Shown here: one piece after another, positions 1 through 37,104 of the stretch | Layout of the letters: each line of letters opens with the position of its first letter | How positions within the stretch are numbered: the first letter of the stretch is position 1 | Virus record (IMG/VR): IMGVR_UViG_3300037325_000237 | Coordinates: 1-37,104 of that record | From: a virus | Reading direction: 5' to 3' (one strand) | DNA: 37,104 nt | The notes under the pieces: generated by a model | Told to the model about the DNA's origin: nothing | The model's database searches: none | The model's input: only the letters and a program-made list of their open reading frames with translations | Made by a program: the position numbers and the translations under genes

Positions 1-48
1 AATAGGTCTTTTCCAGTGACACGCGGGGTGCTAGTGGAAATCGAGTAG

Positions 49-124
49 GCCGCACTAGCTCAGTCGGTAGAGCACATCATTCGTAATGATGGGGTCGGGG
101 GTTCGAATCCCTCGTGCGGCACCA
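49..124 (+). tRNA. tRNA-Thr (anticodon CGT)
   Basis: The sequence folds as a full 76-nt tRNA with encoded CCA. The acceptor stem is GCCGCAC (49-55) with GTGCGGC (114-120), the discriminator base is A121 and CCA is 122-124. The anticodon stem is CATCA with TGATG around the loop TTCGTAA, giving anticodon CGT, which reads the threonine codon ACG. The T arm has the loop TTCGAAT. The last 15 nt belong to the repeat shared with the right prophage end, so the phage supplies the 3' end of the gene and the tRNA stays intact after integration. Confidence 0.97.
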
Positions 125-127
125 AAA
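110..127. repeat. Left attachment core (attL)
   Basis: The 18 bases CCTCGTGCGGCACCAAAA cover the 3' side of the tRNA T-stem, the acceptor stem, CCA and three further A residues. The same 18 bases occur at 36979-36996. The bases differ on both sides (C against T before, A against T after), so this is the full extent of identity. Use of a tRNA 3' end is typical of tyrosine-recombinase phages. Confidence 0.93.
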
Positions 128-463
128 ACTCCTACAATTCCCTTTATTTTACTGATCGCGGTCTTCGAGGTCCGTTTTCTGTCCCTCACTTTGTCCCACA
201 CATGGTTCGCGGTAGGCAGAGCTGAACTCGAAAATGCGCTCAAGGCTGATATGGTCTGCGGTTCTATAATGCCGAGCATTTTTTAAAAGTCACTCGGATC
301 GTTTCTGTTGGTTTGAGGTTTCGACTGATCCGTCGATGCGACTGTTTGTGGCTAACTCCTATGGGTGGACTCCTGCCCCGATTCGAAGCTAAAAGGCGAA
401 AACAACGTCTGACGTTAAGTCGGTTATTGACCTATTGATGGTTGTCGCTTAGATGGAGTCAAC
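128..463. other. Left phage arm and leader without a convincing gene
   Basis: This stretch between the tRNA and the toxin gene carries no believable protein gene. It contains the two arm-type repeats (181-200) and a perfect inverted repeat AACGTC-T-GACGTT at 404-416, which sits about 50 bp upstream of the toxin start. That palindrome could be an operator for the antitoxin HTH, a common arrangement in toxin-antitoxin operons. A TATAAT hexamer at 265-270 has no good -35 partner. No convincing promoter could be fixed. Confidence 0.5.
181..200 (+). repeat. Putative integrase arm sites, left side
   Basis: GTCCCTCA at 181-188 and the one-mismatch copy GTCCCACA at 193-200 are spaced by 12 bp, close to one helical turn. 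The same octamer occurs three times at 36828-36858 near the other prophage end. Paired short direct repeats on both sides of the core are what lambda-like and P4-like integrases use as arm-type binding sites. The assignment is inferred from spacing and placement. Confidence 0.6.
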
Positions 464-760
464 ATGGAAGTGAAGTTCGCAAGCGACGATCTGGCGCGGA
501 TATGCACAGATGAAGCTCATAAACTCGGCTTGCCAGTTTCGGTAATAAAAGCAGCGCGAAAAACGTTGCTAAAACTCGAGGCTGCGACGTTCGAGAGCGA
601 CCTCTTCTGCCTGGGGGGGCTGGATTATAAAATCCGGAAGGGAAGCGACGATGACACAAGGCAAGTTCGAGTGAACAAGCAATACAGAATTTTCTTCACG
701 GTTTCTGGCGAAGGCTCCAGTGCTGTAGCAACTGTTACCTATATTGGCGACCCACACTAA
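464..760 (+). CDS. higB: HigB/RelE-like toxin
   Basis: A 98-aa protein with the size and pattern of the HigB branch of RelE/ParE toxins, ribosome-dependent mRNA interferases. Residues 49-80 carry the usual core: a Gly-Gly-Leu turn, then a basic strand around Arg67, Arg69 and Arg75 leading into a hydrophobic strand (RIFFTV). These correspond to the conserved QxSIRVNxQYRI-type region of the family. A GGAGT ribosome site lies 5 bases before ATG. The antitoxin gene follows after 12 bp, and toxin-first order is the hallmark of HigBA systems. The toxin would arrest translation if the antitoxin is lost, which could stabilise the prophage or respond to other phages. Confidence 0.85.
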   Translation: MEVKFASDDLARICTDEAHKLGLPVSVIKAARKTLLKLEAATFESDLFCLGGLDYKIRKGSDDDTRQVRVNKQYRIFFTVSGEGSSAVATVTYIGDPH

Positions 761-772
761 GGAGGGCACTTA

Positions 773-1927
773 ATGAGCATCGCATCAATGTTAAATGAGA
801 TCCCTCATCCGGGAGAATTCATTCGTGATGAACTGGAGGCCCGTGGGTGGGCCCAGCGTGATCTTGCTTACATTTTAGGGGTAAAGGAGCAGGCGATTAA
901 CCCTATTATGTCGGGCAAGCGTGGCGTCAGTCCCGATATGGCTCAATCATTATCGAAGGCTTTTGGAATATCCGCAGAGTATTTCCTAAATCTTCAAAAG
1001 GCGTATGAGCTTTCGACTGCACGGGAAGCCGATCCTGCAATCGAGCGGCGAGCTAAGTTACAAGCCAAGTACCCGATCCGTGAAATGATCAAGCGGACAT
1101 GGTTTGAGGACACGTTCGATATATCGCTGCTGGAAGCCCAAGTTATGAGGTTTTTCGGTACAAACTCTCTCGAGCAGGTTCCTGGGCTGGCGCATAATGC
1201 AAGGAAGGGCAGCGACTATTCTGAGACAACGTGTCTTCAATGGGCGTGGTTGTATCGGGTCAAGCAGGTCGCGGAAGAAGTGGTGGTCCCGGCTTATTCT
1301 GAGAAGAAGATGCGGGAGGCCTTAGTTGATCTGGAGCGTTATCTAGCTGACCCAGAGGAGATTCGACATATTCCTCGGTTACTCGCTGAAGCAGGTGTGC
1401 GATTTGTCGTTGTAGAGACCCTACCCAAAGCAAATATAGACGGAGTTTGTTTCTGGTTGGATGGGAAGTTCCCTGTAATTGGAATGACTTGCAGACACGA
1501 TAGGATCGACAACTTTTGGTTCGTTTTGCGGCACGAGATTGAGCATCTTTTAAATAAGGATGGTCAGAAGGATCACTTAACGTCTGCGAGAGTAGATGTT
1601 GATCTTGATCCTGAAGCTTTGGATCTACCTGAAGAGGAAATGATTGCCAATCGGAGTGCATCTCAATTTTGTGCAGACCAAGAAGCGTTAGATTCATTTT
1701 TGATCCGCAAGTACCCTTATATGGCTGAGAAAGATACTCTCGGCTTGGCGCGGCGGCTCCAGAGGCATCCCGGTATTATCGTTGGTCAGCTGCAATACAA
1801 GATGTCGACTCAGTACAACGTCAACAAGTATAATTGGCTCACTAGGCACAAAATTAAAATTCGCCAATTTCTTCATGGATCAGCGGTTATGGACGGTTGG
1901 GGCGACCCCGTTCCTATAAATCTTTAA
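773..1927 (+). CDS. higA: HigA-like antitoxin fused to ImmA/IrrE metalloprotease domain
   Basis: A 384-aa two-domain protein. Residues 10-75 are an XRE-type helix-turn-helix with the HigA signature (PHPGEFIRDEL, then QRDLAYILGVKEQAINPIMSGKR). Residues about 200-330 form an ImmA/IrrE-type zinc peptidase: HEIEH at 254-258 matches HExxH, and the EExxxAN stretch near residue 288 fits the third metal ligand. Ordinary HigA antitoxins are about 100 aa, so this is a long fused form. It probably neutralises the upstream toxin and represses the operon through the HTH; the peptidase may trigger turnover of a regulator under stress, as ImmA does. GGAGG lies just before the ATG. The next gene follows after 10 bp. 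Confidence 0.87.
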   Translation: MSIASMLNEIPHPGEFIRDELEARGWAQRDLAYILGVKEQAINPIMSGKRGVSPDMAQSLSKAFGISAEYFLNLQKAYELSTAREADPAIERRAKLQAKYPIREMIKRTWFEDTFDISLLEAQVMRFFGTNSLEQVPGLAHNARKGSDYSETTCLQWAWLYRVKQVAEEVVVPAYSEKKMREALVDLERYLADPEEIRHIPRLLAEAGVRFVVVETLPKANIDGVCFWLDGKFPVIGMTCRHDRIDNFWFVLRHEIEHLLNKDGQKDHLTSARVDVDLDPEALDLPEEEMIANRSASQFCADQEALDSFLIRKYPYMAEKDTLGLARRLQRHPGIIVGQLQYKMSTQYNVNKYNWLTRHKIKIRQFLHGSAVMDGWGDPVPINL

Positions 1928-1937
1928 GGAGAGCGAC

Positions 1938-2408
1938 ATGGCGAACTATAAAGAGCAATTGCAAAAAATTTGGCATGAATACGAAGCTGAACATGGGGCT
2001 GTACCTGCTACTGCGCGGGAGGCTGTTGCTTGGGGTGTAACTAAGGGTATGATCGATATTCCCGAAGTTGATCCTTTGGATAAGCTGGCCAGCGACATGT
2101 CCACGGCGCTTCGCGAAGAATACGCAAAGGACAAGAGCGGAAGGCGGTATCGGGTCAATCACGCAGTTCGTGTTACCAAGGGAGGTGTCCAATACACCTT
2201 CTGGGCAATTATGAAGGATGCGCCGCGAGAGCATATGCAAAAAGCATTTATTCAACGACGGGAGCAGATTGTTGGTGATTGCGTGCAGCTAGACACGGAT
2301 GTAGCCGCTTACAATTCCTTTCACGAGGATCAGAAGCCGATCCAAATGCTTTTTGACTTTAGGGATGATTTGATTGAACGCAACCTCGGCGATGAGCGTG
2401 CGGCTTAG
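1938..2408 (+). CDS. Conserved third gene of the HigBA-ImmA cluster
   Basis: A 156-aa acidic/basic mixed, soluble protein with no membrane segment. It begins with a helical segment rich in Lys/Glu, has a central YRVNHAVRV strand pair, and ends in a conserved-looking block containing RREQIVGDC and FDFRDD. I recognise the overall pattern as a conserved hypothetical family that I have seen downstream of HigA/ImmA-type genes, but no activity is known to me. It has a good AAGGAGAG ribosome site and starts 10 bp after the antitoxin gene, so it is almost certainly in the same operon. It could be an accessory or third component of the toxin-antitoxin unit, or an independent defence effector. Confidence 0.7.
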   Translation: MANYKEQLQKIWHEYEAEHGAVPATAREAVAWGVTKGMIDIPEVDPLDKLASDMSTALREEYAKDKSGRRYRVNHAVRVTKGGVQYTFWAIMKDAPREHMQKAFIQRREQIVGDCVQLDTDVAAYNSFHEDQKPIQMLFDFRDDLIERNLGDERAA

Positions 2409-2413
2409 GATTC

Positions 2414-2665
2414 TTGACCGATCTCACGGCAATTCCTGACCACACAATCTGGCTTGAGTTTACGTGCAATCGTGTAGTGCCGGTGCCTGTGTCTGGCGCA
2501 CCGGCCGGTTGTCTTACGGTGGACGATTTGCGCCACGTGGCTCGATGCTCGAAGTGCAACGCCAAGGTAAAGGCAGGAGGGTATGGGGTACGGATCGCCT
2601 GGTCATTGGCTGGTCATCGAGATGATTTAGTTGCAAACGTAGAGGCAAGCGATCAGTCGCGATAG
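2414..2665 (+). CDS. Small Cys-containing (zinc-ribbon-like) protein
   Basis: An 83-aa reading frame that begins with TTG five bases after the preceding stop. It contains a CSKC pair (residues 41-44) and two earlier cysteines, and a pattern of hydrophobic strand, DDLRHVARC and a Gly-rich turn, which resembles small alphaproteobacterial zinc-ribbon proteins. The TTG start lacks a strong ribosome site, so translation may be coupled to the upstream gene. Its 3' end overlaps the 3' end of the convergent nuclease gene by 13 bp. Function unknown. Confidence 0.5.
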   Translation: MTDLTAIPDHTIWLEFTCNRVVPVPVSGAPAGCLTVDDLRHVARCSKCNAKVKAGGYGVRIAWSLAGHRDDLVANVEASDQSR

Positions 2666-3441
2666 TTCCTTATCGCGTCCTGGTTGAGTTTTTTCGCAGG
2701 GACAAGGCGATAGTGCCGCTCCTCAACGACCTTAATCTCGTCGTCCTGTAGGGTGAGCTCAAACAGAGCAATAATCTCATCATCCATGAACTGCGCGGCG
2801 ATAGCACGGCATCGCATTCCAGGGAACTTGTCTTCAACAAAGCGGATATCTTGGGAGATTTGGACGATACCAATCTGATCCTTTCCACCTTTGGCCTGAA
2901 CGGGAATGACGTAATGGCAGCCCCTTTTGTCAAGCCCGACATAAAGCTCGTCGATCTCGATTTGGCCAATGCCTTTCACAGTCGTGCGTAAGTGGTTCTG
3001 TAGACTGTAAGTCGTTAGACCAAGGAAAGTGTCGATCAGCCTATTATACCTGACGATAGCGAGAAGAGCTTGCTCATCATCCAACGCATACGCGCGGATC
3101 AATTCTGGGGTCGCATCCGGGATGTCGATCCTCACAAGGTCCTCACGAGGCAGGACACGATTGAATTTGACAAGACGAAACCTGTAAACGGCCGTCCCGG
3201 CAAGCTCGATTACCCACTCCATACCTTCAGGCTGAGTCTTGATAATAACCTCTGGTAAGGCGACCCTAAACCGATACGAGTAAAGCACATCTCCCAAGTT
3301 CTTCGGTAATTTGATGTTTAGCGCTACGGCAGCGGCTTCAATATCCGTACGCGCAAATGCGAGTTCGGTTTCCCCGTCTCTGTAACGATCAAGGAAGATC
3401 TTCTGGATAAGAGCGCCATACCGATTGGGGATTTTAGCCAT
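2653..3441 (-). CDS. Predicted type II restriction endonuclease, PD-(D/E)xK-like
   Basis: A 262-aa protein from the ATG at 3441, chosen because it overlaps the methyltransferase stop (ATGGCTAA), which favours translational coupling; a longer frame to 3516 would lie inside the methyltransferase gene. Residues 162-184 have EIDE, an intervening strand and VQAK, which fits a PD-(D/E)xK nuclease core in which Gln replaces the usual acidic residue before the Lys. The remainder is alpha/beta without transmembrane segments. The position directly behind a cytosine-5 methyltransferase on the same strand makes it the cognate restriction enzyme. Recognition sequence unknown. A role as another type of nuclease partner cannot be excluded. 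Confidence 0.72.
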   Translation of the reverse strand: MAKIPNRYGALIQKIFLDRYRDGETELAFARTDIEAAAVALNIKLPKNLGDVLYSYRFRVALPEVIIKTQPEGMEWVIELAGTAVYRFRLVKFNRVLPREDLVRIDIPDATPELIRAYALDDEQALLAIVRYNRLIDTFLGLTTYSLQNHLRTTVKGIGQIEIDELYVGLDKRGCHYVIPVQAKGGKDQIGIVQISQDIRFVEDKFPGMRCRAIAAQFMDDEIIALFELTLQDDEIKVVEERHYRLVPAKKLNQDAIRNYRD

Positions 3442-4765
3442 GAGCGACCATCGCAGCGTTGAGTTCTTCTTCGATTTCTTCTTGTTTCCGTTTTGTCGCC
3501 CCACTCTTCCGATCACGTCTGCTCGGTGGGGTCTGCACCCCGAAATGCCTCGACGCCTGGGAGAGGTCGAGCTTCAAAAGTCTGGCGTCGCCGAGAGTGA
3601 TAGTTTTGTTTGGTCTCGATGGCGAAACACCAAGAGCTTCAATAATTTTGGCAGCGATCACCCTAGCCAAAGGCGGAGGAACGGCATTCCCAATCTGTCG
3701 TGCTCCATGCCATTTTGTAGCATTAAGCCTGAACCAATCGGGGAAGCCGTGCAGCCTTGCCATTTCGCGCACGGTTATACAGCGGGCATAGCGATAGTGG
3801 ATAGGACGCGGGCTGGTGAATGCCCCCCTGGCCCCATCTGTTCCTGCCCGAAGCGTATTCGAGACGCCGCCGCTCGGAAGCCTGAAAAAGCGGCTTATTG
3901 GCTCAACGGTTCCTTCCTCCGTTTGATGAAACCGCCTTCTCGAAATTTCAGTGTGTACTGTTCGAGCGCTAGAAGTGAGTACACTGGGTTCCCACTCCCG
4001 CACATATCCAAAATGCCATGCATCGTTCTTAAGGCAACGTAGCTCAGTTGCATACTCAGATGGATCGCCAAACCGGGCTGTTTTGACAGCATCATTTGCG
4101 CTGAGAGTCTCGAAGGTATCTGCGTCAGGGAGGTCGCCGATCGCATCGGCACACGATGGTCCAAAATCTAATTCCGGGTAAAGCTTTGGTCTTCCTGAGA
4201 TGTTTGTTTTTGGCGCTGGATAGTCGGGAAGCACATTGCCCTTTTTCACACCCATCAGAATGAAGCGCTCACGCGATTGCGGAGTGCCAAAGTGAGCCGC
4301 ATTGAGTACTTTCCAGGGCAAGCGGCATTCGTACCCTGCCTGATCGAATGCTTTTACCAATTCTTTTAAGAATGCTTGGTGTTTTCCAACGGTAAGTCCT
4401 TTGACGTTTTCAAAGACGAAACTCTCAGCATCTAGCTCCCGCACAAGTCGAACAAAATCCAGAACGAGTTTGTTACGCGGATCGTCGAGCACGCGATGGC
4501 CGATCAGTGAAAATCCTTGGCAAGGCGCTCCACCGAAGACGCAATCAATTTTACTGTCGATTAAGCCTGCGCGCTTTCTGATTTCACTGCCTGAGAGGTC
4601 CGCTACCGACGCGGGAATCACAGTCGCGTCAGGGAAATTGAATTCGTGAACAGCGCAATGTACGGGGTCGATCTCAACAGCGGCTTTCACATCGAAGCCT
4701 GCCTGTTCGAAGCCGAGGCTCAAGCCTCCTGCACCTGCAAATAGGTCGATGCCGATTGGTCTCAT
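3434..4765 (-). CDS. DNA (cytosine-5)-methyltransferase of a type II R-M system
   Basis: A 443-aa enzyme that transfers a methyl group from SAM to C5 of cytosine. The classic motifs appear in order: FAGAGG at 9-14 (SAM binding), PCQGFS at 81-86 with catalytic Cys82, ENV at 119-121, QSRER at 163-167 and GNAVPP at 359-364. The target-recognition region lies between about 180 and 320. The C-terminal 65 residues are a basic/acidic extension beyond the usual end. The nuclease gene overlaps its stop by 8 bp. An inverted repeat over the presumed -10 suggests self-regulation. Its job is to protect host and prophage DNA against the partner nuclease. Confidence 0.93.
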   Translation of the reverse strand: MRPIGIDLFAGAGGLSLGFEQAGFDVKAAVEIDPVHCAVHEFNFPDATVIPASVADLSGSEIRKRAGLIDSKIDCVFGGAPCQGFSLIGHRVLDDPRNKLVLDFVRLVRELDAESFVFENVKGLTVGKHQAFLKELVKAFDQAGYECRLPWKVLNAAHFGTPQSRERFILMGVKKGNVLPDYPAPKTNISGRPKLYPELDFGPSCADAIGDLPDADTFETLSANDAVKTARFGDPSEYATELRCLKNDAWHFGYVREWEPSVLTSSARTVHTEISRRRFHQTEEGTVEPISRFFRLPSGGVSNTLRAGTDGARGAFTSPRPIHYRYARCITVREMARLHGFPDWFRLNATKWHGARQIGNAVPPPLARVIAAKIIEALGVSPSRPNKTITLGDARLLKLDLSQASRHFGVQTPPSRRDRKSGATKRKQEEIEEELNAAMVAHG

Positions 4766-4780
4766 GTTGTGTCCCCGTTC

Positions 4781-4798
4781 ATACTGTTTCTTCAGTAT
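4781..4798. promoter_or_regulatory. Inverted repeat over the methyltransferase promoter
   Basis: ATACTG (4781-4786) and CAGTAT (4793-4798) form a perfect 6-bp inverted repeat with the spacer TTTCTT. Read on -, it contains TATACT, a good -10 box, about 30 bp upstream of the methyltransferase ATG at 4765. A palindrome overlying a -10 is a likely operator. No separate controller gene is visible, so the methyltransferase itself is the obvious candidate regulator, as known for some cytosine-5 enzymes. Confidence 0.5.
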
Positions 4799-4799
4799 A

Positions 4800-5079
4800 G
4801 GTGAAAAATGTACATGTGTCGATCGTGGAAGCCGACATCAAGAATTAGCTGAAAACTACTCCAGTGCTGGCCTTACAGCCATAGGAGGCGACGCGCCTTC
4901 GCGGTTTTGTGCGCTGACCTATCCTTCAGAAGCCTCAACGGAAGTGAAAGCTGTTCTGCGTTCGGGTGCTGTCGCTTGTTTGAACCGAAAAAGATGTCAA
5001 AACGAGCTCACTGTGGTTGCTGTGCTCTATCCGGTATGCTGTCTGAATTGCAAGAAGTGTAGCATGAGGATGGATAGGG
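4800..5079. other. Intergenic stretch without a convincing gene
   Basis: The 280 bases between the restriction-modification promoter and the first small leftward gene show no reading frame with a ribosome site and protein-like composition. Open frames on both strands are rich in Cys, Ser and Arg and look accidental. It marks the junction between the lower-GC cargo block and phage early DNA. Confidence 0.45.
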
Positions 5080-5271
5080 TCACGCTGGGCTATTGCTCCA
5101 ATGGGATTGCATCTTGTCGAGCCTCTCCTGCGCCTCGGCCGTGATTGCGGCGAGCGCATCGGCCGGTGAGGCTGTCTGTCCGGCTGCGCGCTGGGCGGCG
5201 GCCAGCAGCGTTGCTTGTCTGGCCATTGTGTTCGCGAGGGCCGTGGTCCTATCCGCTACTGATCTGATCAT
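5080..5271 (-). CDS. Small phage protein, unknown function
   Basis: A 63-aa, Ala-rich, probably helical protein with no Cys and no membrane segment. Its ATG is separated from the stop of the upstream gene by a single base, so it appears to be the last gene of the leftward early operon. Tight packing is the main evidence that it is real. I do not recognise it. Confidence 0.5.
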   Translation of the reverse strand: MIRSVADRTTALANTMARQATLLAAAQRAAGQTASPADALAAITAEAQERLDKMQSHWSNSPA

Positions 5272-5272
5272 G

Positions 5273-5515
5273 TCAGTGGTTGGGAGAGGCTGGTATGCGG
5301 CAAATGAGGCGGACCGAGCGGGTGTAGATCGCGTTGGCGAATTCTTCGACTGTGGCTATCAAGCCTTCTTCATTCATAGCGGCTGCGATCGACTCGGCGT
5401 AGGCTGCGACAACCATGGCAATCGCGGCAACGCCTCCGCATGTGCAGACCTTGTGGAGTTCATTGATCGCGCGCTGGGCGGCTTCGGTGATCTGGTCATC
5501 GGTGGAGTGGCTCAT
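5273..5515 (-). CDS. Small phage protein, unknown function
   Basis: An 80-aa protein with a CTCGG turn and an Ala/Val-rich hydrophobic stretch around residues 27-45 that is interrupted by a Tyr-Ala-Glu sequence, so it is more likely a buried helix than a membrane span. Its ATG overlaps the stop of the upstream gene (ATGA). No family recognised. Candidate early host-interaction or counter-defence protein by position only. Confidence 0.55.
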   Translation of the reverse strand: MSHSTDDQITEAAQRAINELHKVCTCGGVAAIAMVVAAYAESIAAAMNEEGLIATVEEFANAIYTRSVRLICRIPASPNH

Positions 5516-5640
5516 TGGCTTGACTCGATCGTGGTTTGAGATTGGTCGGGTCCGGTCGCCATACCAAAGGCTGGCGCTCCGATGGCTGCGGCGAGCAGCG
5601 TGATCCGTGCTGCGGTCAGAAACACATCGATTGGGTTCAT
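5512..5640 (-). CDS. 42-aa small membrane protein candidate
   Basis: A very short frame that joins its neighbours perfectly: its ATG overlaps the stop of the excisionase-like gene (ATGA) and its own TGA overlaps the ATG of the next gene. Residues 6-28 are continuously hydrophobic or small (VFLTAARITLLAAAIGAPAF), which could span the membrane once, followed by a polar Gln/Thr/Ser tail. The double overlap is the strongest argument that it is translated. Function unknown. Confidence 0.55.
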   Translation of the reverse strand: MNPIDVFLTAARITLLAAAIGAPAFGMATGPDQSQTTIESSQ

Positions 5641-5816
5641 GTCGCCTGCTTCCCGCTCTCGATTAGCGCCTCGAGCTCTGAAACCTTCAGCAAGGTGGTG
5701 CGCCCAAATTTCCGGATCACAAGCTTTCCGGCATTGATCGCGCGGTATGCGCTGGACCGGCTGATGCCGTAGGTATCCTTCACCTCGGCCATTGGGATGT
5801 ACTGGCGGTCTGCCAT
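5637..5816 (-). CDS. AlpA/excisionase-like DNA-binding protein
   Basis: A 59-aa protein with a winged helix-turn-helix of the MerR/AlpA/Xis type: residues 8-30 (MAEVKDTYGISRSSAYRAINAGK) followed by a wing (RKFGRTTLLKV) and a helix (SELEALIESGKQ). The start at 5816 is chosen for its AAGGAG ribosome site nine bases upstream; the frame stays open to 5936 but lacks a site there. Such proteins direct integrase towards excision or activate integrase transcription. It is the only excisionase candidate in the prophage although it lies far from the integrase gene. Confidence 0.72.
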   Translation of the reverse strand: MADRQYIPMAEVKDTYGISRSSAYRAINAGKLVIRKFGRTTLLKVSELEALIESGKQAT

Positions 5817-5975
5817 ATCGTTCGGCTCCTTTGTTGCCTTCGCCCGATCGTGTTCAGTGCTGTTTCTCAAAAAGCCCCCAACGACTGCGCAGCGCGGTCG
5901 CCGGGGTAAGTTGAGGCAGACGATCGGGACAGGCATCTCGATCGTCGCAGGCTCCCCTCTCGGGGATTTTGGGGT
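5817..5975. other. Short intergenic region with a hairpin
   Basis: This gap splits the leftward operon. On + it contains TCCCC (5953-5957), loop TCTC, GGGGA (5962-5966) and TTTT (5967-5970), a compact hairpin followed by four T. It would work only weakly as a terminator, and in the + direction, where no gene needs one. It may instead fold in the leftward transcript. No convincing gene is seen here. Confidence 0.35.
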
Positions 5976-6158
5976 CTATCCTTCGGTCTGCGGCCGCAGC
6001 GCTTTGTGGCGCTCGGCTTGCCAGTCCCACAAGGGTGGACGGTTTTGGTTCGGCAACTGCAGCCATTGCTCAACCTCTGCCGGGTTGATCGTCTCGCCTG
6101 GTGCGGCCGTGATGGTGGCGCGGAGGGTCTGACACATTTCGCAGCTGCAATCGGTCAT
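5976..6158 (-). CDS. Small phage protein with CxxC-like start
   Basis: A 60-aa protein whose N-terminus has cysteines at residues 4, 6 and 9 (CSCEMC), suggesting metal binding. The middle is rich in Gln, Pro and Trp (VEQWLQLPNQ). Its ATG overlaps the upstream stop (ATGA), tying it to the leftward operon. Not recognised. Confidence 0.5.
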   Translation of the reverse strand: MTDCSCEMCQTLRATITAAPGETINPAEVEQWLQLPNQNRPPLWDWQAERHKALRPQTEG

Positions 6159-6439
6159 CCTGCTGCCACAGCTTCGTTGTGGGCATTGAGCGTGTTGCGC
6201 GCGGCCTTTAGCCAGTTCTTGGCCAGCTCGTCGATCTTGTCCGACATCGCAAAAATGCCATGCAGCTGGATTGACTTAATGAGGGGGTCGTAGGTGGCGG
6301 GGTCAGCGGCCGGCAAATCCCAAGTTCCGCCTGTCTCGACTACGCGGGTCTCAATGTGGGCGAGGCGGCTGCCTGGGCGGATCAGCTCGAGCGTCGCGAT
6401 CTCGGCTGCGATGCTCGCGATCTGGTCGTTTGCGCTCAT
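6155..6439 (-). CDS. Small phage protein, unknown function
   Basis: A 94-aa acidic protein with a helical first quarter (ASIAAEIATLELIRPG) and a helical C-terminal quarter (KIDELAKNWLKAARNTLN). No Cys and no membrane segment. It overlaps both neighbours by ATGA, which supports the chosen start. It resembles an oligomerising helical protein but I cannot name a family. Confidence 0.6.
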   Translation of the reverse strand: MSANDQIASIAAEIATLELIRPGSRLAHIETRVVETGGTWDLPAADPATYDPLIKSIQLHGIFAMSDKIDELAKNWLKAARNTLNAHNEAVAAG

Positions 6440-6633
6440 GGCTGGAAGCCTTCGAAGGGCATGGCGTTGAGGCGGCTTTGGCAGACTGCCTGGCCTCGGC
6501 CGGCCTTAAGAATGGCCCAGGCTGCGAGGCGCAGCTCGCGGGTCATGTATCCGGCCAGAGGATCGGTAACGAGCGCGCGGGCCTCGCTGGCTATGCGGCT
6601 GGTTGTGTCTCTGGGTGTGCCTTGATGTTGCAT
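6436..6633 (-). CDS. First gene of the leftward early operon, unknown function
   Basis: A 65-aa protein preceded by a GAGAGG ribosome site eight bases before the ATG. It lies about 17 bp downstream of the predicted transcript start of the operator-controlled leftward promoter. The composition is helical (IASEARALVTDPLAGYMTRELRLAAWAIL). No family recognised. As the first early gene under repressor control it would be made soon after infection or induction. Confidence 0.55.
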   Translation of the reverse strand: MQHQGTPRDTTSRIASEARALVTDPLAGYMTRELRLAAWAILKAGRGQAVCQSRLNAMPFEGFQP

Positions 6634-6877
6634 GGTGAACCTCTCTGCTGAGGTTCAGATAGTCCAAATATTTTGTATTAGTCAAACATAAAAACCAAAT
6701 AAATTGGATTTCTTCAAAATCACTGTATACAGCCGCTAGTTGCTTGGGGCAAATACTACGGAACATAATAAGAACATTTGGTGGGTAATGGTTTGATTCT
6801 AAGGTGTTTAGCGGCGGCGGTGATTCCGCTCGGGTTTGATATTGGGTGGCTGATAGCGCCCATGGCGATGTTTCGAG
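6634..6877. other. Intergenic control region left of the repressor gene
   Basis: This 244-bp AT-rich stretch holds the leftward promoter and two operator-like sites (6663-6707). The part from 6710 to 6877 shows nothing else clear: there is a small GAGCT/AGCTC hairpin at the 3' end of the repressor gene but no T-run behind it. Confidence 0.5.
6657..6707 (-). promoter_or_regulatory. Leftward early promoter with two operator-like sites
   Basis: On - there is TTGACT (6685-6680) as -35, 17 bp of spacer, then CTATCT (6662-6657) as a weak -10, and the first gene starts at 6633. The spacer is filled by the near-palindrome CCAAATATTTTG (6664-6675). A second site, CCAAATAAATTGG (6695-6707), lies just upstream of the -35. 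The 18-mer at 6663-6680 recurs exactly at 7235-7252 in front of the Cro-like gene. A regulator bound here would cover the promoter directly. Confidence 0.7.
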
Positions 6878-7174
6878 CTAGGAGAGCTCCGCGACGATCG
6901 CTTGTTGAATGTCGGCGGGAAGCCTTGAGAGGTCTCCCCCGAGGATAAAATTGTAATCGACCTGAAAAGCTTTGAGATAATAAGTCATTAGCCGTACGGA
7001 GGGCGATCCTGCCTTCTCTTGAGCATGGTAGGTCGTGTATTTTATACCGGCAGCCTCGGCGATATTTTTGCCTGTAAGGCCTGTGATTTTGCGTATGGCT
7101 ACCAGGCGTCGATGTATCGCCTCTGGCGACGTGTCGCCTGCCCCTGCGAGCTTCTCTTTTGCCTCAAAATCCAT
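6878..7174 (-). CDS. Prophage repressor, XRE-type HTH
   Basis: A 98-aa regulator from the ATG at 7174, which has a clear AAGGGG ribosome site; longer starts at 7201 and 7216 have none. Residues about 18-55 form the helix-turn-helix (AIHRRLVAIRKITGLTGKNIAEAAGIKYTTYHAQE). The C-terminal part (LMTYYLKAFQVDYNFILGG) is a short helical extension, too small for a LexA/CI-type self-cleaving domain. It should therefore not be induced by RecA-promoted autocleavage. It is divergent from the Cro-like gene and flanked on both sides by copies of the same operator, so it is the best candidate for the lysogeny repressor. Confidence 0.8.
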   Translation of the reverse strand: MDFEAKEKLAGAGDTSPEAIHRRLVAIRKITGLTGKNIAEAAGIKYTTYHAQEKAGSPSVRLMTYYLKAFQVDYNFILGGDLSRLPADIQQAIVAELS

Positions 7175-7234
7175 GCCCCCTTCTAATCTGATGATGTTCA
7201 TCATGCCTTGCCCCATCTTTTAAATTCTTGCCGA

Positions 7235-7252
7235 TCCAAATATTTTGTATTA
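7235..7252 (+). promoter_or_regulatory. Rightward operator and -10 of the Cro-like gene
   Basis: TCCAAATATTTTGTATTA at 7235-7252 is identical to 6663-6680 in the leftward control region. Its core CCAAATATTTTG is a near-palindrome. TATTAT at 7248-7253 matches a -10 box at five of six positions, with TTCTTG 17 bp upstream as a poor -35. Transcription would then start near 7260, only a few bases before the ATG at 7264. Confidence 0.65.
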
Positions 7253-7263
7253 TGCAGCTTAAG

Positions 7264-7545
7264 ATGGATCACGACGCACGCAATTTCATTGCCGCCTTGG
7301 GCGGCTATCGCTCGGTCGCTTCGGCTTTGAGTAAGCGCGGAACAACCGTGCACATTGCCATGCAGGCCGGGGTATTCCCTGCTTCTTGGTACGACGCTCT
7401 GTGTAAGCTCGCGAAGGCTTCGGGGATCGACGCGCCGGAGCGCTCTCTTTTCTCGTTCCTCCAGCTCGCGGCCAGCGGCGACGCCGATGGCGGTTCCTTT
7501 GATGAGGTCAATTTGGGGGATCGCTTGCATGAACACGCCTCTTGA
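7264..7545 (+). CDS. Cro-like DNA-binding protein
   Basis: A 93-aa protein with an N-terminal helix-turn-helix: FIAALGGYRSVASALSKRG followed by TTVHIAMQAGVFPASWYDAL, the typical pattern of small Cro/YdaS-like regulators. Its gene is divergent from the repressor and begins the rightward early operon. An in-frame ATG at 7252 would add four residues but lies inside the operator/-10. Neither start has a ribosome site, so a leaderless message is plausible. The predicted role is to shut off repressor synthesis and favour lytic growth. The C-terminal third is less conserved-looking and Asp/Gly rich. Confidence 0.75.
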   Translation: MDHDARNFIAALGGYRSVASALSKRGTTVHIAMQAGVFPASWYDALCKLAKASGIDAPERSLFSFLQLAASGDADGGSFDEVNLGDRLHEHAS

Positions 7546-7822
7546 TTCCGTATCAATTTATAGAACAATTACAACAACTTGCGCTGAAGAGTCTTTCCGA
7601 AGCGTCAAGTTTGCAGAAGAATTCAAGGCGCGCTTCGCCCAGCGCTGGGCTGCGTTCCTTCGCTCTGAATTCCAATCGGCCGAGCACATCGGGCGGGTTT
7701 TCGGGGTCACCTCTCGCACCGCGGATAATTGGCGGACCGAGGTTTCAAAGCCGAGCGGCGACACGATCGCCCTGTTTTTCCTACGCTACCCAGAGTCGGT
7801 GGCGTTTTTCATGAACGACTGA
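7529..7822 (+). CDS. Small early protein, HTH-like
   Basis: A 97-aa protein starting inside the last codons of the Cro-like gene (17-bp overlap). Residues 45-85 read like a helix-turn-helix (EHIGRVFGVTSRTADNWRTEVSKPSGDTIALFF). It could be a second regulator, of the CII type, acting on lysogeny promoters or on integrase, by analogy with the gene after cro in lambdoid phages. Its stop codon lies inside the stem of a strong terminator. Confidence 0.65.
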   Translation: MNTPLDSVSIYRTITTTCAEESFRSVKFAEEFKARFAQRWAAFLRSEFQSAEHIGRVFGVTSRTADNWRTEVSKPSGDTIALFFLRYPESVAFFMND

Positions 7823-7849
7823 CTGCCCTGGGCGGTCGGTCTTTTTTTT
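7817..7849 (+). terminator. Strong intrinsic terminator after the cro operon
   Basis: GACTGACTGCC (7817-7827), loop CTG and GGCGGTCGGTC (7831-7841) form an 11-bp stem with two G-U pairs, followed directly by eight T (7842-7849). The stop codon of the preceding gene is within the left arm. Its place between the cro operon and the replication gene is that of tR1 in lambda. Confidence 0.88.
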
Positions 7850-7893
7850 AGCTGGGCGGAATGCCTGGCGCGCTTGCATATCGGGAGGGGCCC

Positions 7894-8763
7894 ATGAGCC
7901 ATGACGCGACAAACTGGGCGATAAAGCAGCGTGGACTTAAGCCTGCGACTAAGCTGTTGCTCTGGCAGCTTGCCGATCGGCATAACAAAGACAGCAGGCG
8001 CTGTGATCCTTCGCAGGATGGCTTGGCCTATGACACCGAGATGCACCGTGCATCCGTGAACCGTCATCTGGACGAGCTAGTGGCGCGTGGCCTGATCCGA
8101 AGGATTGTCGGCATCGATCCTCGCACCAAGCGTCAGCAGCGCACGGCGTACATTTTGGGTTGCGACACTGACCTCTCTGTTCCTGATTTACCCCCAGAAG
8201 CCGTGTCGCAAAATGCGACACGGGATGAAGCCGAAGCCGTGTCGCAAAATGCGACACGGGCCGTGTCGCAAAAAACGCCCGAGCCGTGTCGCAAAAATGG
8301 CGATAGCCGTGTCGCAAATTGCGACACTAACCTTGTAAGAGAACCAGTAATACAACCAGACGCGCCTGCGGCCGCTGGTGGCGGTGTTTTTGATTTCGAT
8401 GATTTCTGGGATGCTTTCCCCAATCGGGTTGATCGCAAATTCGCAGAGGCGGCTTGGGATGTGGCGCTGGATGCCGGTGCCGACGCGTCCGAGGTAATCG
8501 CTGCCGCTCGGTCCTATGCTGGCTCTGATGTGGTCAAGCGCGGTTTCCCGAAAAAGCCCCAGAATTGGCTTGCTGCTGAAAACTGGCACGACGCGGCGAC
8601 GCCTGCGGTGGCTAAGAGCCTGCCGGAAGTTCCCACCGCTGTGGCCGATATCATTTCGGGCAATCCCGCGCGGTGCCGCTCGATCTCCGCAACCAAGGCG
8701 CGCGAGTTCATCGCCGCTGCCCTGGTAACCCAATCTCAATGCCAAGCTGTAGGTGTCCTGTGA
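7894..8763 (+). CDS. Replication initiator-like protein (lambda O-like role)
   Basis: A 289-aa protein from the ATG at 7894 (ribosome site GGGAGGGG). Residues 1-90 are a winged helix-turn-helix with the pattern KPATKLLLWQLADRHN, then QDGLAYDTEMHRASVNRHLDELVARGLI, typical of phage and plasmid replication initiators. Residues 104-142 are a low-complexity linker with repeated VSQNATR-type units, encoded by an array of GTGTCGCA repeats that is probably the origin itself. The C-terminal part (FDDFWDAFPNRVDRK...AAWDVALDAGADASEVIAAARSY) is the domain often seen at the end of such phage proteins, with Trp-rich helices. The initiator would bind its own gene and recruit host helicase; no helicase or loader gene is seen. 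Confidence 0.8.
   Translation: MSHDATNWAIKQRGLKPATKLLLWQLADRHNKDSRRCDPSQDGLAYDTEMHRASVNRHLDELVARGLIRRIVGIDPRTKRQQRTAYILGCDTDLSVPDLPPEAVSQNATRDEAEAVSQNATRAVSQKTPEPCRKNGDSRVANCDTNLVREPVIQPDAPAAAGGGVFDFDDFWDAFPNRVDRKFAEAAWDVALDAGADASEVIAAARSYAGSDVVKRGFPKKPQNWLAAENWHDAATPAVAKSLPEVPTAVADIISGNPARCRSISATKAREFIAAALVTQSQCQAVGVL
8160..8328. repeat. Iteron/palindrome array inside the replication gene (putative origin)
   Basis: The octamer GTGTCGCA occurs five times forward (8203, 8239, 8263, 8286, 8309) and its complement TGCGACAC four times (8161, 8214, 8250, 8320). Two units are perfect palindromes with arms CCGTGTCGCA and TGCGACACGG around AAA (8201-8223 and 8237-8259); a third has GTGTCGCAA and TTGCGACAC around one A (8309-8327). 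All lie in the linker of the initiator gene, as the lambda origin lies in gene O. Confidence 0.8.
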
Positions 8764-9041
8764 GCCCATCAATCCATTCCGACGTGAAAGCCAACGGGAC
8801 GCGCTTTGGCGATGCCTACGTGACCGTGGACGAGGAGGCGGGGGACGCGGTCCTGGTCGTTGATGTCGTCGGCATGCGCCTGCAGAAGCATCGCTACCAC
8901 TCGCTCGAGGAAGTCGTTGCCGCCCATGCCGCCCAGCGCGGTCGGGCTGCCTACGATCATGTGGCTCGGGATGTGTGCTCGGCTCTGTCCTATGCTGGCA
9001 AGCGGTTGCGCGGGTCGATCGAAACCAAGGCCCAGCGCTGA
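8760..9041 (+). CDS. Small early protein, unknown function
   Basis: A 93-aa protein starting with GTG that overlaps the TGA of the replication gene (GTGA). It has a beta-rich first half (RFGDAYVTVDEEAGDAVLVVDVVG) and a helical second half with basic ends. The following gene overlaps its stop by one base. It is part of the replication-recombination operon but I do not recognise it. Confidence 0.62.
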   Translation: MSPSIHSDVKANGTRFGDAYVTVDEEAGDAVLVVDVVGMRLQKHRYHSLEEVVAAHAAQRGRAAYDHVARDVCSALSYAGKRLRGSIETKAQR

Positions 9042-9436
9042 TGGAGCGCATGTCGGCTGCCGAGTTCAATATGGCACAGATCGCCAAGGCTGCTGGTACG
9101 CCGGCCGGGTCTAAATATCGCGCCGAGCCTGTGATCGTTGATGGCATCCGGTTCGATTCTAAGCATGAGGCTAGGCGCTGGGCGCAGCTGCAGCTGCTCG
9201 TCCGTGCCGGCGTGATCCGTGATCTGAAACGCCAGGTCGCGATTATGCTCGAGGGGCGTGACGGTCCGGTTCTGACGCGCACTGGCAAGCATATGCGCCT
9301 GACGCTTGATTTCTCGTACATTGAGGTCGCCACCGGCCTGCAGGTCTTTGAGGATCCTAAAGGCATGCCGACACGTGACTATGAGGTCCGTCGTGCGATC
9401 GCTGCCGCCCAAGGTGTCACGGTGATCGAGGTATGA
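9041..9436 (+). CDS. DUF1064 family, PD-(D/E)xK nuclease-like protein
   Basis: A 131-aa protein with the DUF1064 pattern: KYRAEPVIVDGIRFDSKHEARRW near residues 24-46, then RDLKRQVAI, a LDFSYIEV strand and VFEDPKGMPT. The arrangement E (in HEARRW), D (in LDFSY) and ExxK-like EDPKG fits a small PD-(D/E)xK nuclease. Members are found in phage replication modules and are suspected of DNA branch or end processing; the biochemical role is not settled. Its ATG overlaps the previous stop (TGATG) and its end overlaps the next gene by ATGA. Confidence 0.8.
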   Translation: MERMSAAEFNMAQIAKAAGTPAGSKYRAEPVIVDGIRFDSKHEARRWAQLQLLVRAGVIRDLKRQVAIMLEGRDGPVLTRTGKHMRLTLDFSYIEVATGLQVFEDPKGMPTRDYEVRRAIAAAQGVTVIEV

Positions 9437-10128
9437 GCCGCGCAAACCGATCCTCTGCAGTCATGCAGCAGCGCGATCCTTCCCTGGACAAAGTGGACGA
9501 CTTTCCAACGCCTATGTGGGCGACGCGCGCTGTGATCGAATGGTTGCGCGGCGCTGGGCGTGATCTGTCGGCTGACACCGTGCGCGAGCCCTGTGCCAAT
9601 CGGGGCTATATGGTCGCTGCCCTGGATGAGGGGTGCGCTTCCGTCGTCGCGTCTGATCTGATGGATTATGGCGTTGGCTTTCCTGTCGTCGACTACCTCG
9701 CCGGTCCGGTACCGGAGCTGGTCGACTGGACGTTCATCAATCCGCCTTTTGCATATGCGCAGGAATTCATTGATCGGGCGCGGCGGTCGTCACGCAAAGG
9801 CGTGGCGGTGTTCTGTCGCCTCGCCTTTGCCGAAGGTGCGACGCGGCATCGCGAGCTGTTTTCAGTCACGCCTCCTACCTTCGTCCTGCCGTTTTCCGAG
9901 CGGGTCGTGATCCATCGATCGAAGATGCGGCGCGCGGGAGAGCGGTATTGGGATGCGAAGGCAAACAAGGGCAAGGGCGGCTGGCGTAACGCGTCTACCG
10001 CTACCGCCTATTGCTGGATGATCTGGCTTTCCGAGGATGTGCCTTTGCGCCCGGCTCTCGATTGGATTGGGCCGTGCCGCGAGCGGCTCGAGCGCCCTGG
10101 TGACTACGAGGTGCGTGGCAATGTGTGA
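9433..10128 (+). CDS. SAM-dependent DNA methyltransferase-like protein (NPPF)
   Basis: A 231-aa protein with a methyltransferase-like fold. REPCANRGYM (about 54-63) corresponds to the SAM-binding motif I of adenine methyltransferases (compare EPSAGxG), ASDLMDYG to the acidic second strand, and DWTFINPPFAYAQEF (about 98-112) to the NPPF catalytic motif typical of N6-adenine enzymes. After motif IV the protein is shorter than most, and the target-recognition part is small. It may methylate phage DNA to escape host restriction, or mark it for replication. It overlaps its neighbours at both ends. Confidence 0.75.
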   Translation: MSRANRSSAVMQQRDPSLDKVDDFPTPMWATRAVIEWLRGAGRDLSADTVREPCANRGYMVAALDEGCASVVASDLMDYGVGFPVVDYLAGPVPELVDWTFINPPFAYAQEFIDRARRSSRKGVAVFCRLAFAEGATRHRELFSVTPPTFVLPFSERVVIHRSKMRRAGERYWDAKANKGKGGWRNASTATAYCWMIWLSEDVPLRPALDWIGPCRERLERPGDYEVRGNV

Positions 10129-10519
10129 GGACCTGTCCGACTTGCCGCGGTCGGCTGCTGAAATCGCAGAGGTCATCGGTCGTGAGCTGGCGCTCGATCT
10201 TATCGCCTCTCTGCCGCAGGCCGGCTCGCGCACATGGCGGCGCGGCCTCTACGTGCCAAAGACGCTCCCTGTCGATCACTGGCTTGTGCGCAAGCTGGGC
10301 TGGAAGATGGCCCAGCGTCTAAGCCGCGCCTTTGCGGGCATGATCCTGCAGCCGGCCAATTGCCGCGTGATCGAGCGGCGCTTTCACCACCAGGCAATTC
10401 CGGACCTCATTCGGGACGGCTTGCCTGTCGAAGAGGTGGCCGAGCTCACGCGGCTCTCGGCTTACCGCGTTCGCGAGATCGCCTCGCTTGCCGCTGTTCC
10501 CCAACTGGAAAGGGCATAA
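10121..10519 (+). CDS. Mor/C-like transcription regulator
   Basis: A 132-aa protein from the ATG at 10121, overlapping the preceding stop by 8 bp. The order of elements fits the Mor/C family of Mu-like phages: a helix followed by RRGLYVPKTLPVDHWLVRKLG in the dimerisation part, then a C-terminal helix-turn-helix (IRDGLPVEEVAELTRLSAYRVREIASL). Mor and C activate middle and late promoters. Here the gene ends two bases before the endolysin, first gene of the lysis and virion block, so it is a good candidate for the late activator. Family assignment is by pattern only. Confidence 0.68.
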   Translation: MCEDLSDLPRSAAEIAEVIGRELALDLIASLPQAGSRTWRRGLYVPKTLPVDHWLVRKLGWKMAQRLSRAFAGMILQPANCRVIERRFHHQAIPDLIRDGLPVEEVAELTRLSAYRVREIASLAAVPQLERA

Positions 10520-10521
10520 CC

Positions 10522-11367
10522 GTGTCCAGCTCTCGAATTCTTACCGTGTCGGCTATCGCGCTCATGTGCGGCGTGTCGGCTACCAGCCGATTCTCTGCCA
10601 ATGCCGAGGCGGTAATCGCTGCGCTCGATGTGCGGGCCGTGGGTGCTGGTCTTAATGAGCCTGCCGTCCTGGCGCAGTATCTCGCCCAAGTGGCGCATGA
10701 GAGCGGCCGCTTCATGTGGGACGAGGAGGTCTGGGGTCCAACGGCCGCGCAGGCGCGCTATGAGACGCGTACCGACCTGGGCAACACTTCGGTCATCGAT
10801 GGCGACGGAAAGCTGTTAAAAGGCCGCACGTCGATCATGGTGACGGGTGGCGACAACTATCGCCGGTTCCGCGATTGGTGCCGCGCGCTGTTCCCCGACG
10901 TGCCTGACTTCGAAGCCGAACCCCATCGCATCTTGGACGATCCCTGGGAGGGGCTTGCCCCTATCTGGTTCTGGGAGACCAACGACCTCAATCGCTATGC
11001 ACGGCGCGGCGATATCGAGATGGTGACGAAGACGATCAATGGGGGGCTGAATGGCTACGCGGATCGCTTGGCGCTCTATCCGCGCTGCGCCCTGGTTCTG
11101 CTTGGCTACAATCCCGATGCGGTTGCCTCGTTTCAGCGCGCTGTCCGCATGACCGTGGTGGACGGTATCGCCGGGCCTATGACGCGCGCGGCGATGCATG
11201 GCGCTTTGTCGGAGCTTCCACACTGGTTCCCATCGGAGACAGGCGTGGTGCTGGCTGGCGACGATCCTGCGCCGGCGCAGATGCCCACGAGCGCGCCAGA
11301 GGCGCTGGCGGCGATCCGTGGTGTCTTATCTCGTTACGACCTGTCCTTAACGGCTAAAGGAGCCTGA
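10522..11367 (+). CDS. Endolysin: GH19 chitinase/lysozyme-like with peptidoglycan-binding domain
   Basis: A 281-aa protein with a GTG start preceded by AAAGGG. Residues about 30-190 match the glycoside hydrolase 19 type of phage lysins: YLAQVAHESGRF at 53-64 with the probable catalytic Glu60, then ARYETRTDLGNT, GRTSIMVTGGDNYRRF, and NGGLNGYADR. Residues about 195-235 (GYNPDAVASFQRAVRMTVVDGIAGPMTRAAM) are a peptidoglycan-binding domain. It would cleave murein at the end of the lytic cycle. The N-terminus is only moderately hydrophobic (ILTVSAIALMCGVSA), so export by a signal-arrest segment is possible but uncertain. The holin gene follows after 2 bp. Confidence 0.87.
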   Translation: MSSSRILTVSAIALMCGVSATSRFSANAEAVIAALDVRAVGAGLNEPAVLAQYLAQVAHESGRFMWDEEVWGPTAAQARYETRTDLGNTSVIDGDGKLLKGRTSIMVTGGDNYRRFRDWCRALFPDVPDFEAEPHRILDDPWEGLAPIWFWETNDLNRYARRGDIEMVTKTINGGLNGYADRLALYPRCALVLLGYNPDAVASFQRAVRMTVVDGIAGPMTRAAMHGALSELPHWFPSETGVVLAGDDPAPAQMPTSAPEALAAIRGVLSRYDLSLTAKGA

Positions 11368-11369
11368 AC

Positions 11370-11585
11370 ATGCAATCTTACAAATCTCCGTTTCAGTCTA
11401 TCGGAGTGGGTGGCGCATTTGCTGCGATCTTCATAGGTATTGCCCAAGTGCTTGGTTATACGATTGAGCCAAGTCACGCGAAGGATTTGGGCGAGCTAAT
11501 CGCAGGTGGCGTCACGATTATCGCAGGCGTTGCCGCAGCTGTCGGGCGCATCCGAGCCTCTGCTCGTATCCGCCTTCGCGGCTGA
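11370..11585 (+). CDS. Holin-like small membrane protein
   Basis: A 71-aa protein with two hydrophobic segments (about residues 11-31 and 42-58), a short polar turn between them and a basic tail ending in RIRASARIRLRG. That is the build of a class II holin. A strong AAGGAG ribosome site lies eight bases before the ATG. Placed directly after the endolysin gene, it would form the membrane lesion that releases the enzyme. No separate spanin gene is evident. Confidence 0.78.
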   Translation: MQSYKSPFQSIGVGGAFAAIFIGIAQVLGYTIEPSHAKDLGELIAGGVTIIAGVAAAVGRIRASARIRLRG

Positions 11586-11702
11586 CACGGTTTTTGATTC
11601 TTGGCTGGTCAGCTGAGGATGCGCGACGTTGCGTCCCCTCGGGACGGCGCGCTCAACCGGCAGGTGCTGCTCCTCCTCGTTGCAGCGCCTGCCACCTTTC
11701 AC

Positions 11703-11725
11703 GGGTCCTTCCCCCAGGGGGACCC
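11703..11725 (+). other. GC-rich hairpin between holin and next gene
   Basis: GGGTCC (11703-11708) pairs with GGACCC (11720-11725), and inside it TCCCCC (11710-11715) and GGGGGA (11717-11722) form a competing palindrome around one A. There is no T-run behind it, so it is not an ordinary terminator. It could slow the polymerase or ribosome, or be a processing site that separates the lysis message from the packaging genes. The 154 bp between the holin and the next gene hold no clear gene. Confidence 0.45.
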
Positions 11726-11739
11726 CATGCGGGTGTGTT

Positions 11740-12039
11740 ATGTCGCAAAAAACTACTTTTGAGTGGCCGAAAAACTCCATTTCGTTTCGTTTTGGATTTT
11801 TGGTGTCTTGGTGCTGGCGTCATAGCCTGCGGCCTTTTGCGTGGCGTTTTAAGTTCGAGCGCGGCTCTTATCGCTACTTTCAAAACGAAATGACCGGCGA
11901 TCGCAAAGCGAAATGGATCGGTGCTGGATACTCCCCCGTCGACACCGATTGGCTTCGTTCTGCTCCGAGCGGCTCCGCCTGGTTCATTGCACCTTTCGTC
12001 GGTCGCGTTGATCTGGTCGCGGGAGGCAGCGTTGTCTGA
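11740..12039 (+). CDS. Small basic/aromatic protein, unknown function
   Basis: A 99-aa protein rich in Trp, Phe, Tyr and Arg. The central section (FKFERGSYRYFQNEMTGDRKAKWIGAGYSPVDTDWL) reads like a compact beta structure and is the best sign that the frame is real. The ATG has no obvious ribosome site. The stop overlaps the TTG start of the ParB-methyltransferase gene. Not recognised; it could assist DNA modification or packaging by position only. Confidence 0.5.
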   Translation: MSQKTTFEWPKNSISFRFGFLVSWCWRHSLRPFAWRFKFERGSYRYFQNEMTGDRKAKWIGAGYSPVDTDWLRSAPSGSAWFIAPFVGRVDLVAGGSVV

Positions 12040-13423
12040 TCTCATCCTGCCGTCCAATATCGAGCTCATCGCTCCGTCCGATCTGGTCGCCTTCTCTCGC
12101 AATTCGCGGACCCACTCTGACGAGCAGGTTCTGCAGATCGTCGCCTCGATCCAGGAGTTCGGTTTTACCAATCCGATCTTGATCTCTGGCGATGGCGAAA
12201 TCATCGCCGGCCACGGCCGCGTCCTGGCTGCCGAGCGTTTGGGCATGGCCGAGGTTCCGTGCCTGCGCTTGTCCCATCTTTCGGACGAGCAGCGCCGCGC
12301 CTATGTGATCGCGGACAACAAACTTGCCGAAAACGCCGGCTGGGACAAAGAGCTGCTGGCGCTTGAGCTGGGCGAGCTGCGCGACCTGGGCTTTGGCATC
12401 GATGTGATCGGCTTCTCGAAAGACGAGCTTGAGCTGCTGTTCCTGGACGGCGACGATATCGACGGCGAAGGCAACACCGACGACGACGCGGTTCCTGATG
12501 CCGGCGACGGCTATGTCTCGTCTGAGGGCGATGTCTGGGTTCTTGGCGATCATTTGGTGATGTGCGGGGATTCCACCGTGGAGAGCGACTTCTCCGAGCT
12601 GATGGGTTCCGAGCTGGCTGACCTTTGCTGGACCGATCCGCCCTATAATGTGAATTACGAGGGCTCGGCCGGTAAAATCAAAAATGACCACATGGAAGGC
12701 GGGGCGTTTCGTCAGTTCCTGCTCGACTGCTTTGGGCTGGTCGCGTCCTACCTGCATGCCGGCGCGAGCTGCTATGTGGCGCATGCCGATACCGAGGGCC
12801 GGTCGTTCCGTGGGGCGTTCCAGGACAGCGGGTTTAAAACCTCCGGCTGCCTGGTCTGGATCAAACCTTCGCTTGTCCTGGGCCGGTCCGACTATCAGTG
12901 GCAGCACGAGCCGATCCTTTATGGATGGAAAGAAGGCGCGGCGCATCGCTGGTTTGGCGGTCGGAAGCAGACCACGGTTCTGAATGCCGAGGCGGCTCCC
13001 TTCGTGGTGACGGCTGACGGCGCTGTCGAAATCGACACCGGCGAGACAACGCTGCGCATCTCTGGGTCCGATTTGAAGGTGGAGGAGCTGGTCGGCTCCG
13101 TCATCCGGCATGAAAAGCCGCGCAAGAGCGGCGAGCATCCGACGATGAAGCCGGTCGGTCTCATCCTGCGCATGCTCAAAAACAGCTCGCAGCGCGGCGA
13201 CATCGTGCTCGATCCGTTTGGCGGTTCCGGCTCGACCTTGATCGCTGCGCAAAAGAGCGGCCGGCGCGCGCGCCTGATGGAGCTGGATCCGCGTTTCGTC
13301 GACGTGATCGTGCGGCGCTGGCAGGAGTGGTCTGGTCTTAAGGCGCATCTGCGCAGTTCGGGCGAAAGCTACGATGCGTTGGCGGCGAGCCGGGGCGAGC
13401 GGAAAGCGGCGGCTGATGGCTAG
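12032..13423 (+). CDS. ParB-like domain fused to DNA methyltransferase
   Basis: A 463-aa fusion with a TTG start, chosen for the GGGAGG ribosome site five bases upstream and for overlap with the previous stop. Residues 1-85 are a ParB/Srx-like domain with GEIIAGHGR at 55-63. Residues 165-440 are a DNA methyltransferase with TDPPY at 201-205 before FGGSGST at 396-402; that motif order marks a beta-class N6-adenine or N4-cytosine enzyme. Between them residues about 314-358 form an acidic beta-rich insertion before the HEKPRKSGEHPTMKP segment. Such fusions are frequent beside terminase genes in alphaproteobacterial prophages. Likely role: modification of phage DNA before packaging, for protection or marking. 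Confidence 0.9.
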   Translation: MSDLILPSNIELIAPSDLVAFSRNSRTHSDEQVLQIVASIQEFGFTNPILISGDGEIIAGHGRVLAAERLGMAEVPCLRLSHLSDEQRRAYVIADNKLAENAGWDKELLALELGELRDLGFGIDVIGFSKDELELLFLDGDDIDGEGNTDDDAVPDAGDGYVSSEGDVWVLGDHLVMCGDSTVESDFSELMGSELADLCWTDPPYNVNYEGSAGKIKNDHMEGGAFRQFLLDCFGLVASYLHAGASCYVAHADTEGRSFRGAFQDSGFKTSGCLVWIKPSLVLGRSDYQWQHEPILYGWKEGAAHRWFGGRKQTTVLNAEAAPFVVTADGAVEIDTGETTLRISGSDLKVEELVGSVIRHEKPRKSGEHPTMKPVGLILRMLKNSSQRGDIVLDPFGGSGSTLIAAQKSGRRARLMELDPRFVDVIVRRWQEWSGLKAHLRSSGESYDALAASRGERKAAADG

Positions 13424-14108
13424 GGGCTCGGCGCTTCGGACCGCATCACGCACCGCGCGGCTGGTCGCGCATCGCACCGGCGCTGCGGCCGAGGTCATCG
13501 GTGATCTGTCGCCTGGCGTGTCGGTCTCTGGTCTGACGGCCGGCCAGTTCTCTGCGATCGATGTGATGGAGCACATGGTAAATTGCCTGGGGCCGGCCGA
13601 CGTGTCGATCTCAGCTTGGACCACCGGCCTCTACGATGTGAAGCGCGCGGCTGAAATGCGCGCCAACGAGCAGCTGCGCGGCCTTCGGTTCATCCTCGAC
13701 CGCGGCACTTTTGAGAAGTCTCCGAAGTTCGCCGGTCCTCTGATCCAGGCGTGTGGCGTAGAGGCGTTCCGGTGCGTGTCAGTTCATGCCAAAATCATAA
13801 TCGTGGAGGGTGCGCGCGGCCGTGCCGTCATGCGCTCGTCGATGAACCTGAATAAGAACCTGCGCACCGAGCAGTTCGACATCGATGTGTCGGACGCGTT
13901 CACTGATTTCTATCAGGGCTGGTTCGATGCGCTCTGGGACGAGGCAGGCCGCTCTACCGATAATGTCGAAATCATTAAGGCTGTCTTCGATCGCTACCTC
14001 GAGGAGGGGCCCATCGCCCCTGCGGTTGCGGAAAGCGCGCCTAATTCTGGAATGGTTGCGGAGGGCGACTTGCTTGCTGGTCTGTCGTTGGGGGAATTTG
14101 AGGGCTGA
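13416..14108 (+). CDS. Phospholipase D-like (HKD) domain protein
   Basis: A 230-aa protein that overlaps the methyltransferase stop by 8 bp (ATGGCTAG). The core HAKIIIVEG near residues 127-135 matches the HxK(x)4(D/E) motif of the PLD superfamily, followed by a SSMNLNKNLRTEQFD segment that supplies the conserved Ser/Asn cluster. Only one such motif is present, so the active enzyme would be a dimer, as in PLD-type nucleases. It is often found between ParB-methyltransferase and terminase genes. A nuclease role in packaging or exclusion is plausible; lipid cleavage is unlikely. It ends one base into the next gene. Confidence 0.72.
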   Translation: MARGSALRTASRTARLVAHRTGAAAEVIGDLSPGVSVSGLTAGQFSAIDVMEHMVNCLGPADVSISAWTTGLYDVKRAAEMRANEQLRGLRFILDRGTFEKSPKFAGPLIQACGVEAFRCVSVHAKIIIVEGARGRAVMRSSMNLNKNLRTEQFDIDVSDAFTDFYQGWFDALWDEAGRSTDNVEIIKAVFDRYLEEGPIAPAVAESAPNSGMVAEGDLLAGLSLGEFEG

Positions 14109-14626
14109 TGGCAGGCGCCGGCAATCCTACCTATCCCGTCGGCACGATCGCAAAGCTGCTTATGCTCACGGATCGCCGGGTGCAGCAGCTGGCGAAAGAG
14201 GGCGTAATCCCGAAGGCGGAGCGCGGCCGGTATGATCTGGTCCCGTCTGTTCAGGGCTATATCCGGTATCTGCAATCGCTCGATGTCGGTCCTGGCGAGG
14301 GCCAAGAAGGCGCGATCAATTACCAAAGTGAAAAGGCGCGGCGCATGCGCGCGGATGCTGATCTTAAGGAGATGGCGGTGCTGCAGCTGCGCGGCTCGCT
14401 GATCAATGCCGAAGAGGCGGCGGCGGTGACGGCGCTGCTGATGTCGGAGCTGAAGACGAAACTTCTCAACAATGCGCCGGTGCGGATCGCGGCCGCAGGC
14501 AAATCCACCAAGACCGAGGCGGCTCTCAAGAAGATAATCAAAGCCGAGCTGTCGGAAATCATGGCCGGCATTGCGAAGACTGACCTTGTCGCCTTGATGG
14601 GGGAGCCTGCGTCCGATGGAGTATAG
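14108..14626 (+). CDS. Terminase small subunit (Nu1-like)
   Basis: A 172-aa protein. Residues 10-50 are a winged helix-turn-helix (VGTIAKLLMLTDRRVQQLAKEGVIPKAERGRYDL) as in lambda Nu1, which binds the packaging site. A long helical dimerisation region follows (residues 70-165), beginning with YQSEKARRMRADADLKEMAVLQLRG. It overlaps the large subunit gene by 11 bp, confirming the pairing. Confidence 0.87.
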   Translation: MAGAGNPTYPVGTIAKLLMLTDRRVQQLAKEGVIPKAERGRYDLVPSVQGYIRYLQSLDVGPGEGQEGAINYQSEKARRMRADADLKEMAVLQLRGSLINAEEAAAVTALLMSELKTKLLNNAPVRIAAAGKSTKTEAALKKIIKAELSEIMAGIAKTDLVALMGEPASDGV

Positions 14627-16511
14627 CCCAGCCGCGCACCGCATGATGGCCTCCGCCCTGGCCGCGCTGCAGCCGCCTCCGGATTTGAAGCCTTCGGTCT
14701 GGGCGGAGCGGTCGGTCTACATTCCGGTCGGCAACGCGATCCCTGGTTTGATCCGTTTCGACAACGCGCCTTATCAGCGCGAGCCGCTCGACATGACGGT
14801 CGATCCTACCTGTCAGCGTATCAGCCTGAAATGGGCCGCCCAGGTGGGCAAGACGCAAGTCGCGCTTTGTGCTCAGTCCTACCGGATTGCGATGGACCCA
14901 ACGTCGCAGCTGATGATGCAGCCGTCGGAAGGCGATCTGCAAACCTGGCTGCAGACGAAGTTTAATCCTCTGGTCGAGGCCAATCCCGAGCTCGAGAGCC
15001 GGATCGCGACTGCGCGGGGTCGTAAGGGCGTCAACAACACGCGCATGAAATCCTACCCAGGCGGGTTCATCATGTTCGCCTGGTCGGGTTCGCCTAAGAC
15101 GCAGCGGGGCAAGTCGGCACCCTTCGTCGTCGCGGATGAAACGGACGGCTACGATCGGACGGCCGAGGGCCATCCTGTCTCGCTGCTCTGGCAGCGGGCC
15201 GCGACCTTCGGGGATATGCGCAAGCTGCTGGAAATCTCGACGCCAACGGTGCGCGGCCTGTCCTGGATCGATGATGCTTACGAGCAGGGCGATCAGCGGC
15301 AGTTTCACGTCGGCTGTCCGCATTGCGGCGAGCCGCAAGTGATCATGTGGTCAAACGTCAAATGGGAAAAGGACGCGGACGGGACGCACCTTCCGATGTC
15401 GGCCTATTACGAGTGTTCGGCGCATGGCTGCGTCTGGTCTGATTCCGATCGGGTCGCGGCCGTCCGCGATGCTGAAAAGCTGGGCCACGGCTGGAAGGCC
15501 CAGAAGCCGTTCCTTGGCCACGCCAGCTATCATCTGTCGGAGCTCTATTCGTGCTTTCGTCGCCTGGGCGACATCGTGCAATCCTTCCTGGAAAAGAAGG
15601 CCAGCGACGATCTGCAAACTTTCGTCAACGTGTCCCTGGCTGAATGCTGGGAGGAAGAGGCGGAGCGGGTCGCGGCCGACGATCTAATGGCGCGGGCAGA
15701 AAGCTGGGGTGATAAAATCCCAGCCGGTGTCGCTTGCCTGACGGCCGGCATCGATATGCAGGAGGATCGCCTTGAGCTAGAGCTGGTCGGCTGGGGGCTG
15801 GGCGAGGAGTCCTGGTCGATCGACTATCAGGTATTTTGGGGCGATCCGATGAAGGACGACGTCTGGGAGCTGGTCTTCGACTTCCTGGCGCAAACCTATG
15901 AGACGGAAAGCGGGGCGACGCTGAAGGTCTCGGCTGCCGGCTTCGATACGGGTGGCTCGGGAGGCTTGACGCAGGCGGCTTACGAGCAGCTGCGCGGAAA
16001 GCATCGCCGTGGGTTCTATGCGCTGAAAGGTGGCAACCTTTGGGGAAAGCCTGTCGTGTCGGCTCCGAGCAAATCGCGCAGCGGCCGTCGATCGCGGCCG
16101 GTTATGCTGTTTTCCGTGGGTGTGAACGACACAAAGCTGACCATCCTGCGCCGCGCCAATATCTCGGTCGTTGGGCCTGGCTACTGCCACTTTCCGGTCG
16201 AGCGGGATCCGGAGTTCTTTCTTCAGCTGACGGCCGAGCAGCTGGTGACGAAAATGCGGCGCGGCTTCCCTGTCCGTGCCTGGCACAAAACGCGGGAGCG
16301 CAACGAGGCGCTTGATTGCCGGGTCTATGCCTACGCTGCTCTTAAAATCACAAACCCGAACCTGCCGCAGCGGCTGTCCCGCCTGGCACCGGCCGCGCCG
16401 GCTGCAGTTGAGCCGACCGAGGAGGAAGCGGGGAACGCGCCAGAGGAACAGAAGCGCTCGGCTCGCAATGCTGCGCGGCAGAGACGCCGGCGACGGACGT
16501 CTGGTCTTTGA
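14616..16511 (+). CDS. Terminase large subunit (GpA family)
   Basis: A 631-aa packaging motor and nuclease of the lambda GpA type. WAAQVGKTQ at 73-81 is the deviant Walker A, VVADETD at 171-177 the Walker B, and a Cys-pair zinc-like segment (CPHC, then C..C) follows near 230-265. The nuclease half starts near residue 365 (TAGIDMQEDRLELELVGWG). The last 50 residues are a low-complexity Ala/Glu/Arg tail, and the DNA there contains the first full copy of the 17-bp dispersed repeat (16430-16446). The length is close to lambda GpA (641). Confidence 0.93.
   Translation: MEYSPAAHRMMASALAALQPPPDLKPSVWAERSVYIPVGNAIPGLIRFDNAPYQREPLDMTVDPTCQRISLKWAAQVGKTQVALCAQSYRIAMDPTSQLMMQPSEGDLQTWLQTKFNPLVEANPELESRIATARGRKGVNNTRMKSYPGGFIMFAWSGSPKTQRGKSAPFVVADETDGYDRTAEGHPVSLLWQRAATFGDMRKLLEISTPTVRGLSWIDDAYEQGDQRQFHVGCPHCGEPQVIMWSNVKWEKDADGTHLPMSAYYECSAHGCVWSDSDRVAAVRDAEKLGHGWKAQKPFLGHASYHLSELYSCFRRLGDIVQSFLEKKASDDLQTFVNVSLAECWEEEAERVAADDLMARAESWGDKIPAGVACLTAGIDMQEDRLELELVGWGLGEESWSIDYQVFWGDPMKDDVWELVFDFLAQTYETESGATLKVSAAGFDTGGSGGLTQAAYEQLRGKHRRGFYALKGGNLWGKPVVSAPSKSRSGRRSRPVMLFSVGVNDTKLTILRRANISVVGPGYCHFPVERDPEFFLQLTAEQLVTKMRRGFPVRAWHKTRERNEALDCRVYAYAALKITNPNLPQRLSRLAPAAPAAVEPTEEEAGNAPEEQKRSARNAARQRRRRRTSGL
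16430..16446 (+). repeat. Dispersed 17-bp repeat, copy 1 (in terminase tail)
   Basis: GGGGAACGCGCCAGAGG, followed by AA. It lies in the Ala/Glu-rich C-terminal tail of the large terminase gene, read as GNAPEE. Confidence 0.9.
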
Positions 16512-17065
16512 TCGCGCGAGGTTTCGATTTGCAGTACTTCCCGTCCTCAATCGCAGCGGGTTTGACCTTCGCTGTCGATCTGGATTTGGACGATCATCCT
16601 GCTCCAGAGTGGGCTGTGATCGTGATCCTGGCTGGTCCTGAAAAGATCGAGCTGACGTCGGTCCCTTATGGCGATCTGCACCGGCTGTCTGTTCCGGCGA
16701 CGCAAACCACCAGCTGGGCGGGCGGTCTCTATGCGGCGTCTGTTCGTGCGGTATCTGGCGCGGATGTCGTCGAGGTGGACGCAGGGCAGGTCAAAATCAC
16801 GGCCGATCTGGCCAGCGTCGATGGCGTGGTTGATCCGCGATCCCATGCCCAGCGGATGTTGGACGCCATTGAGGCGGTTCTCGAAAAGCGGGCCTCCCTC
16901 GATCAGCAGTCCTACACGATCGCCGGCCGGTCCCTGGTCCGGACGCCAATCTTGGAGCTGCAAACGATGCGCGACGCGTATCGCAAAGAGGTGGGCCGGC
17001 TGTCTGCCAATGGAAAGCCGCGCCGGCTGCTGGGCCGCCGCATTAATGTGAGGTTCGGTGGCTGA
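16508..17065 (+). CDS. Head-joining protein candidate at the gpW position
   Basis: A 185-aa frame that begins with TTG overlapping the terminase stop (TTGA). The first half is beta-rich. The second half (RMLDAIEAVLEKRASLDQQSYTIAGRSLVRTPILELQTMRDAYRKEV) is a conserved helical block that I know from phage proteins encoded between large terminase and portal, where lambda has gpW. The N-terminal domain makes it longer than gpW (68 aa). It probably closes the head or joins head and tail. Confidence 0.65.
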   Translation: MIARGFDLQYFPSSIAAGLTFAVDLDLDDHPAPEWAVIVILAGPEKIELTSVPYGDLHRLSVPATQTTSWAGGLYAASVRAVSGADVVEVDAGQVKITADLASVDGVVDPRSHAQRMLDAIEAVLEKRASLDQQSYTIAGRSLVRTPILELQTMRDAYRKEVGRLSANGKPRRLLGRRINVRFGG

Positions 17066-18699
17066 TGTTTGGATTTGGTAAACGGTCAAAGGCCGACGTC
17101 GTCACGCGGGCCGATCCACCAATGCAGGCCGATCCGGTGTCGGCCGTGGTTGGCACAACGAGCGGGCTTCGGATTCGCCGGACGCGGAGCCTCACGCCTG
17201 GCGGGCGCGACCTCGGTCCTGCGGTTTCGTTTATGTCTTCGACGCCGATCTCCACCGATGCGTTGATCGATCGCAATCAGCGGGTGCTGGTCGCGCAGTC
17301 GCGGCAGCAAGCCACGACCAACGATTATATGAAGTCGTTCCTTCGGATCGCGGAGCGCAGCATCGTCGGTGCCAACGGCATTATCCTGCAGGCGCAGTCG
17401 AAGCTGCGCGATGGCAAGATGGACGCGAATGCTAACACGGCGATCGAGCTGTGGTGGGACGAGTGGTGCCGCGCTGAAAACTGCGATGTGACCGGCAAGC
17501 GAAACTTTCGCCGGCTCTGCAAGGCACTCGTCGGATCGGCGGCGAAGGACGGCGAGTTCATCGTCCGCGAAGTGCGCGGCAAGGACGCGGGTCCGATGCT
17601 GTATGCGCTGCAGGTCATCGATCCGCAGCGGTGTCCCGTCGATTACAACGTGGATAGCCTGGGAGGCGGTCGCTTCATCCGGCAGGGCATTGAGTTCAAT
17701 CGCGCCGGCCGGCCTTTGGCCTATTTCTTCTCAACCGATAATCCGTCTTTAAATGGCTATACGCATGGCGGCATGTCGCTCGAGCGTGTGCCGGCGCAGC
17801 AGATCATTCACGGCTTTATCGAGGACTTGCTTGGCCAGCGGCGCGGTCTGCCCTGGGCGGCGACGGCGCTGTGGCGTCTGGGCATGCTGGATGGGTTTGA
17901 AAAGGCGGCGCTCAAAAATGCGCGGTCGTCCGCATCCCTCGGTGGTTTCATCGAATGGGAGGCCGGCGAGGGGCCGGATATCGACGATGATCTTGCTGAC
18001 GAGGAGCTTGTTTTTGAGGCGGAGGAGGGGCTCTATCAAGAGCTGCCGCCTGGCGCGCGGATCAAGAACGTGCCGAGCCTGTATCCTACCGGCGAGTTCA
18101 CGCCTTTCCATAAGGCGATGCTGCGCGGTGCCGGTGCCGGCATGGGCGTGTCCTATGTCTCGTTTGCCAACGATCTTGAGGGCGTGAATTTCTCGTCGAT
18201 CCGGCAAGGCGTCCTGGACGAACGCGACCACTGGATGGACCTGCAGGAGTGGTTGATCGAGGTGCTGGTCGATCGCGTGTATCGCGCGGCGCTCGAGCCG
18301 GCTTTGCTAATGGGCAGGGTCGTTGCCAACGGTGTGCGGCTGCGTCCAGAAAACCTGTCTCGCCACTACGCTGTTCGCTGGCAGCCGCGCCGCTGGCCTT
18401 GGGTCGATCCGACCAAGGATATCGCGGCCGAGGTCACGGCGAAGAATAACCTTTTGACTTCGCCGTCCGAAATCATCCAGCGGCGCGGCGGTGATCCGGA
18501 GACGGTCTGGCGCAGCTACGCGCAGGATATCCAAGGCATGCGGGACGCTCAAATTCCGGATGAGTTCATCATGGCTGCCGTGCTCGGTGTCGCGCCGGCT
18601 TCAAACCCAAAGGCCGGTCAGGCCAAGTCCAGCGCGTCGACGGAAGATGCGCCGGACGATCAATCCGATAAGCAGGAGACCGACGATGTCGAAGATTAA
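17065..18699 (+). CDS. Portal protein, lambda GpB family
   Basis: A 544-aa portal with the lambda-type features: an N-terminal basic segment, RNQRVLVAQSRQQATTNDYMKSFLRIAERSIVGANGI, the core IHGFIEDLLGQRRGLPWAATALWRL near residue 250, and the block AGAGMGVSYVSFANDLEGVNFSSIRQGVLDERD near residue 355. The dodecameric portal sits at the capsid vertex and docks terminase. Its ATG overlaps the previous stop (TGATG) and its end overlaps the capsid gene by 14 bp. Confidence 0.93.
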   Translation: MFGFGKRSKADVVTRADPPMQADPVSAVVGTTSGLRIRRTRSLTPGGRDLGPAVSFMSSTPISTDALIDRNQRVLVAQSRQQATTNDYMKSFLRIAERSIVGANGIILQAQSKLRDGKMDANANTAIELWWDEWCRAENCDVTGKRNFRRLCKALVGSAAKDGEFIVREVRGKDAGPMLYALQVIDPQRCPVDYNVDSLGGGRFIRQGIEFNRAGRPLAYFFSTDNPSLNGYTHGGMSLERVPAQQIIHGFIEDLLGQRRGLPWAATALWRLGMLDGFEKAALKNARSSASLGGFIEWEAGEGPDIDDDLADEELVFEAEEGLYQELPPGARIKNVPSLYPTGEFTPFHKAMLRGAGAGMGVSYVSFANDLEGVNFSSIRQGVLDERDHWMDLQEWLIEVLVDRVYRAALEPALLMGRVVANGVRLRPENLSRHYAVRWQPRRWPWVDPTKDIAAEVTAKNNLLTSPSEIIQRRGGDPETVWRSYAQDIQGMRDAQIPDEFIMAAVLGVAPASNPKAGQAKSSASTEDAPDDQSDKQETDDVED

Positions 18700-20716
18700 T
18701 TTTGCGACCTTGAGCTGCGCTTTGGTCGGGGCCGCGATGGTGCGGTCCCTGACGCCGGAGCAGCTGAATGGAAACCGTGGCGCGGGTGCGCTGCATCGCA
18801 CCGCGCGGGTGCGGAAGTTTGACGAAGAGGCGCGGACCGTCGAGGTCGCGTTTTCCTCCGAAGAGCCGGTGTCGCGCTGGTTCGGTTCGGAAGTCCTAGA
18901 TCATGGTCCTGGCGCTGTTGATATGTCGCGGCTTCTCGATGGCGCGGCCGTCCTGTGGAATCACAACACCGACGTGCAGATTGGCGTCGTGGAATCGGCC
19001 GAGGTCGGCAGCGATCGTCGCGGTCGTGCGGTGCTGCGCTTTGGTCGCGGTGCGCGGTCCGAGGAGATTTTCCGCGACGTGATCGATGGCGTGATCCGCC
19101 ATGTGTCGGTGGGCTATTCAATTCGCGCCATCAAAACCGAAGAGAAGGAAGGCGAGGCCGATGTCGTCACGGTGACGGAGTGGCAGCCTTTCGAGATTTC
19201 TCTGGTCGCGGTGCCGGCCGACAGCTCAGTCGGTGTCGGCCGTTCTGCGGCGGGGAACGCGCCAGAGGCACCGGCAGCACCGTCTGCCGATAGTGAGACC
19301 ATCATTTCTGGGGGCGAGCCTGCTTCCCGCAATCAAGAGGATAGTTCGAAAATGAAAACCAAAGTCATGCGGGACGCCGGTGGTAACCTGGTCCGCGCCA
19401 AAGTTGACGACGCCGGCAAGATCATTGAAGTGATCGAAACTCTCGAGGCGGCGTCCGAGACGCGCGAGCTGGTCCGCGCCGGTACGCAAGCCGAGCACGA
19501 ACGCACCGCGTCGCTGCTGGAGCTGGGCGAGCAGCACGGCGCACCGGCAGATGCCGCGCGCGCTATTCGTGAGAATACCTCTGTCGCTGATTTCACGCGC
19601 CACCTTCTGTCCACTTTGAGCGAGCGTCGCGGCGGCGGCGGCTCCAACGATGCGCTGGACGACGATGCCGGCGTGATCGGGATGTCGGATGCCGACGCGG
19701 GCCGGTTCTCTTTTTTGCGGGCGCTGCGGGCTCTGGCGAATCCGAACGATCGCCGCGCGCAAGAAGACGCCGCATTCGAGCGCGAAGCCTCCGAGGCGGC
19801 AGCGCGTAGCTCCGGCCGCGAAGCGCAAGGCATCATGGTTCCGGCCGACGTCCTGCGCCGCGCTCTGAACACTGGCACCGGGGGCATCGCTCCTGGCGAC
19901 ACTGGCGGCTATGCGATCGCCACTGACCTGCACTCGCAGTCGTTCATCACCATGCTGCGCAATCGTTCGGTCCTGCTGGGCATGGCGACGCCGCTGGCCG
20001 GCCTGACGGGTAACGTCGATATTCCGACGCAGGCCGGTGGTGGCCAGGGCTTCTGGCTTGGCGAGGACGAGGACGCTGGCGAGAGCAACATTGATCTGGG
20101 CAATGTCCAGCTATCGATGAAAACCGTTGGCACTTACTATGAAATGACGCGCTCGTTCCTGAAGCAGAGCTCGATCGACGGCGAGGCGCTGGTGCGACGT
20201 GATATCGCTCAGTCCCTTGGCCTGACGATGGACTATGCCGGCTTTTACGGCACCGGCTCCGCCACCATGCCGCTCGGCCTGGCGAACCTGTCGGGCATCA
20301 ACGCTGTGCCATTTGCGGGTGTTCAGCCAACCTATGCCGAGCTGGTGCAGATGGAGAGCGAGATCGCGTCTGACAACGCTGACGTGGATTCGATGGCTTA
20401 TGTCGGCAACGCGGCCTTCCGTGGCGCTATGAAGACCACCCAGAAGTTCGCCGGCACCAACGGCCAGCCGGTCTGGGAAGAGGGCGGCACCGTGAACGGC
20501 TACCGCGCTGAAATCACCAACCAGACCACTTCGGGCGATACGTTCTTTGGCAACTTTGCGGATATGCTGGTCGGCATGTGGGGGGGCCTCGATCTGACGG
20601 TCGATCCTTATTCGATGTCCAAGAAGGGCCGTCTGCGGATCGTCGCATTCCAGGACGCCGATATTGCCTACCGCCATGTCGAGTCCTTCGCCCTGGGCCG
20701 CAAGCCGGTCGTCTAA
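18686..20716 (+). CDS. Prohead protease fused to HK97-type major capsid protein
   Basis: A 676-aa fusion from the ATG at 18686. Residues about 35-185 are a U35-type prohead protease with probable catalytic His93 (WNHN) and Ser141 (HVSVGYS). Residues 190-230 are a flexible Ala/Pro linker; it contains the second 17-bp repeat, read as GNAPE. Residues 230-390 are a helical scaffold-like delta domain, and residues about 395-676 the HK97-fold capsid (GGYAIATDLHSQSFITMLRNRSVLLG to the end). Self-cleavage would free the shell protein. An internal ATG at 19351 lacks a ribosome site. Confidence 0.93.
   Translation: MSKINFATLSCALVGAAMVRSLTPEQLNGNRGAGALHRTARVRKFDEEARTVEVAFSSEEPVSRWFGSEVLDHGPGAVDMSRLLDGAAVLWNHNTDVQIGVVESAEVGSDRRGRAVLRFGRGARSEEIFRDVIDGVIRHVSVGYSIRAIKTEEKEGEADVVTVTEWQPFEISLVAVPADSSVGVGRSAAGNAPEAPAAPSADSETIISGGEPASRNQEDSSKMKTKVMRDAGGNLVRAKVDDAGKIIEVIETLEAASETRELVRAGTQAEHERTASLLELGEQHGAPADAARAIRENTSVADFTRHLLSTLSERRGGGGSNDALDDDAGVIGMSDADAGRFSFLRALRALANPNDRRAQEDAAFEREASEAAARSSGREAQGIMVPADVLRRALNTGTGGIAPGDTGGYAIATDLHSQSFITMLRNRSVLLGMATPLAGLTGNVDIPTQAGGGQGFWLGEDEDAGESNIDLGNVQLSMKTVGTYYEMTRSFLKQSSIDGEALVRRDIAQSLGLTMDYAGFYGTGSATMPLGLANLSGINAVPFAGVQPTYAELVQMESEIASDNADVDSMAYVGNAAFRGAMKTTQKFAGTNGQPVWEEGGTVNGYRAEITNQTTSGDTFFGNFADMLVGMWGGLDLTVDPYSMSKKGRLRIVAFQDADIAYRHVESFALGRKPVV
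19252..19268 (+). repeat. Dispersed 17-bp repeat, copy 2 (in protease-capsid linker)
   Basis: Identical 17 bases, followed by CA. It lies in the linker between the protease and capsid halves, again read as GNAPE. Confidence 0.9.
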
Positions 20717-20723
20717 ATCATAG

Positions 20724-20745
20724 GCCGATCCGCTCGCGGGTCGGC
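20724..20745 (+). terminator. Hairpin after the capsid gene, possible attenuator
   Basis: GCCGATCC (20724-20731) pairs with GGGTCGGC (20738-20745), including one G-U pair, around the loop GCTCGC. TTTCCCCTTTTCCC follows instead of a clean T-run. It probably ends part of the transcripts or protects the capsid message 3' end, so that capsid RNA is more abundant than the genes behind it. Confidence 0.55.
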
Positions 20746-20777
20746 TTTCCCCTTTTCCCTGTAACGTAGGTGTCAAA

Positions 20778-21164
20778 ATGGCAGAAAAGAAAAAGATCGA
20801 GCTGCGGCTCACCTCGGCTGTCGCGATCGGCGGTAAGATCGTGCTTCCTGGCAGCGGCAAGTCCAAGGCCGACTGCACTGTGTCCGAAACCCTGGCAAAG
20901 AACCTTTTGCACCGCGGCAAAGCCGAGCTGTTTGGCGACCAGGATTTGGCAGGCACCGGCATCGTGGATCCTGCCGACACCGATTCCGGCGCAAAGAACG
21001 GCTTTCCGCCTCCGGCCAAAGACGGCCAGAACCGCTCCGGCAGTCCGCTGGTGCAGCCGCAAGGCGGCGCAGAGCAGGGAGCTAATGCAACGCTTGGTGC
21101 TGGCTCTGGCGCTGCGCCTGCCAAGCCAGCCGCCAAAGGCAAAACTGCCGGCGCGGCGAAGTAA
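20778..21164 (+). CDS. Small head-module protein, unknown function
   Basis: A 128-aa protein. The first 55 residues have a compact fold pattern (IELRLTSAVAIGGKIVLPG, then SETLAKNLLHRGKAEL) that I associate with short phage proteins placed after the capsid gene. The last 70 residues are Gly/Ala/Pro-rich and disordered, ending in a lysine-rich tail. It could be a decoration or head-completion component. AGG ribosome site before the ATG is weak. Confidence 0.6.
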   Translation: MAEKKKIELRLTSAVAIGGKIVLPGSGKSKADCTVSETLAKNLLHRGKAELFGDQDLAGTGIVDPADTDSGAKNGFPPPAKDGQNRSGSPLVQPQGGAEQGANATLGAGSGAAPAKPAAKGKTAGAAK

Positions 21165-21169
21165 CGCTT

Positions 21170-21499
21170 ATGCCTGCCCCTGATTGGGAAAACCTCGACG
21201 CCTTCTTTGGGCAGGACGATTTCGCCGTGCCGGTTACCATCCGGCGCGGCGAGGTCGTCTTGTGGCAGGGCTCGGCCATTTTTGATGATGGCAACGCGCC
21301 AGCCGACTTAGGCGACCTTGAGCACGATCTGTCGTCGCCGCATTTGATCTGCTCGGCCGATGATGTCGCGGACGTCGACGATGGCGACGTCGCTGTTGTT
21401 GCTGGTAAGGTCTGGGATGTGATGGGCGAGCCGGAGCGCGACGGCACCGGCCTGGCGCGCGTGATCCTGGCAAAGCCAAACGTCGCTTTCCGTGCTTAA
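21170..21499 (+). CDS. Head-tail joining protein (gpFII-like)
   Basis: A 109-aa protein with the lambda FII style: WENLDAFFGQDDFAVPVTIRRG at the start, a FDD strand, and a final strand series in which an operator-like GKVWDVMGEPERDGTGLARVIL hairpin appears. FII attaches to the capsid portal side and provides the tail-docking surface. The next gene starts with GTG 8 bp before this stop. Confidence 0.7.
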   Translation: MPAPDWENLDAFFGQDDFAVPVTIRRGEVVLWQGSAIFDDGNAPADLGDLEHDLSSPHLICSADDVADVDDGDVAVVAGKVWDVMGEPERDGTGLARVILAKPNVAFRA

Positions 21500-22046
21500 C
21501 TTCGACATTGATGCCGGCGAGCTGGAGCGGCTCTCCACTCAGTTCGATTCCTCGTACCGCGAGATTGATCTGGCCTATGGTCGCGCGCTACGCCGAACAG
21601 CCGGCAACATTCGGCGGCTGTCGTCAAAGGGCCTGCAGTCCGAGCTGGGCTTGCGAAACGCCACGGCGCTACGTCGCCGCATCAAAGAATTTCGCATGCG
21701 CAAGGGCGGGGGGCAGTCGATCCAGATGTGGTTCGGTGCAAACGATCTGCCGATTTCCGCTTTCAAGGGGCGGCCGCGCGCGGTGCCTGGCGGGGTCGAG
21801 TTCAACGGTACCACTGTGCTGGGCGCTTTCTTCGCAAAGCCGGGTGGTAAAAAACGCGGGGTCTATGTCCGCAAGGGCCCGGATCGGATACCGTTCCTCG
21901 AGGCCATGATGCCGGTGGCCGATCGCATGATGATCTATCTCGAGGACGAGGTGTTTGTGGATATCGAGGGCCTGTTCTTTCGCAACTTCGAGTCCGAAAT
22001 TCGGGCGCGGACTATTCTGGGCGTTGGTGGAAAGTATAGCAAATGA
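21492..22046 (+). CDS. Minor tail protein Z-like / tail completion protein
   Basis: A 184-aa protein with a GTG start overlapping the previous gene. The sequence pattern (ALRRTAGNIRRLSSKGLQSELGLRNATALRRRIKEFRMRKG, then a beta-rich part with WFGANDLPISAFKG and GAFFAKPGGKKRGVYVRKG) is that of the GpZ/minor tail protein Z family. It completes the connection between head and tail. It ends by ATGA overlap with the next gene. Confidence 0.75.
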   Translation: MLNFDIDAGELERLSTQFDSSYREIDLAYGRALRRTAGNIRRLSSKGLQSELGLRNATALRRRIKEFRMRKGGGQSIQMWFGANDLPISAFKGRPRAVPGGVEFNGTTVLGAFFAKPGGKKRGVYVRKGPDRIPFLEAMMPVADRMMIYLEDEVFVDIEGLFFRNFESEIRARTILGVGGKYSK

Positions 22047-22567
22047 GCGAATTGGATTTAGCGGCCGCGTTGGCTGGCATCGTGTTGAAGCTGTCGGAAG
22101 CGTTTCCGGATGTGAACGTGTGCGAGGCTGAAGGTGTGGAGCCGGCCGAGCTGCCGGTGCCGGCTTTGATCTGCCAAATCTCGGAGATCGAGCCGGATCC
22201 TGACCGCGAGCCGCTGACGGGCCAGTTTCCTTGCATGGTCCGCGTCCAGGCGCGGATTGTCCTGGGACATCGGACGCCGACGGTTCGGATGCAAACGCTG
22301 CAGCTGGCCGGCGCGGTCGCGGCCATCGTTCACAACCACCGGTTTGGTTCTGAATGGGGCGGCGCAAAGGTCTTTGCGGTTGAGCCAGATGAATTCGCGC
22401 CGGAGGCCACTCGCTTCGATGTCTGGTTGGTCGAGTGGAGCCATGCGGCACGGCTGGGCGCGGGCTTCGCGCTGCCGGATGAATTCCAACCGACCGAGGT
22501 GCTGGTGTCGAATGCACCGCAGATCGGCCTCGATCATGAAGCGGAGTATGCGGAGGTGTCGCCGTGA
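22043..22567 (+). CDS. Tail terminator-like protein
   Basis: A 174-aa protein with alternating helix and strands (LAAALAGIVLKLSEAFPDVNV, CMVRVQARIVLGHRT, AAIVHNHRF, EATRFDVWLVEWSHAARLG). This topology and the position between protein Z and the baseplate spike fit a tail terminator/completion protein that caps the tube and sheath. No exact family is claimed. The next gene begins with GTG inside its last codons. Confidence 0.6.
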   Translation: MSELDLAAALAGIVLKLSEAFPDVNVCEAEGVEPAELPVPALICQISEIEPDPDREPLTGQFPCMVRVQARIVLGHRTPTVRMQTLQLAGAVAAIVHNHRFGSEWGGAKVFAVEPDEFAPEATRFDVWLVEWSHAARLGAGFALPDEFQPTEVLVSNAPQIGLDHEAEYAEVSP

Positions 22568-23043
22568 GCAATCTGGCTCTTTCCGAAGTCATGCGGATCG
22601 TCGAGCGCATGGTTATCATCGGCACGGTGACTGCCTTCGATCCGGCTACCGCAAAGGCGCGGGTGTCACTCGGTCCTGGCGTGGAATCCGGTTGGCTGGC
22701 AATCGCCCAGATGGGCTCCAAAGATGTGCGGATTTGGGTGCCACCTGTCGTCGGCTCGCAGGTTGTTGTCTTTTCGCCTGGCGGGGATACGGCGCGCGGC
22801 ATCGTTTATCCTGGTCCATATGACGGCGCTGCGCCTGACGATCGCAGCAGCTCGATTCGCCTTTCGATGCCTGGCGTTGATATCGCTGTCGATGGCGGTG
22901 TCGCCACGGTGTCGCTCACCACTATGAACGTGACCGGAAACATCATCGTGGACGGCGATGTGATCGCCTCTGGCGTTAGCCTGGTCAACCACGTGCATGG
23001 CGGCGTCGATCCCGGCTCGTCTTCGACGGCTCCGCCCAGCTAG
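22564..23043 (+). CDS. Baseplate assembly/spike protein (gpV-like)
   Basis: A 159-aa protein of the P2 gpV type. An OB-like domain lies in the first 90 residues (GTVTAFDPATAKARVSLGPGVESGWLAIAQMGS, then PPVVGSQVVVFSPGGDTARGIVYPG), followed by a short beta helix (GNIIVDGDVIASGVSL) and the tip HVHGG, whose paired His residues bind iron in gpV-type spikes. It would form the trimeric membrane-piercing needle. Its TAG is directly followed by the third 17-bp repeat. Confidence 0.87.
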   Translation: MSNLALSEVMRIVERMVIIGTVTAFDPATAKARVSLGPGVESGWLAIAQMGSKDVRIWVPPVVGSQVVVFSPGGDTARGIVYPGPYDGAAPDDRSSSIRLSMPGVDIAVDGGVATVSLTTMNVTGNIIVDGDVIASGVSLVNHVHGGVDPGSSSTAPPS

Positions 23044-23059
23044 GGGAACGCGCCAGAGG
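23043..23059 (+). repeat. Dispersed 17-bp repeat, copy 3 (after gpV)
   Basis: Identical 17 bases starting at the G of the gpV stop TAG and followed by AA. It fills part of the 48-bp gap before the next gene. Confidence 0.9.
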
Positions 23060-23091
23060 AAGCCCGCGGCTGCTGCTGCCAGTTTGCGACT

Positions 23092-23430
23092 ATGCGTGGA
23101 ATGAGTAGCAGCAACGGATTGAGCTTGGGTGGCATGTCGCATTTGCGGCAGTCGATCCGTGACATCCTATCCACTCCGATCGGCTCGCGTGTTTTGCGTC
23201 GCAGCTACGGGTCTCGGCTCTCTGAGCTTGTTGATAGGCCTTATTCTTCGGGGCTGCGGCTAGAAGTGATTGCAGCAACGGCCGAGGCAATCGCGACTTG
23301 GGAGCCGCGCATATCCGTTAAAAATGTCAGCCTTTCGCAATTCGGCGGGGGCCGGATTGAGGTCTCGATGACGGCCGAGCTGATCGCCTCGTCACAGGTT
23401 TTGGAAATTGAAGGGATAGTGGTGTCATGA
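23092..23430 (+). CDS. Baseplate protein gpW/gp25-like
   Basis: A 112-aa protein with the gp25/gpW baseplate pattern: GGMSHLRQSIRDILSTPIGSRVLRRSYGSRL (about residues 14-44), then ATAEAIATWEPRISVKNVSL and a two-strand end. It forms part of the baseplate wedge in contractile tails. The ATG at 23101 (nine bases on) is an equally possible start; neither has a strong ribosome site. The end overlaps gene J by ATGA. Confidence 0.85.
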   Translation: MRGMSSSNGLSLGGMSHLRQSIRDILSTPIGSRVLRRSYGSRLSELVDRPYSSGLRLEVIAATAEAIATWEPRISVKNVSLSQFGGGRIEVSMTAELIASSQVLEIEGIVVS

Positions 23431-24320
23431 GTGCGTTTACCGCAATCGATCTTTCGAAGTTGCCAGCGCCGTCTGCCGTCGAGGTTTTAGATGTTGAGGC
23501 AATTCTGGCCCAGCTGAAAGCCGATGTTATCGCACGGGATCCTTCTCTTGCCGAGGCGTTGTCTCTGGAAAGTGAGCCGCTGGTCAAACTCCTTGAGGCC
23601 GCGTCTTACCGCGAATTATTGTTGCGGCAGCGCATCAATGAGGCGGTGCGCGCCACGATGCTCGCCTTCGCTGGTGGCGCTGATCTGGATCATTTAGGAT
23701 CGCTTTTTTCGATCGAGCGGGCCATATTGGTTCCAGCTGATATCGATGTGCTCCCCCCTACCTTGGCGATCTATGAATCCGACGATCGGTTTAGAAACCG
23801 TATTCAGCTGGCGCTAGAAGGCTTTTCAACGGCTGGCACTCTTGGGGGGTATCGGTTTTTCGCCCTATCCGCCTCCGGAGCGATCGCAGATGTTTCTATC
23901 CTCAATCCTTCGCCAGGCATCGTTCGTGTGGTTTTGCTGTCGAGGGACGGCGATGGTTCCGCAAGTGATGACTTGCTCGAGACAGTGCAGCGCCGTCTTA
24001 GTGCGGAGGAGGTCCGTCCATTGACCGATCTGGTCGAAGTGGTGTCAGCGTCGGTGGTGCCTTATTTCGTATCAGCGCGGCTCAAGATTTTTGGCGGGCC
24101 GGATCCTGATGTTGTTGTGGCATCGGCTTTGGCTGCGGTAGAGCAATTCGTTTCTGACAACCGGCAAGTCGGGCGCAGCATACCGCGCGCTGGTCTGATC
24201 GCAGCGCTGTTTCAGTCCGGTGTGGAAAATGTCGATTTAATTTCACCTGCGTCTGACGTGGTGACTGAGGGGGATCAGGCTGGCTTTTGCGCGGATATTT
24301 TGATCGCGGTGGATCAATAA
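23427..24320 (+). CDS. Baseplate assembly protein J-like
   Basis: A 297-aa protein of the P2 gpJ/Mu gp47 family. Typical segments are LLKLLEAASYRELLLRQRINEAVRATMLAFAGGADLDHLG near residues 50-90, RFRNRIQLALEGFSTAGTLGGYRFFALSAS near 120-150, and RPLTDLVEVVSASVVPYFVSARLKIF. It is the second wedge protein and clamps the baseplate around the spike. P2 J is 302 aa, so the length fits. Confidence 0.92.
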   Translation: MSAFTAIDLSKLPAPSAVEVLDVEAILAQLKADVIARDPSLAEALSLESEPLVKLLEAASYRELLLRQRINEAVRATMLAFAGGADLDHLGSLFSIERAILVPADIDVLPPTLAIYESDDRFRNRIQLALEGFSTAGTLGGYRFFALSASGAIADVSILNPSPGIVRVVLLSRDGDGSASDDLLETVQRRLSAEEVRPLTDLVEVVSASVVPYFVSARLKIFGGPDPDVVVASALAAVEQFVSDNRQVGRSIPRAGLIAALFQSGVENVDLISPASDVVTEGDQAGFCADILIAVDQ

Positions 24321-24971
24321 ATGTTGGGTCATGTCTCTCTTTTGCCGCCAAATGCGACGGATTTGGAGCGATCGATCGAGGCGTCGATGGCGAACTTTCT
24401 CGCGTTGGATGTTCCTGTTGCGGCGAACGCTCGTGCGGCGACGGCTGCGGCGGATCATCTGGCGTGGCTGGCGTGGGCGCTGTCGATCGATACCTGGCGC
24501 AGCGAATGGCCTGACGATGTGAAGCGCGCAAATATTGCCGCTTCGGTTGAGGTACATCGAACCAAGGGAACGCGCGGCGCTGTTGATAAGGCTTTACGGG
24601 CGTTTGGTTTTGAGCCGCTAATTATCGAGTGGTTTGAGAATGGCGCCGCTCCTTTCACATTTTTGGTTAAGCTGTCAGCTCAAAACGTCGTTGCCAGCAG
24701 TTTCCGCGTTGATGCGGCCTGGCTCGATTTTGTGTCGCAAGTCATCGAAAATACAAAACCGGCGCGCGCTCAGTTTGAGGTTCTGGCGACGGAGGGTCTT
24801 CGCTCCGTTTCCTACAAGCGTGTTGCGATGAGCGAGCGGCAAACCGACGCGTTTCGCATTGCGCCGGTTGCCGCGCCATCGGCTCTCGAAACGACCGCTT
24901 TTGGCCGTGCAGCATCGCGCGACGCTATGAACGATGCGCTGGTCATGAATTTTGAAAGGAGCGCTGTCTGA
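24321..24971 (+). CDS. Tail protein I-like
   Basis: A 216-aa protein of the P2 gpI family: LLPPNATDLERSIEASMANFLALDV at the start, DHLAWLAWALSIDTWRSEWPDDVKRANIAASVEVHRTKGTRGAVDKALRAFG at residues 48-100. It is a baseplate wedge protein that links J to the tail fibre. It ends one base inside the next start (TGATG). Confidence 0.9.
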   Translation: MLGHVSLLPPNATDLERSIEASMANFLALDVPVAANARAATAAADHLAWLAWALSIDTWRSEWPDDVKRANIAASVEVHRTKGTRGAVDKALRAFGFEPLIIEWFENGAAPFTFLVKLSAQNVVASSFRVDAAWLDFVSQVIENTKPARAQFEVLATEGLRSVSYKRVAMSERQTDAFRIAPVAAPSALETTAFGRAASRDAMNDALVMNFERSAV

Positions 24972-25753
24972 TGCCGCAATCGATTATTACCAATCTCGGG
25001 GAGTCTCTCTTGGCGGCCGCCGCGGGGAGCACCTCCGCCGTTGAAATCACGCACGTTGCATTTGGAGACGGCAACGGCGCAGCCTACGCGCCCGCGTTTT
25101 CTCAGGTAGCGTTGAAAAAGGAGCGCCTCCGGGTTCAGATCGAAAGCCAGCAGCTTTTGGAAGGGAACGGCTGGCGCATCAAAGCCGTCGTGCCTGCCGA
25201 CACGGCTCCTTTTGACGTCTGCGAAATCGGATTCTTTACCGCTGCCGGCGAGCTGATCGCTTTGTGGGCGGGGGTGGATGTAACCTCTCGACGGGTCGGT
25301 ATTGTGACTTACGAGATCAACCACTTCCTCGACTTCTCGGGCGTCGCTGATGGCCTGCTCATCATCAATGCGCCGGATGACGAGCTGTTCAATCATGCCG
25401 TTTTGAATCTTGCAGCCGATGCGACCGGGGCGATTAACCTTTTGCATGAAAGACGGACGCGCAAGGAGCAACTGCTGCAACGCGACGCGGAAATGTCGCT
25501 AGGTGCGCCAGTCGGTATGATTTCGGCATTTGGCCAGAAGGCCGCACCGGATGGCTGGCTGCCCTGCGATGGCCGTGATGTCAGCCGATCTGCTTACGCT
25601 GACCTTTTCGCGGCCCTTGGTACGCTCTGGGGCGCTGGCGATGGCGTGGCCACATTCACGCTACCCGATTTTTCCGGCGACTTTCGTTTCGTCCCGACTG
25701 CCGTTGTCGGCCGTCAGCGTAGCGTCGCGATCAATTATTGCATTCGCACTTAA
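24971..25753 (+). CDS. Tail fibre/collar protein
   Basis: A 260-aa fibre protein. The N-terminal 160 residues have the DUF3751-like fibre attachment pattern (AAAGSTSAVEITHVAFGDGNGAAYAP, DVCEIGFFTAAGELIALWAG, LDFSGVADGLLIINAPDDELF). Residues 178-235 are a tail collar domain (GMISAFGQKAAPDGWLPCDG, then LFAALGTLWGAGDGVATFTLPDFSG). It is short for a P2-like gpH, so the receptor-binding part is probably provided by the next gene. Confidence 0.82.
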   Translation: MPQSIITNLGESLLAAAAGSTSAVEITHVAFGDGNGAAYAPAFSQVALKKERLRVQIESQQLLEGNGWRIKAVVPADTAPFDVCEIGFFTAAGELIALWAGVDVTSRRVGIVTYEINHFLDFSGVADGLLIINAPDDELFNHAVLNLAADATGAINLLHERRTRKEQLLQRDAEMSLGAPVGMISAFGQKAAPDGWLPCDGRDVSRSAYADLFAALGTLWGAGDGVATFTLPDFSGDFRFVPTAVVGRQRSVAINYCIRT

Positions 25754-25763
25754 GGAGCTTCCT

Positions 25764-26573
25764 ATGAGCATTTCAGATATCAACGCCGCAGCCATCGCTC
25801 TTAATGAGCTGCGTGCTCGTCTTAATGGCTATCTTGACGATCTAGATGCCGGAAACGCAGCCGCTATCGCAGCTGCGCAAGCGCAGCTTCAGGCGCGCCA
25901 AGCAGCCTATGACGCACTTGCGGCAAATCTAGAGGATGTCGCTATCTCAGCCGCCTCTCGGATCGTCTATCTTGATCCGAACACCGGCGACGATCTGCAG
26001 GACGGAAGCGTCAACGCTCCTGTTAGAACCTTGCCCGTTGCTTATGCGATGGCGCAGCCTGGGGGCGATCTAACTATCCGCATTCGCGGCGTAGCGTCCG
26101 AGGTGGCATTCGTCGGTGCAGCAGCATGCAACGCTGGCCGTGTTTTCTTTTCTAACGTGGATGGCATCGGTATTGATCGATCTACCTTTCCAAAAATTAC
26201 TGGAGGTTCTTCGTATTTTCGGGGTTCGCATGTCGAGTTTTCAGGAGTGAATTTAGATGCCACCACTGGCTTTCTATTTAAAGCGTTTGGCCGGATGTCT
26301 GTAAAAGTTTTACGGTCTCTGATTGTTGCTGGTGATGGGGGAGTATTTATCCATCACTCATCGGAGCCGGGTCATATCGATTTAAGCCTGACGCATGCAG
26401 AAATTTCGGATGCGGTTGGTGCATCGTTACCGCGCGTTTTGATTGCCTCTACATGGACCTTTCAGGGGACGAGCTTGAGCTTACCAGTCGGCAAATCAAT
26501 GGCTGATTATATCAACGTGACGCGAGCTGCAGACGGATCGCCACTGAATGGCATTTCATCCCTGACAATCTAA
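25764..26573 (+). CDS. Probable receptor-binding tail tip protein
   Basis: A 269-aa protein with an AAGGAG ribosome site. Residues 1-75 are a coiled-coil-like helix rich in Ala, Leu and Gln (AIAAAQAQLQARQAAYDALAANL). After a DPNTGDD linker, residues 85-269 are beta-rich with short repeated strands, in the manner of a beta helix or pectate-lyase-like adhesin (IRGVASEVAFVGAAACNAGRVFF and later turns). The DNA of the second half is clearly more AT-rich than the tail genes around it. Best interpretation: trimeric host-recognition tip. Sequence alone does not give the receptor. Confidence 0.62.
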   Translation: MSISDINAAAIALNELRARLNGYLDDLDAGNAAAIAAAQAQLQARQAAYDALAANLEDVAISAASRIVYLDPNTGDDLQDGSVNAPVRTLPVAYAMAQPGGDLTIRIRGVASEVAFVGAAACNAGRVFFSNVDGIGIDRSTFPKITGGSSYFRGSHVEFSGVNLDATTGFLFKAFGRMSVKVLRSLIVAGDGGVFIHHSSEPGHIDLSLTHAEISDAVGASLPRVLIASTWTFQGTSLSLPVGKSMADYINVTRAADGSPLNGISSLTI

Positions 26574-26585
26574 GGACGTATAAAT

Positions 26586-27086
26586 ATGCAATTTGACATC
26601 GATTTTGACGGACGCAGCTATTTTAGCTTATCGGCAGCTGACGCGGCCGCTGTGGGTATTCCATCAACGGTGATTGCTGCCCAGTTGAAACAAAAGGCTC
26701 GATCAGAAATTGAAGCTACTGCCAACGCCAGGCGTGCGGCAGTGGTCAGTGCATCGGCGGGAAAACTTGCCGAGTACCGTTTTAAAGAAGAGATCGCTCG
26801 GGATGTCGCGAGTGCGGATCCTGACGAATTAGCATTAATCGATCGCGAGGCCGTGGCGTTCGGTATGGATCAATCCACTTTTTTGAGCCTCATCTCGGAA
26901 AAGGCAAAAGCCTACCGGCTGATTGCGCTGTTGATTGGTGCGCTCGAAGCCGAATCCAAGGCTGCGGTTGCGGTGTTGCCTGATGATCCTGACGATATCG
27001 AGCGGTTTGTCCGCGAAGACCTAGAGGCAGGTCGGCGTGAAGCCGAGGCGGCGTTTCAGGCCGATCTGGCTGCACTGGCTGGCTAA
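26586..27086 (+). CDS. Fibre-linked protein, possibly assembly chaperone
   Basis: A 166-aa acidic, mainly helical protein (residues 30-80 and 100-160) with a short strand-like start (FDIDFDGRSYFSL). Its position behind the tip gene is the usual site of fibre assembly chaperones. No family is recognised. Its stop overlaps the next ATG (TAATG). Confidence 0.5.
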   Translation: MQFDIDFDGRSYFSLSAADAAAVGIPSTVIAAQLKQKARSEIEATANARRAAVVSASAGKLAEYRFKEEIARDVASADPDELALIDREAVAFGMDQSTFLSLISEKAKAYRLIALLIGALEAESKAAVAVLPDDPDDIERFVREDLEAGRREAEAAFQADLAALAG

Positions 27087-27436
27087 TGAGCCTCTACACG
27101 GATGCTGCCAATTGGTGCGAGCCCATCGGTGGCATCCGTTATCAAGTTTCGGAGCCTGTTTCGTTTGAAGTGGGCCGGAAGGGGTCAGGTCTATTGGTAT
27201 GTGTCCCTGAAGGCACTGTCTTCGACTGCTCTATTCCTCGCTTGCTGCAATCTGTCCTCAGTCCGCACGATCTACGATTTTTGAAGGCAGCCGCTCTGCA
27301 CGATGTACTTCTAGGCCGCAAATGGGATCGTGTGACTGCAGCTGCGGTTTTTCATGATGCGCTTCGAAGCGATGGCGTCGGGCGTCTGCAACGCCTTCTC
27401 ATGTGGATGGCGGTTAGTTTGTATCGCTGGCAATAG
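27086..27436 (+). CDS. DUF1353 family phage protein
   Basis: A 116-aa protein with the DUF1353 pattern: VCVPEGTVFDCSIPRLLQSVLSPHDLRFLKAAALHDVLL near residues 38-76, then AAAVFHDALRSDGVGRLQRLLMWMAVSLYRW at the end. The conserved HD (in LHD) could bind metal. Members are common in phage tail or lysis regions; function is unknown. The C-terminus is hydrophobic (LLMWMAVSLYRW). Confidence 0.78.
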   Translation: MSLYTDAANWCEPIGGIRYQVSEPVSFEVGRKGSGLLVCVPEGTVFDCSIPRLLQSVLSPHDLRFLKAAALHDVLLGRKWDRVTAAAVFHDALRSDGVGRLQRLLMWMAVSLYRWQ

Positions 27437-27483
27437 CGGCGCTGTCGCTCTTACGGGGAACGCGCCAGAGGAATAGCGGCGCT
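27432..27483 (+). repeat. 12-bp direct repeat flanking 17-bp repeat copy 4
   Basis: AATAGCGGCGCT occurs at 27432-27443 and again at 27472-27483, exactly 40 bp apart. The 28 bp between them end with the fourth 17-bp repeat. The pattern resembles a target-site duplication or a tandem-slip event. The rest of the 88-bp gap carries only the GGAGAGGT ribosome site of the sheath gene. Confidence 0.85.
27455..27471 (+). repeat. Dispersed 17-bp repeat, copy 4 (before sheath gene)
   Basis: Identical 17 bases followed by AA, in the 88-bp gap between the DUF1353 gene and the tail sheath gene. It is enclosed by a 12-bp direct repeat. Confidence 0.9.
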
Positions 27484-27524
27484 CGCTGCGTGATCTTGCT
27501 TCCAACCACATCGGAGAGGTGATC

Positions 27525-28712
27525 ATGTCAGCAAGTTTCCTGCACGGCGTCGAGGTTCTGGAAGTCGAGGCGGGCGTCCGTCCCATTCGCGTCGTTAACA
27601 CGTCTGTGATCGGCATCGTCGGCACTGCGCCGGATGCCGACCCAGTCGCATTTCCCTTAAACACGCCAGTCCTAGTCGCGGGTTCTCGCACCGAGGCGGC
27701 GAAGCTGGACACGGTCGGCACTGGCCTCGGCACTTTGCCAGCTGCCCTAGACGGCATCTTCGACCAGATCGGCGCTGTCGTCATCGTGGTTCGGGTCGAG
27801 GTCGGGTTGGGCGAGGCTGAAACTCTGGCGAATGTGATCGGCGGCGTGAATGCCGTCGACGGCACCTTCGAGGGTGTGCATGCCCTGGCCGGCGCGGAGA
27901 GCGTCGTCGGGTTTGCACCGCGGATCCTGATCGCGCCTGGCTTTACCCACCAGCGTCCTACCGACTTGGCAAACCCTGTAGTGGCCGAGCTGGTCGGCTT
28001 GGCCGATCGTATGCGCGCAGTCATCATCCAGGATGGCCCAAACACCACCGACGCGGCCGCGATCGTGGCGGCCGGTGATGCCGGTTCCGATCGCGTCTAT
28101 CTGGTCGATCCCTGGCATCTGGTTTTCACGGGTGGCGATATTCTCGCCGTGCCTCCGTCGTCCCGCGTCGCTGGTATGATCGCCAAGTCGGACAACGACG
28201 TCGGCTTCTGGGCATCGCCTTCCAATCGTGAAATCGCGGGCATCATCGGCCTGTCGCGTCCGATCGACTTTGTCCTGGGCGATCGCGCATCGCGCGCGAA
28301 CCTTTTGAACGAGGCCAAGGTTGCCACCACGATCCGCCAGAACGGTTTCCGCCTCTGGGGCAATCGGACACTCTCGGCCGACGCGAAGTTCGCTTTCCTG
28401 TCGGTGCGTCGCACGGCCGATGTGCTGAATGCCTCCCTGCAGCGCGCTCACCTTTGGGCAGTCGATCGCGGCATCACGCGGACCTATGTGGACGACGTGA
28501 CCGATTCCGTGAACGGGTTCCTGCGTGACCTCAAGGCGCAAGGCGCTATTCTGGGCGGCACTTGCTGGGCCGATCCGGACCTGAACACGCCGACGGCTGT
28601 GGCCGACGGCAAGGTCTACTTTAATTTCGACTTTTCGCCAGTCTATCCGGCCGAGCACATCACGTTCCGGTCGATGCTGGTTAATGACTACGTTGAGGAG
28701 GTGTTCGCGTAA
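27525..28712 (+). CDS. Tail sheath protein (gpFI-like)
   Basis: A 395-aa sheath protein, almost the same length as P2 FI (396). Start ATG at 27525, with GGAGAGGT upstream; an alternative GTG at 27519 adds two residues. Family segments: FLHGVEVLEVEAGVRPIRVVNTSVIGIVGTAP at the N-terminus, a variable outer domain, and the C-terminal core LWGNRTLSADAKFAFLSVRRTADVLNASLQRAHLWAVDRG, then VYFNFDFSPVYPAEHITFRSMLV. The sheath contracts to drive the tube through the envelope. The stop overlaps the tube ATG (TAATG). Confidence 0.94.
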   Translation: MSASFLHGVEVLEVEAGVRPIRVVNTSVIGIVGTAPDADPVAFPLNTPVLVAGSRTEAAKLDTVGTGLGTLPAALDGIFDQIGAVVIVVRVEVGLGEAETLANVIGGVNAVDGTFEGVHALAGAESVVGFAPRILIAPGFTHQRPTDLANPVVAELVGLADRMRAVIIQDGPNTTDAAAIVAAGDAGSDRVYLVDPWHLVFTGGDILAVPPSSRVAGMIAKSDNDVGFWASPSNREIAGIIGLSRPIDFVLGDRASRANLLNEAKVATTIRQNGFRLWGNRTLSADAKFAFLSVRRTADVLNASLQRAHLWAVDRGITRTYVDDVTDSVNGFLRDLKAQGAILGGTCWADPDLNTPTAVADGKVYFNFDFSPVYPAEHITFRSMLVNDYVEEVFA

Positions 28713-29218
28713 TGGCTGCCGAAGATATCATCAAATACCTAAATCTGGTCATCGACGGCCGGGGCTATGCCGGCAAGCTGAAGGAGTGGACGACTCCCAC
28801 TCTGGCCACAACCAATTTCGATTTTCGCGGGGGCGGCATGGATGCGCCCGTCGATGTCGAGACCGGAATGGAAAAGCTCACCTTCTCGGGTGTGCTGACC
28901 AGCTACGATGCGGACGTCCTGGCGCTGTGGGGTTTGAAGACCGGCGCGCAGACGCAGCTGACGGCGCGCGGCTCGATGGAAAGCCTCGACGGCACCGTTA
29001 AGCCAGTCGTGCACAACATGACCGGCAAAATCTTGAGCCTGGCACGCGGCACTTGGGGTCCTGGCAACGAGCCGGCTCTGACGATCACTGGCTCGCTGAC
29101 CTTCTACCGCGAAATCGTCAACGGCCGCGTAGTCCACGAGATCGATGTCATCAACATGGTCCGGTTTGTGGATGGCGTCGACCAGCTGGCCGCGCACCGC
29201 AAGAACCTGGGGATTTGA
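28712..29218 (+). CDS. Tail tube protein (gpFII-like)
   Basis: A 168-aa tube protein of the P2 FII family (172 aa). Typical segments: INLVI-like start (IIKYLNLVIDGRGYAGKLKEWTTPTL), GGMDAPVDVETGMEKLTFSGVLTSYDADVLALWGL, and the end FYREIVNGRVVHEIDVINMVRFVDGVDQLAAHRKNLGI. It polymerises inside the sheath. Confidence 0.93.
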   Translation: MAAEDIIKYLNLVIDGRGYAGKLKEWTTPTLATTNFDFRGGGMDAPVDVETGMEKLTFSGVLTSYDADVLALWGLKTGAQTQLTARGSMESLDGTVKPVVHNMTGKILSLARGTWGPGNEPALTITGSLTFYREIVNGRVVHEIDVINMVRFVDGVDQLAAHRKNLGI

Positions 29219-29220
29219 TC

Positions 29221-29514
29221 GTGGATACGGATACTGATGCACCGGTGCTGCCGTCTTACCTGAAGCGGACCGACGGCGCTGTCTCGATCGACTATTCGGA
29301 CATTCCGGCGAAGATCGACGGCGGCTCTGTCCTCGAGCTCGTCATGCGCGAGCCGCGTGTCCAGGACCAGCTGTCCGTCGAGGGCAAGTCTGCGATGAAA
29401 GCCGAGGTCGCGATCTTTGCAAACCTCTGCGATCTGCCTCCGGAGGCGATCGCTGGTCTGTCGCTGAAACAGTACGGCCGGCTGCAGGAAGCCTACGCCT
29501 CTTTTTTGGCCTAG
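29221..29514 (+). CDS. Tail assembly chaperone gpE-like
   Basis: A 97-aa chaperone with GTG start two bases after the tube stop. The pattern (LVMREPRVQDQLSVEGKSAMKAEVAIFANLCDLPPEAIAGLSLKQYGRLQEAYASFL) is the gpE/gp41 tail assembly chaperone type, with helices that bind the tape measure. The last codons contain the slip site T TTT TTG, from which a longer form is made. Confidence 0.87.
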   Translation: MDTDTDAPVLPSYLKRTDGAVSIDYSDIPAKIDGGSVLELVMREPRVQDQLSVEGKSAMKAEVAIFANLCDLPPEAIAGLSLKQYGRLQEAYASFLA

Positions 29515-29639
29515 CGTCCACTGATGTGCGGCGGGGTCTTATGGACCTCGCCCACTACACCGGCTGGGGGCTTGAGGAGCTGATGCGGCTGTCGGTGTCT
29601 CGCTTCATCTGGTTCTTGGAAGGGCTGCCCAAAGCATGA
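29221..29639 (+). CDS. Tail assembly chaperone gpE+E', -1 frameshift product
   Basis: A -1 slip at 29502-29508 changes TCT TTT TTG GCC TAG to TTT TTT GGC and opens 43 more codons, ending at TGA 29637-29639. The product is 139 aa. The extension (HYTGWGLEELMRLSVSRFIWFLEGL) has the Trp/Leu-rich helical pattern of E' proteins in P2-like phages. The tape measure ATG overlaps its stop (ATGA), which shows that translation of the extended frame is meant to reach there. The site, order and size match the known P2 E+E' scheme. Confidence 0.85.
29502..29508 (+). promoter_or_regulatory. Slippery heptamer for -1 frameshift
   Basis: T TTT TTG in the zero frame of gene E, six bases before the stop codon block begins. 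This is the heptamer used for the E/E' shift in P2. A stimulating structure downstream is not obvious by eye. Confidence 0.85.
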
Positions 29640-32320
29640 GCCGCGATCAAAAGCTTAAATCCACTATTACGATCGGTGCCGCTCTCGATGGCTCGATCAA
29701 ATCGAGCGTGTCGTTCATTAAGAATGGCCTCGCGTCTGTCGGCTCTGAAATCAAGACAGTGACAAAGCGCCAGCAGGAGCTGGGCAAGCAGCGCGCTGTT
29801 CTCGAAAAGCAGGGCCAGTCCGTCGCGCATCTCGATCGCGAGTACGAAGACCTGGCGCGGACGCTGGTCGATCTGGAACGCAAGCAGGAGCGCTACAATC
29901 GCGCGGCCGCTGCGTCGCGCCGTGTTGGCTCCACCTTTAAATCTATGGCTACCTCTGTGCGCCGCGATGCGCGCAACATCGCGGTCGGGGCCACGGCCGC
30001 AGCCGGCGCGATCTTTGGTATCGCCGCATCCACCGCAGCGCTGGGCGACAACGTCGCAAAGACGGCCGATCGCCTCGGCATTGGCATCGGCGCTTTGCAG
30101 GAGCTGCGCTATGCGGCCGAGCGCACCGGCGTCGATGTAGGCACCTTCGACAAGGCGATGGAGGGCATGCAGAAGCGCCTGGGCGAAGCGGCAGGCGGCA
30201 CCGGCACAGCAGTCGACGCTCTTAAGGCGCTGGGCCTGTCTGCATCCGATTTGATCGCAATGGAGCCGGATGCGGCCTTCTATGCGATCGCGGATGCAAT
30301 GGCGAACGTCGGTACTGTAGCTGAACGGACGGCGCTTTCTAGCGATGTGTTTGGTCGATCGGGCGTGGCCTTGCTTAATATGACGCGGGAGGGCAGCGCT
30401 GGTCTCGAGGAGTACGGCCGCCAGGCGCAGCGGACCGGAAATATACTGTCCGATGAAGCTGCGCGGGATGCCGAGGTCTTTCAAGATCGCCTGCTCGATA
30501 CGCAGATGGTCGTGAAGGGATTAAAGAACACGATCGGGGCAGCACTGATGCCTGTCGTATCAGACGCAATGGAGCGGTTTTCTACCTACGTGATTGAAAA
30601 CCGTGAACAGGTAGAGCTCTGGGCAACGACGTTCGCCGAACGAGTCGAAGCTGCGATACCAGTAGTGCTCGAATTGGCGGGTGGGGTTGGCCGCATGATG
30701 ACTGTGACCGGCACAGCTGCGGCTTCGGTTGCCGATTTGGTTGGCGGCTGGGATAACTTCGGAATGGTAATCGCCGGACTAGCGCTCGGTCGGTCGATCA
30801 TTGCCGTTGGTAGGTTCGCCGGGGCAGTTGGTCAGCTTGGATGGGCTCTCGCGCGGCTGGCTGGCGGGGCTCCAATCGTTGCCGGTGCTCTCCGGATGAT
30901 TGGTACGGCGCTACTCTCCAATCCGATCGGCTTGGCTGTCGCTGCGATCGCCGGCGGTGCCTATCTCATCTACAAGAATTGGGACAAGGTCGGGCCTTGG
31001 TTCAGTAGTCTTTGGGATGGGGTGCAGCAGACCTTCGGGGGTGTGGCAGACTTTGTCATGGGTCTGTTCACCGGCGACATGAAGCGCGCGGTCGGTGGCG
31101 TCAAAGATGCTTGGTCTGGCGTTGGCGGTTTCTTCCAGGATTACCTGTTCGGTATCGGCAACGCTTTCATGTGGGCCTGGGACGGGACGATCGGGCCTTA
31201 TGTCGAAAGACTGGCCGATGCGGCTGGGCTTACCGACGCCTGGTCAAATGTTGCGCCTCGGTTCTCTGCTATCTGGTCTGATGTCAAAACCACATTTGGT
31301 GGTGTATCTGACTTCGTCGTTGGTGCGTTCATGGGCGACATGGACGGTGCCGCTGATGGTCTGCGTACCGCCTGGTCTGGCGTCGGTTCGTTGTTCCGGT
31401 CCTATCTAAATGCCGTCGGTACCGCGTTCAGTTTTGCCTGGGGCAATACGATTGGGCCGGTGGTCGAAAAACTGGCAGCTACCGAAGGCGTCCAGCGCGC
31501 CTGGGATACCGTGAAGACGACGGTCGGGGCGGTGCTCGATTGGCTGTCTGAAAAGTTCGCGGCTGTTTGGGAGCGGATTAGCCCTGTCGTCGATGGTCTT
31601 AAATGGGTTGGCGAAAAAGGAGCCGCAGCAGCTTCCGTCCTGCGGTTCGGTAGCGACGAGGGCTCCGTCATGGATGTGCCGGCTCCCGTCGGTGCGACGC
31701 AGGGCTCGACGTCCGATGCGATCTCCAACCTCGGCATCCCTGGCCGCAACAACAATAAGCCGAAGGGCTTGGACATTACGCCTAGGGCGAATGGCGGCGG
31801 CTATGACCCTGGCTGGCTTCTGACGGGCGAGGTGGGTCCGGAGCTCAAATTTGAAACGCGTTCTGGCTTCGTCGCGACCAATCGGCAGCTGCGGCAAATG
31901 GCGGAGCTTTCCGATCGCGCGGTCTCTTTGCCATCGGTAGTTGGGCGCAATGCCTCGCAACCTATAGATGCCAAGTTATCGGCGCCGCAGCTGGCGCGCT
32001 CCAGTTCGGTGCGGCCTTTGGGGGCCACTGGGGCGAGGCCGCTGCCGCAGCCTAGTCGCGTTGGTTTTACGCGTCCTGCCGTTGCTCTTGCGGAGAGGAA
32101 GATGCCCGCGCTGCCTGAAAGCCCACCGTCGTCGACGGGGACGTTGCAATCTGGTTCCTCCGGTTCTGATCGGCAAGTCGTCCAGCACATCACGCACCAG
32201 ATCAACGCCACCGGCCTGTCGGTCGAGGAGCTGATTGGCGAGCTGAAACGCCGCGAGCGCCAGGCGTCGTCGTCGGCGCTGTTCGATCGGGTGCCTGGCA
32301 CCGGATTTGCGGGGAGGTAA
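29636..32320 (+). CDS. Tail tape measure protein
   Basis: An 894-aa tape measure, setting tail length. Residues 35-95 are a coiled coil (VTKRQQELGKQRAVLEKQGQSVAHLDREYEDLARTLVDLERKQERYNRAAAASRR). Several hydrophobic segments follow (AVGATAAAGAIFGIAASTAALG near 125; VIAGLALGRSIIAVGRFAGAVGQLGWAL and LLSNPIGLAVAAIAGGAYLIY near 385-440). Residues about 460-632 contain two copies of an 87-aa unit. The end is Pro/Ser-rich and closes with a helix (LSVEELIGELKRRERQ). P2 T is 815 aa. Confidence 0.92.
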   Translation: MSRDQKLKSTITIGAALDGSIKSSVSFIKNGLASVGSEIKTVTKRQQELGKQRAVLEKQGQSVAHLDREYEDLARTLVDLERKQERYNRAAAASRRVGSTFKSMATSVRRDARNIAVGATAAAGAIFGIAASTAALGDNVAKTADRLGIGIGALQELRYAAERTGVDVGTFDKAMEGMQKRLGEAAGGTGTAVDALKALGLSASDLIAMEPDAAFYAIADAMANVGTVAERTALSSDVFGRSGVALLNMTREGSAGLEEYGRQAQRTGNILSDEAARDAEVFQDRLLDTQMVVKGLKNTIGAALMPVVSDAMERFSTYVIENREQVELWATTFAERVEAAIPVVLELAGGVGRMMTVTGTAAASVADLVGGWDNFGMVIAGLALGRSIIAVGRFAGAVGQLGWALARLAGGAPIVAGALRMIGTALLSNPIGLAVAAIAGGAYLIYKNWDKVGPWFSSLWDGVQQTFGGVADFVMGLFTGDMKRAVGGVKDAWSGVGGFFQDYLFGIGNAFMWAWDGTIGPYVERLADAAGLTDAWSNVAPRFSAIWSDVKTTFGGVSDFVVGAFMGDMDGAADGLRTAWSGVGSLFRSYLNAVGTAFSFAWGNTIGPVVEKLAATEGVQRAWDTVKTTVGAVLDWLSEKFAAVWERISPVVDGLKWVGEKGAAAASVLRFGSDEGSVMDVPAPVGATQGSTSDAISNLGIPGRNNNKPKGLDITPRANGGGYDPGWLLTGEVGPELKFETRSGFVATNRQLRQMAELSDRAVSLPSVVGRNASQPIDAKLSAPQLARSSSVRPLGATGARPLPQPSRVGFTRPAVALAERKMPALPESPPSSTGTLQSGSSGSDRQVVQHITHQINATGLSVEELIGELKRRERQASSSALFDRVPGTGFAGR
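31009..31530 (+). repeat. Tandem 87-aa (261-bp) duplication in the tape measure gene
   Basis: FGGVADFVMGLFTGDMKRA and FGGVSDFVVGAFMGDMDGA start at 31033 and 31294, and the WSGVG blocks at 31112 and 31373, each 261 bp apart. The second copy keeps TIGPxVExLA as well. The copies have diverged, so the duplication is old. It adds about one fixed length step to the tail. Boundaries are approximate. Confidence 0.8.
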
Positions 32321-32322
32321 CG

Positions 32323-32736
32323 ATGGCCGATGTAATGATGCAGCTTGGGACCTTTCAGTTCGGCCTTGATACGGCCGCCTACCAGCGGCTGTCGCGCTCT
32401 GCCGAGGCGCGCTGGGCGCGGCAGTCTCGGATCGGAACCACCGACCAGCTGCAGTTCGTCGGTCTGGCTCCACAATCGATCGAGTTCAGCGGCACTATTC
32501 TGCCGCAGTGGCGCGGGGGCTACTCCCAAACGGGGGCCATGCGCAGGCTGGTCACTCTCGGCATCCCCTTGCCCCTCGTTTCGGGGCTGGGCGCGATCAT
32601 GGGCCTCTGGGTGGTCGAGTCCGTGTCGGAAGAGCACGAAACCTTCGACGTGGGCGGTGCCGCGCGCGTTCAATCCTTCACCATGCGAATTGCGAGGTAT
32701 GATGCCGGTCTCGGTTCAATCTTACGTTTGCTCTGA
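32323..32736 (+). CDS. Tail protein U-like
   Basis: A 137-aa protein of the P2 gpU family: MMQLGTFQFGLDTAAYQRLSRSAEARWARQSRI, LAPQSIEFSGTILPQWRGG, then LVSGLGAIMGLWVVESVSEEHETFDVGGAARVQSFTMRIARYD. gpU acts in tail completion. It overlaps gene X. Confidence 0.9.
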   Translation: MADVMMQLGTFQFGLDTAAYQRLSRSAEARWARQSRIGTTDQLQFVGLAPQSIEFSGTILPQWRGGYSQTGAMRRLVTLGIPLPLVSGLGAIMGLWVVESVSEEHETFDVGGAARVQSFTMRIARYDAGLGSILRLL

Positions 32737-32923
32737 TGGCGATGTGCTCGATGCTGTTGTGGCTGCTCACTATGGCAGCCGCGATGCTCGCGAGCTCGAG
32801 ATCGTATTGGAGGCAAACCCTGGGCTGGCCTTGAAGGCCAGCAATCTGTCCGCTGGCGATATCGTCTTGCTGCCGGTCATCGCCGCGCCGGCGCTTAATG
32901 GCACGGTGTCTTTGTGGGACTAG
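32702..32923 (+). CDS. Tail protein X-like
   Basis: A 73-aa LysM-like protein (SYVCSDGDVLDAVVAAHYGSRDARELEIVLEANPGLALKASNLSAGDIVLLPVI), matching P2 gpX (67 aa), which sits at the baseplate hub. ATG at 32702 is preferred because GAGGT lies upstream; the adjacent ATG at 32699 adds one Met. It overlaps gene U and gene D. Confidence 0.9.
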   Translation: MPVSVQSYVCSDGDVLDAVVAAHYGSRDARELEIVLEANPGLALKASNLSAGDIVLLPVIAAPALNGTVSLWD

Positions 32924-33936
32924 GCGACTTCGCTCCTTTGGCCTCGGTCACGATTAATGGGGTGCCGCTGACTGGTTTCCTGTTCTCGCAGCTGTCGTCG
33001 ATCACCGTCACCGATGTGGCGGGCCTACAGTCCGATACTGTGGATCTGGAATTCGTCGGCTCTGGTCTGTTCGGCTCGATCGCTTTGCCGCAGCCTGGCG
33101 CGGAGATATCTGTCTCGCTTGGGACGCTGGGCAAGTTCCGCGACTTCGGCGTGTTCATCGCTGACGAGTGCGAGGAAAGTTCGCCGCCCAGCACCATTCG
33201 GGTGCGCGGCCTGGCAAAACCTCAAGGCGCGACGGCCTCTGGCATGGGGCCGCTTCATGTGCAGAAAAGCCGGAGCTGGGATGCGGGGCAAACGCTCGGC
33301 GCGCTGGTCGAAGCGATCGCGGGCGAGGCTGGTTTGACACCGGCCGTTGCGTCTTCGGTCTCCGGCTTGCTGCTGGGCCACCTCGATCAAATCGACGAGT
33401 CCGACATCGCTTTGCTCACGCGGGTGGCGCTGGGCCTCGATGTCTTGGTCAAGCCGGCAGCCGGCCGTCTGTTCGTCGGTCGCCGTGGTGATGGTCTGAC
33501 GGCAAGCGGGCAGAGCATGCCCATCTTTCCCCTGGTTCGATCGAGTGTGTCGCGCTGGTCGGTTCGTCGATCGCTGGGTGAGCGCGCGGCTTCGGTCGTG
33601 GCCACCTATCGTAATTTAACCGCGGCTGATGAAATCGAGGTTTCGGCCGGGGAGGGCGAGCCGGTCCGCCGACTGCGCGGCACATTCATCGACCAGGCGT
33701 CGGCGCAAGCTGCGGCCGAGGGCGAGCTGGCGCGGGCAGGGCGCGCTGTCGAAACGCTCGAGGTCGGGATGCCTGGCAATGCGTTGATCTCCCCCGAGAG
33801 CATCATCTTGCCGGTTTTTTCTCTCGCATCTGCCGGCCGGTGGATCGCTGCCGAGGTTCGCCATTCGCTTTCTTCTGGCGGGTTCACAACGTCCTTCACG
33901 GCCGAGCGCGCGAATGCTCCGCCTGCCGAGGGCTGA
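32914..33936 (+). CDS. Baseplate hub / gene D-like protein
   Basis: A 340-aa protein of the P2 gpD (late control D) family with GTG start inside the end of gene X. Segments include ASVTINGVPLTGFLFSQLSSITVTDVAGLQSDTVDLEF, RSWDAGQTLGALVEAIAGEAGL, and LLTRVALGLDVLVKPAAGRLFVGRRG; the end (GRWIAAEVRHSLSSGGFTTSFTAE) is the typical closing strand set. It forms the hub between tube and spike, and is the last tail gene. Confidence 0.92.
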   Translation: MGLGDFAPLASVTINGVPLTGFLFSQLSSITVTDVAGLQSDTVDLEFVGSGLFGSIALPQPGAEISVSLGTLGKFRDFGVFIADECEESSPPSTIRVRGLAKPQGATASGMGPLHVQKSRSWDAGQTLGALVEAIAGEAGLTPAVASSVSGLLLGHLDQIDESDIALLTRVALGLDVLVKPAAGRLFVGRRGDGLTASGQSMPIFPLVRSSVSRWSVRRSLGERAASVVATYRNLTAADEIEVSAGEGEPVRRLRGTFIDQASAQAAAEGELARAGRAVETLEVGMPGNALISPESIILPVFSLASAGRWIAAEVRHSLSSGGFTTSFTAERANAPPAEG

Positions 33937-33965
33937 TCTGTTTTTTAAACGGTCTGGAGGCCGGT

Positions 33966-34574
33966 ATGTCGGTGAATGATAGCGCGCGCCGGGGCGCGGA
34001 TATAACGGTCCAGCTGGGCAAGGTGCTAGGCGCGGTGTCGCTTATTGTGACGCTGGCTATCTCGAGCTGGGCGCAATTTTTTGGTCCTGGCTTCTGGTGG
34101 CTTACCGGCATGCAGGGGCTCGAGGATCGGCTGACGGCGCGGATAGATGCTAAGCTGGATCCAGTCGCCTCCGATGTTGCTTTTATTCTGAAAAACATGC
34201 CGGCACCTCGGGTCGTGGATTGGGACGAGTCCGTCGGCCAGCAGGCGGGTGTATGCACCTCTCAGCGTTGCGAGTACGTTTTGGGTGGTACGCGTACACC
34301 CTATGGTGAAACCTGCGGCAGGCCGGACGTAGTGAGAGTGGAGTTGCGCGGAGCCGATGGCCGGCTGTTCGACATCACCTTCGATCCGGATTGGAAACCG
34401 ACAGAATTGCGTCGGACGCCGATAACCTTCTCCCTGCCGCTAGTGATCCCTGGCTACGTGCCGCCAGGTCCTTACAGCTGGCGATCGCACCAGCGGTATG
34501 CGACCTGCAGCGGGATCGGCGAGCCCATCGTCCGAGTGTCGCCCTGGTGGCCTCTAATAGTGACCGGCATTTAG
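33966..34574 (+). CDS. Membrane-anchored protein, unknown function
   Basis: A 202-aa protein from the ATG at 33966 with GGAGG upstream. Residues 17-41 (LGKVLGAVSLIVTLAISSWAQFF) are a membrane anchor close to the N-terminus, and the rest should face the periplasm: a short helix (LEDRLTARIDAKLDPVASDVAFIL), then a beta-rich domain with two Cys pairs (CTSQRC, CGRP). It may be a lysis accessory, a spanin-like protein or a superinfection exclusion factor. No family recognised. Confidence 0.6.
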   Translation: MSVNDSARRGADITVQLGKVLGAVSLIVTLAISSWAQFFGPGFWWLTGMQGLEDRLTARIDAKLDPVASDVAFILKNMPAPRVVDWDESVGQQAGVCTSQRCEYVLGGTRTPYGETCGRPDVVRVELRGADGRLFDITFDPDWKPTELRRTPITFSLPLVIPGYVPPGPYSWRSHQRYATCSGIGEPIVRVSPWWPLIVTGI

Positions 34575-34659
34575 GCCACGCGAGATGTTGGCTCCAACCC
34601 GGCCTATTGCTTTTGTAATCTAAAACCGTAGAAGCTGCCGGGATTGGGGGCGCCTACTT
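34574..34659 (+). terminator. Possible end of the late operon
   Basis: After the stop there is GGCC ... GTTGG-CT-CCAAC ... GGCC followed by TATTGCTTTTG around 34573-34616. The stem is short and imperfect and the T-run weak, so this is only a possible terminator separating the late block from the next gene, which then needs its own promoter (not identified). Confidence 0.3.
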
Positions 34660-35592
34660 ATGGGACAGGCACGTTTTGAGATCGCATTCGAAGGCGTACC
34701 CTTCGACGACGGCTCGATTGATGTTAGCGATTTAGCGCCGACTCTTCTAGCGCTCGGCAAGGTCGTTCAAATGGCAAATCAGGTTTTGAATGGCGATCGG
34801 GCGGAAGCGAAGTTGAAGGTTGCGGCAACCTCCGAAGGGTCTTTCGTTGCGGCGCTTCTGATGGACGTGAGCTGGATCACCGACATGCTGGATGCCGTGG
34901 TATCCAGTCCTGGTCGGGTCGTCGCTGCAGATCAGCTGATGGATCTGTTGATCAAAGCTGGAACGATTACTGGTGCCGCTGTCGCAGCGCCTTTCGGCTT
35001 ATTCGCAGCCCTTAAAAAGATGAATGGCCGACGTCCTGATTTAGTTGAGCCGACCGGAAATGGGACCACAGAAATTACAATCAATGGCACCGTTATCGTC
35101 GTTGATGATCGAACCGTTGATCTGTTACGCGACCTGCCGCTGCGCGAAGCTGTCGAGAATTTTTCTCGCAAAGCTGCCAGCGTCGACGGCCTAGAGCGGT
35201 TGCGGCTCGGGTCGAACGAACCTGACAATGAGGCCTTGATACTGGAACGACGAGATTTCTCGAAGTTGGAAGTGCCTGACGAAGAAGATATCGAAATTAT
35301 CCCCGATATTACTCGTCGAGAGGCTTGGTTGAAGATTGTTTCCGTTCATTTCCGTGATGGTTACAAGTGGCGCTTCAGCGACGGCGGGGAGCGCCCGTTT
35401 ACGGCCGAAATGGAAGATATTGATTTCCTAAACCGGGTACAGGAAGGGTTCATCACGATGAATGCCAACGATGCCATCCGGTGCCGTTTGCGGGATGAGC
35501 AGTCATTAGCTGGCTCTAGCCTGTCAAAATCCACGTATGTCGAAGAAGTTCTGGAGCATCGTCCTGGCGCACGTCAAATGGCTTTAATCTAA
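34660..35592 (+). CDS. Unrecognised 310-aa cargo protein
   Basis: A soluble-looking protein with no phage structural counterpart. Residues 1-65 (FEIAFEGVPFDDGSIDVSDLAPTLLALGKVVQMANQVLNGDRAEAKLKV) form a strand-helix start that I have seen in scattered bacterial proteins of similar size, without known role. Residues about 100-122 (LLIKAGTITGAAVAAPFGLFAAL) are hydrophobic and could be a membrane-inserting or buried helix. The C-terminal half (EIIPDITRREAWLKIVSVHFRDGYKWRFSDG and after) is a beta-rich domain. It sits alone between the late genes and the integrase, and base composition is lower in GC than the tail genes. Candidate lysogeny-expressed defence or exclusion gene. Confidence 0.65.
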   Translation: MGQARFEIAFEGVPFDDGSIDVSDLAPTLLALGKVVQMANQVLNGDRAEAKLKVAATSEGSFVAALLMDVSWITDMLDAVVSSPGRVVAADQLMDLLIKAGTITGAAVAAPFGLFAALKKMNGRRPDLVEPTGNGTTEITINGTVIVVDDRTVDLLRDLPLREAVENFSRKAASVDGLERLRLGSNEPDNEALILERRDFSKLEVPDEEDIEIIPDITRREAWLKIVSVHFRDGYKWRFSDGGERPFTAEMEDIDFLNRVQEGFITMNANDAIRCRLRDEQSLAGSSLSKSTYVEEVLEHRPGARQMALI

Positions 35593-35605
35593 ACCCCGCA
35601 TCGCG

Positions 35606-36814
35606 TTAATCGATGGAACGGAGCTGCACGACATTACCTTCGGTCGTGCGGCCGGTAACAAAGTCTGCCCATAGCTGCATGACGGCGCGGCGCTTCTCGA
35701 GCATATCCGATCGGGCGTAGGTCCGCTCCACCGTGTTGCCGATCGTGTGCGCCAGTATGGTCTCCGCGACGTCAAAGCTAGTTGCGTCGGTGTCCTGCAC
35801 CCAAGTCCGAAAGCTGGTGCGGAAGCCATGCGGGCGGCCGGGTTCCTTCATTCGGTTGAGCACCTTTTCGATCGCTACGTCTGTGATGCCGTTGCCACTT
35901 CCCTTGCGCATGCCAGCAAAGACGAGCTCATCGTTAATCTCTGCCATCTGGTCGCGGATTCGAATCGCCTCATCCGATAGGGGGACGCGGAAGTCAGCTG
36001 TCTTCCCCTTGCGGCCTTTCATGCGCGCGGCTGGTACCGTCCACACATCGCCTGGCATCTCGTCAAATCGTGCACCGCGGCATCCACCGCTCCGGACCAG
36101 CGTGAGGATCATAAATTGGAGCGCCTTCGCGCCGGTGCCGCCGTTCTCGAGCTGCGCATAAACTTCGGGTATCCTCTGCCATTCCGTCGCGGCAAAAGGC
36201 ACCGCCTGGTGGACGTGCTCGCCCAGGTGCTGCAGCGCTATCTCGATCGTTTCTTCGTGGCAGTCGATGCCCATGCGCCGGCATCGTTGAAAGACGATCC
36301 TGGTCCGATTTACCGCCTTGATCGCTGTCGGGTGTTTCGTGTGCCAAATCGGCCGGATCACGTTGGCGAGCTCGATCGGCTTGATGGTCGAAATCTTGCG
36401 CCGGCCAATTTTCGGGATCACGTGACCGGCGAGGGGGCTCAACCAGCGGCCGGCCTTTCCGTCGTCCTTCAGCGTCGCCTTGATCATCTTCAGAACGCGC
36501 TGGGCGGCTTCTTCAAATGTCGGATCGTCGAGGTTCGCCTCGGCCGTCGCGGCGTCGCGTTCAACCTGGCGAGTGTCGATCGGATCGGAGCCGGCAGCGG
36601 CAACGGCCGCCCATCGGTCGCGTTCCTTGCGCGCGGCCGCGAGGCTCATATCGGGGTATGATCCGAGCCCCATGTCGCGTCGCCTGGTCTGGAATTGGTA
36701 GCGGTAAACCCACCGGCCGGAATCGCCTTTCTTGAGCAAGAATAGGCCTCTGCCGTCAGCTAGTTTGCCGTCGCCTGCATTTTTAATTTGTATCGCTGTG
36801 ATTTGTTTAGCCAT
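35606..36814 (-). CDS. int: Integrase, tyrosine recombinase (P4-like, DUF4102 N-terminus)
   Basis: A 402-aa site-specific recombinase. Residues 1-75 are the DUF4102 arm-binding domain (GDGKLADGRGLFLLKKGDSGRWVYRYQFQTRRRDMGLGSYPDMSLAAARKER). The catalytic half includes LTLVRSGGCRGARFDEM, KGRKGKTADFRVPLS, HGFRTSFRTW with the HxxR pair, LAHTIGNTVERTYARSD with the conserved His and the nucleophile Tyr. It would join the phage attP to the tRNA-Thr gene. The start lies 14 bp from the first arm-type repeat at the right end, so binding of integrase to its arm sites could also control its own transcription. Confidence 0.94.
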   Translation of the reverse strand: MAKQITAIQIKNAGDGKLADGRGLFLLKKGDSGRWVYRYQFQTRRRDMGLGSYPDMSLAAARKERDRWAAVAAAGSDPIDTRQVERDAATAEANLDDPTFEEAAQRVLKMIKATLKDDGKAGRWLSPLAGHVIPKIGRRKISTIKPIELANVIRPIWHTKHPTAIKAVNRTRIVFQRCRRMGIDCHEETIEIALQHLGEHVHQAVPFAATEWQRIPEVYAQLENGGTGAKALQFMILTLVRSGGCRGARFDEMPGDVWTVPAARMKGRKGKTADFRVPLSDEAIRIRDQMAEINDELVFAGMRKGSGNGITDVAIEKVLNRMKEPGRPHGFRTSFRTWVQDTDATSFDVAETILAHTIGNTVERTYARSDMLEKRRAVMQLWADFVTGRTTEGNVVQLRSID

Positions 36815-36978
36815 GCTATTCGATGCCGTCCCTCATCTGTCCCTCACTCTGTCCCTCACCTTCCTATGCGCTGCTGGGGTTCACCGTGCAACACTGTGGG
36901 ACGCAAGAACGCTTAAAATGCTGGGTTTTCAGCTATTTTCCGCACAACCTGCACCACCAGGAAACGTGGGTTCGTCGT
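36815..36978. other. Right phage arm, non-coding
   Basis: This stretch between the integrase start and the right core contains the three arm-type repeats and presumably the integrase promoter. No gene is visible. A clear -10/-35 pair on the - strand could not be assigned. Confidence 0.5.
36828..36858 (+). repeat. Putative integrase arm sites, right side
   Basis: GTCCCTCA occurs at 36828-36835, 36839-36846 and 36851-36858, spaced by 11 and 12 bp. The same octamer lies at 181-188 on the other side, with a variant at 193-200. Regular near-helical spacing on both arms is strong support for integrase binding. Confidence 0.7.
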
Positions 36979-36996
36979 CCTCGTGCGGCACCAAAA
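36979..36996. repeat. Right attachment core (attR)
   Basis: An exact 18-bp copy of the tRNA 3' end and following A residues, without the rest of the tRNA. Host DNA resumes after it. The 108 bp that follow contain an inverted repeat TGTCAG/CTGACA, perhaps part of the original tRNA terminator, and no complete gene. Confidence 0.93.
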
Positions 36997-37104
36997 TCCC
37001 TACTGTCAGACGTCAGGAAAAACTGACATTCCTGTAACATCGCTAACCTAGATCGCATGTTGAATAGGAAAAGCGGCAGTTCGTAGGTTGTGTCGAAAAC
37101 GTAA

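Follow-up and report, generated by a model that had tools for sequence, protein, structure and literature searches.

What does a dense array of 8-bp half-sites do inside a protein-coding gene? The window analysed here, a whole virus record of 37,104 bp, has nine copies of the half-site GTGTCGCA within 167 bp at positions 8161–8327. The array is very probably the replication origin of a temperate tailed phage, situated inside its own initiator gene in the manner of the lambda ori and gene O. This is based on PHROG matches of the gene product to 'replication initiation' and 'O-like' families, with no other replication gene recognised among the ORFs scanned, on the resemblance to lambda of the array position, iteron spacing and AT-rich tract, and on half-site bases that follow residues of the protein's own helix.

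The probable prophage and its gene context

The record looks like an integrated prophage. Genes recognised in the window include those for terminase, portal, baseplate and tail proteins, and an integrase gene is found at 35606–36814. A tRNA gene (positions 49–121) is the sole match in an Rfam scan of the record. An 18-bp direct repeat of the tRNA 3′ end, CCTCGTGCGGCACCAAAA, is present at 110–127 and again beyond the integrase gene at 36979–36996, and these are the probable attL and attR; the record thus appears to cover an integrated prophage about 36.9 kb long. Within the att sites there is a low-GC island at 464–4765 (about 48–53%), which contains a HigB-like toxin gene and an HTH regulator, a possible antitoxin, as well as a C5-cytosine methyltransferase gene that overlaps an unmatched ORF (2653–3516), possibly its restriction partner.

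The ORF next after the initiator gene (8673–9041) is without a PHROG or Pfam match, and is followed by a Holliday-junction-resolvase-like gene and then by a methyltransferase gene. A DNA methyltransferase of the N6_N4_Mtase type, encoded at 11921–13423, has a weak ParB_N-like domain at its N-terminus, which is under the Pfam cut-off. PHROG and Pfam searches recognised no lambda-P-like helicase loader gene beside the initiator gene, and no helicase, primase, polymerase or second initiator was recognised among the other window ORFs scanned. GC skew shows no turning point at the array, because most genes have the same direction.

The initiator gene and its predicted protein

The array lies in a plus-strand gene at 7894–8763. 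The longest ORF begins at 7861, and the probable start is the ATG at 7894 (MSHDATNWA), the MSH start being kept in relatives. The initial annotation took the product to be a replication initiator, and the PHROG profiles bear this out: phrog_270, a replication initiation family (1.2e-30), and phrog_345 and phrog_391, both 'replication initiation O-like' (E 1.9e-19 and 5.3e-14). Pfam HTH_36 (PF13730) is matched with 47.8 bits (cut-off 25), and 68/68 aligned relatives match it also.

An AlphaFold2 model, built with these 68 relatives, predicts a winged-helix DNA-binding domain at residues 1–90 (7894–8163, plus strand), with pLDDT of about 93 or more and with winged-helix matches in the PDB. The predicted recognition helix, residues 52–64 (8047–8085, plus strand), is placed by the AlphaFold2 secondary structure and by covariation with the half-sites. 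A linker at residues 103–162 (8200–8379, plus strand) is predicted to be disordered, with pLDDT <50 over most of its length, and is encoded by the main array (8203–8327) and the AT-rich tract. It is followed by a C-terminal helical domain, residues 168–234, and a C-terminal tail (8395–8760, plus strand). The array is therefore positioned between the DNA-binding and C-terminal domains. Profile phrog_9327, 'primosomal protein', matches the C-terminal half (ORF residues 163–251), and the C-terminal domain is possibly the partner-binding part.

A PDB sequence search with the initiator found no replication initiator, and a PDB profile search found winged helices of the MarR/SlyA type. Foldseek and VIA-align comparisons with the PDB gave nothing decisive: generic winged helices, DnaD-N among them, and two entries titled initiator and DNA-binding-protein N-terminal domain. 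In a viral library the matches were for the most part unnamed phage HTH proteins, with a single 'putative replication protein O' among them.

The half-site array

The nine copies of GTGTCGCA form three palindromes, two direct singles and one inverted single, and they start at 8161(−), 8203(+)/8214(−), 8239(+)/8250(−), 8263(+), 8286(+) and 8309(+)/8320(−). Nine half-sites within 170 bp had been annotated initially, and the count is correct. The accompanying tally of three palindromes and two direct singles is right for these elements, but sums to eight and misses the inverted single at 8161. Elsewhere in the 37,104-bp record GTGTCGCA occurs once; 1.5 copies are expected in the whole record, and the observed number was reached in 0/100 dinucleotide shuffles.

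Palindromes have perfect 8-bp arms separated by a 3-bp A/T spacer. An outlying single half-site (8161–8168, minus strand) precedes two palindromic iterons of the form GTGTCGCA-AAA-TGCGACAC, at 8203–8221 and 8239–8257. Core iterons 1 (8263–8270) and 2 (8286–8293) each consist of a left half-site alone on the plus strand, with a pitch of 23 bp to the next, and core iteron 3 (8309–8327) is a palindrome that adjoins the AT-rich tract. Thus, three of the five iterons are inverted repeats, core iterons 1 and 2 being without a right arm. Start-to-start distances of the five are 36, 24, 23 and 23 bp. All of these sites are about 270–430 bp into the initiator gene, and there is no full site near the gene start.

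The 23-bp pitch puts the last three iterons in three codon phases, which are read as VSQK, PCRK and RVAN. The half-sites are indeed in the initiator linker, as first described, although VSQNATR, given there as the linker repeat, is encoded by two copies only, other readings being VSQK, PCRK and RVANCDT. Synonymous recoding of the same protein, carried out 20,000 times, yielded 1.08 copies on average and no more than 6 in any trial, compared with the 9 observed, and the array is thus not a mere by-product of the protein. The transcript of the array (8150–8370) folds far better than shuffles (z = −5.0), as expected from the palindromes, and this is possibly relevant to translation.

The AT-rich tract

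An AT-rich, easily melted region lies directly beside the last iteron. It is a probable unwinding element (8328–8360), as judged by the stability profile, tandem 12-mers and codon bias in relatives. The 12-mers, TAAGAGAACCAG and TAATACAACCAG, are at 8336–8359, and the least stable 30-bp stretch of the gene, at the 99th percentile of the record, starts at 8326. In relatives, two TAANNNAACC units exactly 12 bp apart are present in 122/150 arrays, and 57/64 protein-found genes have two units of the TAANNNAACC type. Codon choice in the VREP motif of protein-found relatives is extreme: Val is GTA in 55/55 and Arg is AGA or AGG in 51/51, compared with 3.5% and 5.6%, respectively, elsewhere in those genes. 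These statistics are limited to protein-found loci because the larger set was partly fetched with the AT-tract motif. No canonical DnaA boxes were found near the array, which counts against an origin, although the lambda ori is not known to need one.

Relatives share one architecture

By protein search, 76 loci were obtained; of those with a named host, most are from Rhodobacterales and Rhizobiales. DNA pattern scans added further loci, and the final set consists of 151 distinct winged-helix/array pairs. The best repeat pitch (range 12–39 bp) is 23 bp in 60/64 protein-found genes, loci fetched with the 23-bp pattern being left out of this figure; the same repeat is therefore read in all three codon phases across relatives. 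From the winged helix to the last iteron the linker varies from 31 to 109 residues, and the residues vary also. On the sequences compared, it is the DNA and not the peptide that is conserved. The initial annotation held that the repeat evolves as DNA and that the linker simply follows, and this is supported by the constant pitch, the three codon phases and recodings that reach at most six copies. It also suggested a comparison of relatives, and these do keep the DNA repeats over the whole range of linker lengths. The repeats, their fixed DNA geometry throughout the family and its independence from the peptide are thus directly established.

The order of elements in the family is palindrome (upstream, in many members), half-site, half-site, palindrome and AT-rich tract, and the core architecture is the same when protein-found loci are taken alone. 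At the two core half-sites a right arm is found in 1% of family arrays, a match no better than background, and at the last core iteron it is present in 99%. Conservation is strictest in the AT-proximal part of the array.

Plasmid pRA03 of Roseicitreum antarcticum (L266, a 104-kb record) has the same initiator and array, located beside nuclease and methyltransferase genes, and is possibly a phage-plasmid or carries a prophage.

Half-sites covary with the recognition helix

Half-sites differ by lineage, and include GTGTCGCA, GTGTCTCA, GTGTCCGG, GTGTCCAG, GTGTCCAA, GAGTCCAG, ATCTCCGG and ACCGGCAA, among others. Their sequence tracks residues 51, 52, 53 and 57 of the predicted recognition helix of the initiator encoded by the same gene; in the window the specificity residues, taken from this covariation, are H51, R52, A53 and R57. 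With R or K at residue 52, base 3 is G in 139/139, and with I, V, N or E it is C in 12/12. An R at residue 57 is accompanied by TCA or GCA at bases 6–8 in 19/19 and an N by CAA in 9/10; V, T or S go mostly with CAG, and D, E or A mostly with CGG or CGA. Residue 57 is an imperfect predictor, as V is found with CAG, CGG or CGA.

These associations recur across clusters defined at 75–80% identity. The counts include related sequences. Co-change was also assessed on a tree built without the helix, a procedure that reduces but does not remove the effect of kinship, assumes a single tree and parsimony, and ignores branch length. By this measure, 16 of the 37 changes in bases 6–8 share a branch with a change of residue 57, compared with 4.8 expected, and of the 95 columns this residue is the top-ranking one for these bases (nominal P 6e-7). 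Residue 53 is first for bases 6 and 7 taken singly and residue 52 for base 3; no helix residue stands out for base 8 alone. For bases 4 and 5, raw mutual information was disregarded, since variation at these positions is confined to four related sequences.

A minimal pair is provided by a relative (L050/L172) whose protein is 89% identical to that of the window. It has 11 differences in residues 1–92, of which only H51S is at the helix, and each of its three core left half-sites has base 6 changed from G to T. A second relative (L049/L121) has seven differences from the window, and keeps both H51 and the G at base 6. Two named phages outside the discovery set also fit the pattern, LagS-V1 with SRATLNR/GTGTCTCA and RcKvothe with SVSSLND/GACTCCGAA. 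Within the pairs compared, the repeats and the predicted DNA-reading helix have changed together, i.e. they coevolved, and this is a direct result of the comparison. No published helix/iteron code, and no published structure of an O DNA-binding domain on iterons, was found in the literature searched, which covered few subscription papers.

Some arrays are mixed. Three relatives (L002, L005 and L028) have GTGTCTCA in the core iterons and upstream arms that are still of the GTGTCCGG type, as if homogenisation had been incomplete after a specificity switch or recombination. In L050 the upstream palindromes look imperfect (coded VSQNETR/VSHNETR) and the three core left half-sites are all GTGTCTCA; the half-site switch seems complete only in the core.

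Comparison with known origins

The lambda ori, with iterons ITN1–4 and an AT-rich region, is inside gene O, and the window array is likewise intragenic. Both genes have the iterons in their linker-coding part, and the likeness to gene O drawn in the initial annotation holds, the array being in a linker that AlphaFold2 predicts to be disordered, as in lambda. Iteron spacings are 20, 24 and 23 bp in lambda and 36, 24, 23 and 23 bp in the window. An A-rich iteron centre, repeats in several codon phases and a purine-heavy AT-rich tract directly 3′ of the last iteron are common to the two. Each lambda iteron is an inverted repeat of 18–19 bp, to which O binds as a dimer (PMC7466680, PMC6022878). 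The 'four plain iterons' ascribed to lambda at the outset are therefore a misreading, and palindromy alone does not distinguish the window array. A difference does exist in the conserved single half-sites: all lambda iterons are inverted repeats, whereas core iterons 1 and 2 of the window family are without the right arm in 99% of arrays. The Pfam HTH_36 protein, tandem 12-mers in the AT-rich tract and absence of a recognised P-like neighbour are also unlike lambda. The minimal unwinding unit of lambda is described as two iterons plus the adjacent AT-rich region (Dodson et al., 1986, cited in PMC7466680). This unit is AT-proximal, as is the strictest conservation in the window family.

Phages P22 and L have origins in gene 18, which is O-like, and their iterons differ, each matching the specificity of its own initiator; the phage L repeat is TGTCCAACGGA (PMC8022706). 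The window resembles these in having iterons within an O-like gene, and differs in host and half-site; the available part of that source describes no helix/half-site code. The Stx-phage origins P27 and 933W have six iterons in gene O, each an inverted repeat, with O acting as dimers, and a P27-derived plasmid no longer transforms once its iterons carry synonymous mutations (PMC7466680). Stx phages and the window both have more than four iterons in the initiator gene, and conserved half-sites at a 23-bp pitch are not described for the Stx phages in the accessible text of that report. Among plasmids, the HTH_36 proteins of Paracoccus yeei pYEE7 and pYEE8 have been assigned as the replication type of these small extrachromosomal replicons (PMC6209633), and plasmid pRA03 has an intragenic array, as in the window.

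Other explanations of the array

The array might instead be an operator for autoregulation, at which the HTH protein governs the transcription of the operon that encodes it, whether or not the array is an origin as well. An autoregulator would likewise show covariation of its winged helix with nearby sites, and HTH_36 members are often annotated merely as HTH or regulatory proteins. However, the sites are well inside the gene, not at a promoter, and conserved AT-rich 12-mers follow the array in fixed register. As the PHROG profiles are those of replication initiators and the geometry is that of the lambda ori, an operator is unlikely. A partition (centromere-like) or DNA-packaging site is a still weaker candidate and very improbable. 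Partition systems also use clustered palindromes and repeats, but there is no dedicated ParA/ParB operon among the ORFs scanned, where the ParB_N-like domain on the methyltransferase (11921–13423) is weak, and it is with the replication protein's own winged helix that the sites covary.

In the initiator mRNA the inverted repeats could also form hairpins that control translation or antitermination, and the strong transcript folding (z = −5.0) would agree with this. Any palindromes fold strongly, however, two core repeats have no right arm family-wide, and a hairpin does not explain why the half-site sequence follows a DNA-reading helix; there is very little chance that this is what the array is for. 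Selection on the linker peptide, with the DNA repeats as a by-product, has in its favour the identical VSQNATR from two copies, yet it can be almost wholly dismissed. Other copies are in other frames, nine copies were never reached by synonymous recoding, and the pitch is constant while the length and residues of the linker, which is predicted to be disordered, vary.

A model for initiation and its significance

For an origin within the initiator gene, we infer binding, dimerisation, melting and helicase recruitment along the following lines. The N-terminal winged helix would read the GTGTCGCA half-sites where its own gene encodes the linker, and the covariation of helix and half-site is indirect support for such binding. 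Initiator dimers would occupy the palindromes, which fit dimer binding, and the two single half-sites, which keep the 23-bp register, might take up further subunits. Once assembled, this complex would open the tandem 12-mers of the AT-rich tract (8336–8359), and the C-terminal domain may bring the host helicase, directly or via a loader. Helicase delivery by this domain is suggested by analogy with lambda O and by the phrog_9327 'primosomal protein' match.

This would be an origin of a known kind, and what appears to be new, from sequence comparison, is the conservation of armless half-sites and a residue-level helix code. More generally, with about an even chance of being right, the family, mostly of alphaproteobacterial phages, may use one design (palindrome, half-site, half-site, palindrome and tandem 12-mers at a 23-bp pitch), in which two or three helix residues set the iteron via a simple code. 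Origin specificity could then switch when a single substitution is followed by the homogenisation of every iteron, and the armless half-sites would hold subunits in a directional assembly toward the melting region.

The reader, i.e. the helix, and the text, i.e. the iterons, are in one gene, and every relative is therefore a naturally matched pair. From about 150 of these a specificity code emerges that is directly testable, and two of them, H51/G6 and S51/T6, are near-isogenic. The code shows concretely how the specificity of an origin and that of its initiator can shift jointly. This question has been raised for lambda, P22 and phage L, and the literature searched gave no residue-level answer. 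The findings also provide a rule by which origins can be annotated in alphaproteobacterial phages that are uncharacterised, and in related plasmid-like elements.

Follow-up and report, generated by a model that had tools for sequence, protein, structure and literature searches.

A 17-bp repeat as the putative box of a Mor/C-like late activator in a temperate-type phage and its relatives

The late region of the window analyzed here, a viral stretch of 37,104 nucleotides (IMG/VR record IMGVR_UViG_3300037325_000237, positions 1 to 37,104), contains four exact copies of the 17-mer GGGGAACGCGCCAGAGG. Comparison of the window with its relatives makes it very probable that this 17-mer is the box of the phage's own Mor/C-like late activator, marking four late promoters, that the boxes are private to each phage and change in concert, and that the mRNA beginning with the baseplate gene gpW is leaderless. 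The box would consist of the 17-mer and, in the copies that have it, the adjoining AA. Bound at about -49 to -31, where it would substitute for a -35 element, the activator (presumably dimeric, like that of Mu) would enable RNA polymerase with the host sigma-70 to work from a weak -10 (xATxxT) 20 nt downstream of the box. Four nested late transcripts would start at the four boxes, the first for head–tail joining and portal, the second for the capsid, the third for the baseplate genes from gpW on, and the fourth for tail sheath and tube.

By gene content, the window appears to represent a temperate-type phage with an integrase, a lambda-type terminase, a portal, a capsid-protease and a P2-type tail. 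A tRNA-Thr lies near one end, and the last ~18 bases of that region are repeated near the other end; the tRNA and repeat scans of the window yielded nothing further on the box itself. Scanning the whole window gives exact matches to GGGGAACGCGCCAGAGG at 16430, 19252, 23043 and 27455, all on the + strand, and zero further matches at up to three mismatches. The mean was 0.29 matches in 100 dinucleotide-preserving shuffles, none of which reached four, so that the four exact copies are well in excess of chance, as the preliminary description had held. The scan likewise bears out what that description had said of the four copies on one strand, of the AA following three of them and of the common reading frame of copies 1 and 2, both within open frames.

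Box 1 (16430 to 16446) is located in the tail of the terminase large-subunit ORF (14616 to 16511), upstream of the head–tail joining gene, and box 2 (19252 to 19268) in the linker of the protease–capsid ORF (18491 to 20716), upstream of an in-frame internal ATG at 19352 that is preceded by AGAGGA. The first base of box 3 (23043 to 23059) is the last base of the gpV stop codon, and the gpW-like baseplate gene follows. Box 4 (27455 to 27471) lies between an ORF end at 27436 and the tail sheath gene. The ORF map thus agrees with the contexts originally given for the copies. These had been described as places where an insertion is harmless, which is half right: two sites do lie in coding linkers, but promoters for the structural genes that follow are needed at just these places. 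The 11-bp partial match in the endolysin gene (11292 to 11302), pointed out at the same time, was considered as a fifth copy and rejected; it lacks a -10, and only the four copies score highly with the profile described below. As a side observation, CCTCTGGCG occurs upstream of some copies, and a possible pairing with the box was noticed.

The promoter profile started from 265 sites, of which 236 had at least 14 of 16 matches to the box and 164 were kept after those at least 70% identical had been dropped. These sites were chosen by the box alone, and the A and T of the -10 played no part in the choice. Counted from the box, A is found in 92% at +22 and T in 89% at +26, with a further A in 57% at +33, and conservation drops to background between the box and +22. 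Since an A and a T four bases apart correspond to positions 2 and 6 of the sigma-70 -10 hexamer (A-11 and T-7), +33 is the predicted transcription start, from which the box spans about -49 to -31. This geometry fits a predicted activator site over the -35 region of promoters that have a -10 but lack a -35 element. As for dyad symmetry, the 164-site profile shows only an inner CC-N6-GG; there is no clear full dyad.

In the window, the predicted -10 elements are AATGCT (16467 to 16472, start at about 16479), GATAGT (19289 to 19294, start at about 19301), CAGTTT (23080 to 23085, a poor match, start at 23092) and GATCTT (27492 to 27497, start at about 27504, with the likely sheath ATG at 27525), all on the + strand. 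Downstream of the four predicted promoters are, in order, the head–tail joining gene, the in-frame ATG within the capsid ORF, the baseplate gene resembling gpW and the sheath gene. With a profile trained on 159 sites of other phages, from which the window, L007, L010, L018 and L019 had been left out, the four copies score 29.8 to 39.7 bits and the next best place in the window 10.2. In 60 random windows, the top score was 9.5 on average and 20.5 at most.

The exact 17-mer is present in 13 IMG/VR stretches. Eleven of them (nine contigs) are close relatives, in which the copies occur in the same four contexts with differing flanks. The other two, L012 and L015, were taken as chance occurrences, as no -10 was seen by eye at the right spacing. 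In more distant relatives, gathered by terminase searches, the exact 17-mer is absent and each phage has its own near-version at its sites, for example GGGGAACCCGCCAGAGG in L020, GGGGGAACCGCCAGAGG in L022 and others, GGAAAAAGCGCCAGAGG common to L038 and L040, GAACCACTGCCAGCGGAGC in the Chromohalobacter locus L060 and GAAAACCCACAAGAGG in the Limnohabitans locus L061. In 89 of 90 loci, the box within the terminase gene is read in the same frame.

A motif-blind test searched each locus for 16-mers of its terminase tail that are found again at other places. A score of at least 3 was reached in 65 of 87 loci, whereas a control stretch from the terminase gene reached it in 2 of 87. The top-scoring 16-mer resembled the box in 73 of the 87 loci, and 22 loci scored below 3. 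This test and the private-box survey covered loci with at least 3.5 kb after the terminase; in most loci, the flank ended 10 kb from the terminase, which placed the sheath site beyond reach. Some loci represent one prophage from two collections (e.g., L020/L046, L030/L047, L064/L104, L070/L109, L076/L120 and L055/L118). L017 (outside the list anyway), L046, L047, L088 and L114 were excluded from the motif-blind test and other duplicate pairs were kept, whereas the private-box survey, the 265-site set, and the counts of activator homologs and ATGs include duplicate loci.

Concerted change was assessed on sites picked solely by an 8-base core and the downstream A and T, because circularity had to be avoided, and the nine bases to the left of the core were compared. 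This selection gave 261 sites in 88 of 118 loci, 249 of them on the + strand, compared with 6 for the core read backwards; 48 non-redundant phages were kept of the 74 with at least two sites. Sites of different classes within one phage differ by 1.59 of 9 bases (n = 147), whereas sites of the same class in different phages differ by 3.48 of 9 (n = 2531). All within-phage pairs average 1.94 of 9, as opposed to an average of 3.67 and a minimum of 3.27 in 2000 label shuffles. An alternative calculation over 19 bases (2.05 within phages vs 5.35) is biased by the 14-of-16 selection. Such concerted change is the expected effect of one trans-acting reader of all sites: the boxes would be private to each phage and change together because one protein must recognize all of them. 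L039 fits as an extreme case, in which the letters are wholly changed and the layout is kept. It has a distant activator homolog and an unrelated 22-mer that occurs three times, each time followed 17 nt later by TACTCT or TAAAAT and once by an ATG just after.

A near-identity DNA search of a phage collection gave no match; protein searches found the cultured relatives ep3 (Jilinvirus, Iiscvirinae), Mano, Mica, Persinger, FoX1, MQ-4 and Alexa. They share with the window a related terminase, the P2-like tail gene order and boxes at matching places, but their box letters are others. Each has its own 16-mer, in five copies in six of the phages and in three copies in Alexa. FoX1, Mica and Persinger carry their own 16-mer identically at all five places. 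These 16-mers score 6 to 12, compared with 1 to 5 for control stretches (four per phage, two for Persinger, to which the 5 belongs). One of the five places is the end of the ORF that immediately precedes the lysis genes; the others are in the terminase tail, in the capsid ORF, at the V/W junction and in the region before the sheath gene. The boxes of Alexa are at the terminase, capsid and sheath places. The ORF just before the lysis genes is the activator in those phages with a listed match, namely Mano, FoX1, Mica, Persinger and MQ-4. Unlike the six cultured relatives with a box in this ORF, the window has no box after its activator gene and contains four of the five box classes. The sequence records examined for the cultured phages annotate no promoters at the boxes.

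At the gpV/gpW junction of the window, the gpW-like baseplate gene (23092 to 23430, + strand) has its ATG on the predicted transcription start. At the baseplate sites of all loci, the ATG begins 33 to 35 nt after the box in 42 of 49 cases; for three given positions in nearby DNA, an ATG would be expected with a probability of 0.047. For the other site classes, the numbers with a start codon at +32 to +36 are 1 of 82 (terminase), 20 of 70 (capsid), 5 of 43 (3 to 7.5 kb upstream of the terminase end), 2 of 7 (far upstream) and 2 of 8 (other). The A of the baseplate ATG is 7 nt after T-7 (+1) in 30 assignments, 8 nt (+2) in 9 and 6 nt in 2, with no -10 in a further 2; herein, one two-phase site is counted twice. 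The annotated gpW start is the box-spaced ATG in ep3, FoX1, Mica and MQ-4. In Mano and Persinger, it is annotated 15 and 9 nt upstream, respectively, and an in-frame ATG is located at the expected place; Alexa has no box at this junction. An ATG also lies on the predicted start at the capsid site of L037, L110, L122 and L131. The annotated sheath start of Mica counts against the model, being located 25 nt after the box and hence upstream of the predicted transcription start. As the gpV/gpW promoter is fused to the start codon, the baseplate mRNA from gpW is predicted to be leaderless.

The candidate reader of the boxes is encoded upstream of the late region. The Mor/C-like late transcriptional activator gene (10121 to 10519, + strand) comprises 132 residues from its likely ATG; the mechanical ORF begins at 10037. 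The protein matches PHROG_836 (late transcriptional activator) with an E-value of 4.6e-17, and this family also matches 44 of 44 diverse homologs as well as Mu C and Mor. Pfam Mor matches 22 of the 44, and the window protein itself stays below the match threshold of Pfam Mor. The Mano record names its homolog Mor-like; in the window, the activator gene directly precedes the endolysin ORF, and the Mor-like gene of Mano precedes the holin. ORF 10037 to 10519 is found in 64 loci, which makes it the widest-spread nonstructural ORF of the window among the matches listed. In a profile search, activator homologs are present in 70 of 118 loci and in 57 of the 58 in which 10 kb or more precede the terminase; the one lacking it is L058, in whose kin, such as L070, the gene lies ~10 kb out from the terminase. 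With less upstream DNA, homologs are found in 9 of 11 loci with 4.5 to 10 kb, in 3 of 9 with 3 to 4.5 kb and in 1 of 40 with less.

The predicted fold of the activator has a mean pLDDT of 93.2 and ends in a helix-turn-helix (HTH). The HTH aligns with that of Mu C (from a transcription complex) over 51 residues with a Z-score of 6.7, tied with other HTH proteins. Foldseek gave no match with E < 0.001 for this model, with Mu C second at a whole-fold E of 0.41; in the Foldseek and the VIA-align 2 results, generic HTH proteins dominate and Mor (1RR7) is absent among the matches listed. When Mu C and Mor by themselves are compared with the activator profile, the match is weak, at probabilities of 5% and 9%, respectively, and neither protein is among the matches in a profile search of PDB sequences.

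Late promoters whose box is read by another phage factor, sigma-like or a different HTH protein, are an unlikely alternative. The window encodes other HTH proteins, the activator HTH also weakly resembles sigma region 4, and covariation between activator and box is modest: given terminase distance, activator distance and box distance have a partial correlation of 0.26 (0 of 2000 permutations as high), and the value for the terminase, given the activator, is nearly as high (0.24). The activator stretches best correlated with the box (0.34 to 0.35) are outside the HTH (0.23 to 0.28). Against such a factor stand the near-constant presence of the Mor/C homolog in loci with 10 kb upstream and its spread among the matches listed, beyond that of any other nonstructural gene. 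In addition, its Mu relatives act at the same promoter position.

The Mor/C-like activator reading also has to be weighed against functions of the copies other than as promoters. It is very improbable that they are an RNA-level signal for antitermination, processing or stability of the late mRNA. In its favor, all four window copies are on the transcribed strand, but the A and T at -10 spacing and an ATG that follows the -10 phase are promoter features, and the box at gpW would fall outside the predicted mRNA. A boundary used in recombination for module exchange or a minute mobile repeat, both raised in the preliminary description, appears even less plausible. The copies do lie between functional modules, and identical repeats could aid recombination incidentally; against this, phages of many hosts have the copies at the same places but in phage-specific letters that change in concert, a -10 and at one site an ATG follow at fixed distances, the terminase box keeps its frame, and a fitting activator family is encoded. 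In the virus record of 37,104 bases and its relatives, the conserved places, the concerted change, the fixed -10 and the activator family equally speak against a host repeat. Of the options raised at the outset, a binding site for a phage or host protein is the one favored by the fixed-distance -10, the fitting activator family and the concerted change. That the copies merely reflect conserved protein sequence (GNAPE in disordered linkers) is scarcely credible: the two coding copies, 1 and 2, do share a frame and the terminase frame is nearly constant, but copies 3 and 4 are noncoding, and the phage-private variants are common to coding and noncoding sites of one phage.

The proposed kind of promoter is already known from Mu, whose Mor/C promoters depend on activators of the same wider family as that of the window: the late promoters Plys, PI, PP and Pmom respond to C and the middle promoter Pm to Mor. 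In both systems, by prediction in that of the window, the site is upstream of and over the -35 region and a -10 occurs without a -35, several late promoters are present (those of Mu serving lysis, head and tail units), and the C gene of Mu precedes the endolysin gene like the activator gene of the window. The box letters are unrelated to those of Mu, and the box has no clear full dyad. Further differences of the window group are boxes inside coding linkers, a private box per phage and the start codon fused to the baseplate promoter, and the window, unlike Mu, has no box after the activator gene. P2 late promoters, which depend on Ogr, also form a set of several activator-dependent promoters serving head, baseplate and sheath units, as proposed for the window; Ogr differs in being a zinc-finger activator with a different site. 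According to two papers on Mu, Mor binds from -51 to -36 at a promoter with a -10 and without a -35 (PMC4287176), and C drives four late promoters, Mor and C being unable to replace each other (PMC4461284, PMC4287176). Compared with the Mor site, the window box at about -49 to -31 would be a few bases nearer to the start. A literature search that covered few subscription journals found nothing on the box, the late promoters of these phages or a leaderless gpW, and no paper joining Iiscvirinae, promoter and transcription; the term "late promoter" does not occur in the main text of PMC11990801.

In several relatives, additional boxes, which may be on either strand, precede short cassettes whose G+C-rich leaders are similar. 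Ten aligned leaders have 14 consensus pairs, four of which have changes on both sides in some sequence, and the total covariation term of the alignment is slightly unfavorable (+0.61). In 8 of 12 leaders examined, a protein of 37 to 57 residues follows, which appears membrane-spanning by eye. The profile scan found no such extra boxes or cassettes in the window.

For the wider group, it seems reasonably likely that many tailed phages of Proteobacteria control their late genes by activator–box pairs recoded in each lineage, acting as orthogonal switches, that their baseplate promoter is fused to the gpW start codon to give a leaderless mRNA, and that in some marine-type relatives the same promoters also serve separate late cassettes, each comprising a structured leader and the gene for a tiny membrane protein. 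An odd repeat would thereby become a testable late-gene circuit for a large and little-studied phage group with cultured Escherichia coli members. The activators and their boxes may offer a natural set of related but differing protein–DNA pairs in which to follow the evolution of specificity when several sites change together. The fusion of promoter and start codon is conserved and may be a case in which Gram-negative hosts translate a structural gene without a leader. The arrangement further provides a sequence rule by which late promoters may be found, including those hidden in coding linkers.

Relatives of the phage carry additional activator boxes outside the late operon; the activator box, represented in the window by the 17-mer, is the predicted site of a Mor/C-like late activator. 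Each of these extra boxes is followed by a structured leader, similar from site to site and about 85 nt long. In the related-phage loci compared, these box/leader sites lie at L030:1554-1648 (+), 1848-1942 (+) and 4618-4712 (-), L048:2552-2646 (+) and 5395-5489 (-), L082:5085-5179 (-), L022:1988-2082 (-), L104:1614-1708 (-), L028:2301-2395 (+) and L095:1629-1723 (+). A protein of 37-57 residues, which looks membrane-spanning, follows 8 of the 12 leaders inspected, and pairing is possible between the ATCCCGC stretch of the leader and GCGGGAT at the start codon.

Within the window, an in-frame ATG preceded by AGAGGA is located at 19352 inside the protease-capsid ORF, 51 nt downstream of the start predicted for promoter 2, the putative late promoter in the protease-capsid linker; synthesis of the capsid protein may begin independently at this codon. 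The replication-initiator ORF (7861-8763) contains GCCGTGTCGCAAAA as short repeats with inverted-repeat character at 8197-8330, possibly origin iterons. A ParB-N domain is fused to an N6/N4 DNA methylase (11921-13423), and a separate C5 cytosine methylase gene is encoded on the opposite strand (3434-4765). The tRNA-Thr region has at its 3' end a stretch (96-127) that recurs near the right end of the window at 36965-36996, adjoining the integrase, and the two copies are probable attachment sites.

The distant relative L039 contains a 22-mer unrelated to the window's box three times (5279, 14124 and 21208), and a -10-like hexamer is found 17 nt downstream of every copy. Judged from sequence, the box is new in this phage and the layout is unchanged.
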